Origin: Curtobacterium oceanosedimentum
GTDB taxonomy: Bacteria; Actinomycetota; Actinomycetes; Actinomycetales; Microbacteriaceae
Assembly (NCBI RefSeq): GCF_020297365.1
Contig: NZ_JAIXIG010000011.1
Location: 1 to 64,000 of the forward strand
Direction: 5' to 3'
Length of the DNA stretch: 64,000 bases
Position 1 is the first letter of the stretch. Each line of letters begins with the position of its first letter. Positions 1 to 64,000 of the stretch are shown one piece after another. Under the pieces are notes generated by a model, which saw only the letters and a program-made list of their open reading frames with translations, ran no database searches and had not been told where the DNA came from. Made by a program: the position numbers and the translations under genes.

Positions 1-85
1 CTGGGGTCTCCGGCGCTTCACGCTGCCGGGGTGCGCAGATGTCGCAGAGCTCGGTGGGGAAACCGTGGATGCACTCGTCGGTCAC
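1..85 (-). CDS. N-terminal fragment of Cys-motif protein (runs off left edge)
   Basis: A reading frame begins at a GTG (85..83) and runs open to the window edge, giving 28 visible residues beginning MTDECIHGFPTELCDIC. The frame shows Cys5, Cys14 and Cys17 (C-x8-C-x2-C), a compact metal-binding-like motif at the very N-terminus. From memory, Microbacteriaceae proteins with this kind of opening are DarT-like (DUF4433) ADP-ribosyltransferase-family proteins, but the catalytic part would lie outside the window, so that is only a suggestion. There is no strong ribosome binding site before the GTG. It lies on the same strand as the topoisomerase gene and downstream of it. Confidence 0.5.
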   Translation of the reverse strand, partial: MTDECIHGFPTELCDICAPRQREAPETP

Positions 86-165
86 GACTGTTGAGGGTCC
101 TTCCGTGCCGTGTGGGGGTGGTCCGGCACGTCGACCAACGCTACGTCATCCGGACGGCCACGGGG

Positions 166-1143
166 TCACTGTCGGTAGAGCAGGGCACGCACCTCGGACT
201 CGGCCGATGCGAGGCGCTTCGGGTCGATGGTCTCGCCGTGGGCGTAGGCGTCGAGCAGACGCGGGTCGATGTAGCTCTGTCGGCACACCGTCGGGGTGTT
301 GCCGAGCTCGTCACTCGCCGCCTTCACCGCGTGCGAGACCGCCTTCTTCCGCTTGGCCTCCGACGGCTGCGGTCCGGTCTTCGCCAGGTCGACGGCGGCG
401 GCGACCGTGCCGTGCAGCGTGCGGAAGTCCTTCGCGGTGAACTCGTCCCCGGCGCGCTCCTTGACGTAGGCGTTGATGTCCTCGGCGGACAGGGGTTCCC
501 ACTCGGCGCCACGCCGTTCGCGGAACGACAGCAGTCGGGCGTTCGGCCCGCGCCGCTTCATGCCGGCGATGACGCGGGCCAGGTCGTGGTCGTGGATGGA
601 CGAGGACCACTCCTGGCCGCTCTTGCCCGGGAAGTCGAGCTCGATGTCGTCGCCGGACACGTGGGCGTGGGCGCAGAGCAGCGTCGAGAGCCCGCGGCTG
701 CCGTGCTCGGTGGCGTACCGCTCCGAGCCGACGCGGAGCGACCCCTGGTCGAGCATCCGGAAGGCCGCTGCGAGAGCGCGCTGCCGGTCCGGCTCCGGCC
801 GACGGAGGTCCTGCGTGACACCACGGCGCGCCACCGGCAGCGACTCGGCGAGGGCGAGCGCGCGGTCGTACTTGATGCGGTCCATGCGCTCGCGCCAGGA
901 CGGGTGGTACATGTACTGCCGACGGCCGGCACCGTCGATGCCGGTGGCGAGGATGTGCCCGTTCTCGTACGGGGAGATCCAGACGTCGTCCCACGCCGGC
1001 GGGATGACGAACTCGTCGAGCCGCGCGCGCTCCGTCGGATCGGTGACGGTGTTGCCGGCTGGGTCACGGTACGAGAAACCCCGGCCGGAACGGACGCGGT
1101 GGTAGCCACGTCCGCCGGTCCGGGATCTGCGGAGACGGGTCAC
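166..1143 (-). CDS. DNA topoisomerase IB (poxvirus-type)
   Basis: A 325-residue protein resembling bacterial/poxviral type IB topoisomerases, which relax supercoils by nicking one strand through a 3'-phosphotyrosine. The N-terminal part has the family's FVIPPAWDDVWISP and DGAGRRQYMYHP blocks (residues about 45-80); the catalytic part includes KDFRTLHGT (about residue 240) and the presumed nucleophile Tyr in RQSYIDPRLLDAY near residue 291. The length is close to the family norm. The start is a GTG with GAGGA immediately before it, an unusually tight spacing, so the true start is uncertain. It is probably an accessory topoisomerase. The neighbours are a Cys-motif protein and, after a terminator, tuf. 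Confidence 0.9.
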   Translation of the reverse strand: MTRLRRSRTGGRGYHRVRSGRGFSYRDPAGNTVTDPTERARLDEFVIPPAWDDVWISPYENGHILATGIDGAGRRQYMYHPSWRERMDRIKYDRALALAESLPVARRGVTQDLRRPEPDRQRALAAAFRMLDQGSLRVGSERYATEHGSRGLSTLLCAHAHVSGDDIELDFPGKSGQEWSSSIHDHDLARVIAGMKRRGPNARLLSFRERRGAEWEPLSAEDINAYVKERAGDEFTAKDFRTLHGTVAAAVDLAKTGPQPSEAKRKKAVSHAVKAASDELGNTPTVCRQSYIDPRLLDAYAHGETIDPKRLASAESEVRALLYRQ

Positions 1144-1263
1144 TCCTCAGAGAGTGCCCGCGCGACCCTGTGACCGACCGGAGACAGGCGCACGACCGGC
1201 ACCGCGCCTCCAGGCCGACACGCACGCCGTGGGAGGACGCGGTGGACCAGGGCGGAACACGAC

Positions 1264-1295
1264 AGCGGGGCCGGACCCGAAGGTCCGACCCCGCT
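1264..1295 (-). terminator. Terminator hairpin after tuf
   Basis: The arms at 1264-1277 and 1282-1295 pair over 14 positions with one mismatch around a CGAA-type loop. The hairpin lies 17 bases beyond the tuf stop codon. There is no U-tract, as is common for hairpin terminators in high-GC actinobacteria. Confidence 0.75.
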
Positions 1296-1312
1296 GCAGC
1301 TGGTGACAGGAG

Positions 1313-2500
1313 TTACTTGATGATCTTCTCGACCGTACCGGCGCCGACCGTACGACCACCCTCACGGATGGCGAAGCGGAGGCCCTCCTCCATGGCGATC
1401 GGCTGGATCAGCTCGACGGTCATGGCGACGGTGTCACCGGGCATGACCATCTCGGTGCCCTCGGGCAGCGTGATGACGCCGGTGACGTCCGTGGTGCGGA
1501 AGTAGAACTGCGGGCGGTAGTTCGCGTAGAACGGGTTGTGACGCCCACCCTCGTCCTTGGTCAGGATGTACGCGTTCGCCTGGAACTCGGTGTGCGGCGT
1601 GACCGAACCCGGCTTCACGACGACCTGGCCGCGCTCCACGTCCTCGCGCTTGAGGCCACGGATGAGCAGACCGGTGTTGTCACCGGCGACCGCCTGGTCG
1701 AGCAGCTTGCGGAACATCTCGATGCCCGTGACGGTGGTCTTCTGCGTCGCGCGGATGCCGACGATCTCGACCTCCTCGTTCAGGTTGAGCGTGCCACGCT
1801 CGACGCGACCGGTGACGACCGTGCCACGACCGGTGATCGTGAAGACGTCCTCGATCGGCATCAGGAACGGCTGGTCGGTGGCGCGCACCGGGTCCGGCAC
1901 GTTCTCGTCGACCTGGGCCATGAGGTCCTGGACCGACTTGACCCACTTCTCGTCGCCCTCGAGCGCCTTGAGCGCCGAGACCTGCATGACGGGGGCGTCC
2001 TCGTCGAACTGCTGCGAGCCGAGGAGCTCGCGGACCTCGAGCTCGACGAGCTCCAGGATCTCCTCGTCGTCCACCATGTCGGACTTGTTCAGCGCGACGA
2101 CGATGTAGGGGACGCCGACCTGGCGGGCGAGCAGGACGTGCTCACGCGTCTGGGGCATCGGGCCGTCGGTGGCGGCGACCACGAGGATCGCGCCGTCCAT
2201 CTGCGCCGCACCCGTGATCATGTTCTTCACGTAGTCGGCGTGACCGGGGGCGTCGACGTGCGCGTAGTGACGCTTCTCGGTCTGGTACTCCACGTGGGAG
2301 ATGTTGATCGTGATGCCGCGCTGGCGCTCCTCGGGAGCGTTGTCGATCTGCGCGAAGTCGCGGGCCTCGTTGAGGTCCGGGTACTGGTCGTGCAGAACCT
2401 TGGTGATCGCCGCCGTGAGCGTGGTCTTGCCGTGGTCGACGTGACCGATGGTTCCGATGTTGACGTGCGGCTTGGTGCGCTCGAACTTGGCCTTGGCCAC
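1313..2500 (-). CDS. tuf: Elongation factor Tu
   Basis: EF-Tu, the GTPase that delivers aminoacyl-tRNA to the ribosome. All 395 residues match the expected architecture: the G domain with GHVDHGKTT (residues about 19-27), the switch region RGITIN, DAPGH and NKSD, followed by the two beta-barrel domains ending in [10 protein letters not shown]. The start is GTG, preceded by AGGAGG with 6 bases of spacing. It is the last gene of the str operon, 146 bases after fusA and followed by a hairpin terminator. The gap from fusA is long enough to hold an extra tuf promoter, but I could not identify a convincing one. Confidence 0.99.
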
Positions 2501-2646
2501 TGGGGTCCTCCTCAGGACTCGGAAGCGTCACCCCCGGCCGGCCCTGGATGGGCTCGGAACCGTTGGTGCGCGGTGTGTGTCTGTACTTTACTTGGTGGCG
2601 AGGGGCCCGTCGCCGGGCGCCCCCGCCTGTGGAGAAGCGCTGAGCG

Positions 2647-4761
2647 CTACTCCCCCGCGTTCTTCGCGATGATCTCCTCGGCGACCTTGGCCGGGACCTG
2701 GCTGTAGGTCTCGAAGGTCATCGAGTAGACCGCACGACCAGAGGTCTTCGACCGCAGGTCGCCGACGTAGCCGAACATCTCGGACAGCGGCACGCTCGCG
2801 CGGACCACCTTGACGCCCGAGGCGTCCTCCATCGAGGCGATCTGGCCACGACGGGAGTTCAGGTCACCGATGACGTCGCCCATGTACTCCTCCGGAGTAC
2901 GGACCTCGACGGCCATGATCGGCTCGAGGATCGCCGGACCGGCCTTGCGGGCCGCTTCCTTGTAGGCGATCGAACCGGCGATCTTGAACGCCATCTCGGA
3001 CGAGTCGACGTCGTGCGCCGCGCCGTCCTTGAGGATGGCCTTCACGCCGACGGTCGGGTAGCCCGCGAGGATGCCGACCTGCATGGCGTCCTGGATACCG
3101 GCGTCGACCGACGGGATGTACTCACGCGGCACGCGACCACCGGTGACGGCGTTCTCGAACTCGTAGACCTTCTCGGCCGTGACTTCCATCGGCTCGAGGG
3201 CGATCTGCACCTTCGCGAACTGGCCGGAACCACCGGTCTGCTTCTTGTGCGTGTAGTCGTAGCGCTCGACGACCTTGGTGAGCGTCTCGCGGTAGGCCAC
3301 CTGGGGCTTGCCGACGCTCGCCTCGACCTTGAACTCACGCTTCATGCGGTCGACGAGGATGTCGAGGTGGAGCTCGCCCATGCCCTTGATCGTCGTCTGA
3401 CCGGTCTCGGCGTTGAGCTCGACGCGGAACGTCGGGTCCTCTTCGGCGAGCTTCTGGATGGCCGTGGAGAGCTTCTCCTGGTCGGCCTTCGTGTTCGGCT
3501 CGATGGCGACCTCGATGACCGGCTCCGGGAACGTCATCGACTCGAGGACGACCTGGTTCTGCGGGTCGCAGAGGGTGTCACCGGTGGTGGTGTCCTTGAG
3601 GCCGATGACCGCGTAGATGTGGCCGGCGGTCACGTTGTCGACCGGGTTCTCCTTGTTGGAGTGCATCTGGAAGATCTTCCCGATGCGCTCCTTCTTGCCC
3701 TTGGTCGAGTTGATGACCTGGGCACCGGACTCGATCGAGCCGGAGTAGACGCGGACGTACGTGAGGCGACCGAAGAAGGGGTGCACCGCGACCTTGAACG
3801 CCAGGGCCGAGAACGGCTCCGACGAGTCGGGCTTGCGGATGATCTCCTTCTCCTCGTCCTTGACGTCGTGGCCGATCATCGGCGGCACGTCGAGCGGGGA
3901 CGGGAGGTAGTCGATGACGGCGTCGAGCATCGGCTGGACACCGCGGTTCTTGAAGGCCGAGCCGCACAGGACGGGGTAGACCTCGGACGCGATCGTGAGC
4001 TTGCGGATCGCGTTCTTGATCTCGTCCTTGGTGAGCTCCTCGCCACCGAAGTACTTCTCGAGCAGGGCGTCGTCGGTCTCCGCGACGCGCTCGATCAGCT
4101 TGGCGCGGTACTCGTCCGCACGGTCCTTGAGGTCCGCGGGGATCTCCTGGACCTCGTACTGGGCGCCCATGGTGACGTCACCCTTGGCATCGCCCGGCCA
4201 GACCTTGGCGTGCATCTCGATGAGGTCGACGATCCCGACGAAGTCGTTCTCGGCGCCGATCGGGAGCTGGAGCACGAGGGGCTCCGCGCCGAGGCGGTTG
4301 ATGATGGTGTCGACGGTGAAGTAGAAGTCGGCGCCCAGCTTGTCCATCTTGTTGACGAAGCAGATGCGCGGGACGTCGTACTTGTCCGCCTGACGCCACA
4401 CGGTCTCGGACTGGGGCTCGACGCCCTCCTTGCCGTCGAAGACGGCGACCGCACCGTCGAGGACGCGGAGCGAACGCTCCACCTCGACCGTGAAGTCCAC
4501 GTGACCAGGGGTGTCGATGATGTTGATCTGGTTGTTGTCCCAGAAGCAGGTCGTCGCGGCCGACGTGATCGTGATGCCGCGCTCCTGCTCCTGCGCCATC
4601 CAGTCCATCGTGGCAGCGCCGTCGTGGACCTCACCGATCTTGTGCGTGATGCCCGTGTAGAACAGGATGCGCTCGGTCGTCGTCGTCTTGCCGGCATCGA
4701 TGTGCGCCATGATGCCGATGTTGCGGACCTTGTTCAGGTCGGTGAGCACGTCCTGTGCCAC
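2647..4761 (-). CDS. fusA: Elongation factor G
   Basis: A 704-residue translocation GTPase. The G domain begins with [14 protein letters not shown] near residue 20, with [13 protein letters not shown] and NKMDKLGAD following. Domains II-V continue to the C-terminus, including the GMGELHLDI block, typical of EF-G. The start is GTG with GGAGG six bases upstream. It lies between rpsG (87 bases upstream) and tuf in the classical str operon order. Nothing suggests a second, mitochondrial-like or ribosome-protection paralogue; the length and motifs fit the housekeeping protein. Confidence 0.99.
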
Positions 4762-4848
4762 AGGGTTCCTCCGGAAGAGTTGTAGGAGAGGTTGGCGGCC
4801 GGGCGGGCGCCGGGGTTCTTGACCACCGGCGCCCGCACGGTGCCGGGA

Positions 4849-5319
4849 CTACCAGCGGTAGTGGGCGAAGGCCTTGTTCGACTCGGCCATCTTGTGCGTG
4901 TCCTCGCGGCGCTTGACCGCGGCGCCGAGACCGTTCGACGCGTCGAGGATCTCGTTCATGAGACGCTCGGTCATCGTCTTCTCGCGACGGGCCTTGGCGT
5001 ACGAGGTGAGCCAACGCAGCGCGAGGGTGTTCGCGCGGTGCGGCTTGACCTCGACCGGCACCTGGTAGGTCGAGCCACCGACGCGGCGGCTGCGGACCTC
5101 GAGGGTCGGACGGACGTTGTCGAGCGCCTTCTTCAGCGTCACGACGGCGTCCTGCTGGTTCTTGGCGGAGACGCCTTCGAGTGCACCGTAGACGATGCGC
5201 TCGGCGAGGCCCTTCTTGCCGTCGAGCAGGATCTTGTTGACGAGCTGGCTGACGATCGGCGCACCGTAGACCGGGTCGGCGACGACGGGACGCTTGGGAG
5301 CGGGACCCTTACGAGGCAT
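4849..5319 (-). CDS. rpsG: 30S ribosomal protein S7
   Basis: A 156-residue S7, the primary 16S rRNA-binding protein that nucleates the 30S head. The sequence begins [12 protein letters not shown] and shows the family block [16 protein letters not shown], ending in the usual KAFAHYRW. It starts at ATG five bases after the rpsL stop codon, so translation is probably coupled. In many bacteria S7 represses this operon post-transcriptionally; no specific S7 site could be identified here by eye. Confidence 0.99.
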
Positions 5320-5324
5320 CTAAC

Positions 5325-5693
5325 TCAACCCTTCTTCGCGCCGTAGCGGCTGCGAGCCTGCTTACGGTTCTTGACTGCCTGGGTGTCCAGGGCGCCACGG
5401 ATGATCTTGTAACGGACACCCGGGAGGTCCTTCACACGACCGCCACGGACGAGCACCATCGAGTGCTCCTGGAGGTTGTGGCCCTCACCGGGGATGTAGG
5501 CCGTGACCTCGGTGCCGTTCGAGAGCTTGACACGAGCGACCTTGCGCAGTGCCGAGTTCGGCTTCTTCGGGGTGGTGGTGTAGACGCGGGTGCACACGCC
5601 ACGCTGCTGGGGGTTCGCCTTCAGGGCGGGCGCCTTGGTCTTGGTGACCTTCGGCGTACGACCCTTGCGAACCAGCTGCTGGATGGTAGGCAA
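5325..5693 (-). CDS. rpsL: 30S ribosomal protein S12
   Basis: A 122-residue S12, part of the decoding centre. It shows the conserved [18 protein letters not shown] and [16 protein letters not shown] segments; the lysines corresponding to the classical streptomycin-resistance positions are unmutated, consistent with a drug-sensitive form. The start codon is TTG, read as [11 protein letters not shown], with GGAG five bases before it; no ATG or GTG fits. It is the first gene of the str operon, with a leader of roughly 165 bases from the promoter at 5865-5893. Confidence 0.99.
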
Positions 5694-5864
5694 CTGTTCT
5701 CCTGGTTCTTCGCTCGTGCTCTCTGGCCGGCGCGTTCCGCCGGCTTCCTCGTCCCACGCTGATCACCGCCGGACGGCGGACGATCGAGTGGGGGACGGAG
5801 TGGTCCGACTGGGCGTTCCGCCCGCCGGACTTTTCGGGCGCGCCCGAGGGCGCACACCCGGTAG

Positions 5865-5893
5865 AGACTACCTGCGGAGCGGGACGAAATCAA
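5865..5893 (-). promoter_or_regulatory. str operon promoter
   Basis: On the minus strand, TTGATT (5893..5888) and TAGTCT (5870..5865) are separated by exactly 17 bases, a good sigma70/HrdB-type promoter about 170 bases upstream of rpsL. The transcribed leader holds GC-rich inverted repeats around 5711-5790. Confidence 0.7.
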
Positions 5894-5920
5894 TCCGGGT
5901 CACCCCGGGCACGGACACCG

Positions 5921-7072
5921 TCATGAGCCGGTGTCAGAGGAACCGTTGCCCACGGCGGAGCGGAACGTCGCACCGTCGTCGGAGAAGCCGGTGACGTACC
6001 CGCTCGCGTTCACGTCGAGCGGCCCGGCAGAGGCGGTCCCGGTGCCGGCAGCGCCGGAGATGTCCGCCGTGTAGGTCGCACGACCGGCGGTGGTCGTGCT
6101 CACCAGCCACCCGTTGCTCGTCCAGTCGCCGACCGACACCGTGGGCCGCGACTCCAGCGTCCACTTCTGGTTCGTGTAGGTGAAGGCGGGGTCCTGCCCG
6201 TAGGCGTAGAAGCTGCACCCGGTCGGAGCCGCGTCGGTCGACGCGATGCAGCGATCCACCCAGGCGTCCACCGCTCGTTCGGCGGCTCGCTGCCCGGCCT
6301 CCGTCAGGGTCACCGTCGTCTGCACCGGCCGCGTCGGGACCTGCCCGAAGCCGCTGACGGTCGCGGACCCACCCTTCGCGGTCGTCCACCTGCCGCCGTC
6401 GAACGTGACGTCGTACGTGCCCGGCAGGGCTCGGAGACGGACGGTGCCGTCCTCCGCGGTCCGCGCCGCACGGCCCGCCACCTGCACCCTCGCACCGGCC
6501 GGCCCCCGGACGCCGACGTCGACCGTGCCCAGCTCCGGCGCCTGCAGCTCCCAGACCGGGAACACGCCCCAGTCGGTGCCGGTGCGGGCGAGCGTGAACG
6601 TCGCCGCCACGTCCTGCCCGCCCTGCCGCAGGTACGCGCGGACGGTCGCCGTGTCCCCCTCGGTCCGGGTGGCCGCGATCCGGTACCCGGTGACCTTGTC
6701 GGTGGCCTGCTCGTAGGCCGTGGCGCCGAGCAGCACGTCGGAGCGTTCGCGGTCGATGCCGGCGTCGTCGAGGGCGTCCGCCACCCGCCCCGCCGTCAGG
6801 TCGTCGAGGAACGCCCGCACGGGCCGGTCGGCCGAGTGCGAGGTCGAGCCGACCGAGTAGCCCACGCCACCGGCGACCAGGAGGAGCACGACGACCGCGC
6901 CGGAAGCGACCAGCGCGACGACCTGCCCCCGTCGCAACCGCCGCCGCGGTCGGCGCTGCCCCGTGGCGGCTCCGGCTGCGGGCGCGTCGACGGTGCCGCG
7001 GATCGAGGCCACGGTCGGCACGGCACCCCAGCCGCGCTGCTCGTCCGGGTCGTGCCCGTGCTGGTCGTTCAT
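5921..7072 (-). CDS. Single-pass membrane protein with secreted domain, unknown function
   Basis: A 383-residue protein that I cannot name. The N-terminal 45 residues are hydrophilic and Arg-rich at the end (RRPRRRLRRG), followed by one membrane helix at about residues 50-72. The rest, rich in Thr, Ala, Gly and Asp, should lie outside the cell. It includes a short beta-rich stretch (RVQVAGRAARTAEDGTVRLRAL) that looks like a carboxypeptidase-regulatory-type fold, and two cysteines (RCIAS and GCSFYAYG) that could form a disulfide. The start is ATG with GGGGGA close before it. It lies upstream of, and in the same direction as, the str operon promoter, so it is probably a separate transcript. Confidence 0.7.
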   Translation of the reverse strand: MNDQHGHDPDEQRGWGAVPTVASIRGTVDAPAAGAATGQRRPRRRLRRGQVVALVASGAVVVLLLVAGGVGYSVGSTSHSADRPVRAFLDDLTAGRVADALDDAGIDRERSDVLLGATAYEQATDKVTGYRIAATRTEGDTATVRAYLRQGGQDVAATFTLARTGTDWGVFPVWELQAPELGTVDVGVRGPAGARVQVAGRAARTAEDGTVRLRALPGTYDVTFDGGRWTTAKGGSATVSGFGQVPTRPVQTTVTLTEAGQRAAERAVDAWVDRCIASTDAAPTGCSFYAYGQDPAFTYTNQKWTLESRPTVSVGDWTSNGWLVSTTTAGRATYTADISGAAGTGTASAGPLDVNASGYVTGFSDDGATFRSAVGNGSSDTGS

Positions 7073-7108
7073 CGTTCCCCCGTCAGCTGTCCGTCGTGCT
7101 CCCGCAGA

Positions 7109-7594
7109 CTACCGGCCGGTGGGTTCGTCACCCGTGGACGAACGACCGGCACTCCCCTGCCGCTCGTGGGTGTCCACCGGGTTCCGCGCCCCGTGCCGAG
7201 CCGCCGTGACGCCGCCGAGCACGGAGAGCAGGGCCACCACGACGGACCCGACCACGAACGGACCGAGGGCGTAGCCGGCCGGGAACACCAGGAGCTCGGT
7301 CAGGTCCGACCGGATCAGCGCGTACCCGACCGCGCCGACGCCGAGCATCACCAGGTAGGCGGTCGCCGCGGCCACCAGCGCGGTCACGCCCGGATTGCCC
7401 TCGCGCGCACCCACCGCGGTCGCGAGGAACACCACGACGGTCGCGCCGACCACCATCGCGGGTCCGAGGTACGGGGTGGCGTCGGGCTGCGAGATGACCT
7501 CGACGTCGGCGAGCAGGGACTCGAAGCCCGTGACGGCGATCACGAGCGCGATGAAGAGGACGGACGTCATCGTCGCGATCAACCACCGGGACAT
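7109..7594 (-). CDS. Small multi-pass membrane protein (DUF6121-like)
   Basis: A 161-residue protein with about four hydrophobic helices: residues 5-27, roughly 41-60, 70-90 and 105-130. The C-terminus is polar (HERQGSAGRSSTGDEPTGR). It resembles actinobacterial DUF6121 membrane proteins from memory; no function is known to me. I chose the ATG at 7594 instead of longer frames because the helices start right there and a TACGAT hexamer ends six bases upstream, fitting a leaderless transcript. It is separated from pilO by 146 bases and may not belong to the pilus operon. Confidence 0.7.
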   Translation of the reverse strand: MSRWLIATMTSVLFIALVIAVTGFESLLADVEVISQPDATPYLGPAMVVGATVVVFLATAVGAREGNPGVTALVAAATAYLVMLGVGAVGYALIRSDLTELLVFPAGYALGPFVVGSVVVALLSVLGGVTAARHGARNPVDTHERQGSAGRSSTGDEPTGR

Positions 7595-7600
7595 GGGGCG

Positions 7601-7606
7601 ATCGTA
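7601..7606 (-). promoter_or_regulatory. -10-like TACGAT, leaderless start
   Basis: TACGAT ends six bases before the ATG at 7594, fitting the leaderless -10 pattern seen at many genes in this window. Confidence 0.5.
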
Positions 7607-7740
7607 TCGCCGTCCGGCTGGTCGACGCCGGACCACGGCCACTGCGTCAGCCTGGAGGCCCGTGGTGGCGTCCGCCTCGGAGCCGTCCGGTCGGCGGTCG
7701 CCAGCGCACGGCCGGTGGCCGGGACGACCCTGACTTCGCG

Positions 7741-8436
7741 TCAGTCCCCCTTCGGGGCGTCCGCTGCCGCTGTGTCGCCTGGTTCCGCGAAGACGTAGAC
7801 GGAGCCGGTCAGCGACCACGCCTGGTCGTCCATGGGGCTCGCCCCGCCGTCCGAGCTCGTCGAGGCGATGCCCGTCACGAGGAACAACCGCTGCCCGGAC
7901 TGCACCGCCTTCGTGAAGGCGAGCGCTTGGTCGTAGGACCCCTTCACCGCGGCCGTGACGGGGATCACGACGAAGTTGGCCCCGGTGACGGCGGGGTCGG
8001 TCAGCGGGGCCGGAGCGGACGGCGTCGGCTCCGCAGTCGGCGTCGCGGTCGTCGAAGGGGACGGCTCCGACGCCGGCGCTGCCGCGACGGGGTCGTAGGC
8101 CTTCGCGTCACCGATCGTGATCGCCGTCACGGTGACACCGCTGGCGCCCGCCGCGTTGTTCAGCTGCGTCAGGAGCGCCGCCGTCGACGGGGTGGACGGG
8201 ACCGAGACACGGAGGACGTCGAGCTCCGCCTTCGTCGCACCGAGCTCCTCGCTGGCCTTCTCGAGCCGCGCGAGTTCCGCACGGTTGCGGGCGTTCGTCG
8301 CGTCGATGTCCGTCTGCTGGGTCGAGTGGTCGGCGGCCTGTGCGAGCTGCGGTTGCACGCCGAGGAACCAGGCCCCGGCCAGGACGGCGCCGATCGCGAC
8401 GAGGGCGACGACGAGTGAGAGACGGTTGCGGTTCAC
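7741..8436 (-). CDS. pilO: PilO-like type IV pilus inner-membrane protein
   Basis: A 231-residue bitopic protein: a short cytoplasmic N-terminus (MNRNRLS), one helix at about residues 8-27, then a coiled-coil-prone stretch (residues 35-75) and an extracytoplasmic alpha/beta domain. The layout is that of PilO, which pairs with PilN to link the PilM-bound platform to the pilus. A Pro/Ser/Thr/Ala-rich linker (about residues 120-150) interrupts the globular part and is unusual for PilO. GTG start; the TGA of pilN overlaps it (GTGA), so the two are translationally coupled. It is the last gene of the pilus cluster. The assignment rests on position and topology more than on sequence identity. Confidence 0.8.
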   Translation of the reverse strand: MNRNRLSLVVALVAIGAVLAGAWFLGVQPQLAQAADHSTQQTDIDATNARNRAELARLEKASEELGATKAELDVLRVSVPSTPSTAALLTQLNNAAGASGVTVTAITIGDAKAYDPVAAAPASEPSPSTTATPTAEPTPSAPAPLTDPAVTGANFVVIPVTAAVKGSYDQALAFTKAVQSGQRLFLVTGIASTSSDGGASPMDDQAWSLTGSVYVFAEPGDTAAADAPKGD

Positions 8437-9161
8437 TTCGACTGCTCCTCGGTGTACCTGCCGTCGAAGGCCCCTGCTCCGAGGTGGACCTGGACGGTCG
8501 CGGAGTACCCGCCGGAGTCCTCCTGGAGGGCGACGGCCGTGATGCTCGAATCGGCGTACCCGTCGAGCTGCGACAACCGGGCGGTCCAGTCGGGCACGGA
8601 CGGGATCGTCGGGCTGGAGACGGTCAGCTGCATCGTCGCGACACGGGCCTTCTCGAGCGGCACGGCCGACTGGGCGAAGGGGGTGGTGACGTCCGCGGAG
8701 TCGATGGTCATCGACGTGATGGCGACCCCCGACGGCAGGAGGGCCTTCAGCTGCGACAGGGTGCCGTTCCAGTCGATCTCCGTCGACCCACCGACGGCGC
8801 GTGCCGCCTCGAGGAGCTGGCTGTCCTGCTCGGCCTGGCGGACCTCCGAGAAGCGCTGTTGCTGTTGGAGCAGCGAGGTCGTCTCGGCCTGTGCGGCGGT
8901 CAGCGACGACGCGGTGTCCAGCTGGTGCACCGCCGCTGCCCCGACGGCGAGCGCCGCGACGGCGGCGACGACGATCACGCCGAGCCAGGCGCGCCGGGCG
9001 ACGCCCCGTTCACGCCGGTCGGCGTGCACCTCCGGCGGGAGGAGGTCGACGCGCGGCTCACGCCCTGCGATCGACACCTGCGCGCGCTTGGAGGCCTTCC
9101 GCTCGCGCATCCCACCTGCGTCGTCCTCGGCGGTGGCCGGACGGGTCTCGGCGACGGTCAT
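8433..9161 (-). CDS. pilN: PilN-like type IV pilus assembly protein
   Basis: A 242-residue bitopic protein. A cytoplasmic segment of about 55 residues precedes one membrane helix (about residues 60-80), then a heptad-like Gln/Glu-rich stretch and a small alpha/beta domain. In PilN the cytoplasmic tail carries a short motif that docks into PilM; here the candidate is the segment EPRVDLLPPEVHADRR (about residues 34-50), matching the known NLLP-type motif. ATG start overlapping the pilM stop (ATGA), and GTGA overlap into pilO, so the three are stoichiometrically coupled. Confidence 0.85.
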   Translation of the reverse strand: MTVAETRPATAEDDAGGMRERKASKRAQVSIAGREPRVDLLPPEVHADRRERGVARRAWLGVIVVAAVAALAVGAAAVHQLDTASSLTAAQAETTSLLQQQQRFSEVRQAEQDSQLLEAARAVGGSTEIDWNGTLSQLKALLPSGVAITSMTIDSADVTTPFAQSAVPLEKARVATMQLTVSSPTIPSVPDWTARLSQLDGYADSSITAVALQEDSGGYSATVQVHLGAGAFDGRYTEEQSK

Positions 9162-10210
9162 GCTGCTCTGCTCCCTACTGCCAGGCCGAACGCCACGGTG
9201 ATGGCGTCGAGGTGGTCGACCACGTCGTCCGCGGGGATCGACCGGGCGAGACCGACGCCGTCGAACGCGTCGCCCACGGTGATCGGGAGCCGGATCTGCT
9301 CCGCGAGCGCCTGCTGCAGTCCCGCGAGACGCGCGCCGCCGCCGGCGACGACCACCCGGGTCACCGGCTCGGTGGGACGGGTGTTCACGAAGTAGTTGAT
9401 CGTGTTCCGGAGGCTCGAGATGAGCTCGTTGACCGACATCGCGATGACGGAGACGGCGCGAGCGTCGTCCGCCGTCCGCTCCCGGCCGCCCAACCCGAGG
9501 TGGCGCTTCACCGCTTCGGCCTGGTCGAACGTGACGTCGAGGGTGCCGACCAGCGCCCGCGAGATGTCGTTGCCGCCGATCGGGATGATCCGGACGAACT
9601 GCGGCACACCGTCGGTCGCGATGACCACGCTGGTGGTGTCGGCACCGAACTGCACGACGGCGGCGGTGCCACGGGCACCCTGCCTGCTGAGCAGCACGCG
9701 GGTGAGGGCGAAGGGGATCATGTCGACGCCCACCGGGTTGAGCCCTGCGAGCTGCACCGCCTTGACGTTCGCGAGCACGGCGTCCTTGATCGCCGCGATC
9801 AGGAGCCCGTGCACGACCGGTCCGTTCTCGCTCTCACCCTCGGACACCGGGTAGAAGTCGAGGATCGCGTCACCGACGGGCACCGGGAGCATCTCCTGCA
9901 CCTGGAACGGCAGGCTCTCGCGGATCTGCGGCATCGGCGCGAGCGGCACCGTGAGGTCGCGCGAGAGCACGCGCTGGTTCCCCATCCCGAGCACGACGTC
10001 CTTCGAGCGGAACCGACCCGTCGCCCACAGCTTGCGCAGGGCCGCGGCGACGGTGTTCGGCTCCAGGACCTCACCACGGCTCACGGCGTCCGGCGGGGTC
10101 GGCACCTCGGCGAAGCGCACCACCGTCGGACGTGCTCGGTCGGCGTCCGCGACCTCGACCGCTCGGATCGATGATCCGGCGATGTCGACACCCACGATGC
10201 TCTTGCCCAT
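9158..10210 (-). CDS. pilM: PilM actin-like type IV pilus assembly ATPase
   Basis: A 350-residue actin/FtsA-fold protein. The phosphate-1 loop is visible at the N-terminus (GVDIAGSSIRAVEV), with a second nucleotide-binding motif VVAGGGARLAGL near residue 285 and QFGADTTSVV in between. PilM is cytosolic and binds the PilN tail to join the motor ring to the membrane platform. It starts at ATG 36 bases after pilD with only a weak ribosome binding site, and overlaps pilN by four bases. The length is normal for PilM. Confidence 0.93.
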   Translation of the reverse strand: MGKSIVGVDIAGSSIRAVEVADADRARPTVVRFAEVPTPPDAVSRGEVLEPNTVAAALRKLWATGRFRSKDVVLGMGNQRVLSRDLTVPLAPMPQIRESLPFQVQEMLPVPVGDAILDFYPVSEGESENGPVVHGLLIAAIKDAVLANVKAVQLAGLNPVGVDMIPFALTRVLLSRQGARGTAAVVQFGADTTSVVIATDGVPQFVRIIPIGGNDISRALVGTLDVTFDQAEAVKRHLGLGGRERTADDARAVSVIAMSVNELISSLRNTINYFVNTRPTEPVTRVVVAGGGARLAGLQQALAEQIRLPITVGDAFDGVGLARSIPADDVVDHLDAITVAFGLAVGSRAA

Positions 10211-10246
10211 GATGCTGCTTTCGTTGACTGTGGAGGATGAGCGCGG

Positions 10247-11089
10247 TCAGGCGACGCCGAGGACGCGGAGGTACCCGGTCCAGAGTCCGTCGCCGAACGC
10301 GATGCCGAGCCATGCCCCCACCAGCATCGACGGACCGAACGGCAGGCCACCGCGCCAACGCGCGCGACCGCTGACGAGGAGTGCGAGGGCGACGGTACCG
10401 CCGACCACGAACGCACCGAAAGCACCCACTGCGAGGGGTCCCCATCCGAGGTACGCCAGGACGAGGCCGAGGACGACGGCCAACTTGACGTCCCCCAGCC
10501 CCATGCCTCCGGGCACCGCGAGGGCGAGGGCGAGGTAGGCGGTCCCCAGCACCGCTGCCCCGATCGCGGCCCGACCGAGCGCTCCCCAGTCGCCGTCGAG
10601 CGCGCTGACCAGCGCGAGCAGTACCGCCAGGACGACCGCCGACGGGTAGACGACGGCGTTTGGCAACGTGTGCGTGTCCGTGTCGATCAGCGTGAGCGCC
10701 ACGGACATCCCCATCGCCCAGAGCAAGGCGACGAGCAGCACCACCTGCGCGGCCGTGCTCTGCGACGCACGGTCCGACGTCGCCGTCACCGCCAGGACGG
10801 CGGCGACCCCGAACAGGACCGCCGTGGCGAGTTCGACCAGGGGATAGCGCGCGGAGATGGGCGCCGAGCAGTCGCGGCACCGCCCCCGCAGCAGGAGCCA
10901 GGACAGCACGGGGACGTTGTCGCGGCGACGGATCGCGTGGCCACAGGCCGGGCAGGCGCTCGGTGGCGAGACCACGGACGCACCGGCCGGCACCCGGTGC
11001 ACGACGACGTTGAGGAACGAGCCGACGAGCAGACCGAGCAGGGCGGACGCGCCGGTGAGCAGAGGGAGCAGGGGCTGGAGCGTCGTCAT
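10247..11089 (-). CDS. pilD: Prepilin peptidase / N-methyltransferase
   Basis: A 280-residue polytopic aspartyl protease that would cleave the leaders of PilA and the minor pilins at the Gly boundary. The N-terminal cytoplasmic domain has the [11 protein letters not shown] motif and two CxxC pairs (CPACGH and CRDCSA, about residues 45-80) that bind zinc, as in bifunctional PilD. The two catalytic Asp motifs are [11 protein letters not shown] (about residue 140) and [10 protein letters not shown] (about residue 205, GxGD type). Start at the ATG overlapping the stop of the upstream pilX-like gene (ATGA); longer upstream frames lack family sequence. Confidence 0.95.
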
Positions 11090-12981
11090 CGGCACGCACC
11101 GCCCGTCGTCTTCGCGCAGGAACCGTCCGCGGCGTAGGCCGCCTGCACCTCGACCTGGGTGGTGACCCCGTACGAGGTCGACACCGGCTGCAGGAACTTC
11201 GGCGGCGCGGTGGTCAGGAGGCGCTGGTCGTAGACGTAGTTCTTCGAGAACCCGGTGTTGCCGGTCGTCGCGACCGCTCCGCGCCAGTTCTGCGCGATCG
11301 AGCCGACCACCTTGAGGGTGCCGAGCTTCGGGCCGATGTCGTAGTTCTGGTTCCAGAAGGTGCCCGCGTTGCTGGCGATCGCCGCGGCCACCGTGATGGA
11401 AGCACCGCCGGACCGGTTCAACAGCCCGACACCCGCAGTGTTGCACCGCGAGGTGTCCGTCACGTACCCGACCCCCCACTGGTAGGTGGTCGGGTAGGAG
11501 GTGCAGCGCGCGGGATTGTAGATCTCGACGGCGTTCTGTCCCACGAGGCCGAGCACGTCGTTCGTCGGGCTCCCGTACGTGATGTCACCGGTGACCCAGA
11601 CCGTGCCGGAGGACGCGATCGTCATCGCGCCGCTGAACGCCCCGCTGACGAACACGTCGCCGGCACTGCACCCGTACGTGTCGGAGGCCGAGCCGGTCTG
11701 GTACGAGTTGTCGGACCTTCCGCCGTTGATCCACTCGCCAGCGGCGGGGAACCCCTGGCCGTTGTCGAACGGCTGGTTGCGTGTCGTGGTCACGGATCCG
11801 TTCGCGCGCACGGTGACCGCGGTGGTGCAGTAGGTGTTCGAGTACCTCGACGGGTAGCTCGCACCCCACGCGTTGACGTTGTTCGACGCGGACGGGACGT
11901 CCTGCACGTACATGAGGTTCGACGGGAGCGTCGCGATCGTCGCCCCGGCGGCGCTCTGCAGGTCCGTGACCCCACCGCACAGTGCAGCGGCCTTGGCGGC
12001 GTCGTCGGCGGCGGAGACCGCTCCGGAAGCGCTGTCGACCTTGATCTGCGTGGCCTTCGACCATGGCGACCACACGGTCATCTTGCCGTTCCCGAGGAAC
12101 TTCACGCGGGTCGGACCGGTGTACATGCACCCGGGCCGCGGGACCGTCGTCGGCAGGTCCGTGCGCGTCTCCTGCGACATGTTCGTGTTCAGTGCGGGGA
12201 GCCCGAGGTACGGGACCGCCGACGCCGGACCGCCGTTGAACGATCCGGCACAGCCCCCGCTCGCGGGGAGGACCGTCGTGTCGTGCTGCTCGACCGAGCC
12301 GTTGAAGACCGTGGAGCACGCGGAGGTGAAGACGTCGTTCGTCCGGATCGGGCCGTCCAGGGTGTCGGACCCGGCGAACTGCACCGCGGCGCACTTGCCG
12401 CTGACGGACTGCCACTGGTAGGCCGTCGTGCAGTCGCTCCCGGTGAGCGCCGGGTTCGACGATTCGTAGTTCGTGAAGTACAGGTAGTTGATGAAGCCGT
12501 CGCCCTTGAGGTTCGCGACGAGGGACCGGACGCTCGAGCCCGACTTCCCGGTGACCCGGACCCGGAGCACGCCCTTGCCGGAGTAGTCCGAGTTGTCGAC
12601 CTCGTACCGGAACCACTGGTCGCTGGACCCCACGACCGGCGCCCAGTCCCGCCCGGAGGTGGTGAACGCGATGTTCTTGTCCGCGTTCACGAACGTCGAC
12701 CCGCTCGACTTGCTGAACTGCGCGTCCGCGTTGCCGTAGAGGGCGTACCCGTTGTCGTTCGAGAGCTTCGACTGGTAGTCGGCGAGTCCTGCGTACGCCG
12801 CAGCCATAGCGTTCTGGAAGTTGCGGTCCGTCGCCGCCTTGACGGCACCCGAGGTCGAGACGGCGATCATCGTGGCGACGAGCAACATCATGACCGTACC
12901 GAAGATGAGCACGTTGCCGAGGATCATCCCGCGCTCGTCCCGGTGCGCCCGGTCCAGCACTCGGCTCAAGCGACCGATCAT
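11086..12981 (-). CDS. Large PilX-like pilus-associated surface protein
   Basis: A 631-residue protein with a PilX-type N-terminus: a basic leader, then [19 protein letters not shown] as a hydrophobic helix (residues 18-45). It lacks the Glu5 of classical pilins, as PilX-family proteins may. The remaining ~580 residues are Ser/Thr/Gly/Asn-rich with at least ten cysteines, suggesting an extracellular disulfide-bonded, beta-rich domain. Position between the pilW-like gene and pilD, both with 4-base overlaps, makes it a pilus component, possibly a tip or adhesive subunit; that role is inference. It is far larger than ordinary PilX (about 160-200 residues). Confidence 0.75.
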
Positions 12982-13685
12982 GGGGTTCCTGCTCCGATGC
13001 TCGTGCCGTAGACGACGTTGAAGAGGTACAGCGTGTTCTGGACGTGGGTGTTGCCGCTCGCCCCCGCGGCGGTCGATCCGAGCTCGAGGTTGACTCGGAC
13101 GGCACGGATGTTGCCGAGCTGCGCGCTCGCGAGGGTGCCGTCCGGCTGGGTCGGCAGGGCTTTCCCGTCGGCGCCGAGGTACGTCAGCAGTGGGGCGCCG
13201 TCACTCGTCGGTGACGCGATCGGTCCGCCGATCACCAGGCTCCGCGCGGGCGTCTGCGACGTGGCGGGGAACGAGTAGAAGCCCTTCGTCGCCGACCCGT
13301 CCCACTGGTCCACCACGAGACGTTTCGCGGCGTTGAGCGAGTAGCGGACCTGGACGGGCTTGTCGGTGCTGTTGCCGTCCAGGTTGATGTAGGCGTAGAA
13401 GACCACCTGCGTGGGTCCGGCCTGCGTGACCGCAGCCGCGTAGGTGCCGTCGGCCTTCGGCAGCAGGCTCGCCGCGTGCACGTAGCGCGTCAGGGAGTTC
13501 ATCGCGATCGACGCCGTCCGCGCGTTCTGGTCGGACGCGGTGTTGGTGGTGCCCGCACGCAGCGTCGAGGTGAAGAACCCGCCCACCGCGACGAGGATGA
13601 TCATCGACACGCTGACGGCGACCAGCAGTTCGGACAGTGAGACGCCCGCCTGGTCCCGGTGGAGGCGGAGGACCAGCCGCCTCAC
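12978..13685 (-). CDS. PilW-like minor pilin
   Basis: A 235-residue prepilin-type protein. The leader MRRLVLRLHRDQAG is followed by VSLSELLVAVSVSMIILV, so cleavage after Gly14 would leave Glu at mature position 5. The rest is a soluble domain with a few aromatic beta-like strands. I set the start at the GTG at 13685 that overlaps the stop of the upstream gene (GTGA); the much longer open frame upstream lies antiparallel-free over another gene and has no pilin character. Overlaps the next gene by ATGA. Probably part of the priming minor-pilin complex. Confidence 0.85.
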   Translation of the reverse strand: MRRLVLRLHRDQAGVSLSELLVAVSVSMIILVAVGGFFTSTLRAGTTNTASDQNARTASIAMNSLTRYVHAASLLPKADGTYAAAVTQAGPTQVVFYAYINLDGNSTDKPVQVRYSLNAAKRLVVDQWDGSATKGFYSFPATSQTPARSLVIGGPIASPTSDGAPLLTYLGADGKALPTQPDGTLASAQLGNIRAVRVNLELGSTAAGASGNTHVQNTLYLFNVVYGTSIGAGTP

Positions 13686-15133
13686 GGTGTCTGACCCCGC
13701 GGGTCGAGGGTCAGCGTGTTGTCGTAGTTGATGACGACGAGGGTCGTCTTCTGGTTGACCATGCCGTTGGTGACCGGCTTGACGTTCGACGCCTTCGCCG
13801 CGATCTCGTTCTTGCTCGTCGACCCGAACGTGGTGCCGGAGGAGATCGTCCAGGTGCCGAACGGCAGGGCGATGGTGGCGGTGTCCGTGGTCGAGACCGG
13901 GAACCGCATCGTCATCCCCGCAGCACAACCGGGGTCGCCCGCCGCCGGGTTGACGGACGAAACGGCCGTGACGTACCGCCCCTTCACACCCGTGACGGTG
14001 GCGACGCCCATCTGGACGTCGGCGGTCGACGGCTGTCCGGGCGCGGTCGCGACGGTCGGGGGACTCACCCCGATGGCGTTCTCGGCGTCGGGTGTCGACC
14101 AGGACGACGGGTTCGGGCTGAGGCAGCTCGTCGATGCGCCCGGGGTGTTGGAGTAGGGCCCGGCGTACACCGTGTAGCCCGAGGTGAACGGGAAGACCGG
14201 CACCGACGGCCTCGACGCCGACGTGACGTTGAGCGAGGTGCTCGCCAGGTCCCATGGCCGGATCGTGTCCAGTCCCCCGGCGGTGCTCGACAGGGTCGTC
14301 GGCATGTTCGTGGGCAGGGTCGCCTGGTGCCCGGTCGCGTACTGCAGGGTCAGTCGGCTCGCCTGGTCGTAGACGAAGGGGACGGGTGCGCTCGCGCCGG
14401 CGGTCACCGAGATCGGCGACTGCACGGACGGTTGGCCCTGGTTGGTGTCGATGCCGCCACCAGCGTTCGCGGTGACGGTGTAGTCGCCCTGCGTCACGTT
14501 GACGGCGTACGAGCAGCCCTGGTCGTCGGTCGGGAGGACCGGGGTCGTCAGGGGGCTCCCGCCGCCGCCGCTGACCGGCGCGATGCTGATGCCGACACCC
14601 GCGGCGGGGGCGCCGGACGCGGTGGTGACCGAGATGATCACCGTGCCGTACCCGGGGTCGGTCACGGCGTCGCTCGGTGCGATGGCGGACGACACCGAGG
14701 TCGTGCTCGACCCACCACGCGGGTTGGGCCACGTGACCGTCTCGACGACGCTCTTGTACGCCAGCTTGCCGTTCGACGTTCCGCAGGCACCGGTTGCGCC
14801 GTCACTCTGGACCCAGCGCACGGCTCGGTCGACCTGGTAGGTGACACCGCCGATGGTCTTCTTGTTGTCCTCGCCGGCCCTGCTGAGCACCTTGAAGATG
14901 CCACCGGTGGACGCGGCAGCCGTCTGGCGGAGGGTGTCGATGTCCTGCGAGGCCAGGGCGACGGCGGTCTCGCGTCCGCGGTTCGTCTGGGTGAGCTGCA
15001 GGCTGTTCGCGATGCCGTAGGCGATGCCGATGGACATCACGGCGAACACCATCATGGCGACCATGACCTCGATGACCGAGAAGCCGGCCTCGGCATCGTG
15101 CCGGGACAGCCGGTCGCGCAGTCGTTGGATCAT
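13682..15133 (-). CDS. PilV-like minor pilin with added beta-sandwich domains
   Basis: A 483-residue prepilin-type protein, much larger than usual minor pilins. Leader of 17 residues ending in AEAG, then FSVIEVMVAMMVFAVM with Glu at mature position 5. After the pilin-like region (to about residue 150) come Thr/Gly/Pro-rich segments with the pattern TDDQGCSYAVNVTQGDYTVT, characteristic of CnaB or carboxypeptidase-regulatory-like beta-sandwich domains, and a second similar block towards the C-terminus. ATG 15133 chosen because AGGAGG lies five bases upstream; a GTG six bases earlier would overlap that site. First gene of the minor pilin-pilD-pilMNO run. Confidence 0.82.
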   Translation of the reverse strand: MIQRLRDRLSRHDAEAGFSVIEVMVAMMVFAVMSIGIAYGIANSLQLTQTNRGRETAVALASQDIDTLRQTAAASTGGIFKVLSRAGEDNKKTIGGVTYQVDRAVRWVQSDGATGACGTSNGKLAYKSVVETVTWPNPRGGSSTTSVSSAIAPSDAVTDPGYGTVIISVTTASGAPAAGVGISIAPVSGGGGSPLTTPVLPTDDQGCSYAVNVTQGDYTVTANAGGGIDTNQGQPSVQSPISVTAGASAPVPFVYDQASRLTLQYATGHQATLPTNMPTTLSSTAGGLDTIRPWDLASTSLNVTSASRPSVPVFPFTSGYTVYAGPYSNTPGASTSCLSPNPSSWSTPDAENAIGVSPPTVATAPGQPSTADVQMGVATVTGVKGRYVTAVSSVNPAAGDPGCAAGMTMRFPVSTTDTATIALPFGTWTISSGTTFGSTSKNEIAAKASNVKPVTNGMVNQKTTLVVINYDNTLTLDPRGQTP

Positions 15134-15160
15134 GGTCACCTCCTCGTCGTCCGATGTGGC

Positions 15161-15195
15161 GAAGGGCGGCCCGTCCGATCGACGGGCCGCCCTTC
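15161..15195 (-). terminator. Perfect hairpin after pilA
   Basis: Arms 15161-15175 and 15181-15195 pair over 15 bases without mismatch around a 5-base loop, 10 bases past the pilA stop and 28 bases before the pilV-like start. It probably makes pilA mRNA more abundant than that of the genes behind it. Confidence 0.8.
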
Positions 15196-15204
15196 ACTTG
15201 TTGC

Positions 15205-15663
15205 CTAGGCCGCGCCGCAGGCCTTGTCGACCACGGAGGTCGACTCGGTGATGCGGAAGGTCTTACCGCTGTCCGAGGTCTGCTGGATGCAGAACGTCGA
15301 TGCGCCGGTGGTCGGGTTCGTCCCGTACTTGAGGTCCTTGGTGTTCGCGCTGACCGTCAGCCCGTACTTGCCGAGTTCGGTGTTCGAAGCCTCGAGCTTC
15401 TGCCCTGTGCTGGAACCGTCCGGCAGGTTGCCCTTCTCGGTCTGGTACGCGATGACGGCGGTCTTCGCGTTCGCGAGGTCGCTCTTGACTGCCGAGTCCT
15501 TCGCGTTGTTCTGCACGTTCAGGTACACCGGGATGGCGATCGCGGCGAGGATGCCGATGATGATGACGACGACCAGGAGCTCGATGAGCGTGAAGCCCTT
15601 CTCCTTGTCCTCGAGGAGACCCTTGCGGCGAGCGTCGAGCTTGCCCATGAGAGCGAAGTACAT
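15205..15663 (-). CDS. pilA: Major type IV pilin
   Basis: A 152-residue prepilin. The leader of 23 residues ends in EDKEKG; mature sequence begins FTLIELLVVVIIIGILAAIA, with Glu5 and the conserved hydrophobic alpha1 helix. The globular part ends with two cysteines (STFCIQQT and DKACGAA) placed to form the C-terminal disulfide loop typical of type IV pilins. I chose ATG 15663 (MYFALMG) with GGAA six bases upstream; ATG 15675 would add four residues to the leader and cannot be excluded. Flanked by a hairpin on each side, so it is probably an own transcription unit with high expression. Confidence 0.93.
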   Translation of the reverse strand: MYFALMGKLDARRKGLLEDKEKGFTLIELLVVVIIIGILAAIAIPVYLNVQNNAKDSAVKSDLANAKTAVIAYQTEKGNLPDGSSTGQKLEASNTELGKYGLTVSANTKDLKYGTNPTTGASTFCIQQTSDSGKTFRITESTSVVDKACGAA

Positions 15664-15789
15664 GGTGGTTTCCATTCTTCTGGGAATGCGTTTGGGTTGT
15701 GCAGGGAAGTGCTCCGCCGCCGCTGACAAGAGTATTCAGGGGCGTTTGCGGGCGGAATCCCGAGAACGGGGGGTCCGGACGCACCGAAA

Positions 15790-15809
15790 TGCCCCCAGTA
15801 GCGGGGGCA
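15790..15809 (-). terminator. Terminator after pilC
   Basis: TGCCCCC and GGGGGCA arms (7 bp) around a 6-base loop, followed on the minus strand by TTT. It lies 47 bases beyond the pilC stop and ends the pilB-pilT-pilC unit; a separate pilA promoter should lie between here and 15663, where an AT-richer TGAATACTCT is the best -10 candidate. Confidence 0.75.
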
Positions 15810-15855
15810 ATTCAGCGCTGGCCGCCCCCGCACGAGGGCCAGGAACGAGCTGCCG

Positions 15856-17079
15856 CTACTGGACGAGCGACGTGATCTGGAAGATCGGCAGGTACAGCGC
15901 GACGATCATGCCACCCACCACCACGCCCAGGAACGCGATGAGCAACGGCTCGATCAGCGCGGTGAGGGATTCCGTCGTGGATTCGACCTCGGCGTCGTAG
16001 AACACGGCGATCTTCTCGAGCATCACCTCGAGGGACCCGGCGTCTTCACCGACCGCGACCATCTGCGAAACCATTGCCGGGAACACTGTTTCTTTTTCCA
16101 TCGGCGCGGCGATCGATTCGCCTTTCCGAACGCTTTCGGAAACGCGTTCGAGTGCTTTCTGCACGACGAAGTTGTTCGACACCTGACCGACGATCGACAA
16201 TGCCTGGAGAATGGGGACGCCGGCCCCGATCATGTTCGAGAAGTTGCGGGCGAACCGAGCGATGACGATCTTGCGGGTCAGGGCGCCGAACACCGGCAGA
16301 CGGAGCAGGATCGGGTCGCGGAAGTTCCGGAAACGGTCGGTGTTCTTGTTCGCGCGGTACCAGAGCCACGCGGCGATCAGCACGACCGCCAGCACCGGCC
16401 CGAGCCACCGCATCGCGTCGGACAGGGTCACGAGGATCTGCGTCGGCACGGGGAGCTGCCCGCCGAGCGACGAGAACATGTCCTGGAAGATCGGGACGAT
16501 GAAGATGAGCATGATGACCACAGCGGCGAGCGACATGCACAGCACGACGACGGGGTAGGTCATCGCCGACTTGATCGTCGACCGGAGCTTGTGCTCCTTC
16601 TCGAAGTTCGTCGCGATCGAGTCCATGGCCTGGTCGAGGAACCCGCCGGTCTCCCCCGCACGGATCATGTTGATCATGATCGGCGGGAAGTCGACCGGGT
16701 ACTTCGCCACGGCGTCGGAGAACGAGACGCCGCGCTCGACGTCGTCGCGGACCTTGCCGAGGATGTCCTTGAGCTTCTTGTTCTCGGTCTGGTCGGACAG
16801 GATCGTGAGTGCACGCAGGAGCGAGAGCCCCGACGTCAGCATGGTCGACGCCTGGCGCGACATGATCGCGAGGTCCTTGAGGCCGACGCCCTTCTCGAAG
16901 CCCGGGATCTTGATCTCGGTCTGCAGGCCGGTGCCGGCCTTCGCCTCGGTGATGGCGATCGGCGAGACGCCCATCCCCCGCAGGCGCTGGACGACGGCGC
17001 CTTCGGACGCGGCGTCGAGGCGCCCCTTGACGAGCTTGCCCGCGCCGTCGCGACCGCGGTAGTCGAACGCGAGGGACAT
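15856..17079 (-). CDS. pilC: PilC inner-membrane platform protein
   Basis: A 407-residue GspF/PilC family protein, the membrane platform on which the PilB/PilT motors act. Two repeated T2SSF domains are visible, each with the RAGExxG-type signature: MIRAGETGGFLDQA (about residue 145) and AVGEDAGSLEVM (about residue 345), with membrane helices at roughly 175-205, 225-245 and 380-400. Start ATG shares one base with the pilT stop (TGATG). The last third (about 16060-16230) is strikingly less GC-rich than its surroundings. Confidence 0.95.
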   Translation of the reverse strand: MSLAFDYRGRDGAGKLVKGRLDAASEGAVVQRLRGMGVSPIAITEAKAGTGLQTEIKIPGFEKGVGLKDLAIMSRQASTMLTSGLSLLRALTILSDQTENKKLKDILGKVRDDVERGVSFSDAVAKYPVDFPPIMINMIRAGETGGFLDQAMDSIATNFEKEHKLRSTIKSAMTYPVVVLCMSLAAVVIMLIFIVPIFQDMFSSLGGQLPVPTQILVTLSDAMRWLGPVLAVVLIAAWLWYRANKNTDRFRNFRDPILLRLPVFGALTRKIVIARFARNFSNMIGAGVPILQALSIVGQVSNNFVVQKALERVSESVRKGESIAAPMEKETVFPAMVSQMVAVGEDAGSLEVMLEKIAVFYDAEVESTTESLTALIEPLLIAFLGVVVGGMIVALYLPIFQITSLVQ

Positions 17080-18650
17080 CAGTAGCCTCCGGAGAACTTG
17101 TCGCCGAAGTCGATGCCGCTGGCGGCGATCGCGGCGGCCGAGGAGTCGGACGGGGACTCGACGCGCTGCACCAGCCGGTCGAAGCCCTCCTCGTCGTGCA
17201 CCTTCTCCATCGCGGCCTTCCGCGAGACGGTGCCGACGTTGACCAGTTCGGCGAGGTCCTGGTCCATGGTGTGCATGCCGAGGTCACGGCCGGCCTGCAT
17301 GGCCGAGGTGATCTGGTACGTCTTGCCCTCGCGGATGAGGTTGCCGATGGCGGGGGTGATCGTCATGATCTCGGTCGCGACGACCCGACCGACGCCGTTC
17401 GCCTTCGGCACGAGGGTCTGGCACACGACGCCCTGCAGGGTCGCCGCGAGCTGCGTGCGGATCTGGCCCTGCTGGTGCGGGGGGAACACGTCGATGACGC
17501 GGTCGATCGTGCCGGGAGCGCTCTGCGTGTGCAGGGTGGCGAAGACCAGGTGGCCGGTCTCGGCGGCGGTGAGGGCGACGGAGATGGTCTCGAGGTCGCG
17601 GAGCTCACCGATGAGGATGACGTCGGGGTCCTGGCGGAGCACGTGCTTCAGCGCCGAGGCGAACGACTGCGTGTCGGCGCCGACCTCGCGCTGGTTGATG
17701 ATCGACCGCTTGTGCTCGTGCATGAACTCGATCGGGTCCTCGACCGTGACGATGTGGTCGGACCGCGTCTCGTTCACCATGTCGATCAGGGCGGCGAGGG
17801 TGGTCGACTTGCCGGAGCCGGTCGGGCCGGTGACGAGGACCAGGCCGCGGGGCAGCCCGGCGAACGCGCCGACGTGCTCGGGGATGCCGAGCTGCTTGAG
17901 CGTCTTGATCTTCGTGGGGATGATGCGGAACGCCGCACCCCAGTTGCCGCGCTGCTGGTAGTAGTTCACGCGGAAGCGGTACTCCGGGGACAGCGAGTAC
18001 GCGAAGTCGAGCTCCTGGTCGTGGTCGAACTGGCCGGCCTGCTCGACGGACAGCAGCGTCTTGAGCGCCGCGATCACCTTGCCGCGCGACCACGCGCCTC
18101 CCGGCACGGCGGGGCGGAGCGAGCCGTCGACGCGGACGGTCGGCGGGGCATCGGCGGTGACGTGCAGGTCGGAGGCGCCCTGGTAGACGACCTGCGCGAG
18201 CGCCGTGATGAGATCGGGGTCGGCGACCTCGCGCGCGTGCCGGGCGAAGTCGATGTCGCCGGGGGCGGTCGAGCCCGGGGCGGTCGAGCCGGGCGCTGCG
18301 GCCGTCGTCATGGGCGCGCTGACCGAGGTCCCGGCGACGGGTGCGGTCGGCAGCTGCTGCGTCGGCGGTTCCGCGTAGCCGTAGGTGGCGGTCGAGGACG
18401 GCACGGCGGCGGGCGGGGTCACCGGCGCCGTCGAGGACGGTGCCGTGGGGACGGCAGCCGAGGCGAGGGGCGCCGCCCACGCCGACGCGTCGTCACCGAG
18501 GTCGTACACCTGCTCCTGCGGAGCCGCGGCGGCCGCCGCGGCGAGCCGGGCCGCACGGCGCGATCCCACCTCGGCGCCGGGCGTGCCCGGGTGCCACCCG
18601 GCGACGGGCTCGTCGCCGGGCATGGTGATGTCGTACACGGAGTCGGTCAT
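17079..18650 (-). CDS. pilT: PilT retraction ATPase with long N-terminal extension
   Basis: A 523-residue hexameric motor ATPase. The ATPase core shows Walker A GPTGSGKST (about residue 280), the Asp box VTVEDPIEF, Walker B DVILIGELRD, the AETGHL motif and the His box ATLHTQSA. Compared with ordinary PilT (about 350 residues) it carries about 110 extra N-terminal residues that are Ala/Pro/Thr/Ser-rich with a small GSTAPGSTAPG repeat, presumably disordered. The start is ATG 18650, right after the pilB stop (20 bases), where family-like order begins. PilT drives retraction; its presence implies a dynamic, twitching-capable pilus. Confidence 0.93.
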   Translation of the reverse strand: MTDSVYDITMPGDEPVAGWHPGTPGAEVGSRRAARLAAAAAAAPQEQVYDLGDDASAWAAPLASAAVPTAPSSTAPVTPPAAVPSSTATYGYAEPPTQQLPTAPVAGTSVSAPMTTAAAPGSTAPGSTAPGDIDFARHAREVADPDLITALAQVVYQGASDLHVTADAPPTVRVDGSLRPAVPGGAWSRGKVIAALKTLLSVEQAGQFDHDQELDFAYSLSPEYRFRVNYYQQRGNWGAAFRIIPTKIKTLKQLGIPEHVGAFAGLPRGLVLVTGPTGSGKSTTLAALIDMVNETRSDHIVTVEDPIEFMHEHKRSIINQREVGADTQSFASALKHVLRQDPDVILIGELRDLETISVALTAAETGHLVFATLHTQSAPGTIDRVIDVFPPHQQGQIRTQLAATLQGVVCQTLVPKANGVGRVVATEIMTITPAIGNLIREGKTYQITSAMQAGRDLGMHTMDQDLAELVNVGTVSRKAAMEKVHDEEGFDRLVQRVESPSDSSAAAIAASGIDFGDKFSGGY

Positions 18651-18670
18651 GTGCGGGTCCTGTCCTCCGG

Positions 18671-20338
18671 TCACGCGACGACGCGCAGGATCTCGTCGAC
18701 GCTCGTCATACCGAGCTTGACCTTCTCGAAGCCGTCCTGCCGGAGCGTGAGCATGCCCTGCTCCTGCGCCACCCGGCTGATCTCCGCGCTCGAGGCCCGG
18801 CCGACGGCGAGGCGCTCGATCTCCTCGGTGACGGTCATCACCTCGTGCAGGGCGATGCGACCGCGGTAGCCCGTGTTCGAGCAGACCGCGCAACCGACGG
18901 GGGCGAAGAACGCCGGCAGTTCGTCGCCGGCGCGCAGGAAGCCGAGCGCCTGGAGCTGCTCGACCTCGTACACGGCGGGCGCCTTGCACCGGTCGCACAG
19001 CCGACGCGCGAGTCGCTGGGCCACGACGGAGTCGAGCGCCGACCCGACGAGGAACGGCTCGATGTCCATCTCGGTCAGGCGCGTGACGGCGGACGGGGCG
19101 TCGTTGGTGTGCAGCGTCGAGAGCACGAGGTGCCCGGTCAGCGAGGCCTCGATCGCGATCTGCGCGGTCTCGTGGTCACGGATCTCGCCGAGCAGGACCA
19201 CGTCGGGGTCGGATCGCAGGATGGACCGCAGCGCCGAGGCGAAGGTCAGCCCGGCCTTCGGGTTCACCTGCACCTGGTTGATGCCGGCCATGCGGTACTC
19301 GACCGGGTCCTCGACGGTGATGACGTTGATCTCGGGCTTCGCGACCGCGTTCAGCGTGGTGTACAGCGTCGTGGACTTCCCGGAACCGGTGGGCCCGGTG
19401 ACCAGGATCATGCCGTACGGCTTCGAGTAGGACCGCTGGTACGCCTGGAAGTTCCGCTCGAGCAGGTTGAGGTCCTTGAGGGTCAACGACGTGTTCGTGT
19501 TGTCGAGGATCCGCATGACGACCTTCTCGCCCCACACCGTCGGCAGGGTCGCGACACGGAGGTCGATCTGCCGACCGCCGTGGCGGACCGACATGCGGCC
19601 GTCCTGCGGCTTGCGCCGCTCGGCGATGTCGATGTCGCTCATGATCTTCAGACGGCTGATGACGCCGTTCTGGATGTTCTTCGGGGCCGGCGCCATCTCG
19701 TGCAGCACACCGTCGATGCGGTAGCGGATCCGCACCTCGTGCTCGCCGGGCTCGATGTGGATGTCGGACGCGTGGTCCTGGATCGCCTGCGACACGAGCA
19801 GGTTCACGAACCGGACGATCGGGACGTCGTCGAGGGCTCCGTCGGCGATGTCGACCTGCGCGGTGGAGGTGGCGGACGCTTCTTCCTCGAGGGACGAGGT
19901 GAGGTCGTTCAGCTCGTCGTCGGCCCGGAGGTAGCGGTCGAGGGCGGCCACGAGGTCGCGCTCCTCGACCTGCAGCGGCTTGATCGTGCGACCGGAGGCC
20001 GTGCGGGCGTCGTCGATCGCGAGCACGTTCGTCGGGTTCACCATCGCGAGGATGAGCAGGTCGCCCTCGAAGCCGACGCCGAGCACACCGTGCCGCCGGC
20101 AGAGCGCCGCCGGCAGGATCGACACCGCGGTGCCGTCGACGGGGTAGTCGCTCAGCGGGACCGTGCGGGAGTTGTTCGACGCGGCGCGGGCGGTGATGAA
20201 CTGGGCCTCGCTCACGACGCCCTGGTCGACCAGGCCGCGGATGGCGCGCTCGTCGAGGTCCTCGTCGCCCGTCATCGAGTCGAGGTGCTCGATCGGCAGG
20301 GCGCCGTTCAGGATGAGGATCTCGGACAGGGTCGCCAT
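18671..20338 (-). CDS. pilB: PilB extension ATPase
   Basis: A 555-residue GspE/PilB motor. The N-terminal part (residues 1-150) matches MshEN-type c-di-GMP-binding domains in layout. The core has Walker A GPTGSGKST (about residue 325), VTVEDPVEY, Walker B DVVLLGEIRD, TGHL, and the C-terminal zinc tetracysteine motif CDRC...CAVC (about residues 460-500) that distinguishes extension from retraction motors. ATG 20338 follows AAGGAGG ten bases upstream; the open frame continues upstream without family sequence. First gene of the pilus cluster. Confidence 0.95.
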   Translation of the reverse strand: MATLSEILILNGALPIEHLDSMTGDEDLDERAIRGLVDQGVVSEAQFITARAASNNSRTVPLSDYPVDGTAVSILPAALCRRHGVLGVGFEGDLLILAMVNPTNVLAIDDARTASGRTIKPLQVEERDLVAALDRYLRADDELNDLTSSLEEEASATSTAQVDIADGALDDVPIVRFVNLLVSQAIQDHASDIHIEPGEHEVRIRYRIDGVLHEMAPAPKNIQNGVISRLKIMSDIDIAERRKPQDGRMSVRHGGRQIDLRVATLPTVWGEKVVMRILDNTNTSLTLKDLNLLERNFQAYQRSYSKPYGMILVTGPTGSGKSTTLYTTLNAVAKPEINVITVEDPVEYRMAGINQVQVNPKAGLTFASALRSILRSDPDVVLLGEIRDHETAQIAIEASLTGHLVLSTLHTNDAPSAVTRLTEMDIEPFLVGSALDSVVAQRLARRLCDRCKAPAVYEVEQLQALGFLRAGDELPAFFAPVGCAVCSNTGYRGRIALHEVMTVTEEIERLAVGRASSAEISRVAQEQGMLTLRQDGFEKVKLGMTSVDEILRVVA

Positions 20339-20516
20339 GAGTCCCGTGCCTCCTTGGACTCGCGCAGGGCGAGACGTCGTCGGGTGATGCGCCACCAGGG
20401 ATGTCGCGCCTGACCACGCTACTTCCGGGGCACGCGCCGTCCGCAGTCCCAGAATGAGGGGGCGGGACCCCTCCGACTGCACCCAGAACAGGGGACTCGG
20501 GTCGACCCCCGCCGGG

Positions 20517-21542
20517 TCAGGTCGCGATCGACGCCGTGACGTGGGCGTCGCCGGCGACGAACCCGAGTCCCTCGTAGAGCCGGACGGCTCCGCTCGGGTT
20601 CTCGGCGTCGACGTCGAGCACCGCGGCGGCGAGCCCGTCGGCGCGCATCGCCCGGATCGCCGCGTCGAGCACGAGCGGGGCGAGCCCACGGCCGCGAGCG
20701 GACCGCACCACCCCGACCCAGTGCACGTACCCGAATGACCGCCCACGCGCCGCGAACGCGTCCGGGTCGACCTCGACGATCGCGAACGCGAGCACCCGGC
20801 CGTCCGCGTCGACGACGACTCGGGACAGGTCCGGTCGGCTGACGGCCGCGGTGAGGAACCCGTGCCAGTCCGAGGCGACCATCGGCTGCGATCCCCAGTG
20901 GTCGCGGAAGGCGTCGTTCTTGGCGGTGCGCAGCGGCTCGATGTCGTCCGCGGTGCTCGCTCGCACGACCAGCCCGTCCGGCAGCGCCTGCGATGACGGC
21001 CCGTCGTGCTGCTCGCCGAACACGAGCTGCATCGCGACCCAGGTGCGCGCGGGCGCGAAGCCGGCGCGGGCGGCGAGCCGGAGTCCGGACGCGCCGAGCG
21101 GGCCACCGACGTCGAGCGACGCGGGCAGGTCGACGTCGAGCAGCGCCAGCCGCTGCCGCGCCCGACCGACCTGCCAGTCGAGCACCCGCCGACCGACGCG
21201 ACGACCGCGGTGTGCGGGGTGCACCGCCCCCTCGAGCACGGCCCGGGCCGCGGTGACGCGGGAGGGGACGTCGATGACGATGCCGAAGGCCTGCACATGC
21301 CCATCAGGATCGACCCCGACGACGGTGTCCCGCGGCACGTCCATGCCCTCGGTGGACAACGCTCGCTCCAGGGCCCCTGTGGAGGGACGAGCGAGCGGGT
21401 CGTCCTCCGCCGCGGCCGCCACTGCGACCGCGTGCATGCCGACGACGTCGTCCCGCGAGGCGGCCCGGAACGTCAGGCCACCCGTCGGCTCCGGGACGTC
21501 CAGGTGGGTCGGTGCCGTGATCCGTTCGCGCAGCGTCGCCAT
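20517..21542 (-). CDS. Tandem GNAT acetyltransferase (mycothiol-synthase-like)
   Basis: A 341-residue protein with two GNAT domains: residues about 20-170 (with HPAHRGRRVGRRVL, the acetyl-CoA loop) and about 185-335 (with VVRSARGRGLAPLVLD). Two fused GNAT domains of this length are the architecture of MshD, which acetylates Cys-GlcN-Ins to make mycothiol, but similar tandem proteins of other function are common in actinobacteria, so no symbol is given. ATG 21542 has CAGGGT ending six bases upstream, fitting a leaderless start. Divergent from the VOC gene. Confidence 0.75.
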   Translation of the reverse strand: MATLRERITAPTHLDVPEPTGGLTFRAASRDDVVGMHAVAVAAAAEDDPLARPSTGALERALSTEGMDVPRDTVVGVDPDGHVQAFGIVIDVPSRVTAARAVLEGAVHPAHRGRRVGRRVLDWQVGRARQRLALLDVDLPASLDVGGPLGASGLRLAARAGFAPARTWVAMQLVFGEQHDGPSSQALPDGLVVRASTADDIEPLRTAKNDAFRDHWGSQPMVASDWHGFLTAAVSRPDLSRVVVDADGRVLAFAIVEVDPDAFAARGRSFGYVHWVGVVRSARGRGLAPLVLDAAIRAMRADGLAAAVLDVDAENPSGAVRLYEGLGFVAGDAHVTASIAT

Positions 21543-21548
21543 GTGCCC

Positions 21549-21554
21549 ACCCTG
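21549..21554 (-). promoter_or_regulatory. -10-like CAGGGT, leaderless start
   Basis: Ends six bases before ATG 21542. Confidence 0.45.
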
Positions 21555-21626
21555 CCACGGAGCCCCTGCCCGACGGACCGCCCGGGAAGCCCTCGACGCA
21601 CGGCCGTCGCCGCGACATGATGAGGC

Positions 21627-21992
21627 ATGGACATCACCAGCGTGACCGTGGGGCTGCCCGTCACCGACCTCGAGGCGTCCTGCCTGTGGTACGGCGCCGT
21701 CCTCGAGCGCACCGAGCCGGACCTCGAGCCCGAGGACGGCGTCGCCGAGTACGAGGTCGGCGGCATCTGGATCCAACTCGTCGTGGACGACCAGGCCGAG
21801 GTGCACCCGGCCCGGGTCCGGTTCGGGGTCGACGACGTCGCCGCCCAGCACGCGCGCATCGGCGCGCTCGGCATCGACGTCGGCCCGGTCGAGTGCGTCG
21901 CCGGCGCGGTCGACTGGTTCGACGTGCGCGACCCCGACGGCAACGTGCTGAGCCTGTACTCGCTGGTCGACGAGAAGGGCCGGACAGCGTGA
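21627..21992 (+). CDS. VOC/glyoxalase-fold protein
   Basis: A 121-residue single-domain vicinal-oxygen-chelate protein. The paired beta-alpha-beta-beta-beta modules are visible: VTVGLPVTDLEASCLWYGAVL at the start and VDWFDVRDPDGNVLSLYSL at the end, the last being the classical DPDGN segment. It may be a dioxygenase, a glyoxalase or a binding protein; the sequence does not decide. It starts at ATG 21627 with CATGAT just upstream. Followed directly by a palindromic element and convergent with rpoC. Confidence 0.85.
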   Translation: MDITSVTVGLPVTDLEASCLWYGAVLERTEPDLEPEDGVAEYEVGGIWIQLVVDDQAEVHPARVRFGVDDVAAQHARIGALGIDVGPVECVAGAVDWFDVRDPDGNVLSLYSLVDEKGRTA

Positions 21993-22000
21993 CCCCCTGA

Positions 22001-22044
22001 CGGACGGGAGGCGCGGCGCGGCCCCGCACCGCGCCTCCCGTCCG
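22001..22044. repeat. Palindromic element, best copy (GGGAGGCGCGG core)
   Basis: Arms CGGACGGGAGGCGCGG (22001-22016) and its exact complement (22029-22044) flank a 12-base spacer. It lies nine bases after the VOC stop and may end its transcript. The same core recurs across the window (see findings). Confidence 0.8.
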
Positions 22045-22074
22045 CCACCCCCTCGCGGACGCGACCCGCAACGG

Positions 22075-22112
22075 CGAAGGGCCCCGCATCCTGACGGATG
22101 CGGGGCCCTTCG
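22075..22112 (-). terminator. Terminator after rpoC
   Basis: A 16-bp perfect stem (22075-22090 and 22097-22112) with a 6-base loop, 15 bases past the rpoC stop; probably bidirectional for VOC as well. Confidence 0.85.
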
Positions 22113-22127
22113 TGGATCACTTCAGGC

Positions 22128-26009
<3,882 letters not shown>

Positions 26010-26053
26010 TGTTCTTCTCTCTTGCTGATTCAGGCTTCGATGTACGGGCGGGA

Positions 26054-29000
26054 TCAGATGTCGTCGACGGAGGACGACTCGAACCGCGAGGAGATGTTGA
26101 TGCCCAGCTCTTCAGCGGCACGGAAGACCTCGTCGTCCGTGTCGCGGAGGCTGACCGCCTGGCCGTCGGCCGAGAGGACCTCGACGTTCAGGCAGAGCGA
26201 CTGCATCTCCTTCATGAGGACCTTGAAGGACTCGGGGATGCCGGGTTCCTGGATGTTCTCGCCCTTGACGATCGCCTCGTAGACCTTCACGCGGCCGAGG
26301 ATGTCGTCGGACTTGATCGTCAGGAGCTCCTGGAGGGCGTAGGCGGCACCGTACGCTTCGAGCGCCCACACCTCCATCTCACCGAATCGCTGTCCACCGA
26401 ACTGCGCCTTACCACCCAGCGGCTGCTGCGTGATCATCGAGTACGGACCGGTCGAACGCGCGTGGATCTTGTCGTCGACCAGGTGGTGCAGCTTGAGGAT
26501 GTACATGTAGCCGACCGAGACGGGCTCCGGGAAGGGCTCGCCGGAGCGACCGTCGAAGAGCTGCGCCTTGCCGGACGAGCCGATCAGGCGCTCGCCGTCG
26601 CGGTTCGGGAGGGTCGAGTCGAGGAGGCCCTCGATCTCGCGCTCGTACGCACCGTCGAACACCGGGGTGGCGACCTTGGTGCCGGGCTCCGCGTGGCGTG
26701 CGGCCTCCGGCAGGGCCTCGGCCCACTCCTGGATGCCCTCGACGTTCCAGCCCTGCTTGGCGAGCCACCCGAGGTGGATCTCGAGCACCTGACCGAAGTT
26801 CATGCGGCCGGGGACGCCGAGCGGGTTGAGGACGATGTCGACGGGGGTGCCGTCGGCGAGGAACGGCATGTCCTCGACCGGGAGGATGGTCGAGATGACG
26901 CCCTTGTTGCCGTGACGACCGGCGAGCTTGTCACCCGCGGTGATCTTGCGCTTCTGGGCGATGTAGACGACCACGCGCTGGTTGACGCCCGAGCCGAGCT
27001 CGTCGTCGCCGTCCTGCGCGTCGAACACCTTGACGCCGATGATCGTGCCCTCTTCACCGTGGGGCACCTTGAGCGAGGTGTCGCGGACCTCCCGCGACTT
27101 CTCGTTGAAGATGGCACGGAGCAGGCGCTCCTCGGCGCTCAGCTCGGTCTCGCCCTTCGGCGTGACCTTGCCGACCAGGATGTCGCCGGGGCGGACCTCG
27201 GCACCGATGCGGATGATGCCGCGCTCGTCGAGGTCGGCCAGCAGGTCCGGGCTGACGTTGGGGAGGTCACGGGTGATCTCCTCCTTGCCGAGCTTGGTGT
27301 CGCGGGCGTCGACCTCGTACTCCTCGATGTGGATCGAGGAGAGCGTGTCGTCCTTGATGAGGTTCTGCGACAGGATCATCGCGTCCTCGTAGTTGTAGCC
27401 CTCCCACGGCATGAACGCGACGAGGAGGTTCTTGCCGAGCGCGAGCTCGCCGTTCTCCGTCGCGGGGCCGTCGGCGATGACCTCGCCCTGCTCCACGCGC
27501 TCGCCTGCGGAGACGATGACGCGGTGGTTGTAGCTCGTGCCCTGGTTGGAGCGGTCGAACTTGCGCAGGTAGTAGGTCTGCGTGCCGCCCTCGTCGAGCT
27601 GCAGGGTGACGGCATCGGCCGAGACCTCGGAGACGACACCGGCCTTGTCGGCGGTGACGACGTCGCCGGCGTCGATGGCCGTGTAGCCCTCCATGCCGGT
27701 GCCGACGAGCGGCGACTCGGAACGGAGCAGCGGGACGGCCTGACGCTGCATGTTCGCACCCATGAGGGCGCGGTTCGCGTCGTCGTGCTCGAGGAACGGG
27801 ATGAGCGACGTCGCGACCGACACCATCTGGCGCGGCGAGACGTCCATGTAGTCGACCTCGTCCTTGGCGACGAGTTCGACCTCGCCACCCTTCTTGCGGA
27901 CGAGCACCTTGTCGTCGGCGAAGTGGAAGTCGTTCGTCAGCGGGGCGTTGGCCTGCGCGACGACGAAGTCGTCCTCTTCCGAAGCGGTGAGGTAGTCGAT
28001 GGTCTTCGTGACCTCGCCGTTGACGACGCGACGGTACGGGGTCTCGATGAAGCCGAAGGAGTTGATCCGACCGAACGACGCGAGCGAACCGATCAGGCCG
28101 ATGTTCGGGCCTTCCGGGGTCTCGATCGGGCACATGCGGCCGTAGTGCGACGGGTGGACGTCACGGACCTCGACGCCGGCACGCTCACGGGACAGACCAC
28201 CCGGGCCGAGGGCCGACAGGCGACGCTTGTGCGTCAGGCCCGCGAGCGGGTTGTTCTGGTCCATGAACTGCGACAGCTGGGACGTCCCGAAGAACTCCTT
28301 GATCGCGGCGACGACGGGGCGCACGTTGATCAGGGTCTGCGGCGTGATGGCCTCGATGTCCTGCGTGGTCATGCGCTCGCGGACGACGCGCTCCATGCGG
28401 GACAGACCCGTGCGGACCTGGTTCTGGATGAGCTCGCCGACGGCGCGGATGCGACGGTTGCCGAAGTGGTCGATGTCGTCCACGTCGAGGCGCAGCTGCA
28501 CCGGCTCGCCGTCACGGACGCCGTCGATGGTGGTGCGCTCCGCGTGCAGCGACACCAGGTACTTGATCGTCGCGACGATGTCCTTGACGGTGAGCACCGA
28601 GTCGGACAGCGGGGCGTCCATGCCGAGCTTGCGGTTGACCTTGTAGCGGCCGACCTTCGCCAGGTCGTAGCGCTTCGGGTTGAAGTAGAAGTTGTCGAGG
28701 AGCGCACGCGCGGCCTCGGCAGCGACCTGCTCGCCCGGACGGAGCTTGCGGTAGATGTCCTTGAGCGCCTCTTCCTTCGTCAGGACGGCGTCCTTCTCGA
28801 GGGTCGACTCGATCGAGGCGAAGCCCTGGAACTCGTCCATGATCTCCTCGCTCGTCAGGCCGAGGGCCTTGAGGAAGACGGTCACGGACTGCTTGCGCTT
28901 GCGGTCGATGCGCACGCCCACCTGGTCGCGCTTGTCGATCTCGAACTCGAGCCAGGCGCCGCGCGACGGGATCACGCGTGCCGAGTAGATGTCCTTGTCG

Positions 29001-29542
29001 GAGGTCTTCTCCTGCTGGCGCTCGAAGTACACACCGGGCGAACGGACGAGCTGCGACACGACGACGCGCTCGGTGCCGTTGATGATGAACGTGCCCCGCT
29101 CGGTCATGAGCGGGAAGTCGCCCATGAAGACCGTCTGGGTCTTGATCTCACCCGTCATGTGGTTCATGAACTCGGCGTTGACGTACAGCGGGGCGGCGTA
29201 GGTCTTGCCGCGCTCCTTGCAGTCGTCGATCGAGTACTTCGGGTCCTCGAGCTCCGGCGCGGTGAACGAGAGCTGCATGGTCTCGCCGAGGTCCTCGATC
29301 GGGGAGATCTCCTCGAAGATCTCCTCGAGCCCCGAGTGCAGCGCGAGGTCGGTGCGACCCTGCTCCTGCCCTTCGGCGAGGCGGGCCTTCCAGACGTCGT
29401 TGCCGACGAGCCAGTCGAAGCTCTCCGTCTGGAGTGCGAGCAGATCCGGAACCGTGAGGGTGTCCGTGATCTTGGCGAACGAGAGTCGCGAGTGGTTGCG
29501 ACCGTTCTTGGGGTTGGTGGATGCGTTGGGCGCAGCAGCCAA
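26054..29542 (-). CDS. rpoB: RNA polymerase beta subunit
   Basis: An 1162-residue beta subunit. The rifampicin-determining region [15 protein letters not shown]...[13 protein letters not shown] lies at about residues 410-450 with wild-type residues at the usual resistance positions. The start is a TTG at 29542 (reads [16 protein letters not shown]), because GGAGG lies eight bases before it and the open frame upstream carries no family sequence and no better start. Transcribed from 29806-29835 through a leader of about 255 bases. Confidence 0.98.
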
Positions 29543-29952
29543 GGGTGTGACCTCCGGTAGGCCCCGTCGGGCCGACACTGACGAGCAGTGTGTAGGTGAG
29601 TGGATTGATCGCTCGGCGAACCCCGAGAGTTCGTGCCCTGCGACCACGCTGACACGTGCGCGACGCGGGACGTCGGTGTACGTGTGGGATGATCTCCGTG
29701 AGCGGGACCCGCCGCCATATACGGGTCCGGCTGCACCAGGGCGAGTTGAAGAACTCTGCGTCGACCGCAATATGACGACACGGATGCCAGGGAGCGCGAA
29801 CTGTCATCATAGTTCGGCCCGAGGCGCGCTGTCCAGTCCCGGCTTGACCGGATTCGGCACTGGCGTGTATAAGCCCGTCTCCGTGGTCGGCATTCCCGCC
29901 CCGCGCACCCCGGCAGGCCCGGGACTCTGGCGATCCGAAGGCGACCGCCCGC
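29543..29952 (-). other. rpoB leader and upstream region, no gene
   Basis: 410 bases without a credible gene. The minus strand holds the rpoB promoter and a leader of about 255 bases with a relatively AT-rich patch (29750-29820). On the plus strand TTGACC (29844-29849) and TATAAG (29868-29873), 18 bases apart, form an opposing promoter-like pair; there is no plus-strand gene until 30875. Confidence 0.6.
29806..29835 (-). promoter_or_regulatory. rpoB-rpoC promoter
   Basis: TGGACA (29835..29830) and TATGAT (29811..29806) with an 18-base spacer; the -10 is close to consensus. Confidence 0.65.
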
Positions 29953-30552
29953 TCAGCCGATGCGTTCCCGCTCGACGTGCGCCGCGCCTCCCGGCCGGCC
30001 GTGTGCGCCCGCCAGCGCACGGAACGCGTCCTCCGGACGACGGGTGCGCACGAAGGTGACGCGACCACGGTCGTCCGTCAGCTCGAGGCCGAGCCCCGGG
30101 GTCAGGATGAGGGCGCGCACGCCGTGCCGGATGCGCAGTCCGACCCCGCCGTACGTCGCGGCGTCCGCCTCGACGAGGCGCACCCCGGCGATCCGTCGGC
30201 GGGCGATGCGCCGGGGCGGCAGCGGCCGGAAGTGCAGGACGACGTGCCGGTCGGTGATGCTGACGCCCGAGCGCGCGAGCACGAGCAGCAGCCCGGCCAC
30301 GACGGCGAGCAGCCCCGGGACGAGCAGCGCGATCTCCGGGGCGTCGCCGGGCCAGCCGAGCACGGCGGCCGTCAGACCGAGTCCGCCGACGAGCAGCAGC
30401 GCGCCGACGGCGCGCATCCACGCGGGCGCCGCCTCGTGGTCGGTGTGGGACGGCCTGGAGGCGCGGGTCGCCCGGGCAGGGCGGCGCACGGTGGGGCGCG
30501 TGGTCGGGTGGGTACGGCGTGCGGTGGGCACGCTCAACGTGTCGGCGGTCAT
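29953..30552 (-). CDS. Two-helix membrane protein with PH-like domain
   Basis: A 199-residue protein. Residues 1-45 are basic and Thr/Arg-rich; two adjacent helices follow (about 46-66 and 72-92), then a soluble part with TDRHVVLHFRPLPPRRIARRRI and LTDDRGRVTFVRTRRPEDAFRAL. This layout (paired helices followed by a beta-rich domain giving a short hydrophobic strand pattern) resembles bacterial PH-domain/DUF3093-like proteins; function unknown. ATG 30552 has AGGAG eight bases upstream. The last 20 codons include a copy of the palindromic core read on the opposite strand (GGRPGGAA). Confidence 0.6.
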   Translation of the reverse strand: MTADTLSVPTARRTHPTTRPTVRRPARATRASRPSHTDHEAAPAWMRAVGALLLVGGLGLTAAVLGWPGDAPEIALLVPGLLAVVAGLLLVLARSGVSITDRHVVLHFRPLPPRRIARRRIAGVRLVEADAATYGGVGLRIRHGVRALILTPGLGLELTDDRGRVTFVRTRRPEDAFRALAGAHGRPGGAAHVERERIG

Positions 30553-30874
30553 GACGGAGGCTCCTGCGGCAGCGGGGCAGTGGCACTCGGCGCTGGGTGC
30601 GGTGCGGTCGTCGGCCACCACGGACGGGTGGCCGGAGGGGCGGCGCGCAGCAGCACGCCGGCGGCGCGCACGCTCGAGCGGTGGGGGTCGCTCACGGGCA
30701 CGTCGCGGTCCCGCTGTCCCGGCGGACGCGTGCCGCGGGGCACGGCGCGCATCGACGCCGGACGGCGGGACGACTGCGTCGAGGGTACGGAACGAGTCTC
30801 CACGTCCGCTGGAGGTCCATGTGTTCGCATGCACCGCGGTGCGGGCGGCGCGCGCGGTGGTGTTCGATTGACCC
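30553..30874. other. Divergent intergenic region, no clear gene
   Basis: 322 bases between two divergent genes. It is extremely GC-rich. A Pro-rich frame of about 48 codons ending in an ATGA overlap with 30552 is open on the minus strand but has no ribosome binding site or family features. No palindromic operator stood out. Confidence 0.4.
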
Positions 30875-31717
30875 ATGGCAGATGCGTTCGACGGCTTCCG
30901 GATCGGTGCGGGGCACGCGGTGGTCGAGGCGGACCGGCACCGTCCGGGGTCGTTCACCCTGGTGGTCGACGGCACGCCGCAGTCGCACGTCGACCTCGAG
31001 GACCCGACGCACCTGGCGTTCGAGTACATCCGGCGGATCGGGCACGCGATCGACCTGCTGCCCGAGGGCCCGGTCACCGCGCTCCACCTGGGGGCCGGCG
31101 CCCTGACGCTGCCCCGGTACGTCGCCGTGACCCGGCCGGGCTCGCGCCAGCAGGTGGTCGAGCTCGAGCGGGACCTGGTCGAACACGTCCGCGAGGTCCT
31201 GCCGTTCCCCCGCGGCGCATCGATCCGCGTGCGGTACGGCGACGCGCGCGAGGTCCTCGGCAAGCTGCCCGGCGGACTCCGCGGCACGGTGGACCTGGCG
31301 GTCGTCGACGTCTTCGGCGGCTCGAAGATCCCCGCCCACGTGACGAGCGTCGAGTTCTACCGCGAGGTCGCCGCGTTCCTGTCGCCGACCGGGATCCTCG
31401 CCGTGAACGTGGCCGACGGCGCCGGGCTGGCGTTCGCCCGGGGCCAGGCGTCGACGCTGCAGTCGGTGCTGCCCTCGGTCGCGGCCGTCGCCGACACCGG
31501 GATGCTCAAGGGCCGTCGGTTCGGGAACATCGTGCTGCTCGGGTCGCCGACGGACCTGCCGATCGCGGAGATGCCACGGCGCTACTCGTCGGACCCGATG
31601 CCGGCGAAGGTCGTGCACGGCGCCGAGCTGCGGTCGTTCATCGCCGGGGCACCGATCGTCACCGACCAGACCGCGGTGGCGTCCCCCGAGCCGAACCGGA
31701 GCGTGTTCGGCGGCTGA
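30875..31717 (+). CDS. Spermidine-synthase-like methyltransferase-fold protein
   Basis: A 280-residue Rossmann-fold protein of the polyamine-synthase (PABS) superfamily. The SAM-type glycine motif LHLGAGALTLPRYVA is at about residue 68, followed by the acidic strand end VELERDL and the ADVFGGSKIPAHV-like motif (LAVVDVFGGSKIP). Many actinobacterial genes of this type are annotated as spermidine synthase or fused-MFS-type without proven aminopropyl transfer; the substrate is not evident. Starts at ATG 30875; TTCGAT ends six bases before. A large hairpin surrounds its stop codon. Confidence 0.75.
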   Translation: MADAFDGFRIGAGHAVVEADRHRPGSFTLVVDGTPQSHVDLEDPTHLAFEYIRRIGHAIDLLPEGPVTALHLGAGALTLPRYVAVTRPGSRQQVVELERDLVEHVREVLPFPRGASIRVRYGDAREVLGKLPGGLRGTVDLAVVDVFGGSKIPAHVTSVEFYREVAAFLSPTGILAVNVADGAGLAFARGQASTLQSVLPSVAAVADTGMLKGRRFGNIVLLGSPTDLPIAEMPRRYSSDPMPAKVVHGAELRSFIAGAPIVTDQTAVASPEPNRSVFGG

Positions 31718-31749
31718 CCGGGTGAACCGCCAGCCTGAACACGCTCCGG
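31696..31749 (+). terminator. Hairpin enclosing the stop codon of the PABS gene
   Basis: Outer arms of 13 perfect bases (31696-31708 and 31737-31749) plus inner GGCGG/CCGCC pairing; the TGA at 31715-31717 sits in the loop. Probably a terminator. Confidence 0.65.
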
Positions 31750-31811
31750 AGCCGGCTGCCAGGATGGGCTGAACGACCGCGCAGGTGCGCGACCGAGCGA
31801 TGGGAACCCTG

Positions 31812-32612
31812 ATGACGAACGACGACCGGAACGACCAGGACCGGACGGGCGACGGCCAGGCGCCGCGATGGGGCGAGGCCCCGCAGCAGCGGCCCGACGC
31901 CGACGCCCCGCGGTACGGCGAGCGGGTGGACCCGACGCCGACCTCGACGCCGCAGTACGGCGAGCAGTACGGCCAGGGTCAGCAGCAGTACGGGCAGCAG
32001 CAGCAGCCGTACGGCCAACAGCACGGCGACCACCAGGGGCAGTACGGCCAGCAGCAGCAGTACGGCCAGCCGTCGAGCACGCCGAGCTGGAACGACCAGC
32101 AGCGCCACGACCACGACCGGCACGACGGCCACGACCAGCAGCCGTACGCCGCCGCGGGCTCCGCGCACGCCGGTGCTCCGGCGTGGCAGCAGCACGACGA
32201 GCCGAAGCCCAAGAAGAAGAAGACCGTCGGCGTCATCGCCTTCATGCTCGGCCTGCTCGCGCTCGTCCTCGGCGTCGTCGGTGGGTACATCCTGGGCTCC
32301 GCGATCAGCAGCAGCGGGGTCGTCGACCAGCTCACGCAGAACGGATCGACGACCCTCACCCCCGATCAGATGCAGAACGAGGTCATGAGCGACCCGGAGG
32401 TCCGTTCGCAGCTCCTCGGTGGATTCGCCGTGATCGGCATCGCCGCAGTGCTCGGCCTCTGGGCACTCGTGCAGGGCATCATCGCCGCGGTGACCAAGCG
32501 CGGTCGCGGGTGGGGCATCTTCGCGATCGTCCTGGCCGTCGTCGCGACCATCGCGACCTTCGTCACCTACGTCGGCGTCGCCGCTGCCGCCGCCATGGGC
32601 GCCAACTCCTGA
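31812..32612 (+). CDS. Membrane protein with Gln/Tyr/Gly-rich low-complexity N-terminus
   Basis: A 266-residue protein. Residues 1-140 are almost free of hydrophobics and consist of repeated YGQQ/QYGQ units followed by His/Asp-rich sequence; residues about 145-150 are a KKKK basic boundary; two to three helices follow (about 150-175, 205-230, 238-262), resembling DUF4190-type tails. The low-complexity part is presumably cytoplasmic and disordered. I chose ATG 31812 with GGGAA six bases upstream. A CAGGAT about 47 bases upstream may be its -10. Function unknown. Confidence 0.75.
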   Translation: MTNDDRNDQDRTGDGQAPRWGEAPQQRPDADAPRYGERVDPTPTSTPQYGEQYGQGQQQYGQQQQPYGQQHGDHQGQYGQQQQYGQPSSTPSWNDQQRHDHDRHDGHDQQPYAAAGSAHAGAPAWQQHDEPKPKKKKTVGVIAFMLGLLALVLGVVGGYILGSAISSSGVVDQLTQNGSTTLTPDQMQNEVMSDPEVRSQLLGGFAVIGIAAVLGLWALVQGIIAAVTKRGRGWGIFAIVLAVVATIATFVTYVGVAAAAAMGANS

Positions 32613-32622
32613 CCGATCCCCC

Positions 32623-32660
32623 CGGACGGCCCGTCGTGCTCCGGCACGGCGGGCCGTCCG
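32623..32660 (+). terminator. Terminator after low-complexity membrane gene
   Basis: 17-base arms (32623-32639, 32644-32660) with one mismatch and a TCCG loop, 11 bases past the stop. Confidence 0.8.
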
Positions 32661-32715
32661 TCGTTCCGGGGCAACCCTGAGCGCGTCGCACCGACCGCTC
32701 CCGGGAGACCGCGGC

Positions 32716-32721
32716 TACCCT
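32716..32721 (+). promoter_or_regulatory. -10-like TACCCT, leaderless start
   Basis: Ends seven bases before ATG 32729. Confidence 0.5.
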
Positions 32722-32728
32722 CGAACCG

Positions 32729-33559
32729 ATGTCCCTCCCGCCCGACGACCGCCAGCAGCCCGACCCGTCCGACCGATCCCGCGAACCGCGCCACGCGGCT
32801 CCCGTGACGGCCGGGGTCAGCCCGGGCAGCACCTTCGCGCCCATCAGCCTGCGACCCGCGGTCGACGTCGACGCCGTGCACCAGCGGCTCCGCGACCTCG
32901 GTCAGAGCCGCAGCACCGACGCCCTCGCCGAGCGCGCCGAGCTCCTCCGCCTGCTCGGTCGACTGGACGAGTCGCTCGTCGTCGCCGAGGAGGTCTTCCG
33001 CCTCGCGATGTTCACCGGAGAGCGCCAGGACAAGGTCGCCGCCCGCATCCGCCGCGCGCACGTCCTGCACGACCTCGGTCGGCACGACCGCGCCGCCGCC
33101 GAGGCCGCGATGGCCCGGGACACCGCCGCGACCGAGGAGTGGCCCGAGCTCGAGGGCGCCGCCGCCGAGATCGAGGGCTGGTCGCTGTTCGAGAACGACC
33201 GCTTCGAGGAGGCCCGCGCCGCACTGTCGCGGGCGTACCAGGCGTTCCGGCAGGCCGGTGCACCGTCGGAGCGGACCGATGCGCTCCGCACCGCCGTCGA
33301 GGCCGCGATGCGTGCCGCCATCACGAGCCCGGCCGACACCGCCGACAAGCCGCGGACCGCCCGCGAGGTCGCCGCACGGCGCGCCGACGACGAGGAACCG
33401 ACGACCCGTGTCGCCGAACCGGTCAAGCAGGTGCCGCCGGTCCGCCGCCGCGTGCTGGGCGCCCCGGACGCCGCGCGCACCGAGGCCGACGACATCTGGG
33501 GCCGGATCGCGGCCCGGGCAGCGAAGAAGGGGCAGGCCGACCCCCGCGCCGAGCAGTGA
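32729..33559 (+). CDS. TPR-like repeat protein
   Basis: A 276-residue cytosolic protein. Residues 1-45 are polar and Pro-rich; residues about 46-200 form helix-turn-helix repeats of TPR type (for example RAELLRLLGRLDESLVVAEE and RIRRAHVLHDLGRHDRAAAEA, LFENDRFEEARAALSRAYQ); the tail is basic and disordered. Such proteins are generally scaffolds. The stop overlaps the GTG of the SprT-like gene (GTGA), so both are made together, which suggests a shared task that I cannot name. Confidence 0.75.
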   Translation: MSLPPDDRQQPDPSDRSREPRHAAPVTAGVSPGSTFAPISLRPAVDVDAVHQRLRDLGQSRSTDALAERAELLRLLGRLDESLVVAEEVFRLAMFTGERQDKVAARIRRAHVLHDLGRHDRAAAEAAMARDTAATEEWPELEGAAAEIEGWSLFENDRFEEARAALSRAYQAFRQAGAPSERTDALRTAVEAAMRAAITSPADTADKPRTAREVAARRADDEEPTTRVAEPVKQVPPVRRRVLGAPDAARTEADDIWGRIAARAAKKGQADPRAEQ

Positions 33560-34047
33560 CGGCGCTCGAGACCGTTCGCCTGCGCGCCGAGGAGCTCATC
33601 GCCGAGCACCTGGGCAGCGGCACGTGGTCGTTCGGCTTCGACCACGCCAAGACCCGCGCGGGGCAGTGCGACTTCGCCCGGCGACGCATCACCGTGAGTC
33701 GCCACCTGGCCACGCGGTTCTCGGACGCCGACGTCGAGCAGGTCCTGCTGCACGAGGTCGCGCACGCCCTGGCCGGGGCTCGCGCGGGGCACGGCCCGGC
33801 CTGGAAGCGGACCGCGTCGGCGATCGGCTACACGGGGTCGCGACTGCACGACGGCCCGATCGCCAGCGAGCTCGCGCCCTGGATCGGCACCTGCCCGGCG
33901 GGCCACGAGCACTTCCGGTACCGCACCCCGACGCGGCAGCTCGCCTGCGCCCGGTGCTCCCGCCGCTTCGATGCGCGCAACGTGATCGCCTGGCGCCGAC
34001 GCACGGCCGCCGACGACGTGGCCACCCTGTCGTCGACTACCGCATGA
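33556..34047 (+). CDS. SprT-like zinc metalloprotein
   Basis: A 163-residue SprT-like domain protein. The metal-binding HEVAHALAG (HExxH, about residue 60) is followed by HGPAWK, which supplies the third ligand in this family; a C-terminal zinc-ribbon pattern CPAGH...CARCSRRF is present (about residues 115-140). Bacterial SprT-like proteins have no settled role; eukaryotic relatives (SPRTN) cleave DNA-protein crosslinks. GTG start coupled to the TPR-like gene. Confidence 0.85.
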   Translation: MTALETVRLRAEELIAEHLGSGTWSFGFDHAKTRAGQCDFARRRITVSRHLATRFSDADVEQVLLHEVAHALAGARAGHGPAWKRTASAIGYTGSRLHDGPIASELAPWIGTCPAGHEHFRYRTPTRQLACARCSRRFDARNVIAWRRRTAADDVATLSSTTA

Positions 34048-34082
34048 GGAGCTCGCCGCTCGGAGGCGCGCCGGTGAGCCGT

Positions 34083-34088
34083 TAGCCT
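34083..34088 (+). promoter_or_regulatory. -10-like TAGCCT, leaderless start
   Basis: Ends six bases before ATG 34095. Confidence 0.55.
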
Positions 34089-34094
34089 GGGCGG

Positions 34095-34790
34095 ATGCAC
34101 ACGGGGCAGCACATCCGCACGGACGCCGGTTCCACCTGGTTCTTCGACGCCGGACGGATCGCGCTCGACTTCGCGCACACGGGTGGCTTCGCGGACGACG
34201 CCGCCGGACGACGTCCCCGGTCGCAGCTCGGCGAGCTGCTCGCGAGCCCGGCCGACCTGGACGAGTGGCTGAGCGAGCACACCGAGCCGATCGACGTCGG
34301 CGCCAGCGCCCGGGAGCTGCAGGACGCCCGTGCCCTGCGCGCGGCGATCGCCCGGCTCGCCGTCGCGGCGGCGCCCGCGCCGGCGAGCTCGGCGGCGGAC
34401 CGCACGGCGGTCGCGGCGGGCCTGCGTGCCGGAGCCGGCCGGACGCGCCCCGCGCCCGACGACATCGACACCGTCAACCTGTTCGCCGCCCTGCCGGACG
34501 TGCCCCCGAGCCTCCCGGGTGGCCGCCGCCGCGCCGGGGCGAACCGCGTCCGCCTGGCCCAGGCGCTGTCGAGCGTCGCGCGCGACGCGGTCGCGCTCTT
34601 CACCGAGGTCGGCTTCGACGACGTCGAGGCCGACGGGCGCCCCACCCGGCTGAGCCGCTGCTCGGCCGACGACTGCGGGCTCGTGTTCTACGACTCCTCA
34701 CGGGGCGGCACACGCCGCTGGTGCTCCATGCAGCGGTGCGGGAACCGCGCCAAGGTGCGCGCGCACCGCGCCCGTCGCTCCGCGGCGTGA
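34095..34790 (+). CDS. CGNR zinc-finger (ABATE-type) regulator
   Basis: A 231-residue protein. The C-terminus has the CGNR signature: RCSADDCGLVFYD then RRWCSMQRCGNRAKVRAHR, four Cys in a treble-clef-like zinc finger that binds DNA. The N-terminal 170 residues (FFDAGRIALDFAHTGG) match the ABATE domain proposed to sense stress or metabolites. Predicted transcription regulator of unknown target. Starts at ATG 34095, probably leaderless. Confidence 0.9.
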   Translation: MHTGQHIRTDAGSTWFFDAGRIALDFAHTGGFADDAAGRRPRSQLGELLASPADLDEWLSEHTEPIDVGASARELQDARALRAAIARLAVAAAPAPASSAADRTAVAAGLRAGAGRTRPAPDDIDTVNLFAALPDVPPSLPGGRRRAGANRVRLAQALSSVARDAVALFTEVGFDDVEADGRPTRLSRCSADDCGLVFYDSSRGGTRRWCSMQRCGNRAKVRAHRARRSAA

Positions 34791-34841
34791 GCAGGAGCTG
34801 ACGCCTGCCCGGCGGGGTTCCGCGACCTCCGCGACACCCCA

Positions 34842-35086
34842 CTCATCACCGCCGAGCGGTCGCCGACCGTCGCCCGACGGCGTCGCGACCGTCAGGTCGT
34901 GACCACCCGACGCCGAGCACGCGACGAGTCGCGACCGCCCCACCGCACGGGAGGCGCGTGGCGGCGCCGCCCCGGGCCTCCCGTCCGCGCTCCGCGAGCG
35001 GTCACGACAACCCGCTCACCTTCGCCGAGCGGTCGCGGACCGTCGGCCGGCGGCTCCGCAGCCGACCGATCGCGACCACTCGACGC
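34842..35086. repeat. Degenerate ~72-bp direct repeat
   Basis: Units at 34842-34912 and 35015-35086 share CGCCGAGCGGTCGC, GACCGTCG and a common end GACCAC-CGACGC. A third GAGCGGTC motif lies at 34997. A GGTCGCGACCGCTC version occurs at 44351. Confidence 0.6.
34947..34984. repeat. Palindromic element copy
   Basis: ACGGGAGGC (34947-34955) and GCCTCCCGT (34976-34984) with a GC-rich spacer; same core as 22001-22044. Confidence 0.65.
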
Positions 35087-35134
35087 ACGCACCTGCGCAT
35101 GTCGGCCAGGCGGTGCAACACCCACGAAGAAAAA

Positions 35135-35152
35135 GATTCGGTGTGCCGAATC
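35135..35152 (+). promoter_or_regulatory. Operator palindrome upstream of mntH
   Basis: GATTCGG-TGTG-CCGAATC, a perfect 7-bp dyad, 7 bases upstream of the CAGGAT hexamer (35159-35164), so it covers the promoter spacer. Form and place suit a metal-sensing DtxR/MntR-family repressor; the regulator is not in the window. Confidence 0.7.
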
Positions 35153-35158
35153 CTCTGG

Positions 35159-35164
35159 CAGGAT
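35159..35164 (+). promoter_or_regulatory. -10-like CAGGAT, leaderless start of mntH
   Basis: Ends six bases before ATG 35171. Confidence 0.5.
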
Positions 35165-35170
35165 CGGTGC

Positions 35171-36430
35171 ATGACCGACACTGCCAGCACCCGGCTCGAC
35201 GAGCACCCACCCGGTGCCCCGCGTCGTCGCGCAGCCGGCTTGACGCTGCTCGGACCGGCCTTCGTGGCGGCCATCGCCTACGTCGACCCGGGCAACGTCG
35301 CCGCCAACCTGACCGCGGGCGCCGAGCACGGGTACCTGCTGCTCTGGGTGCTCGTCGCCGCGAACGCCAGTGCCGTCGTCGTGCAGTACCTGTCCGCCAA
35401 GCTCGGCGTCGTGACGGGGCGGTCACTGCCGGAGCACCTGGGCCTGCGGATGCGCCGCACCCCGCGCCTGCTGTTCTGGGGGCAGGCGGAGATCGTGGCC
35501 GCGGCGACCGACATCGCCGAGGTGATCGGCGGCGCACTGGCCCTGCACCTGCTCTTCGGCCTGCCCCTGGTGGCCGGCGGGGTCATCACCGGGGTGGTGT
35601 CGATGCTCCTGCTCACCCTGCACAGTCGCCGGGGCACGCGCCTGTTCGAGACCGTCGTCACGGCGATGCTCGCGATCCTGACCGTGGGCTTCTGCGCCGG
35701 GCTGCTCTTCGCCCGGGTGTCACCGGCCGACCTGGTCGCCGGGCTCGTGCCGCGGTTCGAGGGCGCCGGGTCGGTGCTGCTCGCCGCCTCGATGCTCGGC
35801 GCGACCGTGATGCCGCACGCGGTCTACCTGCACTCGGCGCTGGCCCGCGACCGGCACGGTGACGTGCCCGCCGGACCGGAGCGTCGTCGCGTGCTGGTCG
35901 CGACGCGGTGGGACGTCGCCCTCGCCCTGGTCGTCGCCGGCGGCGTGAACATCGCGATGCTCGTGTTGGCGGCGGCGACCCTGCCGGGCGTCGAGGGCAC
36001 GGACTCGATCCCGGGTGCGCAGCGCGCGATCGCCGAGAACGTCGGCCCCGTCGTCGGGGTGCTCTTCGCGGTGGGGCTGCTGGCGTCCGGCCTGGCCTCG
36101 ACCTCGGTCGGCTGCATGGCCGGCGCCGAGATCATGAAGGGGTTGCTGCACGTGCGGATCCCGCTGGTGGCCCGTCGGGCGATCACCCTGGTGCCCGCGA
36201 TCGTGCTGCTCGCGCTGAACGCCGACGCGACGATGCTGCTCGTGGTGAGCCAGGTGGTGCTGAGCTTCGGGATCGCCTTCGCCATCGTGCCGCTGGTGGT
36301 CTACACCTCGCGCCGGAGCGTCATGGGGGAGGACGTGAACGCCGCGACCACCCGCGTGGTGGCGTGGGTGATCGCGGCGGTCATCGTGACGCTCAACGTC
36401 GCACTGGTCGTGCTCACCCTGACCGGGTGA
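35171..36430 (+). CDS. mntH: NRAMP-family metal transporter
   Basis: A 419-residue NRAMP transporter for Mn2+ (and Fe2+), proton-coupled. The metal-binding motif of helix 1 is DPGN (AYVDPGNVAANLTAG, about residue 38) and of helix 6 is MPHA (GATVMPHAVYLHSAL, about residue 222). About eleven helices are visible. The start is ATG 35171, at which family sequence begins. The upstream palindrome (35135-35152) suggests repression by a metal sensor when Mn is plentiful. Two 13-base direct repeats (36443-36455 and 36458-36470) follow the stop. Confidence 0.93.
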   Translation: MTDTASTRLDEHPPGAPRRRAAGLTLLGPAFVAAIAYVDPGNVAANLTAGAEHGYLLLWVLVAANASAVVVQYLSAKLGVVTGRSLPEHLGLRMRRTPRLLFWGQAEIVAAATDIAEVIGGALALHLLFGLPLVAGGVITGVVSMLLLTLHSRRGTRLFETVVTAMLAILTVGFCAGLLFARVSPADLVAGLVPRFEGAGSVLLAASMLGATVMPHAVYLHSALARDRHGDVPAGPERRRVLVATRWDVALALVVAGGVNIAMLVLAAATLPGVEGTDSIPGAQRAIAENVGPVVGVLFAVGLLASGLASTSVGCMAGAEIMKGLLHVRIPLVARRAITLVPAIVLLALNADATMLLVVSQVVLSFGIAFAIVPLVVYTSRRSVMGEDVNAATTRVVAWVIAAVIVTLNVALVVLTLTG

Positions 36431-36470
36431 GTCCGGGCCGGGTGAGCCCGGATCGGATGAGCCCGGATCG

Positions 36471-36773
36471 TCAGTCGACGACCTTGACGTCCTTCCAGAA
36501 CGCGACGTAGCCCGAGTAGTCCTTGCCGACGCGGTCGAACGACGACGGGATCGGCGTCGGGTACGACCACGCGCGGTCCGGCAGCGCCTGCCCGTCCACG
36601 TTCACCGTGAAGTACTGGGTGTCGCCCTTCCACGGGCAGTGGTACTGGGTGGGGCTCTCGGTGAAGAGCTCGGTCTTCACGCTCGACGGCGGGAAGTACC
36701 AGTTGCCCTCGATCTTGATGAGGTCCTCTTCCGGGGCCTCTGCGATCACCGTGTCGCCGACGACTGCCTTCAT
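36471..36773 (-). CDS. DUF427 protein
   Basis: A 100-residue protein of the DUF427 family: VVGDTVIAEA at the start, then WYFPPSSVKTELFTESPTQYHCPWKGDTQYFTVNVDG and WSYPTP, with the family Cys in YHCPWKG. The fold is a small beta-tent structure; the function is not established. Start ATG with AAGGAG seven bases upstream. Convergent with mntH. Confidence 0.9.
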   Translation of the reverse strand: MKAVVGDTVIAEAPEEDLIKIEGNWYFPPSSVKTELFTESPTQYHCPWKGDTQYFTVNVDGQALPDRAWSYPTPIPSSFDRVGKDYSGYVAFWKDVKVVD

Positions 36774-36815
36774 GGCGTTGCTCCTTCGCTCGCTGGTTGC
36801 GTGACGACCGGAACG

Positions 36816-37421
36816 CTACGCGCGCTCCCCCGATTCCCGCAGGACGGGCAGGTCGGGCCCTGCGGCGAGCGCCGCGTGCACGTCGTCGCGGGACAGGGCG
36901 GCCGCGCCCTCGCATGCGCTGACCAGGTGCTTCACCGCGCGGCGCAGGCCCGTGTACGCCGCACAGGCCGCAGCGGCCTCAGGCGAGGTGTGGTCGATCC
37001 CGGCCTCGGTCAACGCGTCGACGACGGCTCCGGCCGCGAGCAGGTCCTCGACGGCGAAGTCGGGTGCGTCCGGGACGTCGACCGACTCGCCCGCCGCCTC
37101 GGCAGCGTCGTCGTGGACCGCGCCGTGGTGCAGCCCGGCAGCGACGATCGCGACGACGCACCGGTCGCCGCGCGCGGCCTGGAGGCCCGTCACCCGTTCC
37201 GCGACCGCCGCCGCGTTGCCGAGGTGGCCGAGCACGACCTCCGGACCCGCCGGCAGCTGCGCGGTCACCGTCCGCAGCGCGCGCCGCTGCGCGGTGGCGT
37301 CGGCGGTGGCCGGGAGGACGTCGACCCAGACGAGCAGGTGGGCGCCGTGCGCGATGCGGCTCGCACCCCCGATCCCCCACGCGAACCGGACCTGGTACTG
37401 CTCCTGGGTGCGTTCTGCCAC
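36816..37421 (-). CDS. ComB-like (2-phosphosulfolactate phosphatase family) protein
   Basis: A 201-residue protein. RFAWGIGGASRI, LVWVDVLPATADA, LGHLGNAAAVAERV, RCVVAIVAAG and DFAVEDLLAAGAVVDAL follow the spacing of ComB-family proteins, which hydrolyse 2-phosphosulfolactate in coenzyme M synthesis in archaea; in actinobacteria that pathway is absent and the true substrate is unknown. I put the start at GTG 37421, since TATCGT ends seven bases upstream; GTG 37430 would overlap that hexamer. Confidence 0.6.
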   Translation of the reverse strand: MAERTQEQYQVRFAWGIGGASRIAHGAHLLVWVDVLPATADATAQRRALRTVTAQLPAGPEVVLGHLGNAAAVAERVTGLQAARGDRCVVAIVAAGLHHGAVHDDAAEAAGESVDVPDAPDFAVEDLLAAGAVVDALTEAGIDHTSPEAAAACAAYTGLRRAVKHLVSACEGAAALSRDDVHAALAAGPDLPVLRESGERA

Positions 37422-37428
37422 GTCCGTC

Positions 37429-37434
37429 ACGATA
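37429..37434 (-). promoter_or_regulatory. -10-like TATCGT, leaderless start
   Basis: Ends seven bases before GTG 37421. Confidence 0.45.
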
Positions 37435-37503
37435 GCCGCCCGGTGATGCTGTCCCTCTCCACAGGGTCGGCGTCCGACCGGGCTCCACCAGGGCCGGCGA
37501 CCC

Positions 37504-37509
37504 TAGGAT
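37504..37509 (+). promoter_or_regulatory. -10-like TAGGAT
   Basis: Ends eight bases before ATG 37518 and two before ATG 37512, favouring the former as start. Confidence 0.5.
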
Positions 37510-37517
37510 GCATGTCC

Positions 37518-38150
37518 ATGGAGATCGCCCCCGTACCCACCCTGACCGGCGACCGTGTGACCCTCGAGCCCCTCGAGCAGGAGCACGCGGACGACCTGCG
37601 GGCGGTGGTCGCGGACGGCGATCTCTGGCGCACCTGGTACACCTCGGTGCCCGCCCCGGCGCAGGTCGAGGCCGAGATCGACCGCCGACTCGCCGAGCAC
37701 GAGGCCGGCCGGATGGTGCCGTTCGCGGTCCGGGACCGGCCGACCGGCCGTGTCGTGGGGGCGACGACGTTCATGAACCTCGACCCGGGCAACCGGCACG
37801 TCGAGATCGGGCACACGTTCCTGGCTCGGTCGGCGCAGCGCTCGGGCATCAACACCGAGGCGAAGCTCCTCATGCTCTCGCACGCGTTCGAGGCGTGGCA
37901 GTGCATCGCGGTCGAGTTCCGCACGCACTGGCACAACCAGCAGTCGCGGGCCGCGATCGCGGGGCTCGGCGCGAAGCAGGACGGCGTGCTCCGGAACCAC
38001 GCGATCGGGCGCGACGGCACGCTCCGCGACACCGTGGTGTTCTCGATCATCGCGTCCGAGTGGCCGACCGCGCGGCTCTCGCTGGCCGAGCGGCTGCGGC
38101 GGCACGACCGCGCCGAGGGCTCGCGCCGTCGGTCCGCCCGGCACGCCTGA
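37518..38150 (+). CDS. GNAT N-acetyltransferase (RimJ/RimL-like)
   Basis: A 210-residue acetyltransferase. TLTGDRVTLEPLEQEHADDL at the N-terminus and IGHTFLARSAQRSGINTEAKLLML (acetyl-CoA loop) with FRTHWHNQQSRAAIAGLGAKQDGVLRNH are typical for RimJ/RimL-type enzymes that acetylate protein or small-molecule amines. The substrate cannot be told. ATG 37518 chosen from the upstream hexamer; ATG 37512 adds two residues. Confidence 0.85.
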   Translation: MEIAPVPTLTGDRVTLEPLEQEHADDLRAVVADGDLWRTWYTSVPAPAQVEAEIDRRLAEHEAGRMVPFAVRDRPTGRVVGATTFMNLDPGNRHVEIGHTFLARSAQRSGINTEAKLLMLSHAFEAWQCIAVEFRTHWHNQQSRAAIAGLGAKQDGVLRNHAIGRDGTLRDTVVFSIIASEWPTARLSLAERLRRHDRAEGSRRRSARHA

Positions 38151-38194
38151 CCCGTCGGCTCGCCGCGCACCGGGCCACGTGCAGCGCCCGGGCG

Positions 38195-38200
38195 TAGCGT
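38195..38200 (+). promoter_or_regulatory. -10-like TAGCGT, leaderless start
   Basis: Ends seven bases before ATG 38208. Confidence 0.55.
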
Positions 38201-38207
38201 CGGGGAC

Positions 38208-38690
38208 ATGCACGTCGGCCTCCGGATCGTCCTCGATGCGCCGGTCGACGCCGTGCGCGATGCCCTGCTGTCCCCGTCCGTCATGGTCGCGGTGACGAAG
38301 CCGTTCCTGGCGTACCGCTCGCGCGACCCCCGGGGGTTCCCCGACCGGTGGCAACCGGGCCACCCGCACCCGATCACCGCGAAGGCGCTCGGGGTGCTGC
38401 CGAGCGGGGACACGCACGTCGACCTCGACCTGTACGAGGTCGAGGGGGTCCCGGTGCAGCGCGACAACGGCGGTGGCACCGCGGGGCTGTTCGGCCGCAT
38501 GACGATGTCGCACCGGATGGCGGTCGTCCCGGCGCCGGGTGGCCGCACGCTGCTGCTCGACCGCCTGACCTACCGGATGCGTCCCGCCGTGCTCGGCCTC
38601 GCGCTCTGGCCCGGCATGTGGGTCATCTGGCAGTGGCGGGCGTTCCGGATGCGTGCTCTCGCGCCCACCTGGCGGACCGACGGCGCGTGA
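38208..38690 (+). CDS. Small SRPBCC-like protein, unknown function
   Basis: A 160-residue protein not recognised with certainty. The beginning (HVGLRIVLDAPVDAVRDALLSPSVMVAVTKPFLAY) has the strand-helix-helix order of START/SRPBCC ligand-binding domains, and a DLYEVEGVPVQRD strand pair follows. The end contains Trp-rich hydrophobic sequence (LALWPGMWVIWQWR). It probably stands alone, with its own leaderless-type hexamer. Confidence 0.55.
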   Translation: MHVGLRIVLDAPVDAVRDALLSPSVMVAVTKPFLAYRSRDPRGFPDRWQPGHPHPITAKALGVLPSGDTHVDLDLYEVEGVPVQRDNGGGTAGLFGRMTMSHRMAVVPAPGGRTLLLDRLTYRMRPAVLGLALWPGMWVIWQWRAFRMRALAPTWRTDGA

Positions 38691-38730
38691 CCGACGCGGG
38701 TCGGGCCTCCCGTCCGCCGCGCAGCGGGCG

Positions 38731-38736
38731 TAGCCT
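38731..38736 (+). promoter_or_regulatory. -10-like TAGCCT, leaderless start
   Basis: Ends seven bases before GTG 38744. Confidence 0.55.
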
Positions 38737-38743
38737 CGACGAC

Positions 38744-39394
38744 GTGAGCCAGACGCGCCCCCAGGAGCCGACGACCGACGACCGCGTGCGCGGCACACTC
38801 GCGACCGTGGATTGGCGTCGGATGACGTTCGATCTGTACCGGCGCGTGCGCGCCACCCCCGATCCCGAGACGGCGCACGCGCTGTGGCGGGAGACCCGCG
38901 ACGCGATGTTCGCGGAGCACCCGGCGTCGCCGCTGCTCGACGAGGACGCCCGTGACTTCGAGTCCCTGCCCGTCCCGGACTACGACCCGGCCTGGCGGTT
39001 CCAGCTGCCCGTCGAACCGACCGAGCCCGCTGAGTTCGACTTCGAGACCGGCACCGACGGGATCGTCCACTTCGACCGGCTCGGCGTCGTCACGGTGCCC
39101 GGCGTCGGGACCCTGGACGTCTGGTCGCACGGCGGGTACGCGGGCGGCGTGTTCGTCCCGGTGAAGGACGCCAGCGCCGGCAAGGCCCGGGGCACCTACG
39201 GCGGCGGACGCTACCTGCTCGACACGATCAAGGGCGCGGACCTGGGCGGCGACGACGGCGGATCGCTCGTGCTCGACTTCAACTTCGCGTACAACCCGTC
39301 GTGCGCGTACGACCCCGCGTGGGCGTGCCCGCTCGCGCCTCCGGGCAACACCGTGCCGGTTCCGATCCCGGTCGGCGAGCAGTACGACTTCTAG
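38744..39394 (+). CDS. DUF1684 protein
   Basis: A 216-residue DUF1684-family protein. Signature parts: ALWRETRDAMFAEHPASPL, the central beta-sheet region (TLDVWSHGGYAGGVFVPVKDA), TYGGGRYLLDTIKGADLG, and the end LDFNFAYNPSCAYDPAWACPLAPPGN, which is the most conserved stretch of the family with its paired Cys. Cytosolic; biochemical role unknown. GTG start, probably leaderless. Confidence 0.85.
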   Translation: MSQTRPQEPTTDDRVRGTLATVDWRRMTFDLYRRVRATPDPETAHALWRETRDAMFAEHPASPLLDEDARDFESLPVPDYDPAWRFQLPVEPTEPAEFDFETGTDGIVHFDRLGVVTVPGVGTLDVWSHGGYAGGVFVPVKDASAGKARGTYGGGRYLLDTIKGADLGGDDGGSLVLDFNFAYNPSCAYDPAWACPLAPPGNTVPVPIPVGEQYDF

Positions 39395-39397
39395 GGT
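39392..39397 (+). promoter_or_regulatory. -10-like TAGGGT, leaderless start
   Basis: Ends seven bases before ATG 39405; overlaps the stop codon of the DUF1684 gene. Confidence 0.5.
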
Positions 39398-39404
39398 GGA
39401 CCGC

Positions 39405-39764
39405 ATGACAGGACTCGTCGCCCTCGACGCCGGAGGCCGCGTGCCGCCGTTCGAGCAGGTCCGTTCGCAGATCGCGGCGCAGATCACCGCCGGGTACCTG
39501 GTGGACGGCGAGCGGCTGCCGAGCGTGCGGGGCCTGGCGGACGAGCTCGGGCTCGCCGCGGGGACCGTCGCGAAGGCCTACCAGCTGCTCGAGGAGGCCG
39601 GACTCGTGCACACCGCCCGTGGTGCCGGCACGCGTGTGGTGCGCCCGGCCGAGGTGCCGGACGCCGTGGCCGACGCCGCGCGGGCCCTGGCCGCCGCGGC
39701 GCGCTCGGCCGGGCTGTCCGCCGACCAGGCGGCGACCGCGTTGCGCGAGGCCTGGCCGGCGTAG
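39405..39764 (+). CDS. Short GntR-family regulator (YtrA-like)
   Basis: A 119-residue protein with one winged helix: PPFEQVRSQIAAQITAGYLVDGERLPSVRGLADELGLAAGTVAKAYQLLEEAGLV. Like YtrA-type GntR regulators, it lacks a ligand domain and only has a short C-terminal helix for dimerisation. YtrA regulators usually control adjacent ABC transporters, but none lies here. ATG 39405 preferred to GTG 39396. Confidence 0.9.
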   Translation: MTGLVALDAGGRVPPFEQVRSQIAAQITAGYLVDGERLPSVRGLADELGLAAGTVAKAYQLLEEAGLVHTARGAGTRVVRPAEVPDAVADAARALAAAARSAGLSADQAATALREAWPA

Positions 39765-39804
39765 CCGCACGGCGGCCGCGCGCCGCGCGTGCAGCCGCGG
39801 GTGC

Positions 39805-40638
39805 TCAGCAGCGCTCGTAGACGTACTCGTCGTCGCTCGGCGCCACCAGGTCGCGGTCGCGCAGGATCGTCATGGCCGGACGGCTCTTCAGCGTGCAGAC
39901 CGACCCCCACGAGCGCTCGAGGGTGTCGGAGTACTCGACGTCGATGACCCGCCCGCCGTACGCCTTCGTGTACGCCGCGCACTCCCGGTACTGCACGCAC
40001 TCCTCGGCGACGACGAAGTCGAACCCGGTCTGCTTGCGGCCCGACGCCCCGAGCTGCGGCGTGTTCTTCTGCCCGACCGCCATGCCGTGCCGGTGCCCCT
40101 TGGCGACGAGCGACTTCGCGAGCGCCAGGTTGCCGGCGCGGGTGAGGCGCCCGCCGCTGCGGGTCCACGAGTCGAGGTTGTCGAACTCGACCGCGTCGAA
40201 CCCGCGGTCGCCGCACCGGGCGACGGTCTTCGCGATGACCTTCGTGATGAGGGCGCGCTTGGCGGCCGTCCTGGTGTCCAGGAGCATCTCGTCGGGCCAG
40301 CCCGGGTCGGCCACCGGCTTGCCGGCTCGGTCGCGCAGGATCGCCGACGGGTAGGACTTCTTCCACGTGCGAGCGGACCCGGGCTGCGTCTGGAAGCCGT
40401 TGACGTAGCAGATGTTGTACTTGCCCTTCGCCGGCTTCGCGGTGCTGTCCCGCTCGACGATCGTCACGCCGGACGGCGGCGTGTACGCGCCACCGAGCTG
40501 GTAGTCGAACCGACCGGAGGTGGGCAGGTTCGTGTAGCCCGCGGCCCGGGCGGTCGTCGCGGCCTCGGCGCAGCCGGCGGTGCCGAGGACCGCCACCAGG
40601 GCCATCGCGGTGGTCATGAGGACGGTTCGTGTGCGCAC
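39805..40638 (-). CDS. Secreted GH114/DUF297-like TIM-barrel protein
   Basis: A 277-residue secreted protein. Signal peptide of about 26 residues (hydrophobic VLMTTAMALVAVLGTAGC; the Cys makes a weak lipobox). The mature part matches GH114-like endo-alpha-1,4-polygalactosaminidase proteins: ICYVNGFQTQPG, GFDAVEFDNLDSW (the conserved acidic strand ends), VGQKNTPQL and DFVVAEECVQYRECAAYTKAYGGRVIDVEY. Expected role: hydrolysis of extracellular galactosamine-rich polysaccharide. GTG start with GAGGAT ending six bases upstream. Confidence 0.82.
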   Translation of the reverse strand: MRTRTVLMTTAMALVAVLGTAGCAEAATTARAAGYTNLPTSGRFDYQLGGAYTPPSGVTIVERDSTAKPAKGKYNICYVNGFQTQPGSARTWKKSYPSAILRDRAGKPVADPGWPDEMLLDTRTAAKRALITKVIAKTVARCGDRGFDAVEFDNLDSWTRSGGRLTRAGNLALAKSLVAKGHRHGMAVGQKNTPQLGASGRKQTGFDFVVAEECVQYRECAAYTKAYGGRVIDVEYSDTLERSWGSVCTLKSRPAMTILRDRDLVAPSDDEYVYERC

Positions 40639-40644
40639 CCGGGA

Positions 40645-40650
40645 ATCCTC
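40645..40650 (-). promoter_or_regulatory. -10-like GAGGAT, leaderless start
   Basis: Ends six bases before GTG 40638. Confidence 0.45.
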
Positions 40651-40699
40651 GCACGCGCACGGGTTCGCCGGTGGCCTCGGTGATCCGGGGTCCGCGCGC

Positions 40700-40926
40700 T
40701 ATGCTGGTGGTACTCGAGGCGCCGATCGCCTCGTGCGTCGTACGGACGCCCCCGAACTCCCGACCACCCGTCCCCGGACCCCGGTCGATGATCGAGCACC
40801 TCACGAAGGTGCCCAGGCTTCTCTGCTGCGGCGACTGCGCCAGCCACCTCCGTTGGCGCGCATCCCGCCCGCGCGCTGCCTTGCACGTGCGCCCACAGCC
40901 GGACCGTTCCGGCTCGAAAGGTCACC
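40700..40926 (+). promoter_or_regulatory. Promoter and structured leader of the DEAD-box gene
   Basis: TATGCT at 40700-40705 is the likely -10 (the -35 is weak). The transcript would have a leader of about 215 bases with at least two hairpins: 40715-40733 (7-bp stem CGAGGCG/CGCCTCG) and 40796-40812 (GCACCT/AGGTGC). AAAGGT precedes the start codon. Confidence 0.55.
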
Positions 40927-42543
40927 ATGACCACCGAAGACATCCGTTTCTCCGACCTCGGCGTCCCCGCGCCGATGGTCTCCGTCCTCGCCGACCAGGG
41001 CAAGGACACGGCGTTCCCCATCCAGGCGGACACGCTCCCCGACTCCCTGCAGGGCAAGGACGTGCTCGGCCGCGGCCGCACGGGCTCCGGCAAGACGATC
41101 GCGTTCGCGATCCCGCTGGCCGCCCGCCTCGCCGCCAGCGGCCGCAAGCGCCGCGCCGGTCGACCCCGGGCCCTGGTGCTCGCTCCCACCCGTGAGCTCG
41201 CGACGCAGATCGACGCGACCCTCGCTCCCCTCGCCAGGGCGATGGGCCTGAACACCACGACCATCTTCGGCGGTGTCGGCCAGGGCCGTCAGGTCGACGC
41301 ACTGCGTGGTGGCGTCGACGTCGTCGTCGCGTGCCCGGGCCGCCTCGCCGACCTCATGCAGCAGGGCCACGTGAACCTCGGCGACATCGAGGTCACCGTC
41401 CTCGACGAGGCCGACCACATGGCCGACATGGGCTTCCTGCCCGGTGTCACCAAGATCATGCAGGCGACGCCGGAGCAGGGGCAGCGCCTGCTGTTCTCGG
41501 CCACGCTCGACAACGGCGTGGACAAGCTCGTCAAGAAGTTCCTGCACAACCCCGTCATGCACTCGGTCGACGACGAGACCAGCCCCGTCGAGGCGATGAC
41601 CCACCACCTGTTCGAGGTGGCCGACGCCGACGCCAAGAAGCAGCTCGTCACCACGCTCGCCTCGGGCACCGGTCGCCGCATCCTGTTCATGCGCACGAAG
41701 CACCACGCCAAGCGACTCGCCAAGCAGCTCACCAGCCAGGGCATCCCGGCCGTCGACCTGCAGGGCAACCTGTCGCAGGGCGCCCGTGAGCGGAACCTGG
41801 CGAAGTTCTCGTCCGGCGAGGCCCTGGTGCTCGTCGCCACCGACGTCGCCGCCCGCGGTGTGCACGTCGACCACGTCGAGCTCGTCGTGCACGTCGACCC
41901 GCCGACCGAGCACAAGGCGTACCTGCACCGCTCGGGCCGCACCGCCCGCGCCGGTTCGTCCGGCGACGTCGTCACGGTGACGATGCCCGCCGAGCGCCGC
42001 GACGTCGCGCAGATGATGCGCGCGGCCGCGATCAAGGTCACCCCGCAGCACGTCACCTCGAACTCGCCGGCCGTCACCGCGCTCGTCGGCGAGGTCGCCC
42101 CGATCCGTCACGTCGCCGAGGACCAGCCCGCGCAGCAGCAGCGTCAGCCGAAGCAGCGCTCGGCCGAGTCCGCCGGTGACGGCGCCGGTCGTCGTCGTGG
42201 TCGCGGCGGTCGATCGGGAGGCGCGGCGCAGCCCGCGCGCGCCGGCTCGGCATCCGAGTCCGCCGGTTCGGCCGGTGGCCGTCAGGGCCGTCCGGCTCGC
42301 GGCACGCGTTCCGAGGGTGCCGGGCGCTCCGGCGCCGCGGCGGCCGGATCGACCGGGGGTCGCCGCAGCGGCGGCGCCCGTCGCTCGGGCAGCAGCGACG
42401 TCGTGCGCGGCGGCTCGTCGGCCGTGTGGTCGTCCGACGGCGGCTACGCCGCGGGTCGTGGGACCGGCACCGAGTCCGGCGGTGGCCGTCGTGGCGGCTC
42501 GCGCCGCGCCTCCCGTCCGGCCGGCGCCGCCGACCGCCACTGA
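40927..42543 (+). CDS. DEAD-box RNA helicase
   Basis: A 538-residue ATP-dependent RNA helicase. Q motif region FSDLGVPAPMVSVLADQG, Walker A GRTGSGKT (about residue 52), PTRELATQ, DEAD at about residue 160, SATLDN, and the C-terminal HRSGRTARAG (about residue 340). After residue 400 follows a long Arg/Gly/Ser-rich tail, presumably an RNA-binding disordered region; two stretches of it are encoded by copies of the palindromic-element core. Such enzymes act in cold-shock and ribosome assembly. Start ATG with AAAGGT upstream. Confidence 0.95.
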   Translation: MTTEDIRFSDLGVPAPMVSVLADQGKDTAFPIQADTLPDSLQGKDVLGRGRTGSGKTIAFAIPLAARLAASGRKRRAGRPRALVLAPTRELATQIDATLAPLARAMGLNTTTIFGGVGQGRQVDALRGGVDVVVACPGRLADLMQQGHVNLGDIEVTVLDEADHMADMGFLPGVTKIMQATPEQGQRLLFSATLDNGVDKLVKKFLHNPVMHSVDDETSPVEAMTHHLFEVADADAKKQLVTTLASGTGRRILFMRTKHHAKRLAKQLTSQGIPAVDLQGNLSQGARERNLAKFSSGEALVLVATDVAARGVHVDHVELVVHVDPPTEHKAYLHRSGRTARAGSSGDVVTVTMPAERRDVAQMMRAAAIKVTPQHVTSNSPAVTALVGEVAPIRHVAEDQPAQQQRQPKQRSAESAGDGAGRRRGRGGRSGGAAQPARAGSASESAGSAGGRQGRPARGTRSEGAGRSGAAAAGSTGGRRSGGARRSGSSDVVRGGSSAVWSSDGGYAAGRGTGTESGGGRRGGSRRASRPAGAADRH

Positions 42544-42681
42544 CGCCGGTCCGTGCCCGGCCGCGCGGGGGCAACCTTGACGGCGGCTGGGGACGGGGAC
42601 GCCGACGGGCGTACGGTCTGGGGCACCGGAGGCCGCGCGAGCGGCTGACGGGGAACACGTCCCCTTCAGGAAGGAGTGCCC

Positions 42682-42888
42682 ATGGCAGGCATCGATGACA
42701 TCAAGAACGCCGCTGAGAAGGCGGCAGGCAAGGTCAAGGAAGCCGTCGGGAACACGACCGACAACGACCGCCTGAAGGCCGAGGGCAAGACCGACCAGGG
42801 CAAGGCCTCGGCGAAGCAGGGCGTCACGGACGTCAAGGACGCCGCGCACGGCGTCGCCGACAGCTTCAAGGACGACAACAAGCACTGA
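42682..42888 (+). CDS. CsbD-family stress protein
   Basis: A 68-residue, highly charged small protein: GIDDIKNAAEKAAGKVKEAVGNTTDNDRLKAEGKTDQ is the CsbD signature. CsbD is a sigmaB-dependent general stress protein of unknown function in Bacillus; here the cue is unknown. ATG 42682 has AAGGAG five bases upstream. Followed by a strong terminator. Confidence 0.93.
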   Translation: MAGIDDIKNAAEKAAGKVKEAVGNTTDNDRLKAEGKTDQGKASAKQGVTDVKDAAHGVADSFKDDNKH

Positions 42889-42912
42889 AGCCGGTTCGCG
42901 ACCGCGCTGCGG

Positions 42913-42942
42913 AGCCCCCGGATCCGATCGGATCCGGGGGCT
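42913..42942 (+). terminator. Terminator after csbD-like gene
   Basis: A 30-base perfect palindrome (stem up to 13 bp with a 4-base loop) followed by TTCG, 25 bases past the stop; probably shared with the convergent Nudix gene. Confidence 0.8.
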
Positions 42943-42989
42943 TCGTCGTGTGCGGGTCGCGCCCGCCGAACCGGGGGACGGCCCTGCGG

Positions 42990-43538
42990 CTAGTGGAGCG
43001 CCCCGACCGAGGCGAGTCCGGCGCGCAGCAGTGCGCCGCGGCCACCCTCCATCTCGTCGGCGACGGCGTCGGACGCAGCCTCCATCGGGCTCATCCACGT
43101 GAGCTCGAGGGCGTCCTGCCGCGGCTCGCACGTGCCCGTGACCGGGACGACGTACGCGAGGGAGATCGCGTGCTGCCGCTCGTCGGTGTACACCGAGGCA
43201 CCGGGCAGCGGGAAGTACTCGGCCACCGTGAAGGGCGTCGGGCTCGGCGGGAGCTGCGGGAAGGCCATCGGACCGAGGTCCTTCTCGAGGTGCCGGAACA
43301 GCGCGGTCCGGATCGACTCGCCGAACATGACACGGCCGGACACCAGGGTGCGTGCGATGGAGCCGCTCGGGGAGACCCGGAGGAGCACACCGACCTCGGT
43401 GACGACGCCGAGGCCGTCGGTGCGGACCGGCACCGCCTCGACGTAGCAGATCGGCAGACGCCGGCGGACGTTCGCGAGTTCCTCGTCGGACAGCCAGCCG
43501 GAGTCGGGGTCGGGATCGGGGGTGCGCAGCGAGGCCAT
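42990..43538 (-). CDS. DUF4916 / Nudix-fold protein
   Basis: A 182-residue actinobacterial protein: GWLSDEELANVRRRLPICYVEAVPVR at residues 13-38, then VTEVGVLLRVSPSGSIARTLVSGRVMFGESIRTALFRHLEKDLG. This matches the DUF4916 family of the Nudix superfamily; the classical Nudix box GX5EX7REUXEEXGU is degenerate, with FGESIRTALFRHLEKDLG in its place, so hydrolase activity is not certain. Start ATG with TAGACA ending six bases upstream. Confidence 0.85.
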   Translation of the reverse strand: MASLRTPDPDPDSGWLSDEELANVRRRLPICYVEAVPVRTDGLGVVTEVGVLLRVSPSGSIARTLVSGRVMFGESIRTALFRHLEKDLGPMAFPQLPPSPTPFTVAEYFPLPGASVYTDERQHAISLAYVVPVTGTCEPRQDALELTWMSPMEAASDAVADEMEGGRGALLRAGLASVGALH

Positions 43539-43544
43539 GCTCCG

Positions 43545-43550
43545 TGTCTA
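43545..43550 (-). promoter_or_regulatory. -10-like TAGACA, leaderless start
   Basis: Ends six bases before ATG 43538. Confidence 0.45.
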
Positions 43551-43646
43551 CCAGGGACGGCGGCGAGTTCGGCGGAAGCCGCGGGGCTGTGGACGGTCGA
43601 CGGCGTCCACAGGACCGGTGCAGAGGAGCGGGACCCGGCCGCGGGG

Positions 43647-43690
43647 CGGACGGGAGGCACGTGGCGGGCGCGCGCCGCGCCTCCTGTCCG
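43647..43690. repeat. Palindromic element copy, terminator position
   Basis: CGGACGGGAGGC (43647-43658) and GCCTCCTGTCCG (43679-43690, one mismatch), directly abutting the padR stop codon; likely acts as its terminator. Confidence 0.7.
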
Positions 43691-44326
43691 CTAGTCGGCG
43701 AGGATCTGCAGCAGGTCCTTGCGGAGCTGGTCGACCTTGGCGGTGGCGGCCTTCGCCTGTTCCTCGGTCGCGGTGGTGCGGTACATCTGCAGGACACCCA
43801 TGGTCTTGCGGAGCGCCTCGAAGAACTCGCGCTGGGCATCCGGGATGCCGGGGGCACCGTCGAGGGCCGCCGCGATCTCGTCGGCCTTGTCCTCGGTCTC
43901 GGCCTTGCCGGCGTCGGTGAGCTCGAAGAGCGTCTTGCGGCCGTCGCCCGACGAGACCACCAGGTCTTCGTCGACGAGCTGCTGGAGCGTGGGGTAGACC
44001 GAGCCGGGGCTCGGCTTCCAGGCGCCACCGGTGCGCTCGGCGATGGTCTTGATGACGGCGTAGCCGTTCTGCGGGCCCTCGGCGAGGAGACCGAGGATGG
44101 CGAGGCGGACGTCGCCGCGGCGGCGGCGTTCGCGGCCGAAGCCGGGTCCGCCGAAGCCGGGTCCGAAGCCCGGGCCGAAGCCACGGCCGCCGAAGCCCCG
44201 GCCGCCGTGGTCGTGGTCACCGCGGTCGCGGCCGGGGAACCCGGCGCCGTGGTGCTGTCGGGCACCGCCGAAGCGGGGGCCGCGCGGGTGGCGGCCGGTG
44301 TCGTGGTCGTCGTGCATGGGGCGCAT
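43691..44326 (-). CDS. PadR-family regulator with Gly/His/Phe-rich N-terminus
   Basis: A 211-residue PadR regulator. The winged helix is residues about 80-150 (DVRLAILGLLAEGPQNGYAVIKTIAERTGGAWKPSPGSVYPTLQQLVDEDLV), followed by a long helical dimerisation region. The first 75 residues are unusual: His, Asp, Gly, Phe and Arg dominate (HHGAG, DHDHGGRGFGG, GFGPGFGPGFGG), possibly binding metal or remaining disordered. Start ATG with AAGGA six bases upstream. Probably autoregulated through the dyad at 44386-44406. Confidence 0.9.
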   Translation of the reverse strand: MRPMHDDHDTGRHPRGPRFGGARQHHGAGFPGRDRGDHDHGGRGFGGRGFGPGFGPGFGGPGFGRERRRRGDVRLAILGLLAEGPQNGYAVIKTIAERTGGAWKPSPGSVYPTLQQLVDEDLVVSSGDGRKTLFELTDAGKAETEDKADEIAAALDGAPGIPDAQREFFEALRKTMGVLQMYRTTATEEQAKAATAKVDQLRKDLLQILAD

Positions 44327-44385
44327 GGTGCGTCCTTCCTGGGTGTGATCGGTCGCGACCGCTCCGACCTGAGTGGTCTTCGTCG

Positions 44386-44406
44386 TATCGCGATGTGTTT
44401 ACGATA
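44386..44406. promoter_or_regulatory. Dyad upstream of padR-like gene
   Basis: TATCG and CGATA flank 11 bases of AT-rich sequence in the divergent padR/lhr region. A candidate autoregulatory PadR site. Confidence 0.4.
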
Positions 44407-44485
44407 GATCGGTAACTGTCGTCGCGTCAAGGGGTACCGCTCCCTCGGCCTGCTGTCGGTGGTGACGGGCAGGATGGGACGGACC

Positions 44486-47400
44486 ATGACGGACGTCTTC
44501 GAGCGCTTCTCCCCCGCCACCACCGAGTGGTTCCGCGGTGCGTTCGACGCCCCGACGCCCGCGCAGGCCGGAGCGTGGGACGCGATCTCGACCGGACGGC
44601 ACGCTCTCGTCATCGCTCCGACCGGCTCGGGCAAGACGTTGGCGTCGTTCCTGTGGTCCATCGACCGGCTGATCAGCGCGACGGACCGGCCCCCGGCCAA
44701 GCAGCGCACGCGCGTGCTCTACGTCTCACCGCTCAAGGCGCTGGGCGTCGACGTCGAGCGCAACCTGCGGAGCCCGCTCGTCGGGATCACCCAGACCGCG
44801 CGGCGGCTCGGCACCGAACCGCCGGACGTCACGGTCGGTGTGCGCAGCGGCGACACCCCGTCGTCCGACCGGCAGAAGCTGCTGCGGCAGCCGCCGGACA
44901 TCCTCATCACCACGCCCGAGTCGCTGTACCTCATGCTGACCTCGCAGGCGCGCGAGACCCTGGTGAACGTCGACACCGTCATCGTCGACGAGGTCCACGC
45001 GGTCGCCTCCACCAAGCGCGGGGCGCACCTGGCGGTCTCGCTCGAACGGCTCGACGACCTGCTCGAGAAGCCCGTGCAGCGCATCGGCCTGTCGGCGACG
45101 GTCCGCCCCCCGGAAGAGGTCGCGCGGTTCCTCGGCGGTCGTGCGCCCGTGTCGATCATCGCGCCGCCCGCGCAGAAGACCTTCGACCTGCGGGTCGTCG
45201 TGCCCGTCGACGACATGACCGAGCTCGGGGCGCCCCCGGTCGGCGCCGACGCCACCGAGTCCCCGACCAACGGGTCGATCTGGCCCCACGTCGAGGAACG
45301 GGTCGTCGACCTGATCGAGGAACACCGGTCGACGATCGTGTTCGCGAACTCGCGACGGCTGGCCGAGCGGTTGACCGCGCGGCTCAACGAGATCCACGAG
45401 GAGCGCGTCACCGCGGCGGCGAGTGACGGCGTCCTGGTGCCGGCGGGCGTCGCCCCGGACGGCTCCGAGGCGCTCACCACGTCGGGCCGACCGCAGTCGC
45501 CGGCACGGACCAGCGCGCACGCCGTCGCACCGCAGGGCGCCAAGCGGCCGCCGGCGCAGCTGATCGGTGGATCCGGGCAGACCGGCGGGGGCGGGTCCGA
45601 CGCGTCGGTCCCGGTGCTCGCCCGGGCGCACCACGGGTCGGTCTCCAAGGACCAGCGCGCGATCATCGAGGACGACCTGAAGTCCGGGCGGCTGCGGTGC
45701 GTCGTCGCCACGAGCTCGCTCGAGCTCGGCATCGACATGGGCGAGGTCGACCTGGTCGTGCAGGTCGAGGCGCCGCCCTCGGTCGCGAGCGGCCTGCAGC
45801 GGGTCGGTCGCGCCGGGCACCAGGTCGGCGAGATCTCGCGCGGCGTGCTGTTCCCGAAGCACCGCGCGGACCTGGTCAACAGCGCCGTCACGGTCGAGCG
45901 GATGGTCGCGGGACAGATCGAGTCGATCTCGGTGCCCGCGAACCCACTCGACGTCCTGGCGCAGCACACGGTCGCGGCCGGTGCCATCGACACGATCGAC
46001 GTCGAGCACTGGTTCGAGCTCGTCCGCCGCAGTGCTCCGTTCAGCGGCCTGCCCCGATCGGCGTTCGAGGCCACGCTCGACCTGGTCACCGGCAGGTACC
46101 CGAGCGACGAGTTCGCCGAACTCCGGCCGCGCCTGGTGTGGGACCGCGTGCACGGCACCCTGACCGGGCGCCCCGGGGCACAGCGCCTCGCCGTCACGAG
46201 CGGTGGGACGATCCCCGACCGCGGCATGTTCGGTGTCTTCATGGTCGGCGAGAAGGCCAGTCGCGTCGGCGAACTCGACGAGGAGATGGTCTACGAGTCC
46301 CGCGTCGGCGACGTCTTCGCGCTCGGTGCCACGAGTTGGCGCATCGAGGAGATCACGCACGACCGCGTCATCGTCAGCCCGGCCTTCGGACAGCCCGGAC
46401 GCGTGCCGTTCTGGAAGGGCGACGGCATCGGGCGGCCGGCCGAGCTCGGACGCGCGACGGGCGCCTTCGTGCGCGAGGTCGAGGGCGCCTCGGACGACGA
46501 CGCCCGCGCGCGGGTCGCCGCCGGCGGACTCGACGAGCGAGCGGTCACGAACCTGCTGACGTTCCTGCGCGACCAGCGTGCGGCCACCGGGCACGTGCCG
46601 AACGACACCACCCTGGTGGTCGAGCGCTTCCGCGACGAGCTCGGTGACTGGCGGCTCATCCTGCACTCGCCCTACGGCATGCAGGTGCACGCACCGTGGG
46701 CCCTGGCCGTCGCCGCACGACTGCGCGAACGGCACGGCATCGACGGGGACGCCATGGCGGCCGACGACGGCATCGTCGTGCGGATCCCGGAGACCGACGC
46801 CGAGCCACCCGGCGCCGACCTGTTCGTGTTCGAGCGCGACGACCTCGAGGCCCTGGTGACCGACGAGGTCGGCGGTTCGGCCCTGTTCGCCGCCCGGTTC
46901 CGCGAGTGCGCGGCGCGTGCCCTGCTGCTGCCCCGCCGGAACCCCGGGCAGCGGTCGCCCCTGTGGCAGCAGCGGCAGCGTGCCTCGCAGCTGCTCGAGG
47001 TCGCGCAGAAGTACCCGACGTTCCCGATCGTGCTCGAGACCGTGCGCGAGGTGCTGCAGGACGTCTACGACGTGCCGGCACTGCTCGGCATCGCCGACGA
47101 GATCGCCGGCCGCCGCATCCGCCTCGTCGAGACCGAGACCGAGACGCCGTCGCCGTTCGCGCGGTCGATCCTGTTCGGCTACGTCGCGGCCTTCATGTAC
47201 GAGGGCGACTCCCCGCTCGCCGAACGCCGCGCGGCGGCGCTCTCGCTCGACTCCACCCTGCTCAGCGAGCTGCTCGGCCGCGCGGAACTGCGCGAACTGC
47301 TCGACCCCGCCGTCATCGTCTCGGTCGAACGCGACCTGCAGCGCCTGTCGCCGGACCGCCGTGCACGGGACGCCGAGGGACTGGTCGACGTGCTGCGGCT

Positions 47401-49252
47401 CGTGGGCGCCGTGGACCTCGACGAGGCACTCGACCGCAGCTGGCTGGCGGCGACCGCGGTCGACGACGACACCCGGGCGACCGCCCGAGCCGAGCTGTCC
47501 GACGTGCTCACCGCCCTCGAGCGCGACCGCCGGGTGCTGTCCTTCTCGCACGCCGGGGCGACCCGCTGGGCCGTCATCGAGGACGCCGCCCGCCTGCGCG
47601 ACGCCCTCGGGGTACCGCTGCCGATCGGTGTGCCCACCGCGTTCGTCGAGCCCGTCGCCGATCCGCTCGGCGACCTGATCGGACGCTACGCGCGGTCGCA
47701 CGGGCCGTTCTCGGCGCAGGAGGCCGCCGGGCGCCTCGGGCTCGGCATCGCGGTCGTGCAGGACACCCTGCGCCGGCTCGTCGCCGACCGCCGCGTGGTC
47801 GAGGGCGAGTTCCGCCCCGACCGGCAGGGTGCCGAGTGGTGCGACAGCGAGGTCCTGCGGCGCATCCGCACGAAGTCCCTCGCGGCCCTGCGGCACGAGG
47901 TCGAACCGGTGTCCCCGGACACCCTCGCGCGCTTCCTGCCCGCGTGGCAGCACGTCCAGGCACCCGGCACCCGTGGTGGGCTGCGGGGCGTCGACGGCGT
48001 GCTGCAGGTGATCGACCAGCTCGCCGGCGTGGCACTGCCCGCCAGCGCGTGGGAGACCCTGGTGCTGCCGTCGCGGGTGACCGACTACTCGACGAGCATG
48101 CTCGACGAGCTCACCGCCACCGGCGAGGTCCTGTGGTCCGGTGGCGGGACCCTGCCCGGCAACGACGGATGGGTCCGCCTGCACCTGGCCGAGAGCGCCG
48201 CGACGACGCTCGCCGAGCCCTCCGGCGACGAGACGACCGAGCTGCAGCGTGACGTGCTCGGCGCCCTCGCCGGGGGCGGCGCGTACTTCTTCCGGCAGCT
48301 CGGGCAGGCGGTCGGCAGCTCGGACGACCAGGCGCTGACCACCGCCCTGTGGGACCTGGTGTGGGCCGGGCAGATCACGAACGACACGTTCGCGCCGCTG
48401 CGGTCGATGCTCGGCGGCAAGGCGAAGAGCGCGAGCGCGCCTCGGGCACGGGCCTACCGCGGACGCCGGCGGCCGACGATGCCGACGCAGTCCGGTCCGC
48501 CGTCGGTCGGTGGGCGGTGGTCGCTCCTGCCGCTCGCCGAGTCCGACTCGACCGTGCGGGCCGCGGCGACCGCCGAACAGCTGCTGGAACGGTACGGCGT
48601 CGTGACCCGCGGGGCCGTGCAGGTCGAGGGCGTCCGTGGCGGGTTCGCCGGGGTCTACCGGGTGCTCTCCCGCTTCGAGGAGTCCGGCCGTGCGCGCCGC
48701 GGGTACTTCGTCGAGGGGCTCGGTGCCGCGCAGTTCGCCACCGGTCCGACCGTCGACCGCCTGCGCACGTACGCGCGCGACCTGGACGAGGACGAGCGCG
48801 CCGACCCGGACCGCACGCGCGAGGCCCTGACGCTCGCCGCGACCGACCCGGCCAACCCGTACGGGGCGTCCCTGGCGTGGCCGACCGGTGACGACGGCGA
48901 CGCCGACGACGGAGCTGCGGACGAGACGGCGACCCCCGCTGCCGTCGGTGCCGCGAAGACCACGGGCCGCGGGCACCGCCCGGGCCGCAAGGCGGGTGCG
49001 CTCGTCACGACCGTCGACGGCCGCCTGACGGTCTACGTCGAGCGCGGCGGCAAGTCCGTGCTCACCTTCACCGACGACCCGGCCGACCTGGCGGCAGCCG
49101 CGGCCTCGATCGCCGGCACCGTCCGGACCGGCCTGCGGAAGCTCTCGGTCGAGCGGGTCGACGGCGACTTCGTGCTCGAGACGCCGCTCGGCGGCGCGCT
49201 CCGCGAGGCCGGGTTCACCGCGACCCCGCAGGGACTGCGGCTCCGTGTGTGA
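44486..49252 (+). CDS. lhr: Large helicase-related protein Lhr
   Basis: A 1588-residue superfamily 2 helicase. Walker A APTGSGKT near residue 45, DEVH near 167, SATVRPPEEVA near 210, and motif VI VGRAGH near 450; then the Lhr winged helix and DUF4145/Lhr core and C-terminal domain up to the end. Two low-complexity insertions occur: about residues 307-378 (between the first RecA-like domain and motifs of the second) and about 1465-1510 (Asp/Ala-rich). Lhr unwinds 3' to 5' on DNA or RNA:DNA in mycobacteria. ATG 44486 chosen; CAGGAT ends ten bases upstream. Followed by nei2. Confidence 0.95.
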   Translation: MTDVFERFSPATTEWFRGAFDAPTPAQAGAWDAISTGRHALVIAPTGSGKTLASFLWSIDRLISATDRPPAKQRTRVLYVSPLKALGVDVERNLRSPLVGITQTARRLGTEPPDVTVGVRSGDTPSSDRQKLLRQPPDILITTPESLYLMLTSQARETLVNVDTVIVDEVHAVASTKRGAHLAVSLERLDDLLEKPVQRIGLSATVRPPEEVARFLGGRAPVSIIAPPAQKTFDLRVVVPVDDMTELGAPPVGADATESPTNGSIWPHVEERVVDLIEEHRSTIVFANSRRLAERLTARLNEIHEERVTAAASDGVLVPAGVAPDGSEALTTSGRPQSPARTSAHAVAPQGAKRPPAQLIGGSGQTGGGGSDASVPVLARAHHGSVSKDQRAIIEDDLKSGRLRCVVATSSLELGIDMGEVDLVVQVEAPPSVASGLQRVGRAGHQVGEISRGVLFPKHRADLVNSAVTVERMVAGQIESISVPANPLDVLAQHTVAAGAIDTIDVEHWFELVRRSAPFSGLPRSAFEATLDLVTGRYPSDEFAELRPRLVWDRVHGTLTGRPGAQRLAVTSGGTIPDRGMFGVFMVGEKASRVGELDEEMVYESRVGDVFALGATSWRIEEITHDRVIVSPAFGQPGRVPFWKGDGIGRPAELGRATGAFVREVEGASDDDARARVAAGGLDERAVTNLLTFLRDQRAATGHVPNDTTLVVERFRDELGDWRLILHSPYGMQVHAPWALAVAARLRERHGIDGDAMAADDGIVVRIPETDAEPPGADLFVFERDDLEALVTDEVGGSALFAARFRECAARALLLPRRNPGQRSPLWQQRQRASQLLEVAQKYPTFPIVLETVREVLQDVYDVPALLGIADEIAGRRIRLVETETETPSPFARSILFGYVAAFMYEGDSPLAERRAAALSLDSTLLSELLGRAELRELLDPAVIVSVERDLQRLSPDRRARDAEGLVDVLRLVGAVDLDEALDRSWLAATAVDDDTRATARAELSDVLTALERDRRVLSFSHAGATRWAVIEDAARLRDALGVPLPIGVPTAFVEPVADPLGDLIGRYARSHGPFSAQEAAGRLGLGIAVVQDTLRRLVADRRVVEGEFRPDRQGAEWCDSEVLRRIRTKSLAALRHEVEPVSPDTLARFLPAWQHVQAPGTRGGLRGVDGVLQVIDQLAGVALPASAWETLVLPSRVTDYSTSMLDELTATGEVLWSGGGTLPGNDGWVRLHLAESAATTLAEPSGDETTELQRDVLGALAGGGAYFFRQLGQAVGSSDDQALTTALWDLVWAGQITNDTFAPLRSMLGGKAKSASAPRARAYRGRRRPTMPTQSGPPSVGGRWSLLPLAESDSTVRAAATAEQLLERYGVVTRGAVQVEGVRGGFAGVYRVLSRFEESGRARRGYFVEGLGAAQFATGPTVDRLRTYARDLDEDERADPDRTREALTLAATDPANPYGASLAWPTGDDGDADDGAADETATPAAVGAAKTTGRGHRPGRKAGALVTTVDGRLTVYVERGGKSVLTFTDDPADLAAAAASIAGTVRTGLRKLSVERVDGDFVLETPLGGALREAGFTATPQGLRLRV

Positions 49253-49302
49253 GCCGCGCCGCGCCTCCCGGCCGGTCCGCGACCGCCTGCCGGAGGTGAC
49301 CT

Positions 49303-50082
49303 GTGCCTGAGGGCGACACCGTCTACCGGGCTGCGCGCCGCCTGCACACCGCCCTGGCGGGCAAGGTCCTGACGACGAGCGACTTCCGGGTCCCGGCGTT
49401 CGCGACCCTCGACCTGGTCGGCCGCACCGTCGACGAGGTCGTGCCCCGCGGCAAGCACCTGCTGCACCGCATCGGCGACCTGACCGTGCACTCACACCTG
49501 AAGATGGAGGGCCGGTGGGACGTCTACGCGCCCGGTGACCGGTGGCGTCGTCCGGCGCACCAGGCGCGGGCCGTCCTGGACGCCGAGGGGGTCTCGACCG
49601 TCGGGTTCACGCTCGGCGTGCTCGAGGTCATCCCGCGCGACCAGGAGTCCGAGGTCGTCGGACACCTCGGGCCGGACCTGCTCGGTCCGGACTGGGACGC
49701 CGACCTCGCCCTGGAGAACCTGACCCGCGACCCGGCCCGCCCGGTCGGGCTCGCGCTGCTCGACCAGCGGGTGCTCGCCGGCCTCGGCAACGTGTACCGG
49801 AACGAGCTCTGCTTCCTGCGCGGGGTGCTCCCCACCCGGCCGGTGGGCGAGGTGCGGGACCCGGCCCGGATGATCACGATGGCGCAGCGGTTGATCGTGG
49901 CGAACCGGGACCGCAGCGCCCGGGTCACGACCGGCGTCGACCGGCCGGGTTCGCGCTTCTGGGTCTACAACCGCCGCGGCAAGCCCTGTCTGCGGTGCCG
50001 GACGCCCATCCGGCACGGGGAGCTCGGTGACTCGGAGCTCACGCTGCGCGACACCTACTGGTGCCCGCGCTGCCAGACGTAG
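49303..50082 (+). CDS. nei2: Endonuclease VIII-like DNA glycosylase (Nei2)
   Basis: A 259-residue Fpg/Nei-family glycosylase for oxidised pyrimidines. After the initiator comes PEGDTVYRAARRLHTALAGK with Pro2/Glu3 as the catalytic N-terminus; GKHLLHRI and HLKMEGRWDVY follow; the C-terminal zinc finger is CLRCRTPIRHGEL...TYWCPRCQT. GTG start with GGAGG seven bases upstream. It is 50 bases downstream of lhr; the Lhr-Nei pair is conserved in actinobacteria, suggesting joint DNA repair. Confidence 0.95.
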   Translation: MPEGDTVYRAARRLHTALAGKVLTTSDFRVPAFATLDLVGRTVDEVVPRGKHLLHRIGDLTVHSHLKMEGRWDVYAPGDRWRRPAHQARAVLDAEGVSTVGFTLGVLEVIPRDQESEVVGHLGPDLLGPDWDADLALENLTRDPARPVGLALLDQRVLAGLGNVYRNELCFLRGVLPTRPVGEVRDPARMITMAQRLIVANRDRSARVTTGVDRPGSRFWVYNRRGKPCLRCRTPIRHGELGDSELTLRDTYWCPRCQT

Positions 50083-50095
50083 GGCCTCGGACGGC

Positions 50096-51130
50096 TCAGG
50101 CCGCCGGGCGGTCGGCCTGGGTGCGGCGACGGAGCGTGGCGTCGAGGACGGCCGGCGGGTCGTACTGCTGGTCGAGCCGGCCGACGTCGGTGCCGGGCGG
50201 GACGATGGCGTCGATGCGGTCGAGCACCTCGTCCGACAGCACCGTGTCCGCCCCGGCCAGCAGGTCGTCGAGCTGCTCCATCGACCGCGGCCCGATCAGG
50301 GCGCTCGTGACGCCCGGGTGCGCGATCGCGAACGCCATCGCGAGGTGGGTCATCCGGACACCCGTCTCCTCGGACAGGGCGACGACCTGCTCGACGGCGT
50401 CGATCCGGCGCTCGTCGCTGTTGTGCCGGAACATCTGCACGCGAGCCAGGTCGGACTGCTGCCCCTTGCGGAAGCGCCCGGTGAGCATGCCGCCGGCGAG
50501 CGGACTCCAGACGAGCGTGCCCATGCCGTACCGCTGCGCCACGGGCAGGACCTCGCGCTCGATGCCGCGGTTGAGGATCGAGTAGGTCGGCTGCTCGGTC
50601 CGGAAGCGCTCGAGACCGCGACGTTCCGAGGTCCACTGCGCCTCGACCTGCATCGAGGCCGGGAAGTCCGAGGACCCGATCGCGCGCACCTTGCCGCTGC
50701 GCACGAGGTCGGTGAGGGCGGAGAGGGTCTCCTCGAGGTCGACCGTGTCGTCCGGTCGGTGCGCCTGGTACAGGTCGATGTGGTCGGTCTGCAGGCGTCG
50801 GAGTGAGTCCTCGACCGCGGTCGTGATCCAGCGGCGCGAGTTGCCCCGACGGTTCGGGTCGTCACCCATCGGTCCGTTGAACTTGGTCGCGAGGACCACG
50901 TCGTCGCGGCGCCCCTTGAGGGCCTTGCCGACGAGGATCTCGGAACCGCCCTGCGAGTAGCGGTCTGCGGTGTCGATGATGTTGATGCCGGCGTCCAGCG
51001 CACGGTGCACGATCCGGATCGAGTCCTGCTCGTCCCCGTTGCCGATGCGACCGTCGGTGCCGAGCATCATCGCTCCGAGCGCGAAGGGGCTGACCTGGAT
51101 GCCGGTGCGTCCGAGTGTGCGGTAGTGCAT
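50096..51130 (-). CDS. Aldo/keto reductase
   Basis: A 344-residue AKR of the large YajO/AKR11-13 type. MHYRTLGRTGIQVSPFALGAMMLG at the start, FNIIDTADRYSQGGSE (catalytic Tyr of the DxxxxY region), KFNGPMG (catalytic Lys), HIDLYQAHRPD, and the C-terminal TSALIGPRSMEQLDDLL that binds NADPH. Acts on carbonyl substrates that cannot be named. Start ATG with AGGAGG seven bases upstream; expressed divergently from the TetR gene. Confidence 0.92.
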   Translation of the reverse strand: MHYRTLGRTGIQVSPFALGAMMLGTDGRIGNGDEQDSIRIVHRALDAGINIIDTADRYSQGGSEILVGKALKGRRDDVVLATKFNGPMGDDPNRRGNSRRWITTAVEDSLRRLQTDHIDLYQAHRPDDTVDLEETLSALTDLVRSGKVRAIGSSDFPASMQVEAQWTSERRGLERFRTEQPTYSILNRGIEREVLPVAQRYGMGTLVWSPLAGGMLTGRFRKGQQSDLARVQMFRHNSDERRIDAVEQVVALSEETGVRMTHLAMAFAIAHPGVTSALIGPRSMEQLDDLLAGADTVLSDEVLDRIDAIVPPGTDVGRLDQQYDPPAVLDATLRRRTQADRPAA

Positions 51131-51186
51131 GTTCGTGCCTCCTGTCGATGGCGGTCCACGGGTCCGTGCCGTACGCTGGCAGAAGT

Positions 51187-51224
51187 GGAACGCTCTTCCG
51201 GAACTATACGGAACCGCTTTCCGT
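51187..51224. promoter_or_regulatory. Two tandem operator dyads (AKR/TetR)
   Basis: GGAA-5-TTCC at 51187-51199 and ACGGAA-5-TTCCGT at 51208-51224, centres 23 bases apart, i.e. about two helical turns, in the 113-bp divergent region. Good candidate for cooperative TetR binding. Confidence 0.7.
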
Positions 51225-51243
51225 TTACGCAAGAGGAGATACT

Positions 51244-51789
51244 TTGCGCGCTGACGCCCGCCGCAACGCCGACGCCCTGACCGACGCCGCGAAGGCGGTC
51301 TTCGCCGACGACGGCGTCGACGCACCGGCGAAGGTGATCGCCGACCGCGCCGGCGTCGGGGTCGGGACGCTCTACCGGCACTTCCCGCAGCGGTCCGACC
51401 TGGTGGTCGCGGTCTTCCAGCGCGCGGTGGACGCCTGCGCCGACGCCGCCGACGAACTCGCGGCGACCCACGCGCCGGACGAGGCCCTGGCGCTCTGGCT
51501 GCAGCGCTTCACGGAGTTCATCGCGACGAAGCGCGGACTCGCGGCCGCGCTGCACTCCGGCGATCCCGCCTTCGAGGCGCTCCCCGAGTACTTCCTCGGT
51601 CGGCTCGGGGGCGCGCTGAGCAGCCTGCTCGACGCCGCGGCGCAGGCGGGGACGATCCGCCCGGACGTCGACGCCCCGCAGCTCCTGCACGCGGTGGCGA
51701 ACCTGTGCCACGGCGCCCCGACCCCGGAGCAGAGCCTGCTCATGGTCGGCCTGCTCGTCGACGGGCTCCGCTACCGCGCCACCGTCTGA
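51244..51789 (+). CDS. TetR-family regulator
   Basis: A 181-residue TetR protein. The HTH (ADARRNADALTDAAKAVFADDGVDAPAKVIADRAGVGVGTLYRHFPQRSDL) occupies residues 2-52. The ligand-binding domain follows with typical size. The start is TTG 51244 with GAGGAG five bases upstream. Divergent from the AKR gene, whose expression it probably controls through the dyads at 51187-51224. Convergent with the LysG gene. Confidence 0.93.
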   Translation: MRADARRNADALTDAAKAVFADDGVDAPAKVIADRAGVGVGTLYRHFPQRSDLVVAVFQRAVDACADAADELAATHAPDEALALWLQRFTEFIATKRGLAAALHSGDPAFEALPEYFLGRLGGALSSLLDAAAQAGTIRPDVDAPQLLHAVANLCHGAPTPEQSLLMVGLLVDGLRYRATV

Positions 51790-51808
51790 GCCACGATCGG
51801 TCCGGTGG

Positions 51809-52717
51809 TCACCGCGGTGGGTGCAGCCGCTCCGCCGCCGTGGCACGCACGGCATCGGTGACGCGCTCGAGCAGCGGTGACGCCAGGTTCCAACGCTGCC
51901 ACCAGAGCGCGACGTCGGCGTGTCGGCCCGGCGCGAGTTCGACCAGGACGCCGCGGTCGATCGCCTCGAGGCACTGCGCCTCGGGCAACAGCCCCCAGCC
52001 GAACCCGAGCGTCACCGCCCGGGCGAAGTCCGCCGACGTCGGGACGAAGTGGCGTGGCCCACCGGGAGCGTGCCCGAGGACCTGGCGCAGGTACCCCTGC
52101 TGCAGGTCGTCGTCGCGGTCGTAGTCGACGAGCGGGACCTCGTCGAGCCGCCGGAGCATCCGACGTTCGGTGCCGGTGCCGTCGAGGTAGCGCGCGACGA
52201 ACGCCGGGGACGCCACGGCGCGGTACCGGTCGATCCCGAGCGGCACGGACGAGCACCCCTGCACCGGGTCCGCCTCGGCCGTCACCGCCGCCATCACCGT
52301 GCCCGCGCGCAGGAGCTCCGCGGTGCGGTCCTGGTCCTCGCGGTGCAGGTCGAAGACCACCTCGGCGTCGGCCCGGACCAGCGCGAGGGCGTCGAGGAAC
52401 CAGGTGCCGAGCGAGTCGGCGTTCACGGCCAGCGGGATCGAGGGCACGGCCGGTCCGTCGTCGCCGAGGGCACTCGCGGTCTCCTCGTCGAGCAACCGGA
52501 CCTGTCGTGCGTGTCGGAGGACGACCTCGCCGTCGGCGGTGGGTCGCACCGGGGTCGTGCGCTGGAGCAGCACCCGCCCGACCTGCTGCTCCATCGACTT
52601 GATGCGCTGCGACACCGCGGACGGGGTGATCGACAGCGCGCGGGCCGCGGCGTCGAGGGTGCCGTGGTCGACCGCCGCGAGCAGCGTCTCGAGGTGTTCG
52701 CGCTGGAACCGGGGCAT
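51809..52717 (-). CDS. LysR-type regulator of the LysG/ArgP group
   Basis: A 302-residue LysR regulator. The N-terminal HTH has LETLLAAVDHGTLDAAARALSITPSAVSQRIKSMEQQVGR (residues 8-48) and the effector domain follows with LVDYDRDDDLQQGYLRQ. Sequence style and position opposite a LysE exporter identify it as the ArgP/LysG group, which senses lysine or arginine and activates the exporter gene. ATG 52717 has TAAGCT ending seven bases upstream. Confidence 0.9.
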   Translation of the reverse strand: MPRFQREHLETLLAAVDHGTLDAAARALSITPSAVSQRIKSMEQQVGRVLLQRTTPVRPTADGEVVLRHARQVRLLDEETASALGDDGPAVPSIPLAVNADSLGTWFLDALALVRADAEVVFDLHREDQDRTAELLRAGTVMAAVTAEADPVQGCSSVPLGIDRYRAVASPAFVARYLDGTGTERRMLRRLDEVPLVDYDRDDDLQQGYLRQVLGHAPGGPRHFVPTSADFARAVTLGFGWGLLPEAQCLEAIDRGVLVELAPGRHADVALWWQRWNLASPLLERVTDAVRATAAERLHPPR

Positions 52718-52780
52718 GCAGCGCAGCTTACGGTGCTGCAGGAACCTGAGCTGTACTGCATGCGGACCGGCCTCTAGCGT
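52714..52780. promoter_or_regulatory. Divergent lysG/lysE control region
   Basis: GCATGCAG at 52714-52721 and CTGCATGC at 52756-52763 make a widely spaced dyad. TAGCGT (52775-52780) ends six bases before the lysE GTG, and TAAGCT serves the regulator on the other strand. Confidence 0.55.
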
Positions 52781-52786
52781 CGGAGC

Positions 52787-53533
52787 GTGACCACACTCCT
52801 ACCCCTGCTCTCCGGCCTCGGCACCGGGCTCGCGCTGATCGTCGCGATCGGCGTGCAGAACACCTACCTGCTCCGACTCGCCGTCAGCGCCGGACTCCGG
52901 GTCGTCGTGGCGGCGGTCGTGGTGTGTGCCGCCTCGGACGCCGCGCTCATCATCGCCGGGGTGCTCGGGGTCGGCGTCGTGGTCGAGCGGTTCCCCGCGG
53001 CCGTCGTGGTGATCCGGTCCGTCGGCGCGGCGTTCCTGCTCACGTACGGGGTGCTCGCCGCCAGGCGGGCGCTGCGCCCGGCCGGGGACGCGATGCGGGT
53101 GACGGACGAGGCGGCGGACGACGGGGTCGTGCGGATCACCGCCGGGGCGGCGGGGGCGGCGGACGACGGGCTCGCGCACGCGACCACCGGCGCGACGGTC
53201 GCTGCGGGGCGGACGCGCACCGCGCCTCCCGGCCGCACGGTGACCATGCGCACGGCGGTGCTGACGATGCTCGTCTTCACGTGGGCGAACCCGCACGTGT
53301 ACCTGGACACGCTCGTGTTCCTGGGGTCCGTCGCGAACCAGCAGGGGCCGGACGACCGCTGGCTGTGGACGATCGGGGCCGTCGCGGCGAGCTGCGTGTG
53401 GTTCTCGGCCCTCGGGTTCGGCGGCCGGTTGCTGCGACCGCTGTTCGCGAAGCCGCTGACCTGGCGGGTGTTCGACGGTCTGGTCGCCGTGGTGATGCTC
53501 GGCTTCGGGGTGCTGCTGCTCGTCGGCGCGTAG
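52787..53533 (+). CDS. LysE/ArgO-type amino acid exporter
   Basis: A 248-residue LysE-family exporter for lysine/arginine. Helix 1 GLGTGLALIVAIGVQNTYLLR contains the family's GVQN signature; the later WANPHVYLDTLVFLGS motif is also typical. Five to six helices. The cytoplasmic loop after helix 3 is enlarged by some 45 Ala/Thr/Gly-rich residues (about 105-150), part of which is coded by a palindromic-element core (53215-53237). GTG start. Divergent from its likely activator. Confidence 0.93.
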   Translation: MTTLLPLLSGLGTGLALIVAIGVQNTYLLRLAVSAGLRVVVAAVVVCAASDAALIIAGVLGVGVVVERFPAAVVVIRSVGAAFLLTYGVLAARRALRPAGDAMRVTDEAADDGVVRITAGAAGAADDGLAHATTGATVAAGRTRTAPPGRTVTMRTAVLTMLVFTWANPHVYLDTLVFLGSVANQQGPDDRWLWTIGAVAASCVWFSALGFGGRLLRPLFAKPLTWRVFDGLVAVVMLGFGVLLLVGA

Positions 53534-53543
53534 CCCCTCGGCA

Positions 53544-53638
53544 ACAGCGGAGGAGCCCCGGGACAGCGGAGGACCATCGGGAGCAGTGCAAGTCCCCGAG
53601 ACAGCAGAGGACGATCCGGAGCAGTGCCGGCCCCCGGA
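53544..53638. repeat. Tandem ~38-bp repeats
   Basis: Two adjacent 38-base units (53563-53600 and 53601-53638) share ACAGC-GAGGAC, GGAGCAGTGC and CCCCG; a shortened unit (53544-53562) precedes them. Confidence 0.65.
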
Positions 53639-53639
53639 A

Positions 53640-53677
53640 CGGACACAGCACCGTGCGATCGCACGGTGCTGTGTCCG
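53640..53677 (-). terminator. Terminator after APC permease
   Basis: A 38-base perfect palindrome (17-bp stem with a GCGATCGC-type centre), 20 bases beyond the permease stop. It may also serve lysE from the other side. Confidence 0.8.
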
Positions 53678-53696
53678 GAACGGATTCGGAGCGGGG

Positions 53697-55172
53697 CTAC
53701 TGCATGCCCTGGCCGACGCGGCTGTGGCGGCGGCTGTAGCCGAAGTAGATCGCGAAGCCGATGGCCAGCCAGATGACGAACCGCAGCCAGGTCTCGACCT
53801 CGAGGTTCAGCATGAGCCAGAAGCACAGCACGGCCGAGATGATCGGCAGCACCGGCGACCACGGCACCCGGAAGGCACGCGGGGCGTCCGGCCGCGAGCG
53901 GCGCAGCACGATGATCCCGATCGACACCAGGACGAACGCCGACAGCGTGCCGATGTTGATCATGCCCTCGAGCTTGTCGACCGCGGTGAACCCGGCGAGC
54001 AGCGCCACGACGACGCCGGCGACGACCTGGACGCGCACCGGGGTCTGGGTCTTCGGGTTCGTCTTCGAGAACCAGCGCGGCAGCAGGCCGTCGCGGCTCA
54101 TCGAGAACACGATGCGCGACAGACCGAGCAGCAGCACCATGACGACCGTGGTCAGGCCGATCAGGGAGCCGATGGCGATGATGCCGGCGGCCCACGGCAG
54201 CCCGACGATGTCGAATGCCGACGCCAGAGACGGCGCCTTCTCCTCTGCCAGGCGCTGGTAGGAGACCATGCCGGTGATGACGATGCTGACGCCGACGTAG
54301 AGCAGCGTCACGATGCCGAGCCCGATGAAGATGCCGCGGGGCAGGGTCTTCTGCGGGTTCTCGGTCTCCTCGGCGCTGGTCGCGACGACGTCGAACCCGA
54401 TGAAGGCGAAGAACACCAGCGATGCCGCGGCGAGCAGGCCGAAGACGCCGTACTGGGCGGGCTCCGCACCGGTGAACCAGGACACGAGCGACTGGGTCCA
54501 GACGCTGCCCTCGGCACCCTTGGTGGGTTCGGCCGGCGGGATGAAGGGGGTGAAGTTCGCGGCCTTGACGAAGAACGCACCGGCGACGATGACGAACACG
54601 ACGATCGCGACCTTGATGATCGTGATGACGGCCGACACCCGCGACGACAGACGGGTGCCGAACGCGAGCAGCACGGTGAAGATGCCGACGATGAGCACCG
54701 GGCCCCAGGTGAAGGGGATCGGGCCGAGCTGGATCGTGCTCGGCAGGGTCACGCCGAAGACGTCGAACGCGGTGCTGAGGTAGATGCCCCAGTACTTCGC
54801 GATCACGGCGCTGGCGGTGAGGGTCTCGAGGATGAGGTCCCACCCGACGATCCAGGCGAGCAGCTCGCCCATCGTGGCGTAGGTGAACGTGTAGGCCGAC
54901 CCGGCGACGGGGATCGTCGACGCGAACTCGGCGTAGCACATGATCGCCAGGCCGCAGGTGACGGCGGCGAGCAGGAACGAGACGATGACGCCCGGGCCGG
55001 CGAAGTTCGCGGCGGCGTTCGCGCCGACCGAGAAGATGCCGGCGCCGACGGCGACGGCGATGCCCATCGCGGCGATGTCGAACGTCTTGAGCGAGCGTTT
55101 CAGGGAGCGACCCTGCTCCTCGGAGTCGGCCAGTGAGGCCTCGATCGACTTGATGCGGATCTTGCTTGCCAT
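53697..55172 (-). CDS. APC-family amino acid permease (CAT-like)
   Basis: A 491-residue permease with about 12-14 helices. The first helix pair has FDIAAMGIAVAVGAGIFSVGA, the substrate-backbone-binding GAGIF motif of the APC superfamily; GSAYTFTYATMGELLAWIVGWDLILE and the size match the cationic-amino-acid-transporter (CAT, YhdG-like) group. The adjoining lysine/arginine export pair supports a basic amino acid substrate, but this is context only. Its promoter may be TTGCGT/TACTCT around 55210-55240, 18 bases apart. Confidence 0.9.
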   Translation of the reverse strand: MASKIRIKSIEASLADSEEQGRSLKRSLKTFDIAAMGIAVAVGAGIFSVGANAAANFAGPGVIVSFLLAAVTCGLAIMCYAEFASTIPVAGSAYTFTYATMGELLAWIVGWDLILETLTASAVIAKYWGIYLSTAFDVFGVTLPSTIQLGPIPFTWGPVLIVGIFTVLLAFGTRLSSRVSAVITIIKVAIVVFVIVAGAFFVKAANFTPFIPPAEPTKGAEGSVWTQSLVSWFTGAEPAQYGVFGLLAAASLVFFAFIGFDVVATSAEETENPQKTLPRGIFIGLGIVTLLYVGVSIVITGMVSYQRLAEEKAPSLASAFDIVGLPWAAGIIAIGSLIGLTTVVMVLLLGLSRIVFSMSRDGLLPRWFSKTNPKTQTPVRVQVVAGVVVALLAGFTAVDKLEGMINIGTLSAFVLVSIGIIVLRRSRPDAPRAFRVPWSPVLPIISAVLCFWLMLNLEVETWLRFVIWLAIGFAIYFGYSRRHSRVGQGMQ

Positions 55173-55271
55173 GGGGTGGATCCCGTCATCGGCTGGCGGC
55201 GGACCTCGGAAGAGTACTGGTGTACCACGGCGTCACGCAAAGCGTCCGCCCGGACGGTGGTCCGGTCCGGT

Positions 55272-55319
55272 GCCGGACGGGAGGCGCGGCGCAGGTCCGG
55301 CGCGTGCCGCCCGTCCGGC
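55272..55319. repeat. Palindromic element copy (imperfect)
   Basis: GCCGGACGGGAGGCGCGG and, after a spacer, GCCGCCCGTCCGGC; between the permease and HAD genes. Confidence 0.6.
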
Positions 55320-55338
55320 GGGTGGGCGGGTCGGTGGG

Positions 55339-55425
55339 CTGCTGCTCGCGTCAGCGCGCTGCTGCTTGCGTCGGCGTGCGCTGCTCGCGTCGGCGCGCTG
55401 CGCGGGTCAGCGCGCTGCGCGCCAG
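55339..55425. repeat. Tandem ~20-bp GC-rich repeat
   Basis: Units of the form GCTGCTGCTCGCGTCAGCGC repeat about four times with decay, running into the last codons of the HAD gene (stop at 55407). Confidence 0.6.
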
Positions 55426-56279
55426 TCCGCCAGGAAGCGGGCGCCCGCCTCGTCGTGGATCACGCCGTCGGGAGCGGTGAGCACCGGGTACGGGGTCGCC
55501 GGCACACCGTCGGCCGGGCGGACGTCGACGTGTGCGACGTCGTGCCCGTTCGCGTGCAGCCAGTCCGCCATCGCGTAGTCGCTGCGGGAGTCCCCCACGG
55601 TGCGCCAGGTGACCGGGAGCGCACCGTCGTGCCCGAGGAGCTCGAGCGAGCGCTCGGCGCCGAGGTCCTTGCCGCTGCGGTCGGACTCCACGTCGGTCGA
55701 GATGATCGTGGGGTCGATGCGCCACTGCACCGCACCGTCGGCGTCGGGCCGGACGTCGTCGAGACGGCGGACACCGAGGCCCCGGCGCTCGAGCGCGGCC
55801 ATCGCCTTCGCGTCGAACTCCGCCTGGCGGGCCAGGTAGGTGGCGTTCGGCACCTCGACGCGCTGCTCGATCGACACCATGGCGCGCTTCGTCTCGTCGA
55901 AGAACACCAGGTCGGCGTACTCGTCGCGGACGAGCTCGCGCATCTCGTCGGCGAAGTCGCGCGGGAGCGCCAGGTCGTCGGCGACGGTGAGCTCACCCAT
56001 GCCGCCGTCGTACTGCGGGCCGATCGAGCACCAGACCGCGCCCTTCTCGCACACCGCGTGCACCCGGCCGCCCTCGGCCAGGCCGCCCGCGAGCAGCGGA
56101 CCCACCACCTCGCTCCGGATGAACGCGTCGCTGCGTCCGGTGTTGAAGACGATCGGGATGCCCTCGGCGGCGAGCGCGACGAGGTCCGCCACGATGCTCG
56201 GGATCGCGATGGTGCGGGAGACGGGGCTCGCGATGGGCCCGTCGACGTCGAGCAGGAGGCCGAGACGAGGTGCGTTCAC
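55407..56279 (-). CDS. HAD-superfamily phosphatase
   Basis: A 290-residue HAD hydrolase. Motif I is LLLDVDGPI (Asp residues near 10-12), motif II is in IVFNTGRS, and the final VGDSRSDYAMADWL is motif IV. A large cap (VFFDETKRAMVSIEQ...) follows the Cof-type or mannosyl-phosphoglycerate-phosphatase layout; the substrate is unknown. GTG start at 56279 with GAGGAT ending six bases upstream. Confidence 0.85.
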   Translation of the reverse strand: MNAPRLGLLLDVDGPIASPVSRTIAIPSIVADLVALAAEGIPIVFNTGRSDAFIRSEVVGPLLAGGLAEGGRVHAVCEKGAVWCSIGPQYDGGMGELTVADDLALPRDFADEMRELVRDEYADLVFFDETKRAMVSIEQRVEVPNATYLARQAEFDAKAMAALERRGLGVRRLDDVRPDADGAVQWRIDPTIISTDVESDRSGKDLGAERSLELLGHDGALPVTWRTVGDSRSDYAMADWLHANGHDVAHVDVRPADGVPATPYPVLTAPDGVIHDEAGARFLADWRAAR

Positions 56280-56285
56280 CCGCCC

Positions 56286-56291
56286 ATCCTC
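56286..56291 (-). promoter_or_regulatory. -10-like GAGGAT, leaderless start
   Basis: Ends six bases before GTG 56279; overlaps the end region of the upstream hydrolase gene's intergenic gap. Confidence 0.4.
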
Positions 56292-56297
56292 TCGCAG

Positions 56298-57119
56298 TCA
56301 GCCGCGGGGCGAGACGGCGTGGGTGCGGACGCGGTCGACCAGGGCGAGCAGGGTGTCCGGGTCGGGCACGTGCCCCTGCCCCGGGACCTCGGCGAACTCC
56401 GAGCCGGGGACGGCGTCGGCGACGGCTGCGGCGGCCAGGCGCATCCACTCCAGGCTGTCGCTGCCGGCCCCGACGAGCACGGGGACGCCGACGGCTGCCG
56501 CGACACGTTCGGGCACCGCCAGGCCGTTCATCACCCGGACCTCGCGGCCGAGCACGTCCGCGTTGGCGACGAGTGCCCGCCAGAGCACCGTCTTCAGCCG
56601 CAGCGCCGTTGCCTGCCCCATCGGGACGCCGAGCACCTGCGTCAGGAACGCGCGGACCGCCTGGGCGCGACGGCCGGCTGCGACGTGCTCGTCGAGCAGG
56701 TCGGCGAAGACGACGTCGTCGGCGTGCGGGTCGACCGATGCGCGGTACGGCGGCTCCCACAGGACCGCTCCGTCGGCACGGAGGCCCGTGGCGAGTGCCT
56801 GCAGGACCACCCCGGCGCCGACGCAGATGCCCACGACGGTCACGGGGGCGCCGACGCTCTCGACGACCGCACGCAGGTCGTCGACCTCGCGCTCGATCGC
56901 CCACGGAGCCGTGTCCCCGCTCGCACCACGACCGCGGCGGTCGTAGGTCACGACGCGGTGGGCCGTCCCGAGCCCGGTGGACACGCTGTCCAGGTAGGGC
57001 GTGCCGCGGTGGTCGAATGCGCCGCCCACGACGACGACCGCAGGACCGTCCCCCGCCTCGGACACGGCGAGGGCGGTGCCGTCGGAGGAGGCGACCGTTC
57101 GGTCGACGGGAGGGAGCAT
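56298..57119 (-). CDS. Alpha/beta hydrolase
   Basis: A 273-residue alpha/beta-hydrolase-fold protein. VVVVGGAFDHRGTPY supplies the oxyanion region; YDRRGRGASGDT follows; the nucleophile elbow would be GICVGAG, with Cys in place of the usual Ser, and the terminal His lies in PGQGHVPDPD. A Cys nucleophile is less common but known in dienelactone-hydrolase-like proteins. ATG 57119 with AAGGA four to five bases upstream. Divergent from the membrane gene. Confidence 0.85.
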   Translation of the reverse strand: MLPPVDRTVASSDGTALAVSEAGDGPAVVVVGGAFDHRGTPYLDSVSTGLGTAHRVVTYDRRGRGASGDTAPWAIEREVDDLRAVVESVGAPVTVVGICVGAGVVLQALATGLRADGAVLWEPPYRASVDPHADDVVFADLLDEHVAAGRRAQAVRAFLTQVLGVPMGQATALRLKTVLWRALVANADVLGREVRVMNGLAVPERVAAAVGVPVLVGAGSDSLEWMRLAAAAVADAVPGSEFAEVPGQGHVPDPDTLLALVDRVRTHAVSPRG

Positions 57120-57286
57120 GGGGTCCTTCGAGAGGTGGTCGACGGCGTTGCGTCGAGGCCTCGGGCAGGCCGTGCGGGTACCGGTCCCCCGAGTGTCCCA
57201 GTGCCGGTGGTCCGTGTCTCCCCCCGGTTCCAGGGGCAGAACCGTCCGAGTCCCCCTCGACAGGGCACTTCCGCATGCCCTACGTT

Positions 57287-57302
57287 GAGTACACCTGTAC
57301 TC
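57287..57302. promoter_or_regulatory. Operator palindrome GAGTACA-CC-TGTACTC
   Basis: Perfect 7-bp dyad with a 2-base centre, 18 bases before the membrane gene's GTG. Probable site of the TetR regulator encoded two genes on. Confidence 0.75.
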
Positions 57303-57320
57303 ACAAAACTGGAGGAAGAC

Positions 57321-57890
57321 GTGACGCTGATCGCCATCGTCGCCTGTGAGGTCGCGTTCTGGATCGCGATCCTCGGCGGCCTGACCACCCGGTACCTCCT
57401 GCGACGGCCGCGCCTCGGGGCCGCGCTGTTCGTGGCGGCACCGCTCATCGACGTGCTCCTGCTCGCGCTCGTCACGGTCGACCTGCTCGGCGGCGGGACG
57501 GCGTCGTGGCACCACGGGCTCGCCGCGATCTACATCGGCGTCTCGATCGCCTACGGGCACCGGATGATCGCGTGGGCCGACGCCCGGTTCGCCCACCGGT
57601 TCGCTGACGGGCCGGCTCCGGAACGGCTGTCCGGGTGGCGGTACACGGCCCGCTGCTGGGGCGACGTCCTGCGGACCACCGTCGCCGTCCTCATCGCGGG
57701 CGGGATCATCGGTGGACTCGTGCTCGTCGTCGGCGACCCGGACCGCACGGCCGAACTGCAGGGCACGGTCGCGGTGCTCGGGGTGATCCTGGGCATCGAC
57801 CTGCTCTGGGCGATCAGCTACACGATCTGGCCGCGCAAGACCGCCGCCGCCGCGCTCGGTGGGCCGGCCGGACAGCCGGGCCGGTCGTAG
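57321..57890 (+). CDS. Four-to-five-helix membrane protein
   Basis: A 189-residue polytopic protein: helices about 1-22, 32-52, 60-80, 112-135 and 150-170. A WHHGLAAIYIGVSIAYGH loop-helix and a polar central loop (RMIAWADARFAHRFADG) are features; no transporter family recognised. GTG start with GGAGG five bases upstream. Located between a perfect operator and a TetR gene, it is probably the regulated target, perhaps with the regulator in one operon. Confidence 0.75.
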   Translation: MTLIAIVACEVAFWIAILGGLTTRYLLRRPRLGAALFVAAPLIDVLLLALVTVDLLGGGTASWHHGLAAIYIGVSIAYGHRMIAWADARFAHRFADGPAPERLSGWRYTARCWGDVLRTTVAVLIAGGIIGGLVLVVGDPDRTAELQGTVAVLGVILGIDLLWAISYTIWPRKTAAAALGGPAGQPGRS

Positions 57891-57899
57891 GCTGAGCCG

Positions 57900-58493
57900 G
57901 TGCCCCGCCGCGTCGACCTCGAGGAACGAGGAGCCCTGGTGACCGCAGCCTGCCTGCGGATCCTGGAACGGGACGGCCTGGGCGCCCTGTCGGTGCGGAA
58001 CGTCGCGGACGAGGCCGGCATCGCCCCCGCGTCGTTCCGACGCATGTTCCCGACGCAGGACGCGCTGCGCGAGCACTGCCTGACGGTCGTCGAGGAACGG
58101 GTGACCGCGCGGATCTCCGCGCTGCGCTCCACCGGCCGCGCGCTGGCGTTGGACACCCTGGCCCAGGTGCTGCCGCTCGACGCCGAGCGCACCGCGGAGA
58201 TCCTGGCGCAGGTGCAACTCGGCGTGCTCTCGCGCACCGACGAGCACCTGGCCACCCGCGCCCGTCGCCTGAACGACGGGGTCCGTCGGGTGTGTTCCCG
58301 GGCGCTCGAGGTCCTGCGCGAGGACGGCCGCCTCGGCGCCGGTCGGGACCCGGGCGACGAGGCCGACCGGCTGCACGCGCTGGTCGACGGGCTCGCTGTC
58401 GGGCACACCTGGGACCCGGCCGCCCGGAGCCCGGAGCGGGTCCTGGCGCTCGTCGAGCTGCACGTGGACAGCCTGCGCGGCCCGGTCGGCTGA
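57900..58493 (+). CDS. TetR-family regulator
   Basis: A 197-residue TetR protein: VDLEERGALVTAACLRILERDGLGALSVRNVADEAGIAPASFRRMFPTQDALREH (residues 4-58) is the HTH. The rest is the helical ligand domain. GTG start; TAGGCT (57888-57893) overlaps the stop codon of the upstream gene and ends six bases before the start, so it may have its own leaderless transcript. Likely target is the palindrome at 57287-57302. Confidence 0.93.
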   Translation: MPRRVDLEERGALVTAACLRILERDGLGALSVRNVADEAGIAPASFRRMFPTQDALREHCLTVVEERVTARISALRSTGRALALDTLAQVLPLDAERTAEILAQVQLGVLSRTDEHLATRARRLNDGVRRVCSRALEVLREDGRLGAGRDPGDEADRLHALVDGLAVGHTWDPAARSPERVLALVELHVDSLRGPVG

Positions 58494-58502
58494 TCGTTCC
58501 CG

Positions 58503-58763
58503 TCAGCGGTCCCGGTAGACCTCGCGCCGGTGCCCCGCGTCGACGACCACCACGATGAGCTTCCCGTCGTCGATCCGGTAGATCAGTCGGTAGTCGCCGG
58601 AACGGACGCGCCACCCGGGGCGGTTCACGAGCTTGCGGGCAGCGGGCGGGCGTGGTTGCTCGGCGAGGATCGCGAGGAGCCCCTCGATCCGCCGCCGCCC
58701 GTCGAGTGGCAGCTTGCGGATGACGCGTTGTGCAGCCGGGATGACCTCGACCGAGTAGCTCAC
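58503..58763 (-). CDS. RelE/ParE-type toxin
   Basis: An 86-residue RelE/ParE superfamily toxin: YSVEVIPAAQRVIRKLPLDGRRRIEG then WRVRSGDYRLIYRIDDGKLIVVVVDAGHRREVYRD, the typical ribosome-dependent RNase or gyrase-inhibitor fold (RelE-like, GDYRLIYR). The GTG start overlaps the antitoxin stop (GTGA), so toxin is made only with antitoxin. The longer open frame upstream is inside the antitoxin gene. Confidence 0.93.
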   Translation of the reverse strand: MSYSVEVIPAAQRVIRKLPLDGRRRIEGLLAILAEQPRPPAARKLVNRPGWRVRSGDYRLIYRIDDGKLIVVVVDAGHRREVYRDR

Positions 58764-59020
58764 CCGAGACCGAGTTCGCGCTTGAGGTCGTCCCACTTGA
58801 CGTTGTCGCCGCCGATGCGCGCGCTCTCGGCGACGGCTTCGTCGTAGGCGACCAGGTCATCCAGGTCCTCCGCTGCCTCGAGCAACCGGTCGAGGACGGC
58901 TGCGTCGACCACGGCCGCGACGCGCTTGTTGCGCCGGGTCAGGTAGACGGGTTCGCGTCGGGCATCGTCGATGATCGATGCCAGTCGCCCGCGTGCTTCA
59001 GAGATCGACACTTCGCTCAC
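58760..59020 (-). CDS. Phd/YefM-type antitoxin
   Basis: An 86-residue antitoxin: EVSISEARGRLASIIDDARREPVYLTRRNKRVAAVVDAAVLDRLLEAAEDL is the Phd/YefM DNA-binding fold; the C-terminal acidic tail (DDLVAYDEAVAESARIG) should wrap the toxin. It likely represses its own operon through TGTACA sites upstream. Confidence 0.93.
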   Translation of the reverse strand: MSEVSISEARGRLASIIDDARREPVYLTRRNKRVAAVVDAAVLDRLLEAAEDLDDLVAYDEAVAESARIGGDNVKWDDLKRELGLG

Positions 59021-59021
59021 C

Positions 59022-59046
59022 TGTACATTCTAGAGCATTTTGTACA
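59022..59046 (-). promoter_or_regulatory. Toxin-antitoxin promoter/operator
   Basis: Two TGTACA palindromes (59022-59027 and 59041-59046), 19 bases from first base to first base, enclose an AT-rich stretch just upstream of the antitoxin ATG. Confidence 0.65.
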
Positions 59047-59048
59047 AG

Positions 59049-59561
59049 TCAGACGAGTGCCGTGGTGCCGACAGACTCCCGTTCGAGCAGCGACCGCTTG
59101 ACGTCGAGCCCCCACGCGAACCCGCCGAGCGTGCCGTCGGAGCGCAGCACCCGGTGGCACGGCACGAACAGCGCCGGAGCGTTGCGGGCGCACACGCTCG
59201 CCGCCGCCCGCACGGCGTCGGGTCGGCCCATCGCCGCCGCGAACCCGGTGTAGGTCAACGTGCTGCCGACTGGGATCCGGCGGAGCTGGCGCCACCCCTC
59301 GGTGAAGAGCTCCGTGCCGAACTGCCGCACCGGGACCTGGGCGGCGTGCTCGACCTCGCCCGAGTAGAAGGCGTCCACCGCGTCGGCCGATGCGACCGTC
59401 CCGTCGAGCACGCGGTCGGGCCGGTGCCGGTCGGCCAGGCGGGCGAGGATCCGCTCGGCGGAGTCGGTCCAGCCCGAGGCGAGCACACGGCCCTCGCCGT
59501 CCTCGAGCACGGTGAACGGTCCGTCTGGGGTGTCCAGGGTCTGGATGGTTGCGTCGGTCAT
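59049..59561 (-). CDS. ogt: O6-methylguanine-DNA methyltransferase
   Basis: A 170-residue suicide DNA repair enzyme. The active-site motif is PCHRV (Cys at about residue 138), with the AAASVCARNAPALFVPCHRV context and the recognition helix region YTGFAAAMGRPDAVRA. It accepts methyl groups from O6-methylguanine. Coupled to the upstream Ada-AlkA gene by an ATGA overlap. Confidence 0.96.
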   Translation of the reverse strand: MTDATIQTLDTPDGPFTVLEDGEGRVLASGWTDSAERILARLADRHRPDRVLDGTVASADAVDAFYSGEVEHAAQVPVRQFGTELFTEGWRQLRRIPVGSTLTYTGFAAAMGRPDAVRAAASVCARNAPALFVPCHRVLRSDGTLGGFAWGLDVKRSLLERESVGTTALV

Positions 59562-61138
59562 CGGTCGTCCTTCCGGGGGTCGTCGGTTGCACGGTGCGTC
59601 CGGGCTCCGGCGGTCGCGGCCATCGCGCGGTCGATGATCGGTCGCCAGCAGTGCATCGTGAGGTAGCTCCGCCAGGGCGCCACCTGCTCCGACCATAGGG
59701 AGAGCGCACGCGCTGCTCCGGGCAGTCCGAGTTCCTGTGCACCGTTGCGCACGGCGAGGTCGCTGTGCAGGAACACGTCGGGGTGGTGGCGCACCCGCAG
59801 CGCGACGTAGTCGGCCGTCCAGGGGCCGATGCCCTTCACCGCGAGGAGCCCGGTCCGCAGGTCGTCGAGGGACTGCGCGCCGTCGACCACGAGGGACCCG
59901 TCGGCGAGCGCGGCAGCCACGCGCAGGATCGTGTCCACCCGCGCCGCCGGACCACGCAGGACCTCGTGCCCGCGGGCCGCGATCACCGCCGCGGTCGGGA
60001 ACAGCAGCCCGCCGGGGCGGATCGCGTCGGGCACCGGCGCGCCGAGTGCCGCGACGAGCCGGGTCTGCGCGGTCCGGGCCGCGGCCACCGACACCTGCTG
60101 GCCGATGAGGGTGCGGAACACGATCTCGTGCGCGTCCACCGCCCCGGGCAGTCGGAGGCCGGGGACCCGGGCGACGTGCTCGGCCAGCTCCGGCACGGCA
60201 CCCAGGACGGCGTCGACGGCGACCGGGTCGGCGTCGAGGTCGAAGAGCGCGCGGACCCTCGCCACGAGCGTCGGCAGGTCCGACAGGTCGGTGACCCGCA
60301 CCCGCAGGTCGATCCCGGCGCCCCGACCGGCCACGTCGGGGACGGCGGCCGACGCGCTGAACCAGCCCGGGCCTCCAGGCAGGGAGACCAGGCGTCCGTA
60401 CGAGGTGACGCGCCCGTCGGCGTCCGTGTCCACCTGTTCCGTGGCGGGCAGCGCGTGCAGCGCGTGCCAGTCGAGCAGCCCCTGCGCGTCGAACGGAGCG
60501 CGCGCCGGCAGGTGCACGCGCAGCCAGCCGTCCGCGTGCGCACCGGGTGCTCCGCGCCGACCGCCCCGGCGCGCGCGGAGTTCGGTCGGGGTGACGGCGA
60601 AGACCTCGCGCACGGTGTCGTTGAACTGTCGGACGCTCGCGAACCCCGCGGCGAAGGCGACGTCCGCGACGGGCAGGTCCGACGACGTCAGCAGCGTGCG
60701 CGCGGTCTGCGCCCGGTGCGCCCGGCTGAGCGCCTTCGGTCCGGCGCCGAGCTCGGCCGTCATGATGCGGTTCAGCTGGCGCTCGGAGTAGCCGACCCGC
60801 GCGGCGAGACCGGGCACGCCGTCCCGCTCGACGACGCCGTCGAGCACGAGGCGCATGGCACGGCCCGCGACGTCCTCGCGGACGTCCCACTCGGGGCTGC
60901 CGGGGGTCGCCTCGGGCAGGCAGCGCTTGCAGGCGCGGAAGCCGGCCAGGTGCGCCGCCGCGCTCGTGCGGAAGAAGGTGACGCCGTCGACCCTGGGTGT
61001 CCGGGCCGGGCAGCTCGGTCGGCAGTAGATGCCGGTGGAGTGCACGGCGGTGACGAACTGGCCGTCGAACCGAGCGTCGCGCGACGCGACCGCGCGGTGG
61101 CGTTCGGCGTGCAGCGCGTCGGTCTCGGGGGTGTCCAT
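59558..61138 (-). CDS. AdaA-AlkA fusion: alkylation sensor and 3-methyladenine glycosylase
   Basis: A 526-residue fusion. N-terminal Ada zinc domain: YCRPSC and CKRCL (about residues 38-75) with the methyl-acceptor Cys among them. Then an AraC-type double HTH (about 90-200). C-terminal AlkA domain with HhH motif GLLAVKGIGPWTADYVALRVRHHPD and catalytic Asp in this segment. Unlike E. coli Ada there is no C-terminal Ogt domain; Ogt is the next gene. It would sense methyl phosphotriesters and both activate and perform repair. ATG 61138 with CAGGCT ending six bases upstream. Confidence 0.95.
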   Translation of the reverse strand: MDTPETDALHAERHRAVASRDARFDGQFVTAVHSTGIYCRPSCPARTPRVDGVTFFRTSAAAHLAGFRACKRCLPEATPGSPEWDVREDVAGRAMRLVLDGVVERDGVPGLAARVGYSERQLNRIMTAELGAGPKALSRAHRAQTARTLLTSSDLPVADVAFAAGFASVRQFNDTVREVFAVTPTELRARRGGRRGAPGAHADGWLRVHLPARAPFDAQGLLDWHALHALPATEQVDTDADGRVTSYGRLVSLPGGPGWFSASAAVPDVAGRGAGIDLRVRVTDLSDLPTLVARVRALFDLDADPVAVDAVLGAVPELAEHVARVPGLRLPGAVDAHEIVFRTLIGQQVSVAAARTAQTRLVAALGAPVPDAIRPGGLLFPTAAVIAARGHEVLRGPAARVDTILRVAAALADGSLVVDGAQSLDDLRTGLLAVKGIGPWTADYVALRVRHHPDVFLHSDLAVRNGAQELGLPGAARALSLWSEQVAPWRSYLTMHCWRPIIDRAMAATAGARTHRATDDPRKDDR

Positions 61139-61244
61139 GCGCTCAGCCTGACACGCACCGCCGACGTCGACTGGCGGGAATCGGACGGCGCAGTGCACGG
61201 CCTGTCGATAGGCCGGCGTCGCGGCGAGACGCCTCCACCCGCTC

Positions 61245-61272
61245 GAGACGCCGCCGGATCCGGCGGCGTCTC
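61245..61272. repeat. 28-bp perfect palindrome
   Basis: GAGACGCCGCCGGA and its complement back to back, in the 226-bp divergent region between the Ada-AlkA and MOSC-like genes. Several GGCGTC/GACGCC copies flank it at 61215-61310. Confidence 0.7.
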
Positions 61273-61351
61273 CCGGAGGACGCGGCGTCCTGGCAACACG
61301 ACGGCGTCGCACCGCAGGCGTACGGAGCAGTGGACAGAAGGGAGGCCCGGC

Positions 61352-61357
61352 TAGCGT
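61352..61357 (+). promoter_or_regulatory. -10-like TAGCGT, leaderless start
   Basis: Ends seven bases before GTG 61365. Confidence 0.55.
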
Positions 61358-61364
61358 TGGGTGC

Positions 61365-61943
61365 GTGACCAGCGTCGACGACGTGGCCGGCCTCGCGGAC
61401 CTGCCGTTCCGGACCGAGGTCGAGATCGCGCTCCTGCTCGTCTCGCCGCGGCACCGGTACGAGGGACGCCCGGCCGACGGTGCCCTGCCGGTGCGAGCGG
61501 ACGATCCGGAGGAGTCACGGGAGCGGATCGCCCTCCGCGCCGGGCTCGGCATCGTCGGTGACCGCTACTTCGCCGCCCGGGCGCACGTGCACGCCTCGGT
61601 GACGGTCATCGGGCTCGAGGGGCTGGAGGCCGTGGCGGAGGGACTCGGCGTGGCCGTCGACCCCGCGGCGACCCGGCGCAACGTGTTCCTGCGCGGCGCC
61701 GACGTCGAGGCCCTGCGCGGCGAGCCGTTCTCGTTGACGAGCCTCGACGGCGGGTCCGGTCCGGTCCGGTTGCGCGGGTACCGACCGGCGAACCCGTGCG
61801 CGTGGATGGACCACGAGGTGGCGCCGGGTGCGTTCCGGGCGATGCGCGGACGGGGCGGGGTGCGGTGCGATCCGGAGTCCGACGGTGTGCTCACCCTCGG
61901 TCCCGCGGTGCTCCGCACGGCCCGCCCCGTGGCGCTCGGCTGA
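61365..61943 (+). CDS. MOSC-like domain protein
   Basis: A 192-residue protein. LRAGLGIVGDRYFAARAHVHASVTVIGLEGLEAV and RRNVFLRGADVEALRGEPFSL, and the Cys in PANPCAWMDHEV, correspond to the MOSC fold (molybdenum cofactor sulfurase C-terminal). MOSC proteins handle sulfur for metal cofactors; the exact reaction is not known. GTG start, probably leaderless. Confidence 0.8.
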   Translation: MTSVDDVAGLADLPFRTEVEIALLLVSPRHRYEGRPADGALPVRADDPEESRERIALRAGLGIVGDRYFAARAHVHASVTVIGLEGLEAVAEGLGVAVDPAATRRNVFLRGADVEALRGEPFSLTSLDGGSGPVRLRGYRPANPCAWMDHEVAPGAFRAMRGRGGVRCDPESDGVLTLGPAVLRTARPVALG

Positions 61944-61980
61944 CGCGAGCTCGCGCCGCAACCTGGCCGTCCGGGCCAGA

Positions 61981-62523
61981 TCAGGCCGTCAGCGCCCGCT
62001 CGATCGCGTCGACGAAGGCCGGCAGGTCGTCCGGGGTGCGCGAGGTGATGAAGCCGCCGTCGACCTGGACCTCCTGGTCGACCCACTCGGCGCCGGCGTT
62101 GCGGACGTCGGTCTGCAGCGACGGGAACGACGTGATCGTCCTGCCGGGCAGCACACCGGCCTCGACGAGCGCCCACGGGCCGTGGCAGATCGCCGCGACG
62201 GGCTTGTTCGCCTCGGCGAAGGCCGTGACCAGCGAGATCGCCGAGCGGTCCTGCCGCAGGGTGTCGGCGTTGATGGTGCCACCGGGGATGACGAGGGCGT
62301 CGAAGCCGCTCACGTTGACACCGGCGATGGTGGTGTCCGGCTCGAGGGACGTGCCCGGGTCCTTGTCGCCGACCAGGGTGTCGATCGACCCGGACTGCTG
62401 CGCCGCCACGGTCACCGTTGCACCGCGCTCACGCAGCTGCTCGGTGGGGACGACGATCTCGTCCTGCTCCACGCCGTAGTTCGTCGCGATGACGAGGACC
62501 TTCTTGCCGTCGAGGGTTGCCAT
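61981..62523 (-). CDS. DJ-1/PfpI-family protein
   Basis: A 180-residue class I glutamine amidotransferase-like protein. The nucleophile elbow AAICHGPW has Cys-His in the family order; DALVIPGGTINADTLR and the Glu near residue 18 are also typical. Related proteins act as proteases, chaperones or glyoxalase III; none can be chosen here. ATG 62523 with AAGGAG five bases upstream. Confidence 0.92.
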   Translation of the reverse strand: MATLDGKKVLVIATNYGVEQDEIVVPTEQLRERGATVTVAAQQSGSIDTLVGDKDPGTSLEPDTTIAGVNVSGFDALVIPGGTINADTLRQDRSAISLVTAFAEANKPVAAICHGPWALVEAGVLPGRTITSFPSLQTDVRNAGAEWVDQEVQVDGGFITSRTPDDLPAFVDAIERALTA

Positions 62524-62611
62524 GATCGCTCCTTCCGCGGCCCGGTGCTTCCGGCCGCAGCGACCAGGATCGTCCGCCGCCGCTGGACGCGTGTGCAGAC
62601 GGCGGGGACGA

Positions 62612-63265
62612 TCAGCCCCGGATGCGGAAGGCGTCCCCGTCGCGCTCGACCGACAGGCCGGTGTAGTCGGACACCCGGTGCAGCCCGACGGTGACCGGGG
62701 CCTCGAGCGGGCCGACGACGACCGTGGTGGCACCCGAGGCGACGGCGGACTCGAGCCCGGCCGGGGCGTCCTCGAAGGCGACGCAGTGCGCGGGGTCGAC
62801 CCCGAGCAGCTCCGCGCCGCGCAGGTACCCCTCGGGGTGCGGCTTGCCGCGCTCCATGTCCTCCGACGGGACGAAGGCCTCGGGCAGGTCGAGGCCGGCC
62901 GCCGCCATCCGCCCGGCGGCGAGCTCGCGCGGCGCGCTCGTCACCAGGGCGACCGGCACGCCGAGCTCGGCGAGCCGCTGCACGAACATCACGGCTCCGG
63001 GGAGCGCGAGGATCCCGTCGGTGGCGGCGGTCTCGCGGGCGACCAGCGCGGCGACGATCCGCTGCTGCTCGTCGGCGGCCAGGTCGGGCAGGAAGCGCCG
63101 CACCGTGTCGATCGCCTGGCGGCCGTGCGAGAACGCCAGGATCTCGTCCGGGTCGACGCCGTGCTCGTGCCCGAAGTCGGTCCACGTGGCCTCGACCACC
63201 GCCGTCGAGTCGACGAGGGTGCCGTCCATGTCGAAGAGGACCCCGGACACCACGATGTCGATCAC
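62612..63265 (-). CDS. HAD phosphatase (sugar phosphatase-like)
   Basis: A 217-residue HAD subfamily IA enzyme: FDMDGTLVDST (motif I), TSAPRELAAGR (motif II), KPHPEGYLRGAELLGVDP (motif III), VAFEDAPAGLESAVASG (motif IV). Similar to YfbT/YniC sugar-phosphate phosphatases. The GTG at 63265 is supported by TAGGGT ending seven bases upstream. Confidence 0.9.
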   Translation of the reverse strand: MIDIVVSGVLFDMDGTLVDSTAVVEATWTDFGHEHGVDPDEILAFSHGRQAIDTVRRFLPDLAADEQQRIVAALVARETAATDGILALPGAVMFVQRLAELGVPVALVTSAPRELAAGRMAAAGLDLPEAFVPSEDMERGKPHPEGYLRGAELLGVDPAHCVAFEDAPAGLESAVASGATTVVVGPLEAPVTVGLHRVSDYTGLSVERDGDAFRIRG

Positions 63266-63272
63266 GCCGCCG

Positions 63273-63278
63273 ACCCTA
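63273..63278 (-). promoter_or_regulatory. -10-like TAGGGT, leaderless start
   Basis: Ends seven bases before GTG 63265. Confidence 0.5.
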
Positions 63279-63337
63279 GTCGACCGCCCCGGGTGTCGCC
63301 GGGCCCGAGCGACCCGACCCCGCCGGCCGCCCCGGGT

Positions 63338-64000
63338 TCACCGGGCCCGCACGTACCGGGTGAGCAGCACGTCGCCGGCCCCGCGCAGCACGTGCGTCGG
63401 CCGCATCCGCCGGAGCTCCGGGGACGAACCACGGGCGATCCGCGGGCCCTCGCCGCCCTCGAGCGTCGGGTCGATCGTCAGGGTCAGCTCGTCGACCGCG
63501 TCCGCCGCGACGAGCGCCCCGAGGAACGACGGCCCGCCCTCGCAGTGGACGGTGCGCAGCCCGCGGGCGACCAGGGCCGCCCGGATCGTGCCCACGTCCA
63601 CGGTGTCCGGGTGCTCGTCCGTGCTGCAGGACACCACGTCGGCGACCTCGGCGAGCGCCCGACCCCGCTCCGAGGCGGCGCCCTCCGCCGAGGTCAGCAC
63701 GACCGGGCGCACCGGCGCCTCGGTGAACACCCGCGAGGACGGGTCGAGCGAGCCCGACCCCGTCACGATCGCGAACACCGGGTGGTCGGGCAGGCCGTGC
63801 GCGCGCCGCCAGGTCACGTCGGCGTCGTGCAGGACCATCGGCCCGTAGCCCTCGTCGCGGACCGTGCCGGCGGCGACGAGCACGACGTCGGCCACCCGAC
63901 GCAGCAGGTCGAAGACGCGCAGGTCGTCGTCGCCCCCGAGCGCTCCGGACACCCCGGCGGCCGAGGCGGAGCCGTCCAGCGTCGCGACGAAGTTCACCCG
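63338..64000 (-). CDS. RibD C-terminal/dihydrofolate-reductase-like protein (5' end outside window)
   Basis: At least 220 residues. VNFVATLDGSASAAG opens the visible part, and the frame remains open to the window edge (an Arg codon precedes), so the true start lies beyond. AAGTVRDEGYGPM, RTVHCEGGPSFLGALVAADAVDELTLTIDP are the NADPH- and substrate-binding signatures of RibD-C reductases (pyrimidine reductase or DHFR-like). Function within riboflavin or folate chemistry is not certain. Confidence 0.88.
   Translation of the reverse strand, partial: RVNFVATLDGSASAAGVSGALGGDDDLRVFDLLRRVADVVLVAAGTVRDEGYGPMVLHDADVTWRRAHGLPDHPVFAIVTGSGSLDPSSRVFTEAPVRPVVLTSAEGAASERGRALAEVADVVSCSTDEHPDTVDVGTIRAALVARGLRTVHCEGGPSFLGALVAADAVDELTLTIDPTLEGGEGPRIARGSSPELRRMRPTHVLRGAGDVLLTRYVRAR

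Follow-up and report, generated by a model that had tools for sequence, protein, structure and literature searches.

The pil locus of Curtobacterium oceanosedimentum very probably encodes a retractile type IVa pilus (T4aP) of two parts: a motor half that belongs to the chromosome, and an exchangeable cassette for filament and tip, traded by homologous recombination. Sequence shows the gene set, conserved motor motifs, purifying selection, cassette types that are uncoupled from species, breakpoints and recent transfer. A complete T4aP in an actinobacterium is already known. The exchange of its filament half as a block is the unexpected part.

The pil locus and its class of machine

In the window (the whole stretch of 64,000 nucleotides analysed), eleven genes occupy positions 7741-20338, all on the minus strand. 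Their order is pilB, pilT, pilC, pilA, pilV, pilW, pilX, pilD, pilM, pilN and pilO, and 6 of the 10 junctions present overlaps of 1-4 bases. The original prediction gave this order, with three prepilin/PilX-type proteins at the place of V, W and X, and all eleven genes were found. The features are the following.

pilB, 18671..20338, minus strand: extension ATPase of 555 aa, with MshEN and T2SSE domains
pilT, 17079..18650, minus strand: retraction ATPase with a low-complexity N-terminal extension of ~146 residues; the nearest solved sequences are PilT
pilC, 15856..17079, minus strand: platform protein; residues 1-180 do not follow cassette type, residues 181-407 do
pilA, 15205..15675, minus strand: major pilin; N-terminal helix conserved, C-terminal half hypervariable; sometimes exchanged alone
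pilV, 13682..15139, minus strand: modular minor pilin; beside a pseudopilin-like part it has a CnaB/transthyretin-like domain (162-261) and one more beta region
pilW, 12978..13685, minus strand: minor pilin with Glu5
pilX, 11086..12981, minus strand: ComZ-like pilin of 631 aa, without Glu5; likely tip subunit
pilD, 10247..11089, minus strand: prepilin peptidase (A24)
pilM, 9158..10210, minus strand: assigned by family match (TIGR01175)
pilN, 8433..9161, minus strand: assigned by an LLP motif, Pfam matches of some members and its position between pilM and pilO
pilO, 7741..8436, minus strand: assigned by family match (PF04350)
exchangeable cassette (proposed), 7741..16539, minus strand: starts in pilC near codon 180 and runs on through A, V, W, X, D, M, N and O
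upstream anchor, 22128..29770, minus strand: rpoC (22128-26009) and rpoB (26054-29770); ORFs identified by reading
downstream anchor, 1313..5800, minus strand: rpsL, rpsG, fusA (2647-4761) and tuf (1313-2500); ORFs identified by reading

Among the 38 Microbacteriaceae-like loci for which more than 5 kb could be viewed, 29 have rpoC upstream of pilB.

PilT reaches 459.8 bits against TIGR01420 (cut-off 319.1), and the match starts at residue 147 of 521 aa. PilM has 173.3 bits (cut-off 133), PilO 33.6 bits (cut-off 22) and PilC 216.9 bits with T2SSF. PilD is above the cut-off with both PF06750 and PF01478, and the N_methyl model is above it, just or well, on PilW, PilV and PilA. The best model for PilB is TIGR02538 PilB (615.6 bits, under the curated cut-off of 675.65), followed by GspE (572.2 bits, also under its own cut-off). 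The PilN of the window alone matches no Pfam PilN model; 4 of 25 aligned family members do (best E 3.3e-5), and the LLP close to the N terminus varies little or not at all. The profile search gave no family match for PilX. Sequence profiles of PilX and PilV found nothing useful among solved structures, and PHROGs returned nothing for PilV, PilW and PilX. Glu5 is present in PilA, PilV and PilW at 59/59 loci and in PilX at 0/59; the missing Glu5 may be compatible with a tip pilin.

PilB and PilT conserve the motifs which we take to be the Walker A, Walker B, Asp and His boxes. A loss of Walker residues, which would have spoken against the original prediction, was not observed in either ATPase. 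The N-terminal extension of PilT exists as predicted, but it comprises ~146 residues instead of the ~110 proposed. It is rich in Pro/Ala/Ser/Thr, varies in length across the genus and keeps motifs around MTDSVYD, GWHPG, RRAARLA and VYDL.

By its gene content (PilB with a separate PilT, PilM-N-O, Glu5 prepilins and PilD), the locus is a type IVa pilus. This agrees with the original proposal, a type IVa machine that is complete and has a retraction ATPase, as PilT is above the cut-off, PilM and PilO are present and the motifs are conserved. It is extremely improbable that the locus is a mislabelled type II secretion or Tad system. PilB and PilC do score against GspE/GspF, but the PilT score and the presence of PilM and PilO oppose this. 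Likewise, the genome presents no match to the secretin PF00263 (6 of 14 control genomes do), so the predicted lack of PilQ stands and type II secretion is rejected. As TadA, PilT and PilB of the locus score 50.5 and 46.8 bits against a cut-off of 373.15, which rejects a Tad (T4cP) assignment. A separate TadA-like ATPase fragment is located elsewhere, on contig C23 (337.2 bits). A monoderm competence pseudopilus (ComM/ComG) has no PilT or PilM-N-O, and this candidate was discarded because PilT, PilM and PilO are present here; the ComGA (265.2 bits, cut-off 300) and ComGB (150.5 bits, cut-off 240) models are both under their cut-offs. Twitching, surface sensing and DNA uptake could be roles of this pilus.

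The pilus had been considered unusual for an actinobacterium, and this view does not hold. PilT is above the cut-off in 64/66 Curtobacterium genomes, 171/349 genomes of the family and 84/246 genomes drawn from the class. These counts, with the published Bifidobacterium locus, rule out rarity of T4aP in Actinobacteria. Within the genus, the suggested survey for the same order gave a positive result: gene order is kept in 60/60 further Curtobacterium loci, far beyond chance, with all 11 matches in 59 and no pilW match in L139. According to the available excerpts, T4aP in Actinobacteria are already published (PMC6668835, PMC6916266), pil operons with pilT occur across Gram-positive classes (PMC3244431), and a Curtobacterium genome note lists 12 type IV pilus genes (PMC5054313). 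The accessible portions of the open-licence PMC literature yielded no experiment on a Curtobacterium type IV pilus.

Cassette types and species

We compared 61 loci, the window and 60 fetched ones. L139 (no pilW match) and L187 (65% complete genome G010, broken reading frames) were removed, which leaves 59 for the identity comparison. Removing L181 (G022, gyrB split in two) leaves 58 for gyrB. The 60 do not include G011, G050 and G061, where pilT or pilB sits close to the end of a contig, nor G065 (73% complete), nor G015, a fifth genome of the genus that was handled apart. The species reference is one gene, gyrB. Trees with other genera took at most 3 rows per type (23/59), and loci from elsewhere only if all genes of the set were present.

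A block of ~9 kb, which begins near codon 180 of pilC and ends with pilO, falls into about nine deeply diverged types; by their sequences, these hardly follow species. The number varies with the cut: 11 types at 0.30-0.40, 9 at 0.42, 6 at 0.45 and 5 at 0.50. Mean pairwise amino acid identity across the 59 loci is high on the motor side (B.92, T.86, C.85). In the pilins it is.58 (A),.43 (V),.41 (W) and.52 (X), and in the rest of the block.66 (D),.68 (M),.49 (N) and.47 (O). PilV/W/X and the C-terminal half of PilA vary most.

The identity matrices of V, W and X correlate with each other at.93-.97 over the 59 loci and with those of C, A, D, M, N and O at.53-.83, versus.10-.15 with B and T. Within PilC, residues 1-180 present a correlation of.09-.14 with V/W/X, and residues 181-407 one of.42-.55. 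Against gyrB (58 loci), B/T reach a Mantel r of.62/.61, C one of.34, D, N and O.23-.29, and V/W/X.07-.08 (p =.02-.03 for the latter). Placed on the gyrB tree, the nine types need 35 changes, with a minimum of 8; shuffled types were as low as the data in 12/200. The same type is shared by 16/55 pairs with gyrB above 95%, versus 233/1653 of all pairs. Type is not wholly random on the gyrB tree. The within-type minima overlap the between-type maxima (V.54/.57, W.52/.60, X.60/.69). Subject to this overlap in how discrete the types are, the locus appears as an exchangeable surface-type locus. The exchange of the filament half emerged from comparing loci; one genome could not show it.

Breakpoints, transfer and competing readings

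The sisters L148 and L149 have gyrB 99.2% identical, and their PilB and PilT round to 1.00 (gaps ignored). Their PilV, PilW and PilX share.37,.32 and.43 of amino acids, while the flanks are 96-100% identical on both sides. Synonymous differences are.04/.06 in B/T and.39-.55 from A to O. L145 and L158 show the reverse case:.29/.35 in B/T and.03-.13 from V to O. Almost the same block occurs in two species whose PilT is at 86%. Both edges of the cassette are sharp, inside pilC and after pilO; the boundary in pilC is at about codon 180 genus-wide, and at nt 172-615 of pilC in single pairs. AU tests on three sister pairs, chosen after inspection of the data, reject keeping the sisters together on V-W-X (p-AU 7.5e-4, 8.4e-6 and 4.6e-73). 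The window and L148 share a type, and pilB-T reject their pairing (p-AU 5e-82). The 26-row pilB-T tree joins L145 and L158, without support (18.9).

The block is not one unbroken unit. In L163/L164, L129/L130 and L179/L184, pilA alone differs (.70-.76, versus.94-1.00 for all others), with a pilA dS of.29-.39 versus.01-.15 in the adjacent pilC and pilV. L154 and L169 are close from V to O, but not in the second part of pilC and in pilA. Across six Frigoribacterium genomes, it is A-V-W-X that changes fast, and N and O do so to a lesser degree. In a quick tree, T7 groups with T4-T6 by D-M-N-O and with T8/T9 by V-W-X. For D-M-N-O, all 23 Curtobacterium rows fall in a single clade (support 100). 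Import of the cassette from another genus is thus unsupported for D-M-N-O, and may apply to V-W-X; among the loci compared, no donor outside the genus was caught.

Every gene has dN/dS below 1 in 12 same-type pairs, so the codons show purifying selection on the locus genes. Same-type values are.18-.85 in pilA, higher than in pilB (.00-.09). This and the long stems leading to the types would favor a filament half that evolves very fast in place, under relaxed or diversifying selection and with no need of exchange. The synonymous data already contradict this reading: L148/L149 differ far more in the block than in pilB/pilT, L145/L158 share near-identical blocks next to diverged motors, and the edges are sharp. 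We consider it very improbable. The types might otherwise be a long-standing balanced polymorphism that each lineage retains, with only occasional exchange and with sister differences that often reflect sorting of old alleles. In its favor, a quick tree of V-W-X puts Frondihabitans together with types 1 and 2, and Frigoribacterium among the types (a long branch of unsure place); V/W/X identity between types (about 29-46% to the window) overlaps that of other genera (27-43%). Against it stand the single D-M-N-O clade and the near-identical cassettes between species with diverged flanks, which point to recent movement. The chance of this reading comes fairly near to even but stays below it, and it is not mutually exclusive with exchange.

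The change may be driven by phage, surfaces, kin or DNA, and two readings were weighed. A pilus mainly for phage and surface contact, in which phage predation favors exchange of filament and tip, is a tentative possibility, somewhat behind the old polymorphism. Variation peaks where it expects, and the excerpt of PMC11841053 proposes that Pseudomonas group III pilins evolved or were acquired against pilus phages. However, the cassette types also differ in PilM (.65 between types,.80 within). PilM is cytoplasmic, and exposure does not explain its divergence. Alternatively, the pilus could be mainly for DNA uptake, with PilX as a ComZ-like receptor, PilT feeding ComEA-ComEC and transformation moving the cassette. 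The PilX model resembles ComZ, the DNA-binding tip pilin of Thermus (Z 15.1, rmsd 9.8 A over 314 residues; Foldseek E 1.7e-5; TM.25-.30), with a mean pLDDT of 73.7 and 9-13% sequence identity. Its second structural match is an ice-binding beta-solenoid, which ComZ likewise resembles in the accessible part of PMC6561018. On contig C6, comEC lies ~0.7 kb from a comEA-like gene (51.3 bits, cut-off 53.1), but the presence of ComEC says little because 10/14 control genomes match too. Moreover, DNA is one ligand, and we see no obvious reason for its receptor to diverge to a mean PilX identity of.47 between types within the genus. This reading seems rather unlikely.

In the two-part reading that we prefer, the inheritance of pilB, pilT and about 180 codons at the start of pilC would follow the chromosome. 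The ~9-kb cassette (the rest of pilC, A, V-W-X, D and M-N-O) would pass between species, recombining via conserved flanks: rpoBC-pilBT on one side, and on the other the genes leading to rpsL-fusA-tuf. On occasion pilA would be replaced by itself. PilB would extend the pilus and PilT retract it. We infer that PilV-PilW-PilX form a GspI/J/K-like tip complex, where the ComZ-like PilX may display a modelled beta-solenoid. Selection for change would bear on the contacts made by the filament and its tip, whether with phages, surfaces, other cells or DNA. More than half of PilC, together with D and M-N-O, might travel along since they belong to the same block, must fit the pilins, or both. A bolder version appears doubtful to us: half of a pilus machine (part of the platform, filament, tip, peptidase and alignment complex) as a serotype-like traded cassette, with an arms race on filament and ComZ-like tip, a pilus that maybe imports the DNA by which it is exchanged, and V-W-X types that predate the genus and persist by balancing selection.

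Related systems and meaning

The available text of PMC13091076 describes a Bifidobacterium T4aP with the same gene content (pilB, pilT, pilE/A, V, W, X, C, D, M, N, O), a PilT and twitching-like motility in agar stabs, at a locus in 13 species. Unlike in Curtobacterium, pilB-pilT lie on the other strand and pilC follows pilX; that text reports no exchange of types between species. Following excerpts of PMC6916266, the T4aP of Streptococcus sanguinis and Clostridium share the PilT drive, PilM-N-O and the lack of outer-membrane parts, but they have other minor pilins than Curtobacterium. The S. sanguinis protein named PilB is a modular minor pilin, a kind also found in Curtobacterium (PMC8179133, in part). 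Neither of these two sources, in the portions available, mentions an exchangeable half-locus.

The ComZ/PilA2 tip of Thermus thermophilus has a large beta-solenoid in a pilin fold, a build that PilX may share; it is invisible to pilin motif searches, and its gene too lies beside other pilin genes (PMC6561018, in part). Unlike in the monoderm Curtobacterium, Thermus pili cross an outer membrane. Pseudomonas aeruginosa has its pilM-N-O located elsewhere. It presents pilin-accessory cassettes and two minor-pilin sets tied to pilin groups, with horizontal acquisition suggested in the accessible part of PMC11841053. The Curtobacterium block differs in that it also takes in D, M, N and O with more than half of pilC, and in its about nine types, which species of this Gram-positive genus exchange.

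The O-antigen and capsule loci of Enterobacteria and pneumococcus are polymorphic surface loci with conserved flanks, exchanged by homologous recombination. Unlike these, the Curtobacterium cassette is a protein machine whose gene order is conserved across types. If the two-part reading is right, Curtobacterium type IV pili come in interchangeable types, as O-antigens do. The natural variants would be a ready experiment on which assembly parts must match the pilins; the later part of PilC and D, M, N and O travel with them, and both motors do not. The cassette types could also be used to type strains of the genus when phages and surface binding are tested.

The pil machine and its predicted tip

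The window lies on contig C2 of a source genome of 3.3 Mb (99.96% complete). The pil locus and the features relevant to it are the following:

7741-20338, minus strand: eleven pil genes
29770-22128: rpoB-rpoC, one flank of the pil genes, identified by reading
About 5800-1313: rpsL, rpsG, fusA and tuf, the other flank, identified by reading
Inside these flanks, one side of the pil genes: GNAT gene and a glyoxalase-like ORF
Opposite side of the pil genes from the GNAT gene: DUF6121 gene and an ORF without family
Elsewhere in the source genome: ComEC gene
About 0.7 kb from comEC, same strand: ComEA-like match, 51.3 bits, just below the 53.1 cut-off
Contig C23 of the source genome: TadA-like ATPase

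The original prediction was a complete type IVa machine with PilT and no secretin, and both parts stand. PilT reaches 459.8 bits against its family model (cut-off 319.1), in a match starting at residue 147. Its best solved relatives are PilT proteins, and its closest named relatives are from Curtobacterium. The best model for PilB is PilB, yet the score is below that model's curated cut-off. PilM and PilO each match solved proteins of the same name. PilN is the weakest assignment; its Pfam model is matched by 4 of 25 members, and among solved proteins its best match is a PilN (E 0.15). It keeps an LLP motif, which we take to be its PilM-binding end. The family search found no secretin across the source genome.

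We compared 59 loci: 60 further Curtobacterium loci, minus two, plus the window. Across them, Walker A and Walker B are conserved in both PilB and PilT, as are the Asp and His boxes. All pil genes have dN/dS values below 1 (12 same-type pairs). At the level of sequence, the gene set and the conservation of the motors are established. PilB would extend the filament and PilT would retract it. PilT has the N-terminal extension noted before; it is low in complexity and about 146 residues long, not about 110. It varies in length and carries four short conserved motifs, MTDSVYD, GWHPG, RRAARLA and VYDL, in an otherwise variable stretch (residues 1-146, gene 17079-18650). This extension could be a docking tail.

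Glutamate at +5 is present in PilA, PilV and PilW at 59/59 loci and in PilX at none of the 59. The tip subunit GspK likewise has no Glu5. The PilV model (pLDDT 81.6) contains a pseudopilin-like part and, at residues 162-261, a CnaB/transthyretin-like domain (Z about 10-11). The former matches one chain each of the EpsI-EpsJ complex and the XcpGHIJK filament, both at Z 8.0, a level common according to the tool. The PilX model (pLDDT 73.7) matches Thermus ComZ (Foldseek E 1.7e-5, next other match 1.7). Its alignment with ComZ (VIA) gives Z 15.1 over 314 residues (rmsd 9.8), and that with an ice-binding beta-solenoid gives Z 11.5 over 186 residues (rmsd 3.4). The missing Glu5 of PilX and these model matches suggest that PilV, PilW and PilX most likely form a tip complex of the GspI/J/K kind that exposes a large solenoid. 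This complex would prime and cap the filament. In the available text of PMC6561018, ComZ binds DNA, resembles GspK and is argued to be located at the pilus tip.

Divergence of the cassette within Curtobacterium

Mean identity across the 59 loci is 85-92% for PilB, PilT and PilC, 66-68% for PilD and PilM, 58% for PilA, 47-49% for PilN and PilO, and 41-52% for PilV, PilW and PilX. The tip may recognise DNA, a surface or nothing fixed; such diversity is hard to square with one universal ligand. The distance matrices of PilV, PilW and PilX correlate at r.93-.97 with each other,.53-.83 with the rest of the cassette and.10-.15 with PilB and PilT. The species proxy was gyrB alone, one marker gene situated elsewhere in the genome (58 loci). 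Mantel r against it is.62 for PilB,.61 for PilT,.23-.29 for PilD, PilN and PilO,.19 for PilA,.12 for PilM and.07-.08 for PilV, PilW and PilX (p.02-.03). In windows along the proteins, PilC residues 1-180 correlate with the PilV-PilW-PilX set at r.09-.14 and residues 181-407 at.42-.55. The switch from the chromosome-following to the cassette-following part, as these correlations place it, is within PilC.

The number of cassette types depends on the cut: about nine at 0.42, 11 at 0.30-0.40 and 5 at 0.50. The nine or so types require 35 changes on the gyrB tree, where the minimum possible is 8. Shuffled types gave a mean of 38.4 and were as low as the data in 12 of 200 shuffles. Type is thus almost, though not entirely, independent of species. 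Among pairs with gyrB identity above 95%, 39/55 differ in type (1420/1653 among all pairs). The window's type is found at 14 of the 59 loci, window included. Its near relatives L179 and L184 share this type; L180 and L183 do not, and the break lies in pilC near 16.5 kb.

One locus among the 60 (L139, from genome G024) had no pilW match at threshold; its pilW is lost or more distant. The rpoC-pilB gap can also be dissimilar. Between L179 and L183, about 1.2 kb 5' of pilB has 39-52% identity per 200 bases as aligned, although both loci come from close relatives.

Exchange between loci

In the loci L148 and L149 (gyrB 99.2%), identity rounds to 1.00 for both PilB and PilT when gaps are left out; an insertion distinguishes the two PilT tails. 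On the outer side of pilB and beyond pilO, DNA identity is 96-100%. Over the stretch that begins with pilC and closes with pilO, it is 44-96% per 200 bases, mostly 44-79%. Synonymous differences are.04-.06 in pilB and pilT,.08 and.32 in pilC, and.39-.55 from pilA to pilO. This pattern recurs in L177/L178 (gyrB 98.2%). L145/L158 (gyrB 93.6%) present the converse case, with.29-.35 in pilB and pilT,.26 in pilA and.03-.13 from pilV to pilO. In L154/L169, pilV to pilO are close (.06-.12) but the second part of pilC (.45) and pilA (.42) are distant, so the exchanged unit varies. Three pairs (L129/L130, L163/L164 and L179/L184) are alike throughout except in PilA (.70-.76). Their pilA dS is.29-.39 against.01-.15 in adjacent genes, which shows that pilA came in from outside and is not a product of local drift.

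Judged by these comparisons, both block exchange and separate pilA exchange are demonstrated. Foreign DNA that carries another cassette would recombine by way of rpoBC-pilBT at one end and, at the opposite end, the conserved genes that follow pilO. Every type is found together with the motors and the initial part of PilC; the rest of PilC, PilD, PilM, PilN and PilO accompany the pilins, either by linkage or by fit.

Distribution, other genera and natural loss

The locus had been predicted to be unusual for an actinobacterium. It is not. PilT exceeds the cut-off in 64 of 66 Curtobacterium genomes (source genome included), 171/349 genomes of the family and 84/246 drawn from the class. Type IVa pili were already placed in Actinobacteria by reviews and surveys, in their available text (PMC6668835, PMC6916266). 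The accessible part of a 2026 paper on Bifidobacterium (PMC13091076) reports this gene set together with twitching-like motility. At least four pil matches occur in 55 of 80 named loci; 47 of these 55 keep the window's gene order, and 15 have all eleven genes in it. Among Microbacteriaceae-like loci of which over 5 kb was visible, rpoC is upstream of pilB in 29/38; among other loci, it is so in 0/22.

The genus names of the Frigoribacterium, Leifsonia and Salinibacterium genomes are inferred. Among six Frigoribacterium genomes, some pairs have PilB at.99-1.00 and PilM at.94-.98, but the maximum pair identity is.57 for PilV,.54 for PilW (five genomes) and.66 for PilX. So, the fast unit there is mainly pilA, pilV, pilW and pilX. 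Variation is also present among seven Leifsonia and seven Salinibacterium genomes; the window's PilX had no match in three and two of them, respectively. In a quick tree of PilD, PilM, PilN and PilO, the 23 Curtobacterium rows form one clade (support 100). In that of PilV, PilW and PilX, types 1 and 2 group with Frondihabitans, and Frigoribacterium falls inside, flagged as a long branch. Thus, the tip types may predate the genus or may have moved between genera.

Natural strains can lose the machine. In genome G015 (99% complete), the interval from rpoC to the DUF6121 gene, which is internal to a contig, retains just pilD and a truncated pilM (reverse strand of locus L192, at about 0.6-3.3 kb). 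pilD looks intact, and pilM is cut at about residue 95. This strain would be a ready natural negative control.

A single contig of Cryobacterium sp. PH29-G1 carries pilT twice, with about 32 kb between the copies (L081 and L084). One adjoins rpoC, without a pilC match and with a weak pilB match (42%, likely pilT). The other has most of a pil set, with no rpoC in view. This arrangement is a relocation or a second locus. The PilT from a contig titled as a Mucilaginibacter MAG (L058) shares 70% identity with that of the window; this contig is most likely mis-binned. Finally, contig 2 (567 kb) of the Curtobacterium genome G018, a second large contig, encodes PilT-like ATPases at about 41-72 kb (L257/L258); they score 255-256 bits and so miss the PilT cut-off. 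PilT-like and GspE/PilB-like ATPases form two oppositely oriented pairs there, plus a third PilT-like fragment; they are perhaps further pilus- or transfer-like systems.
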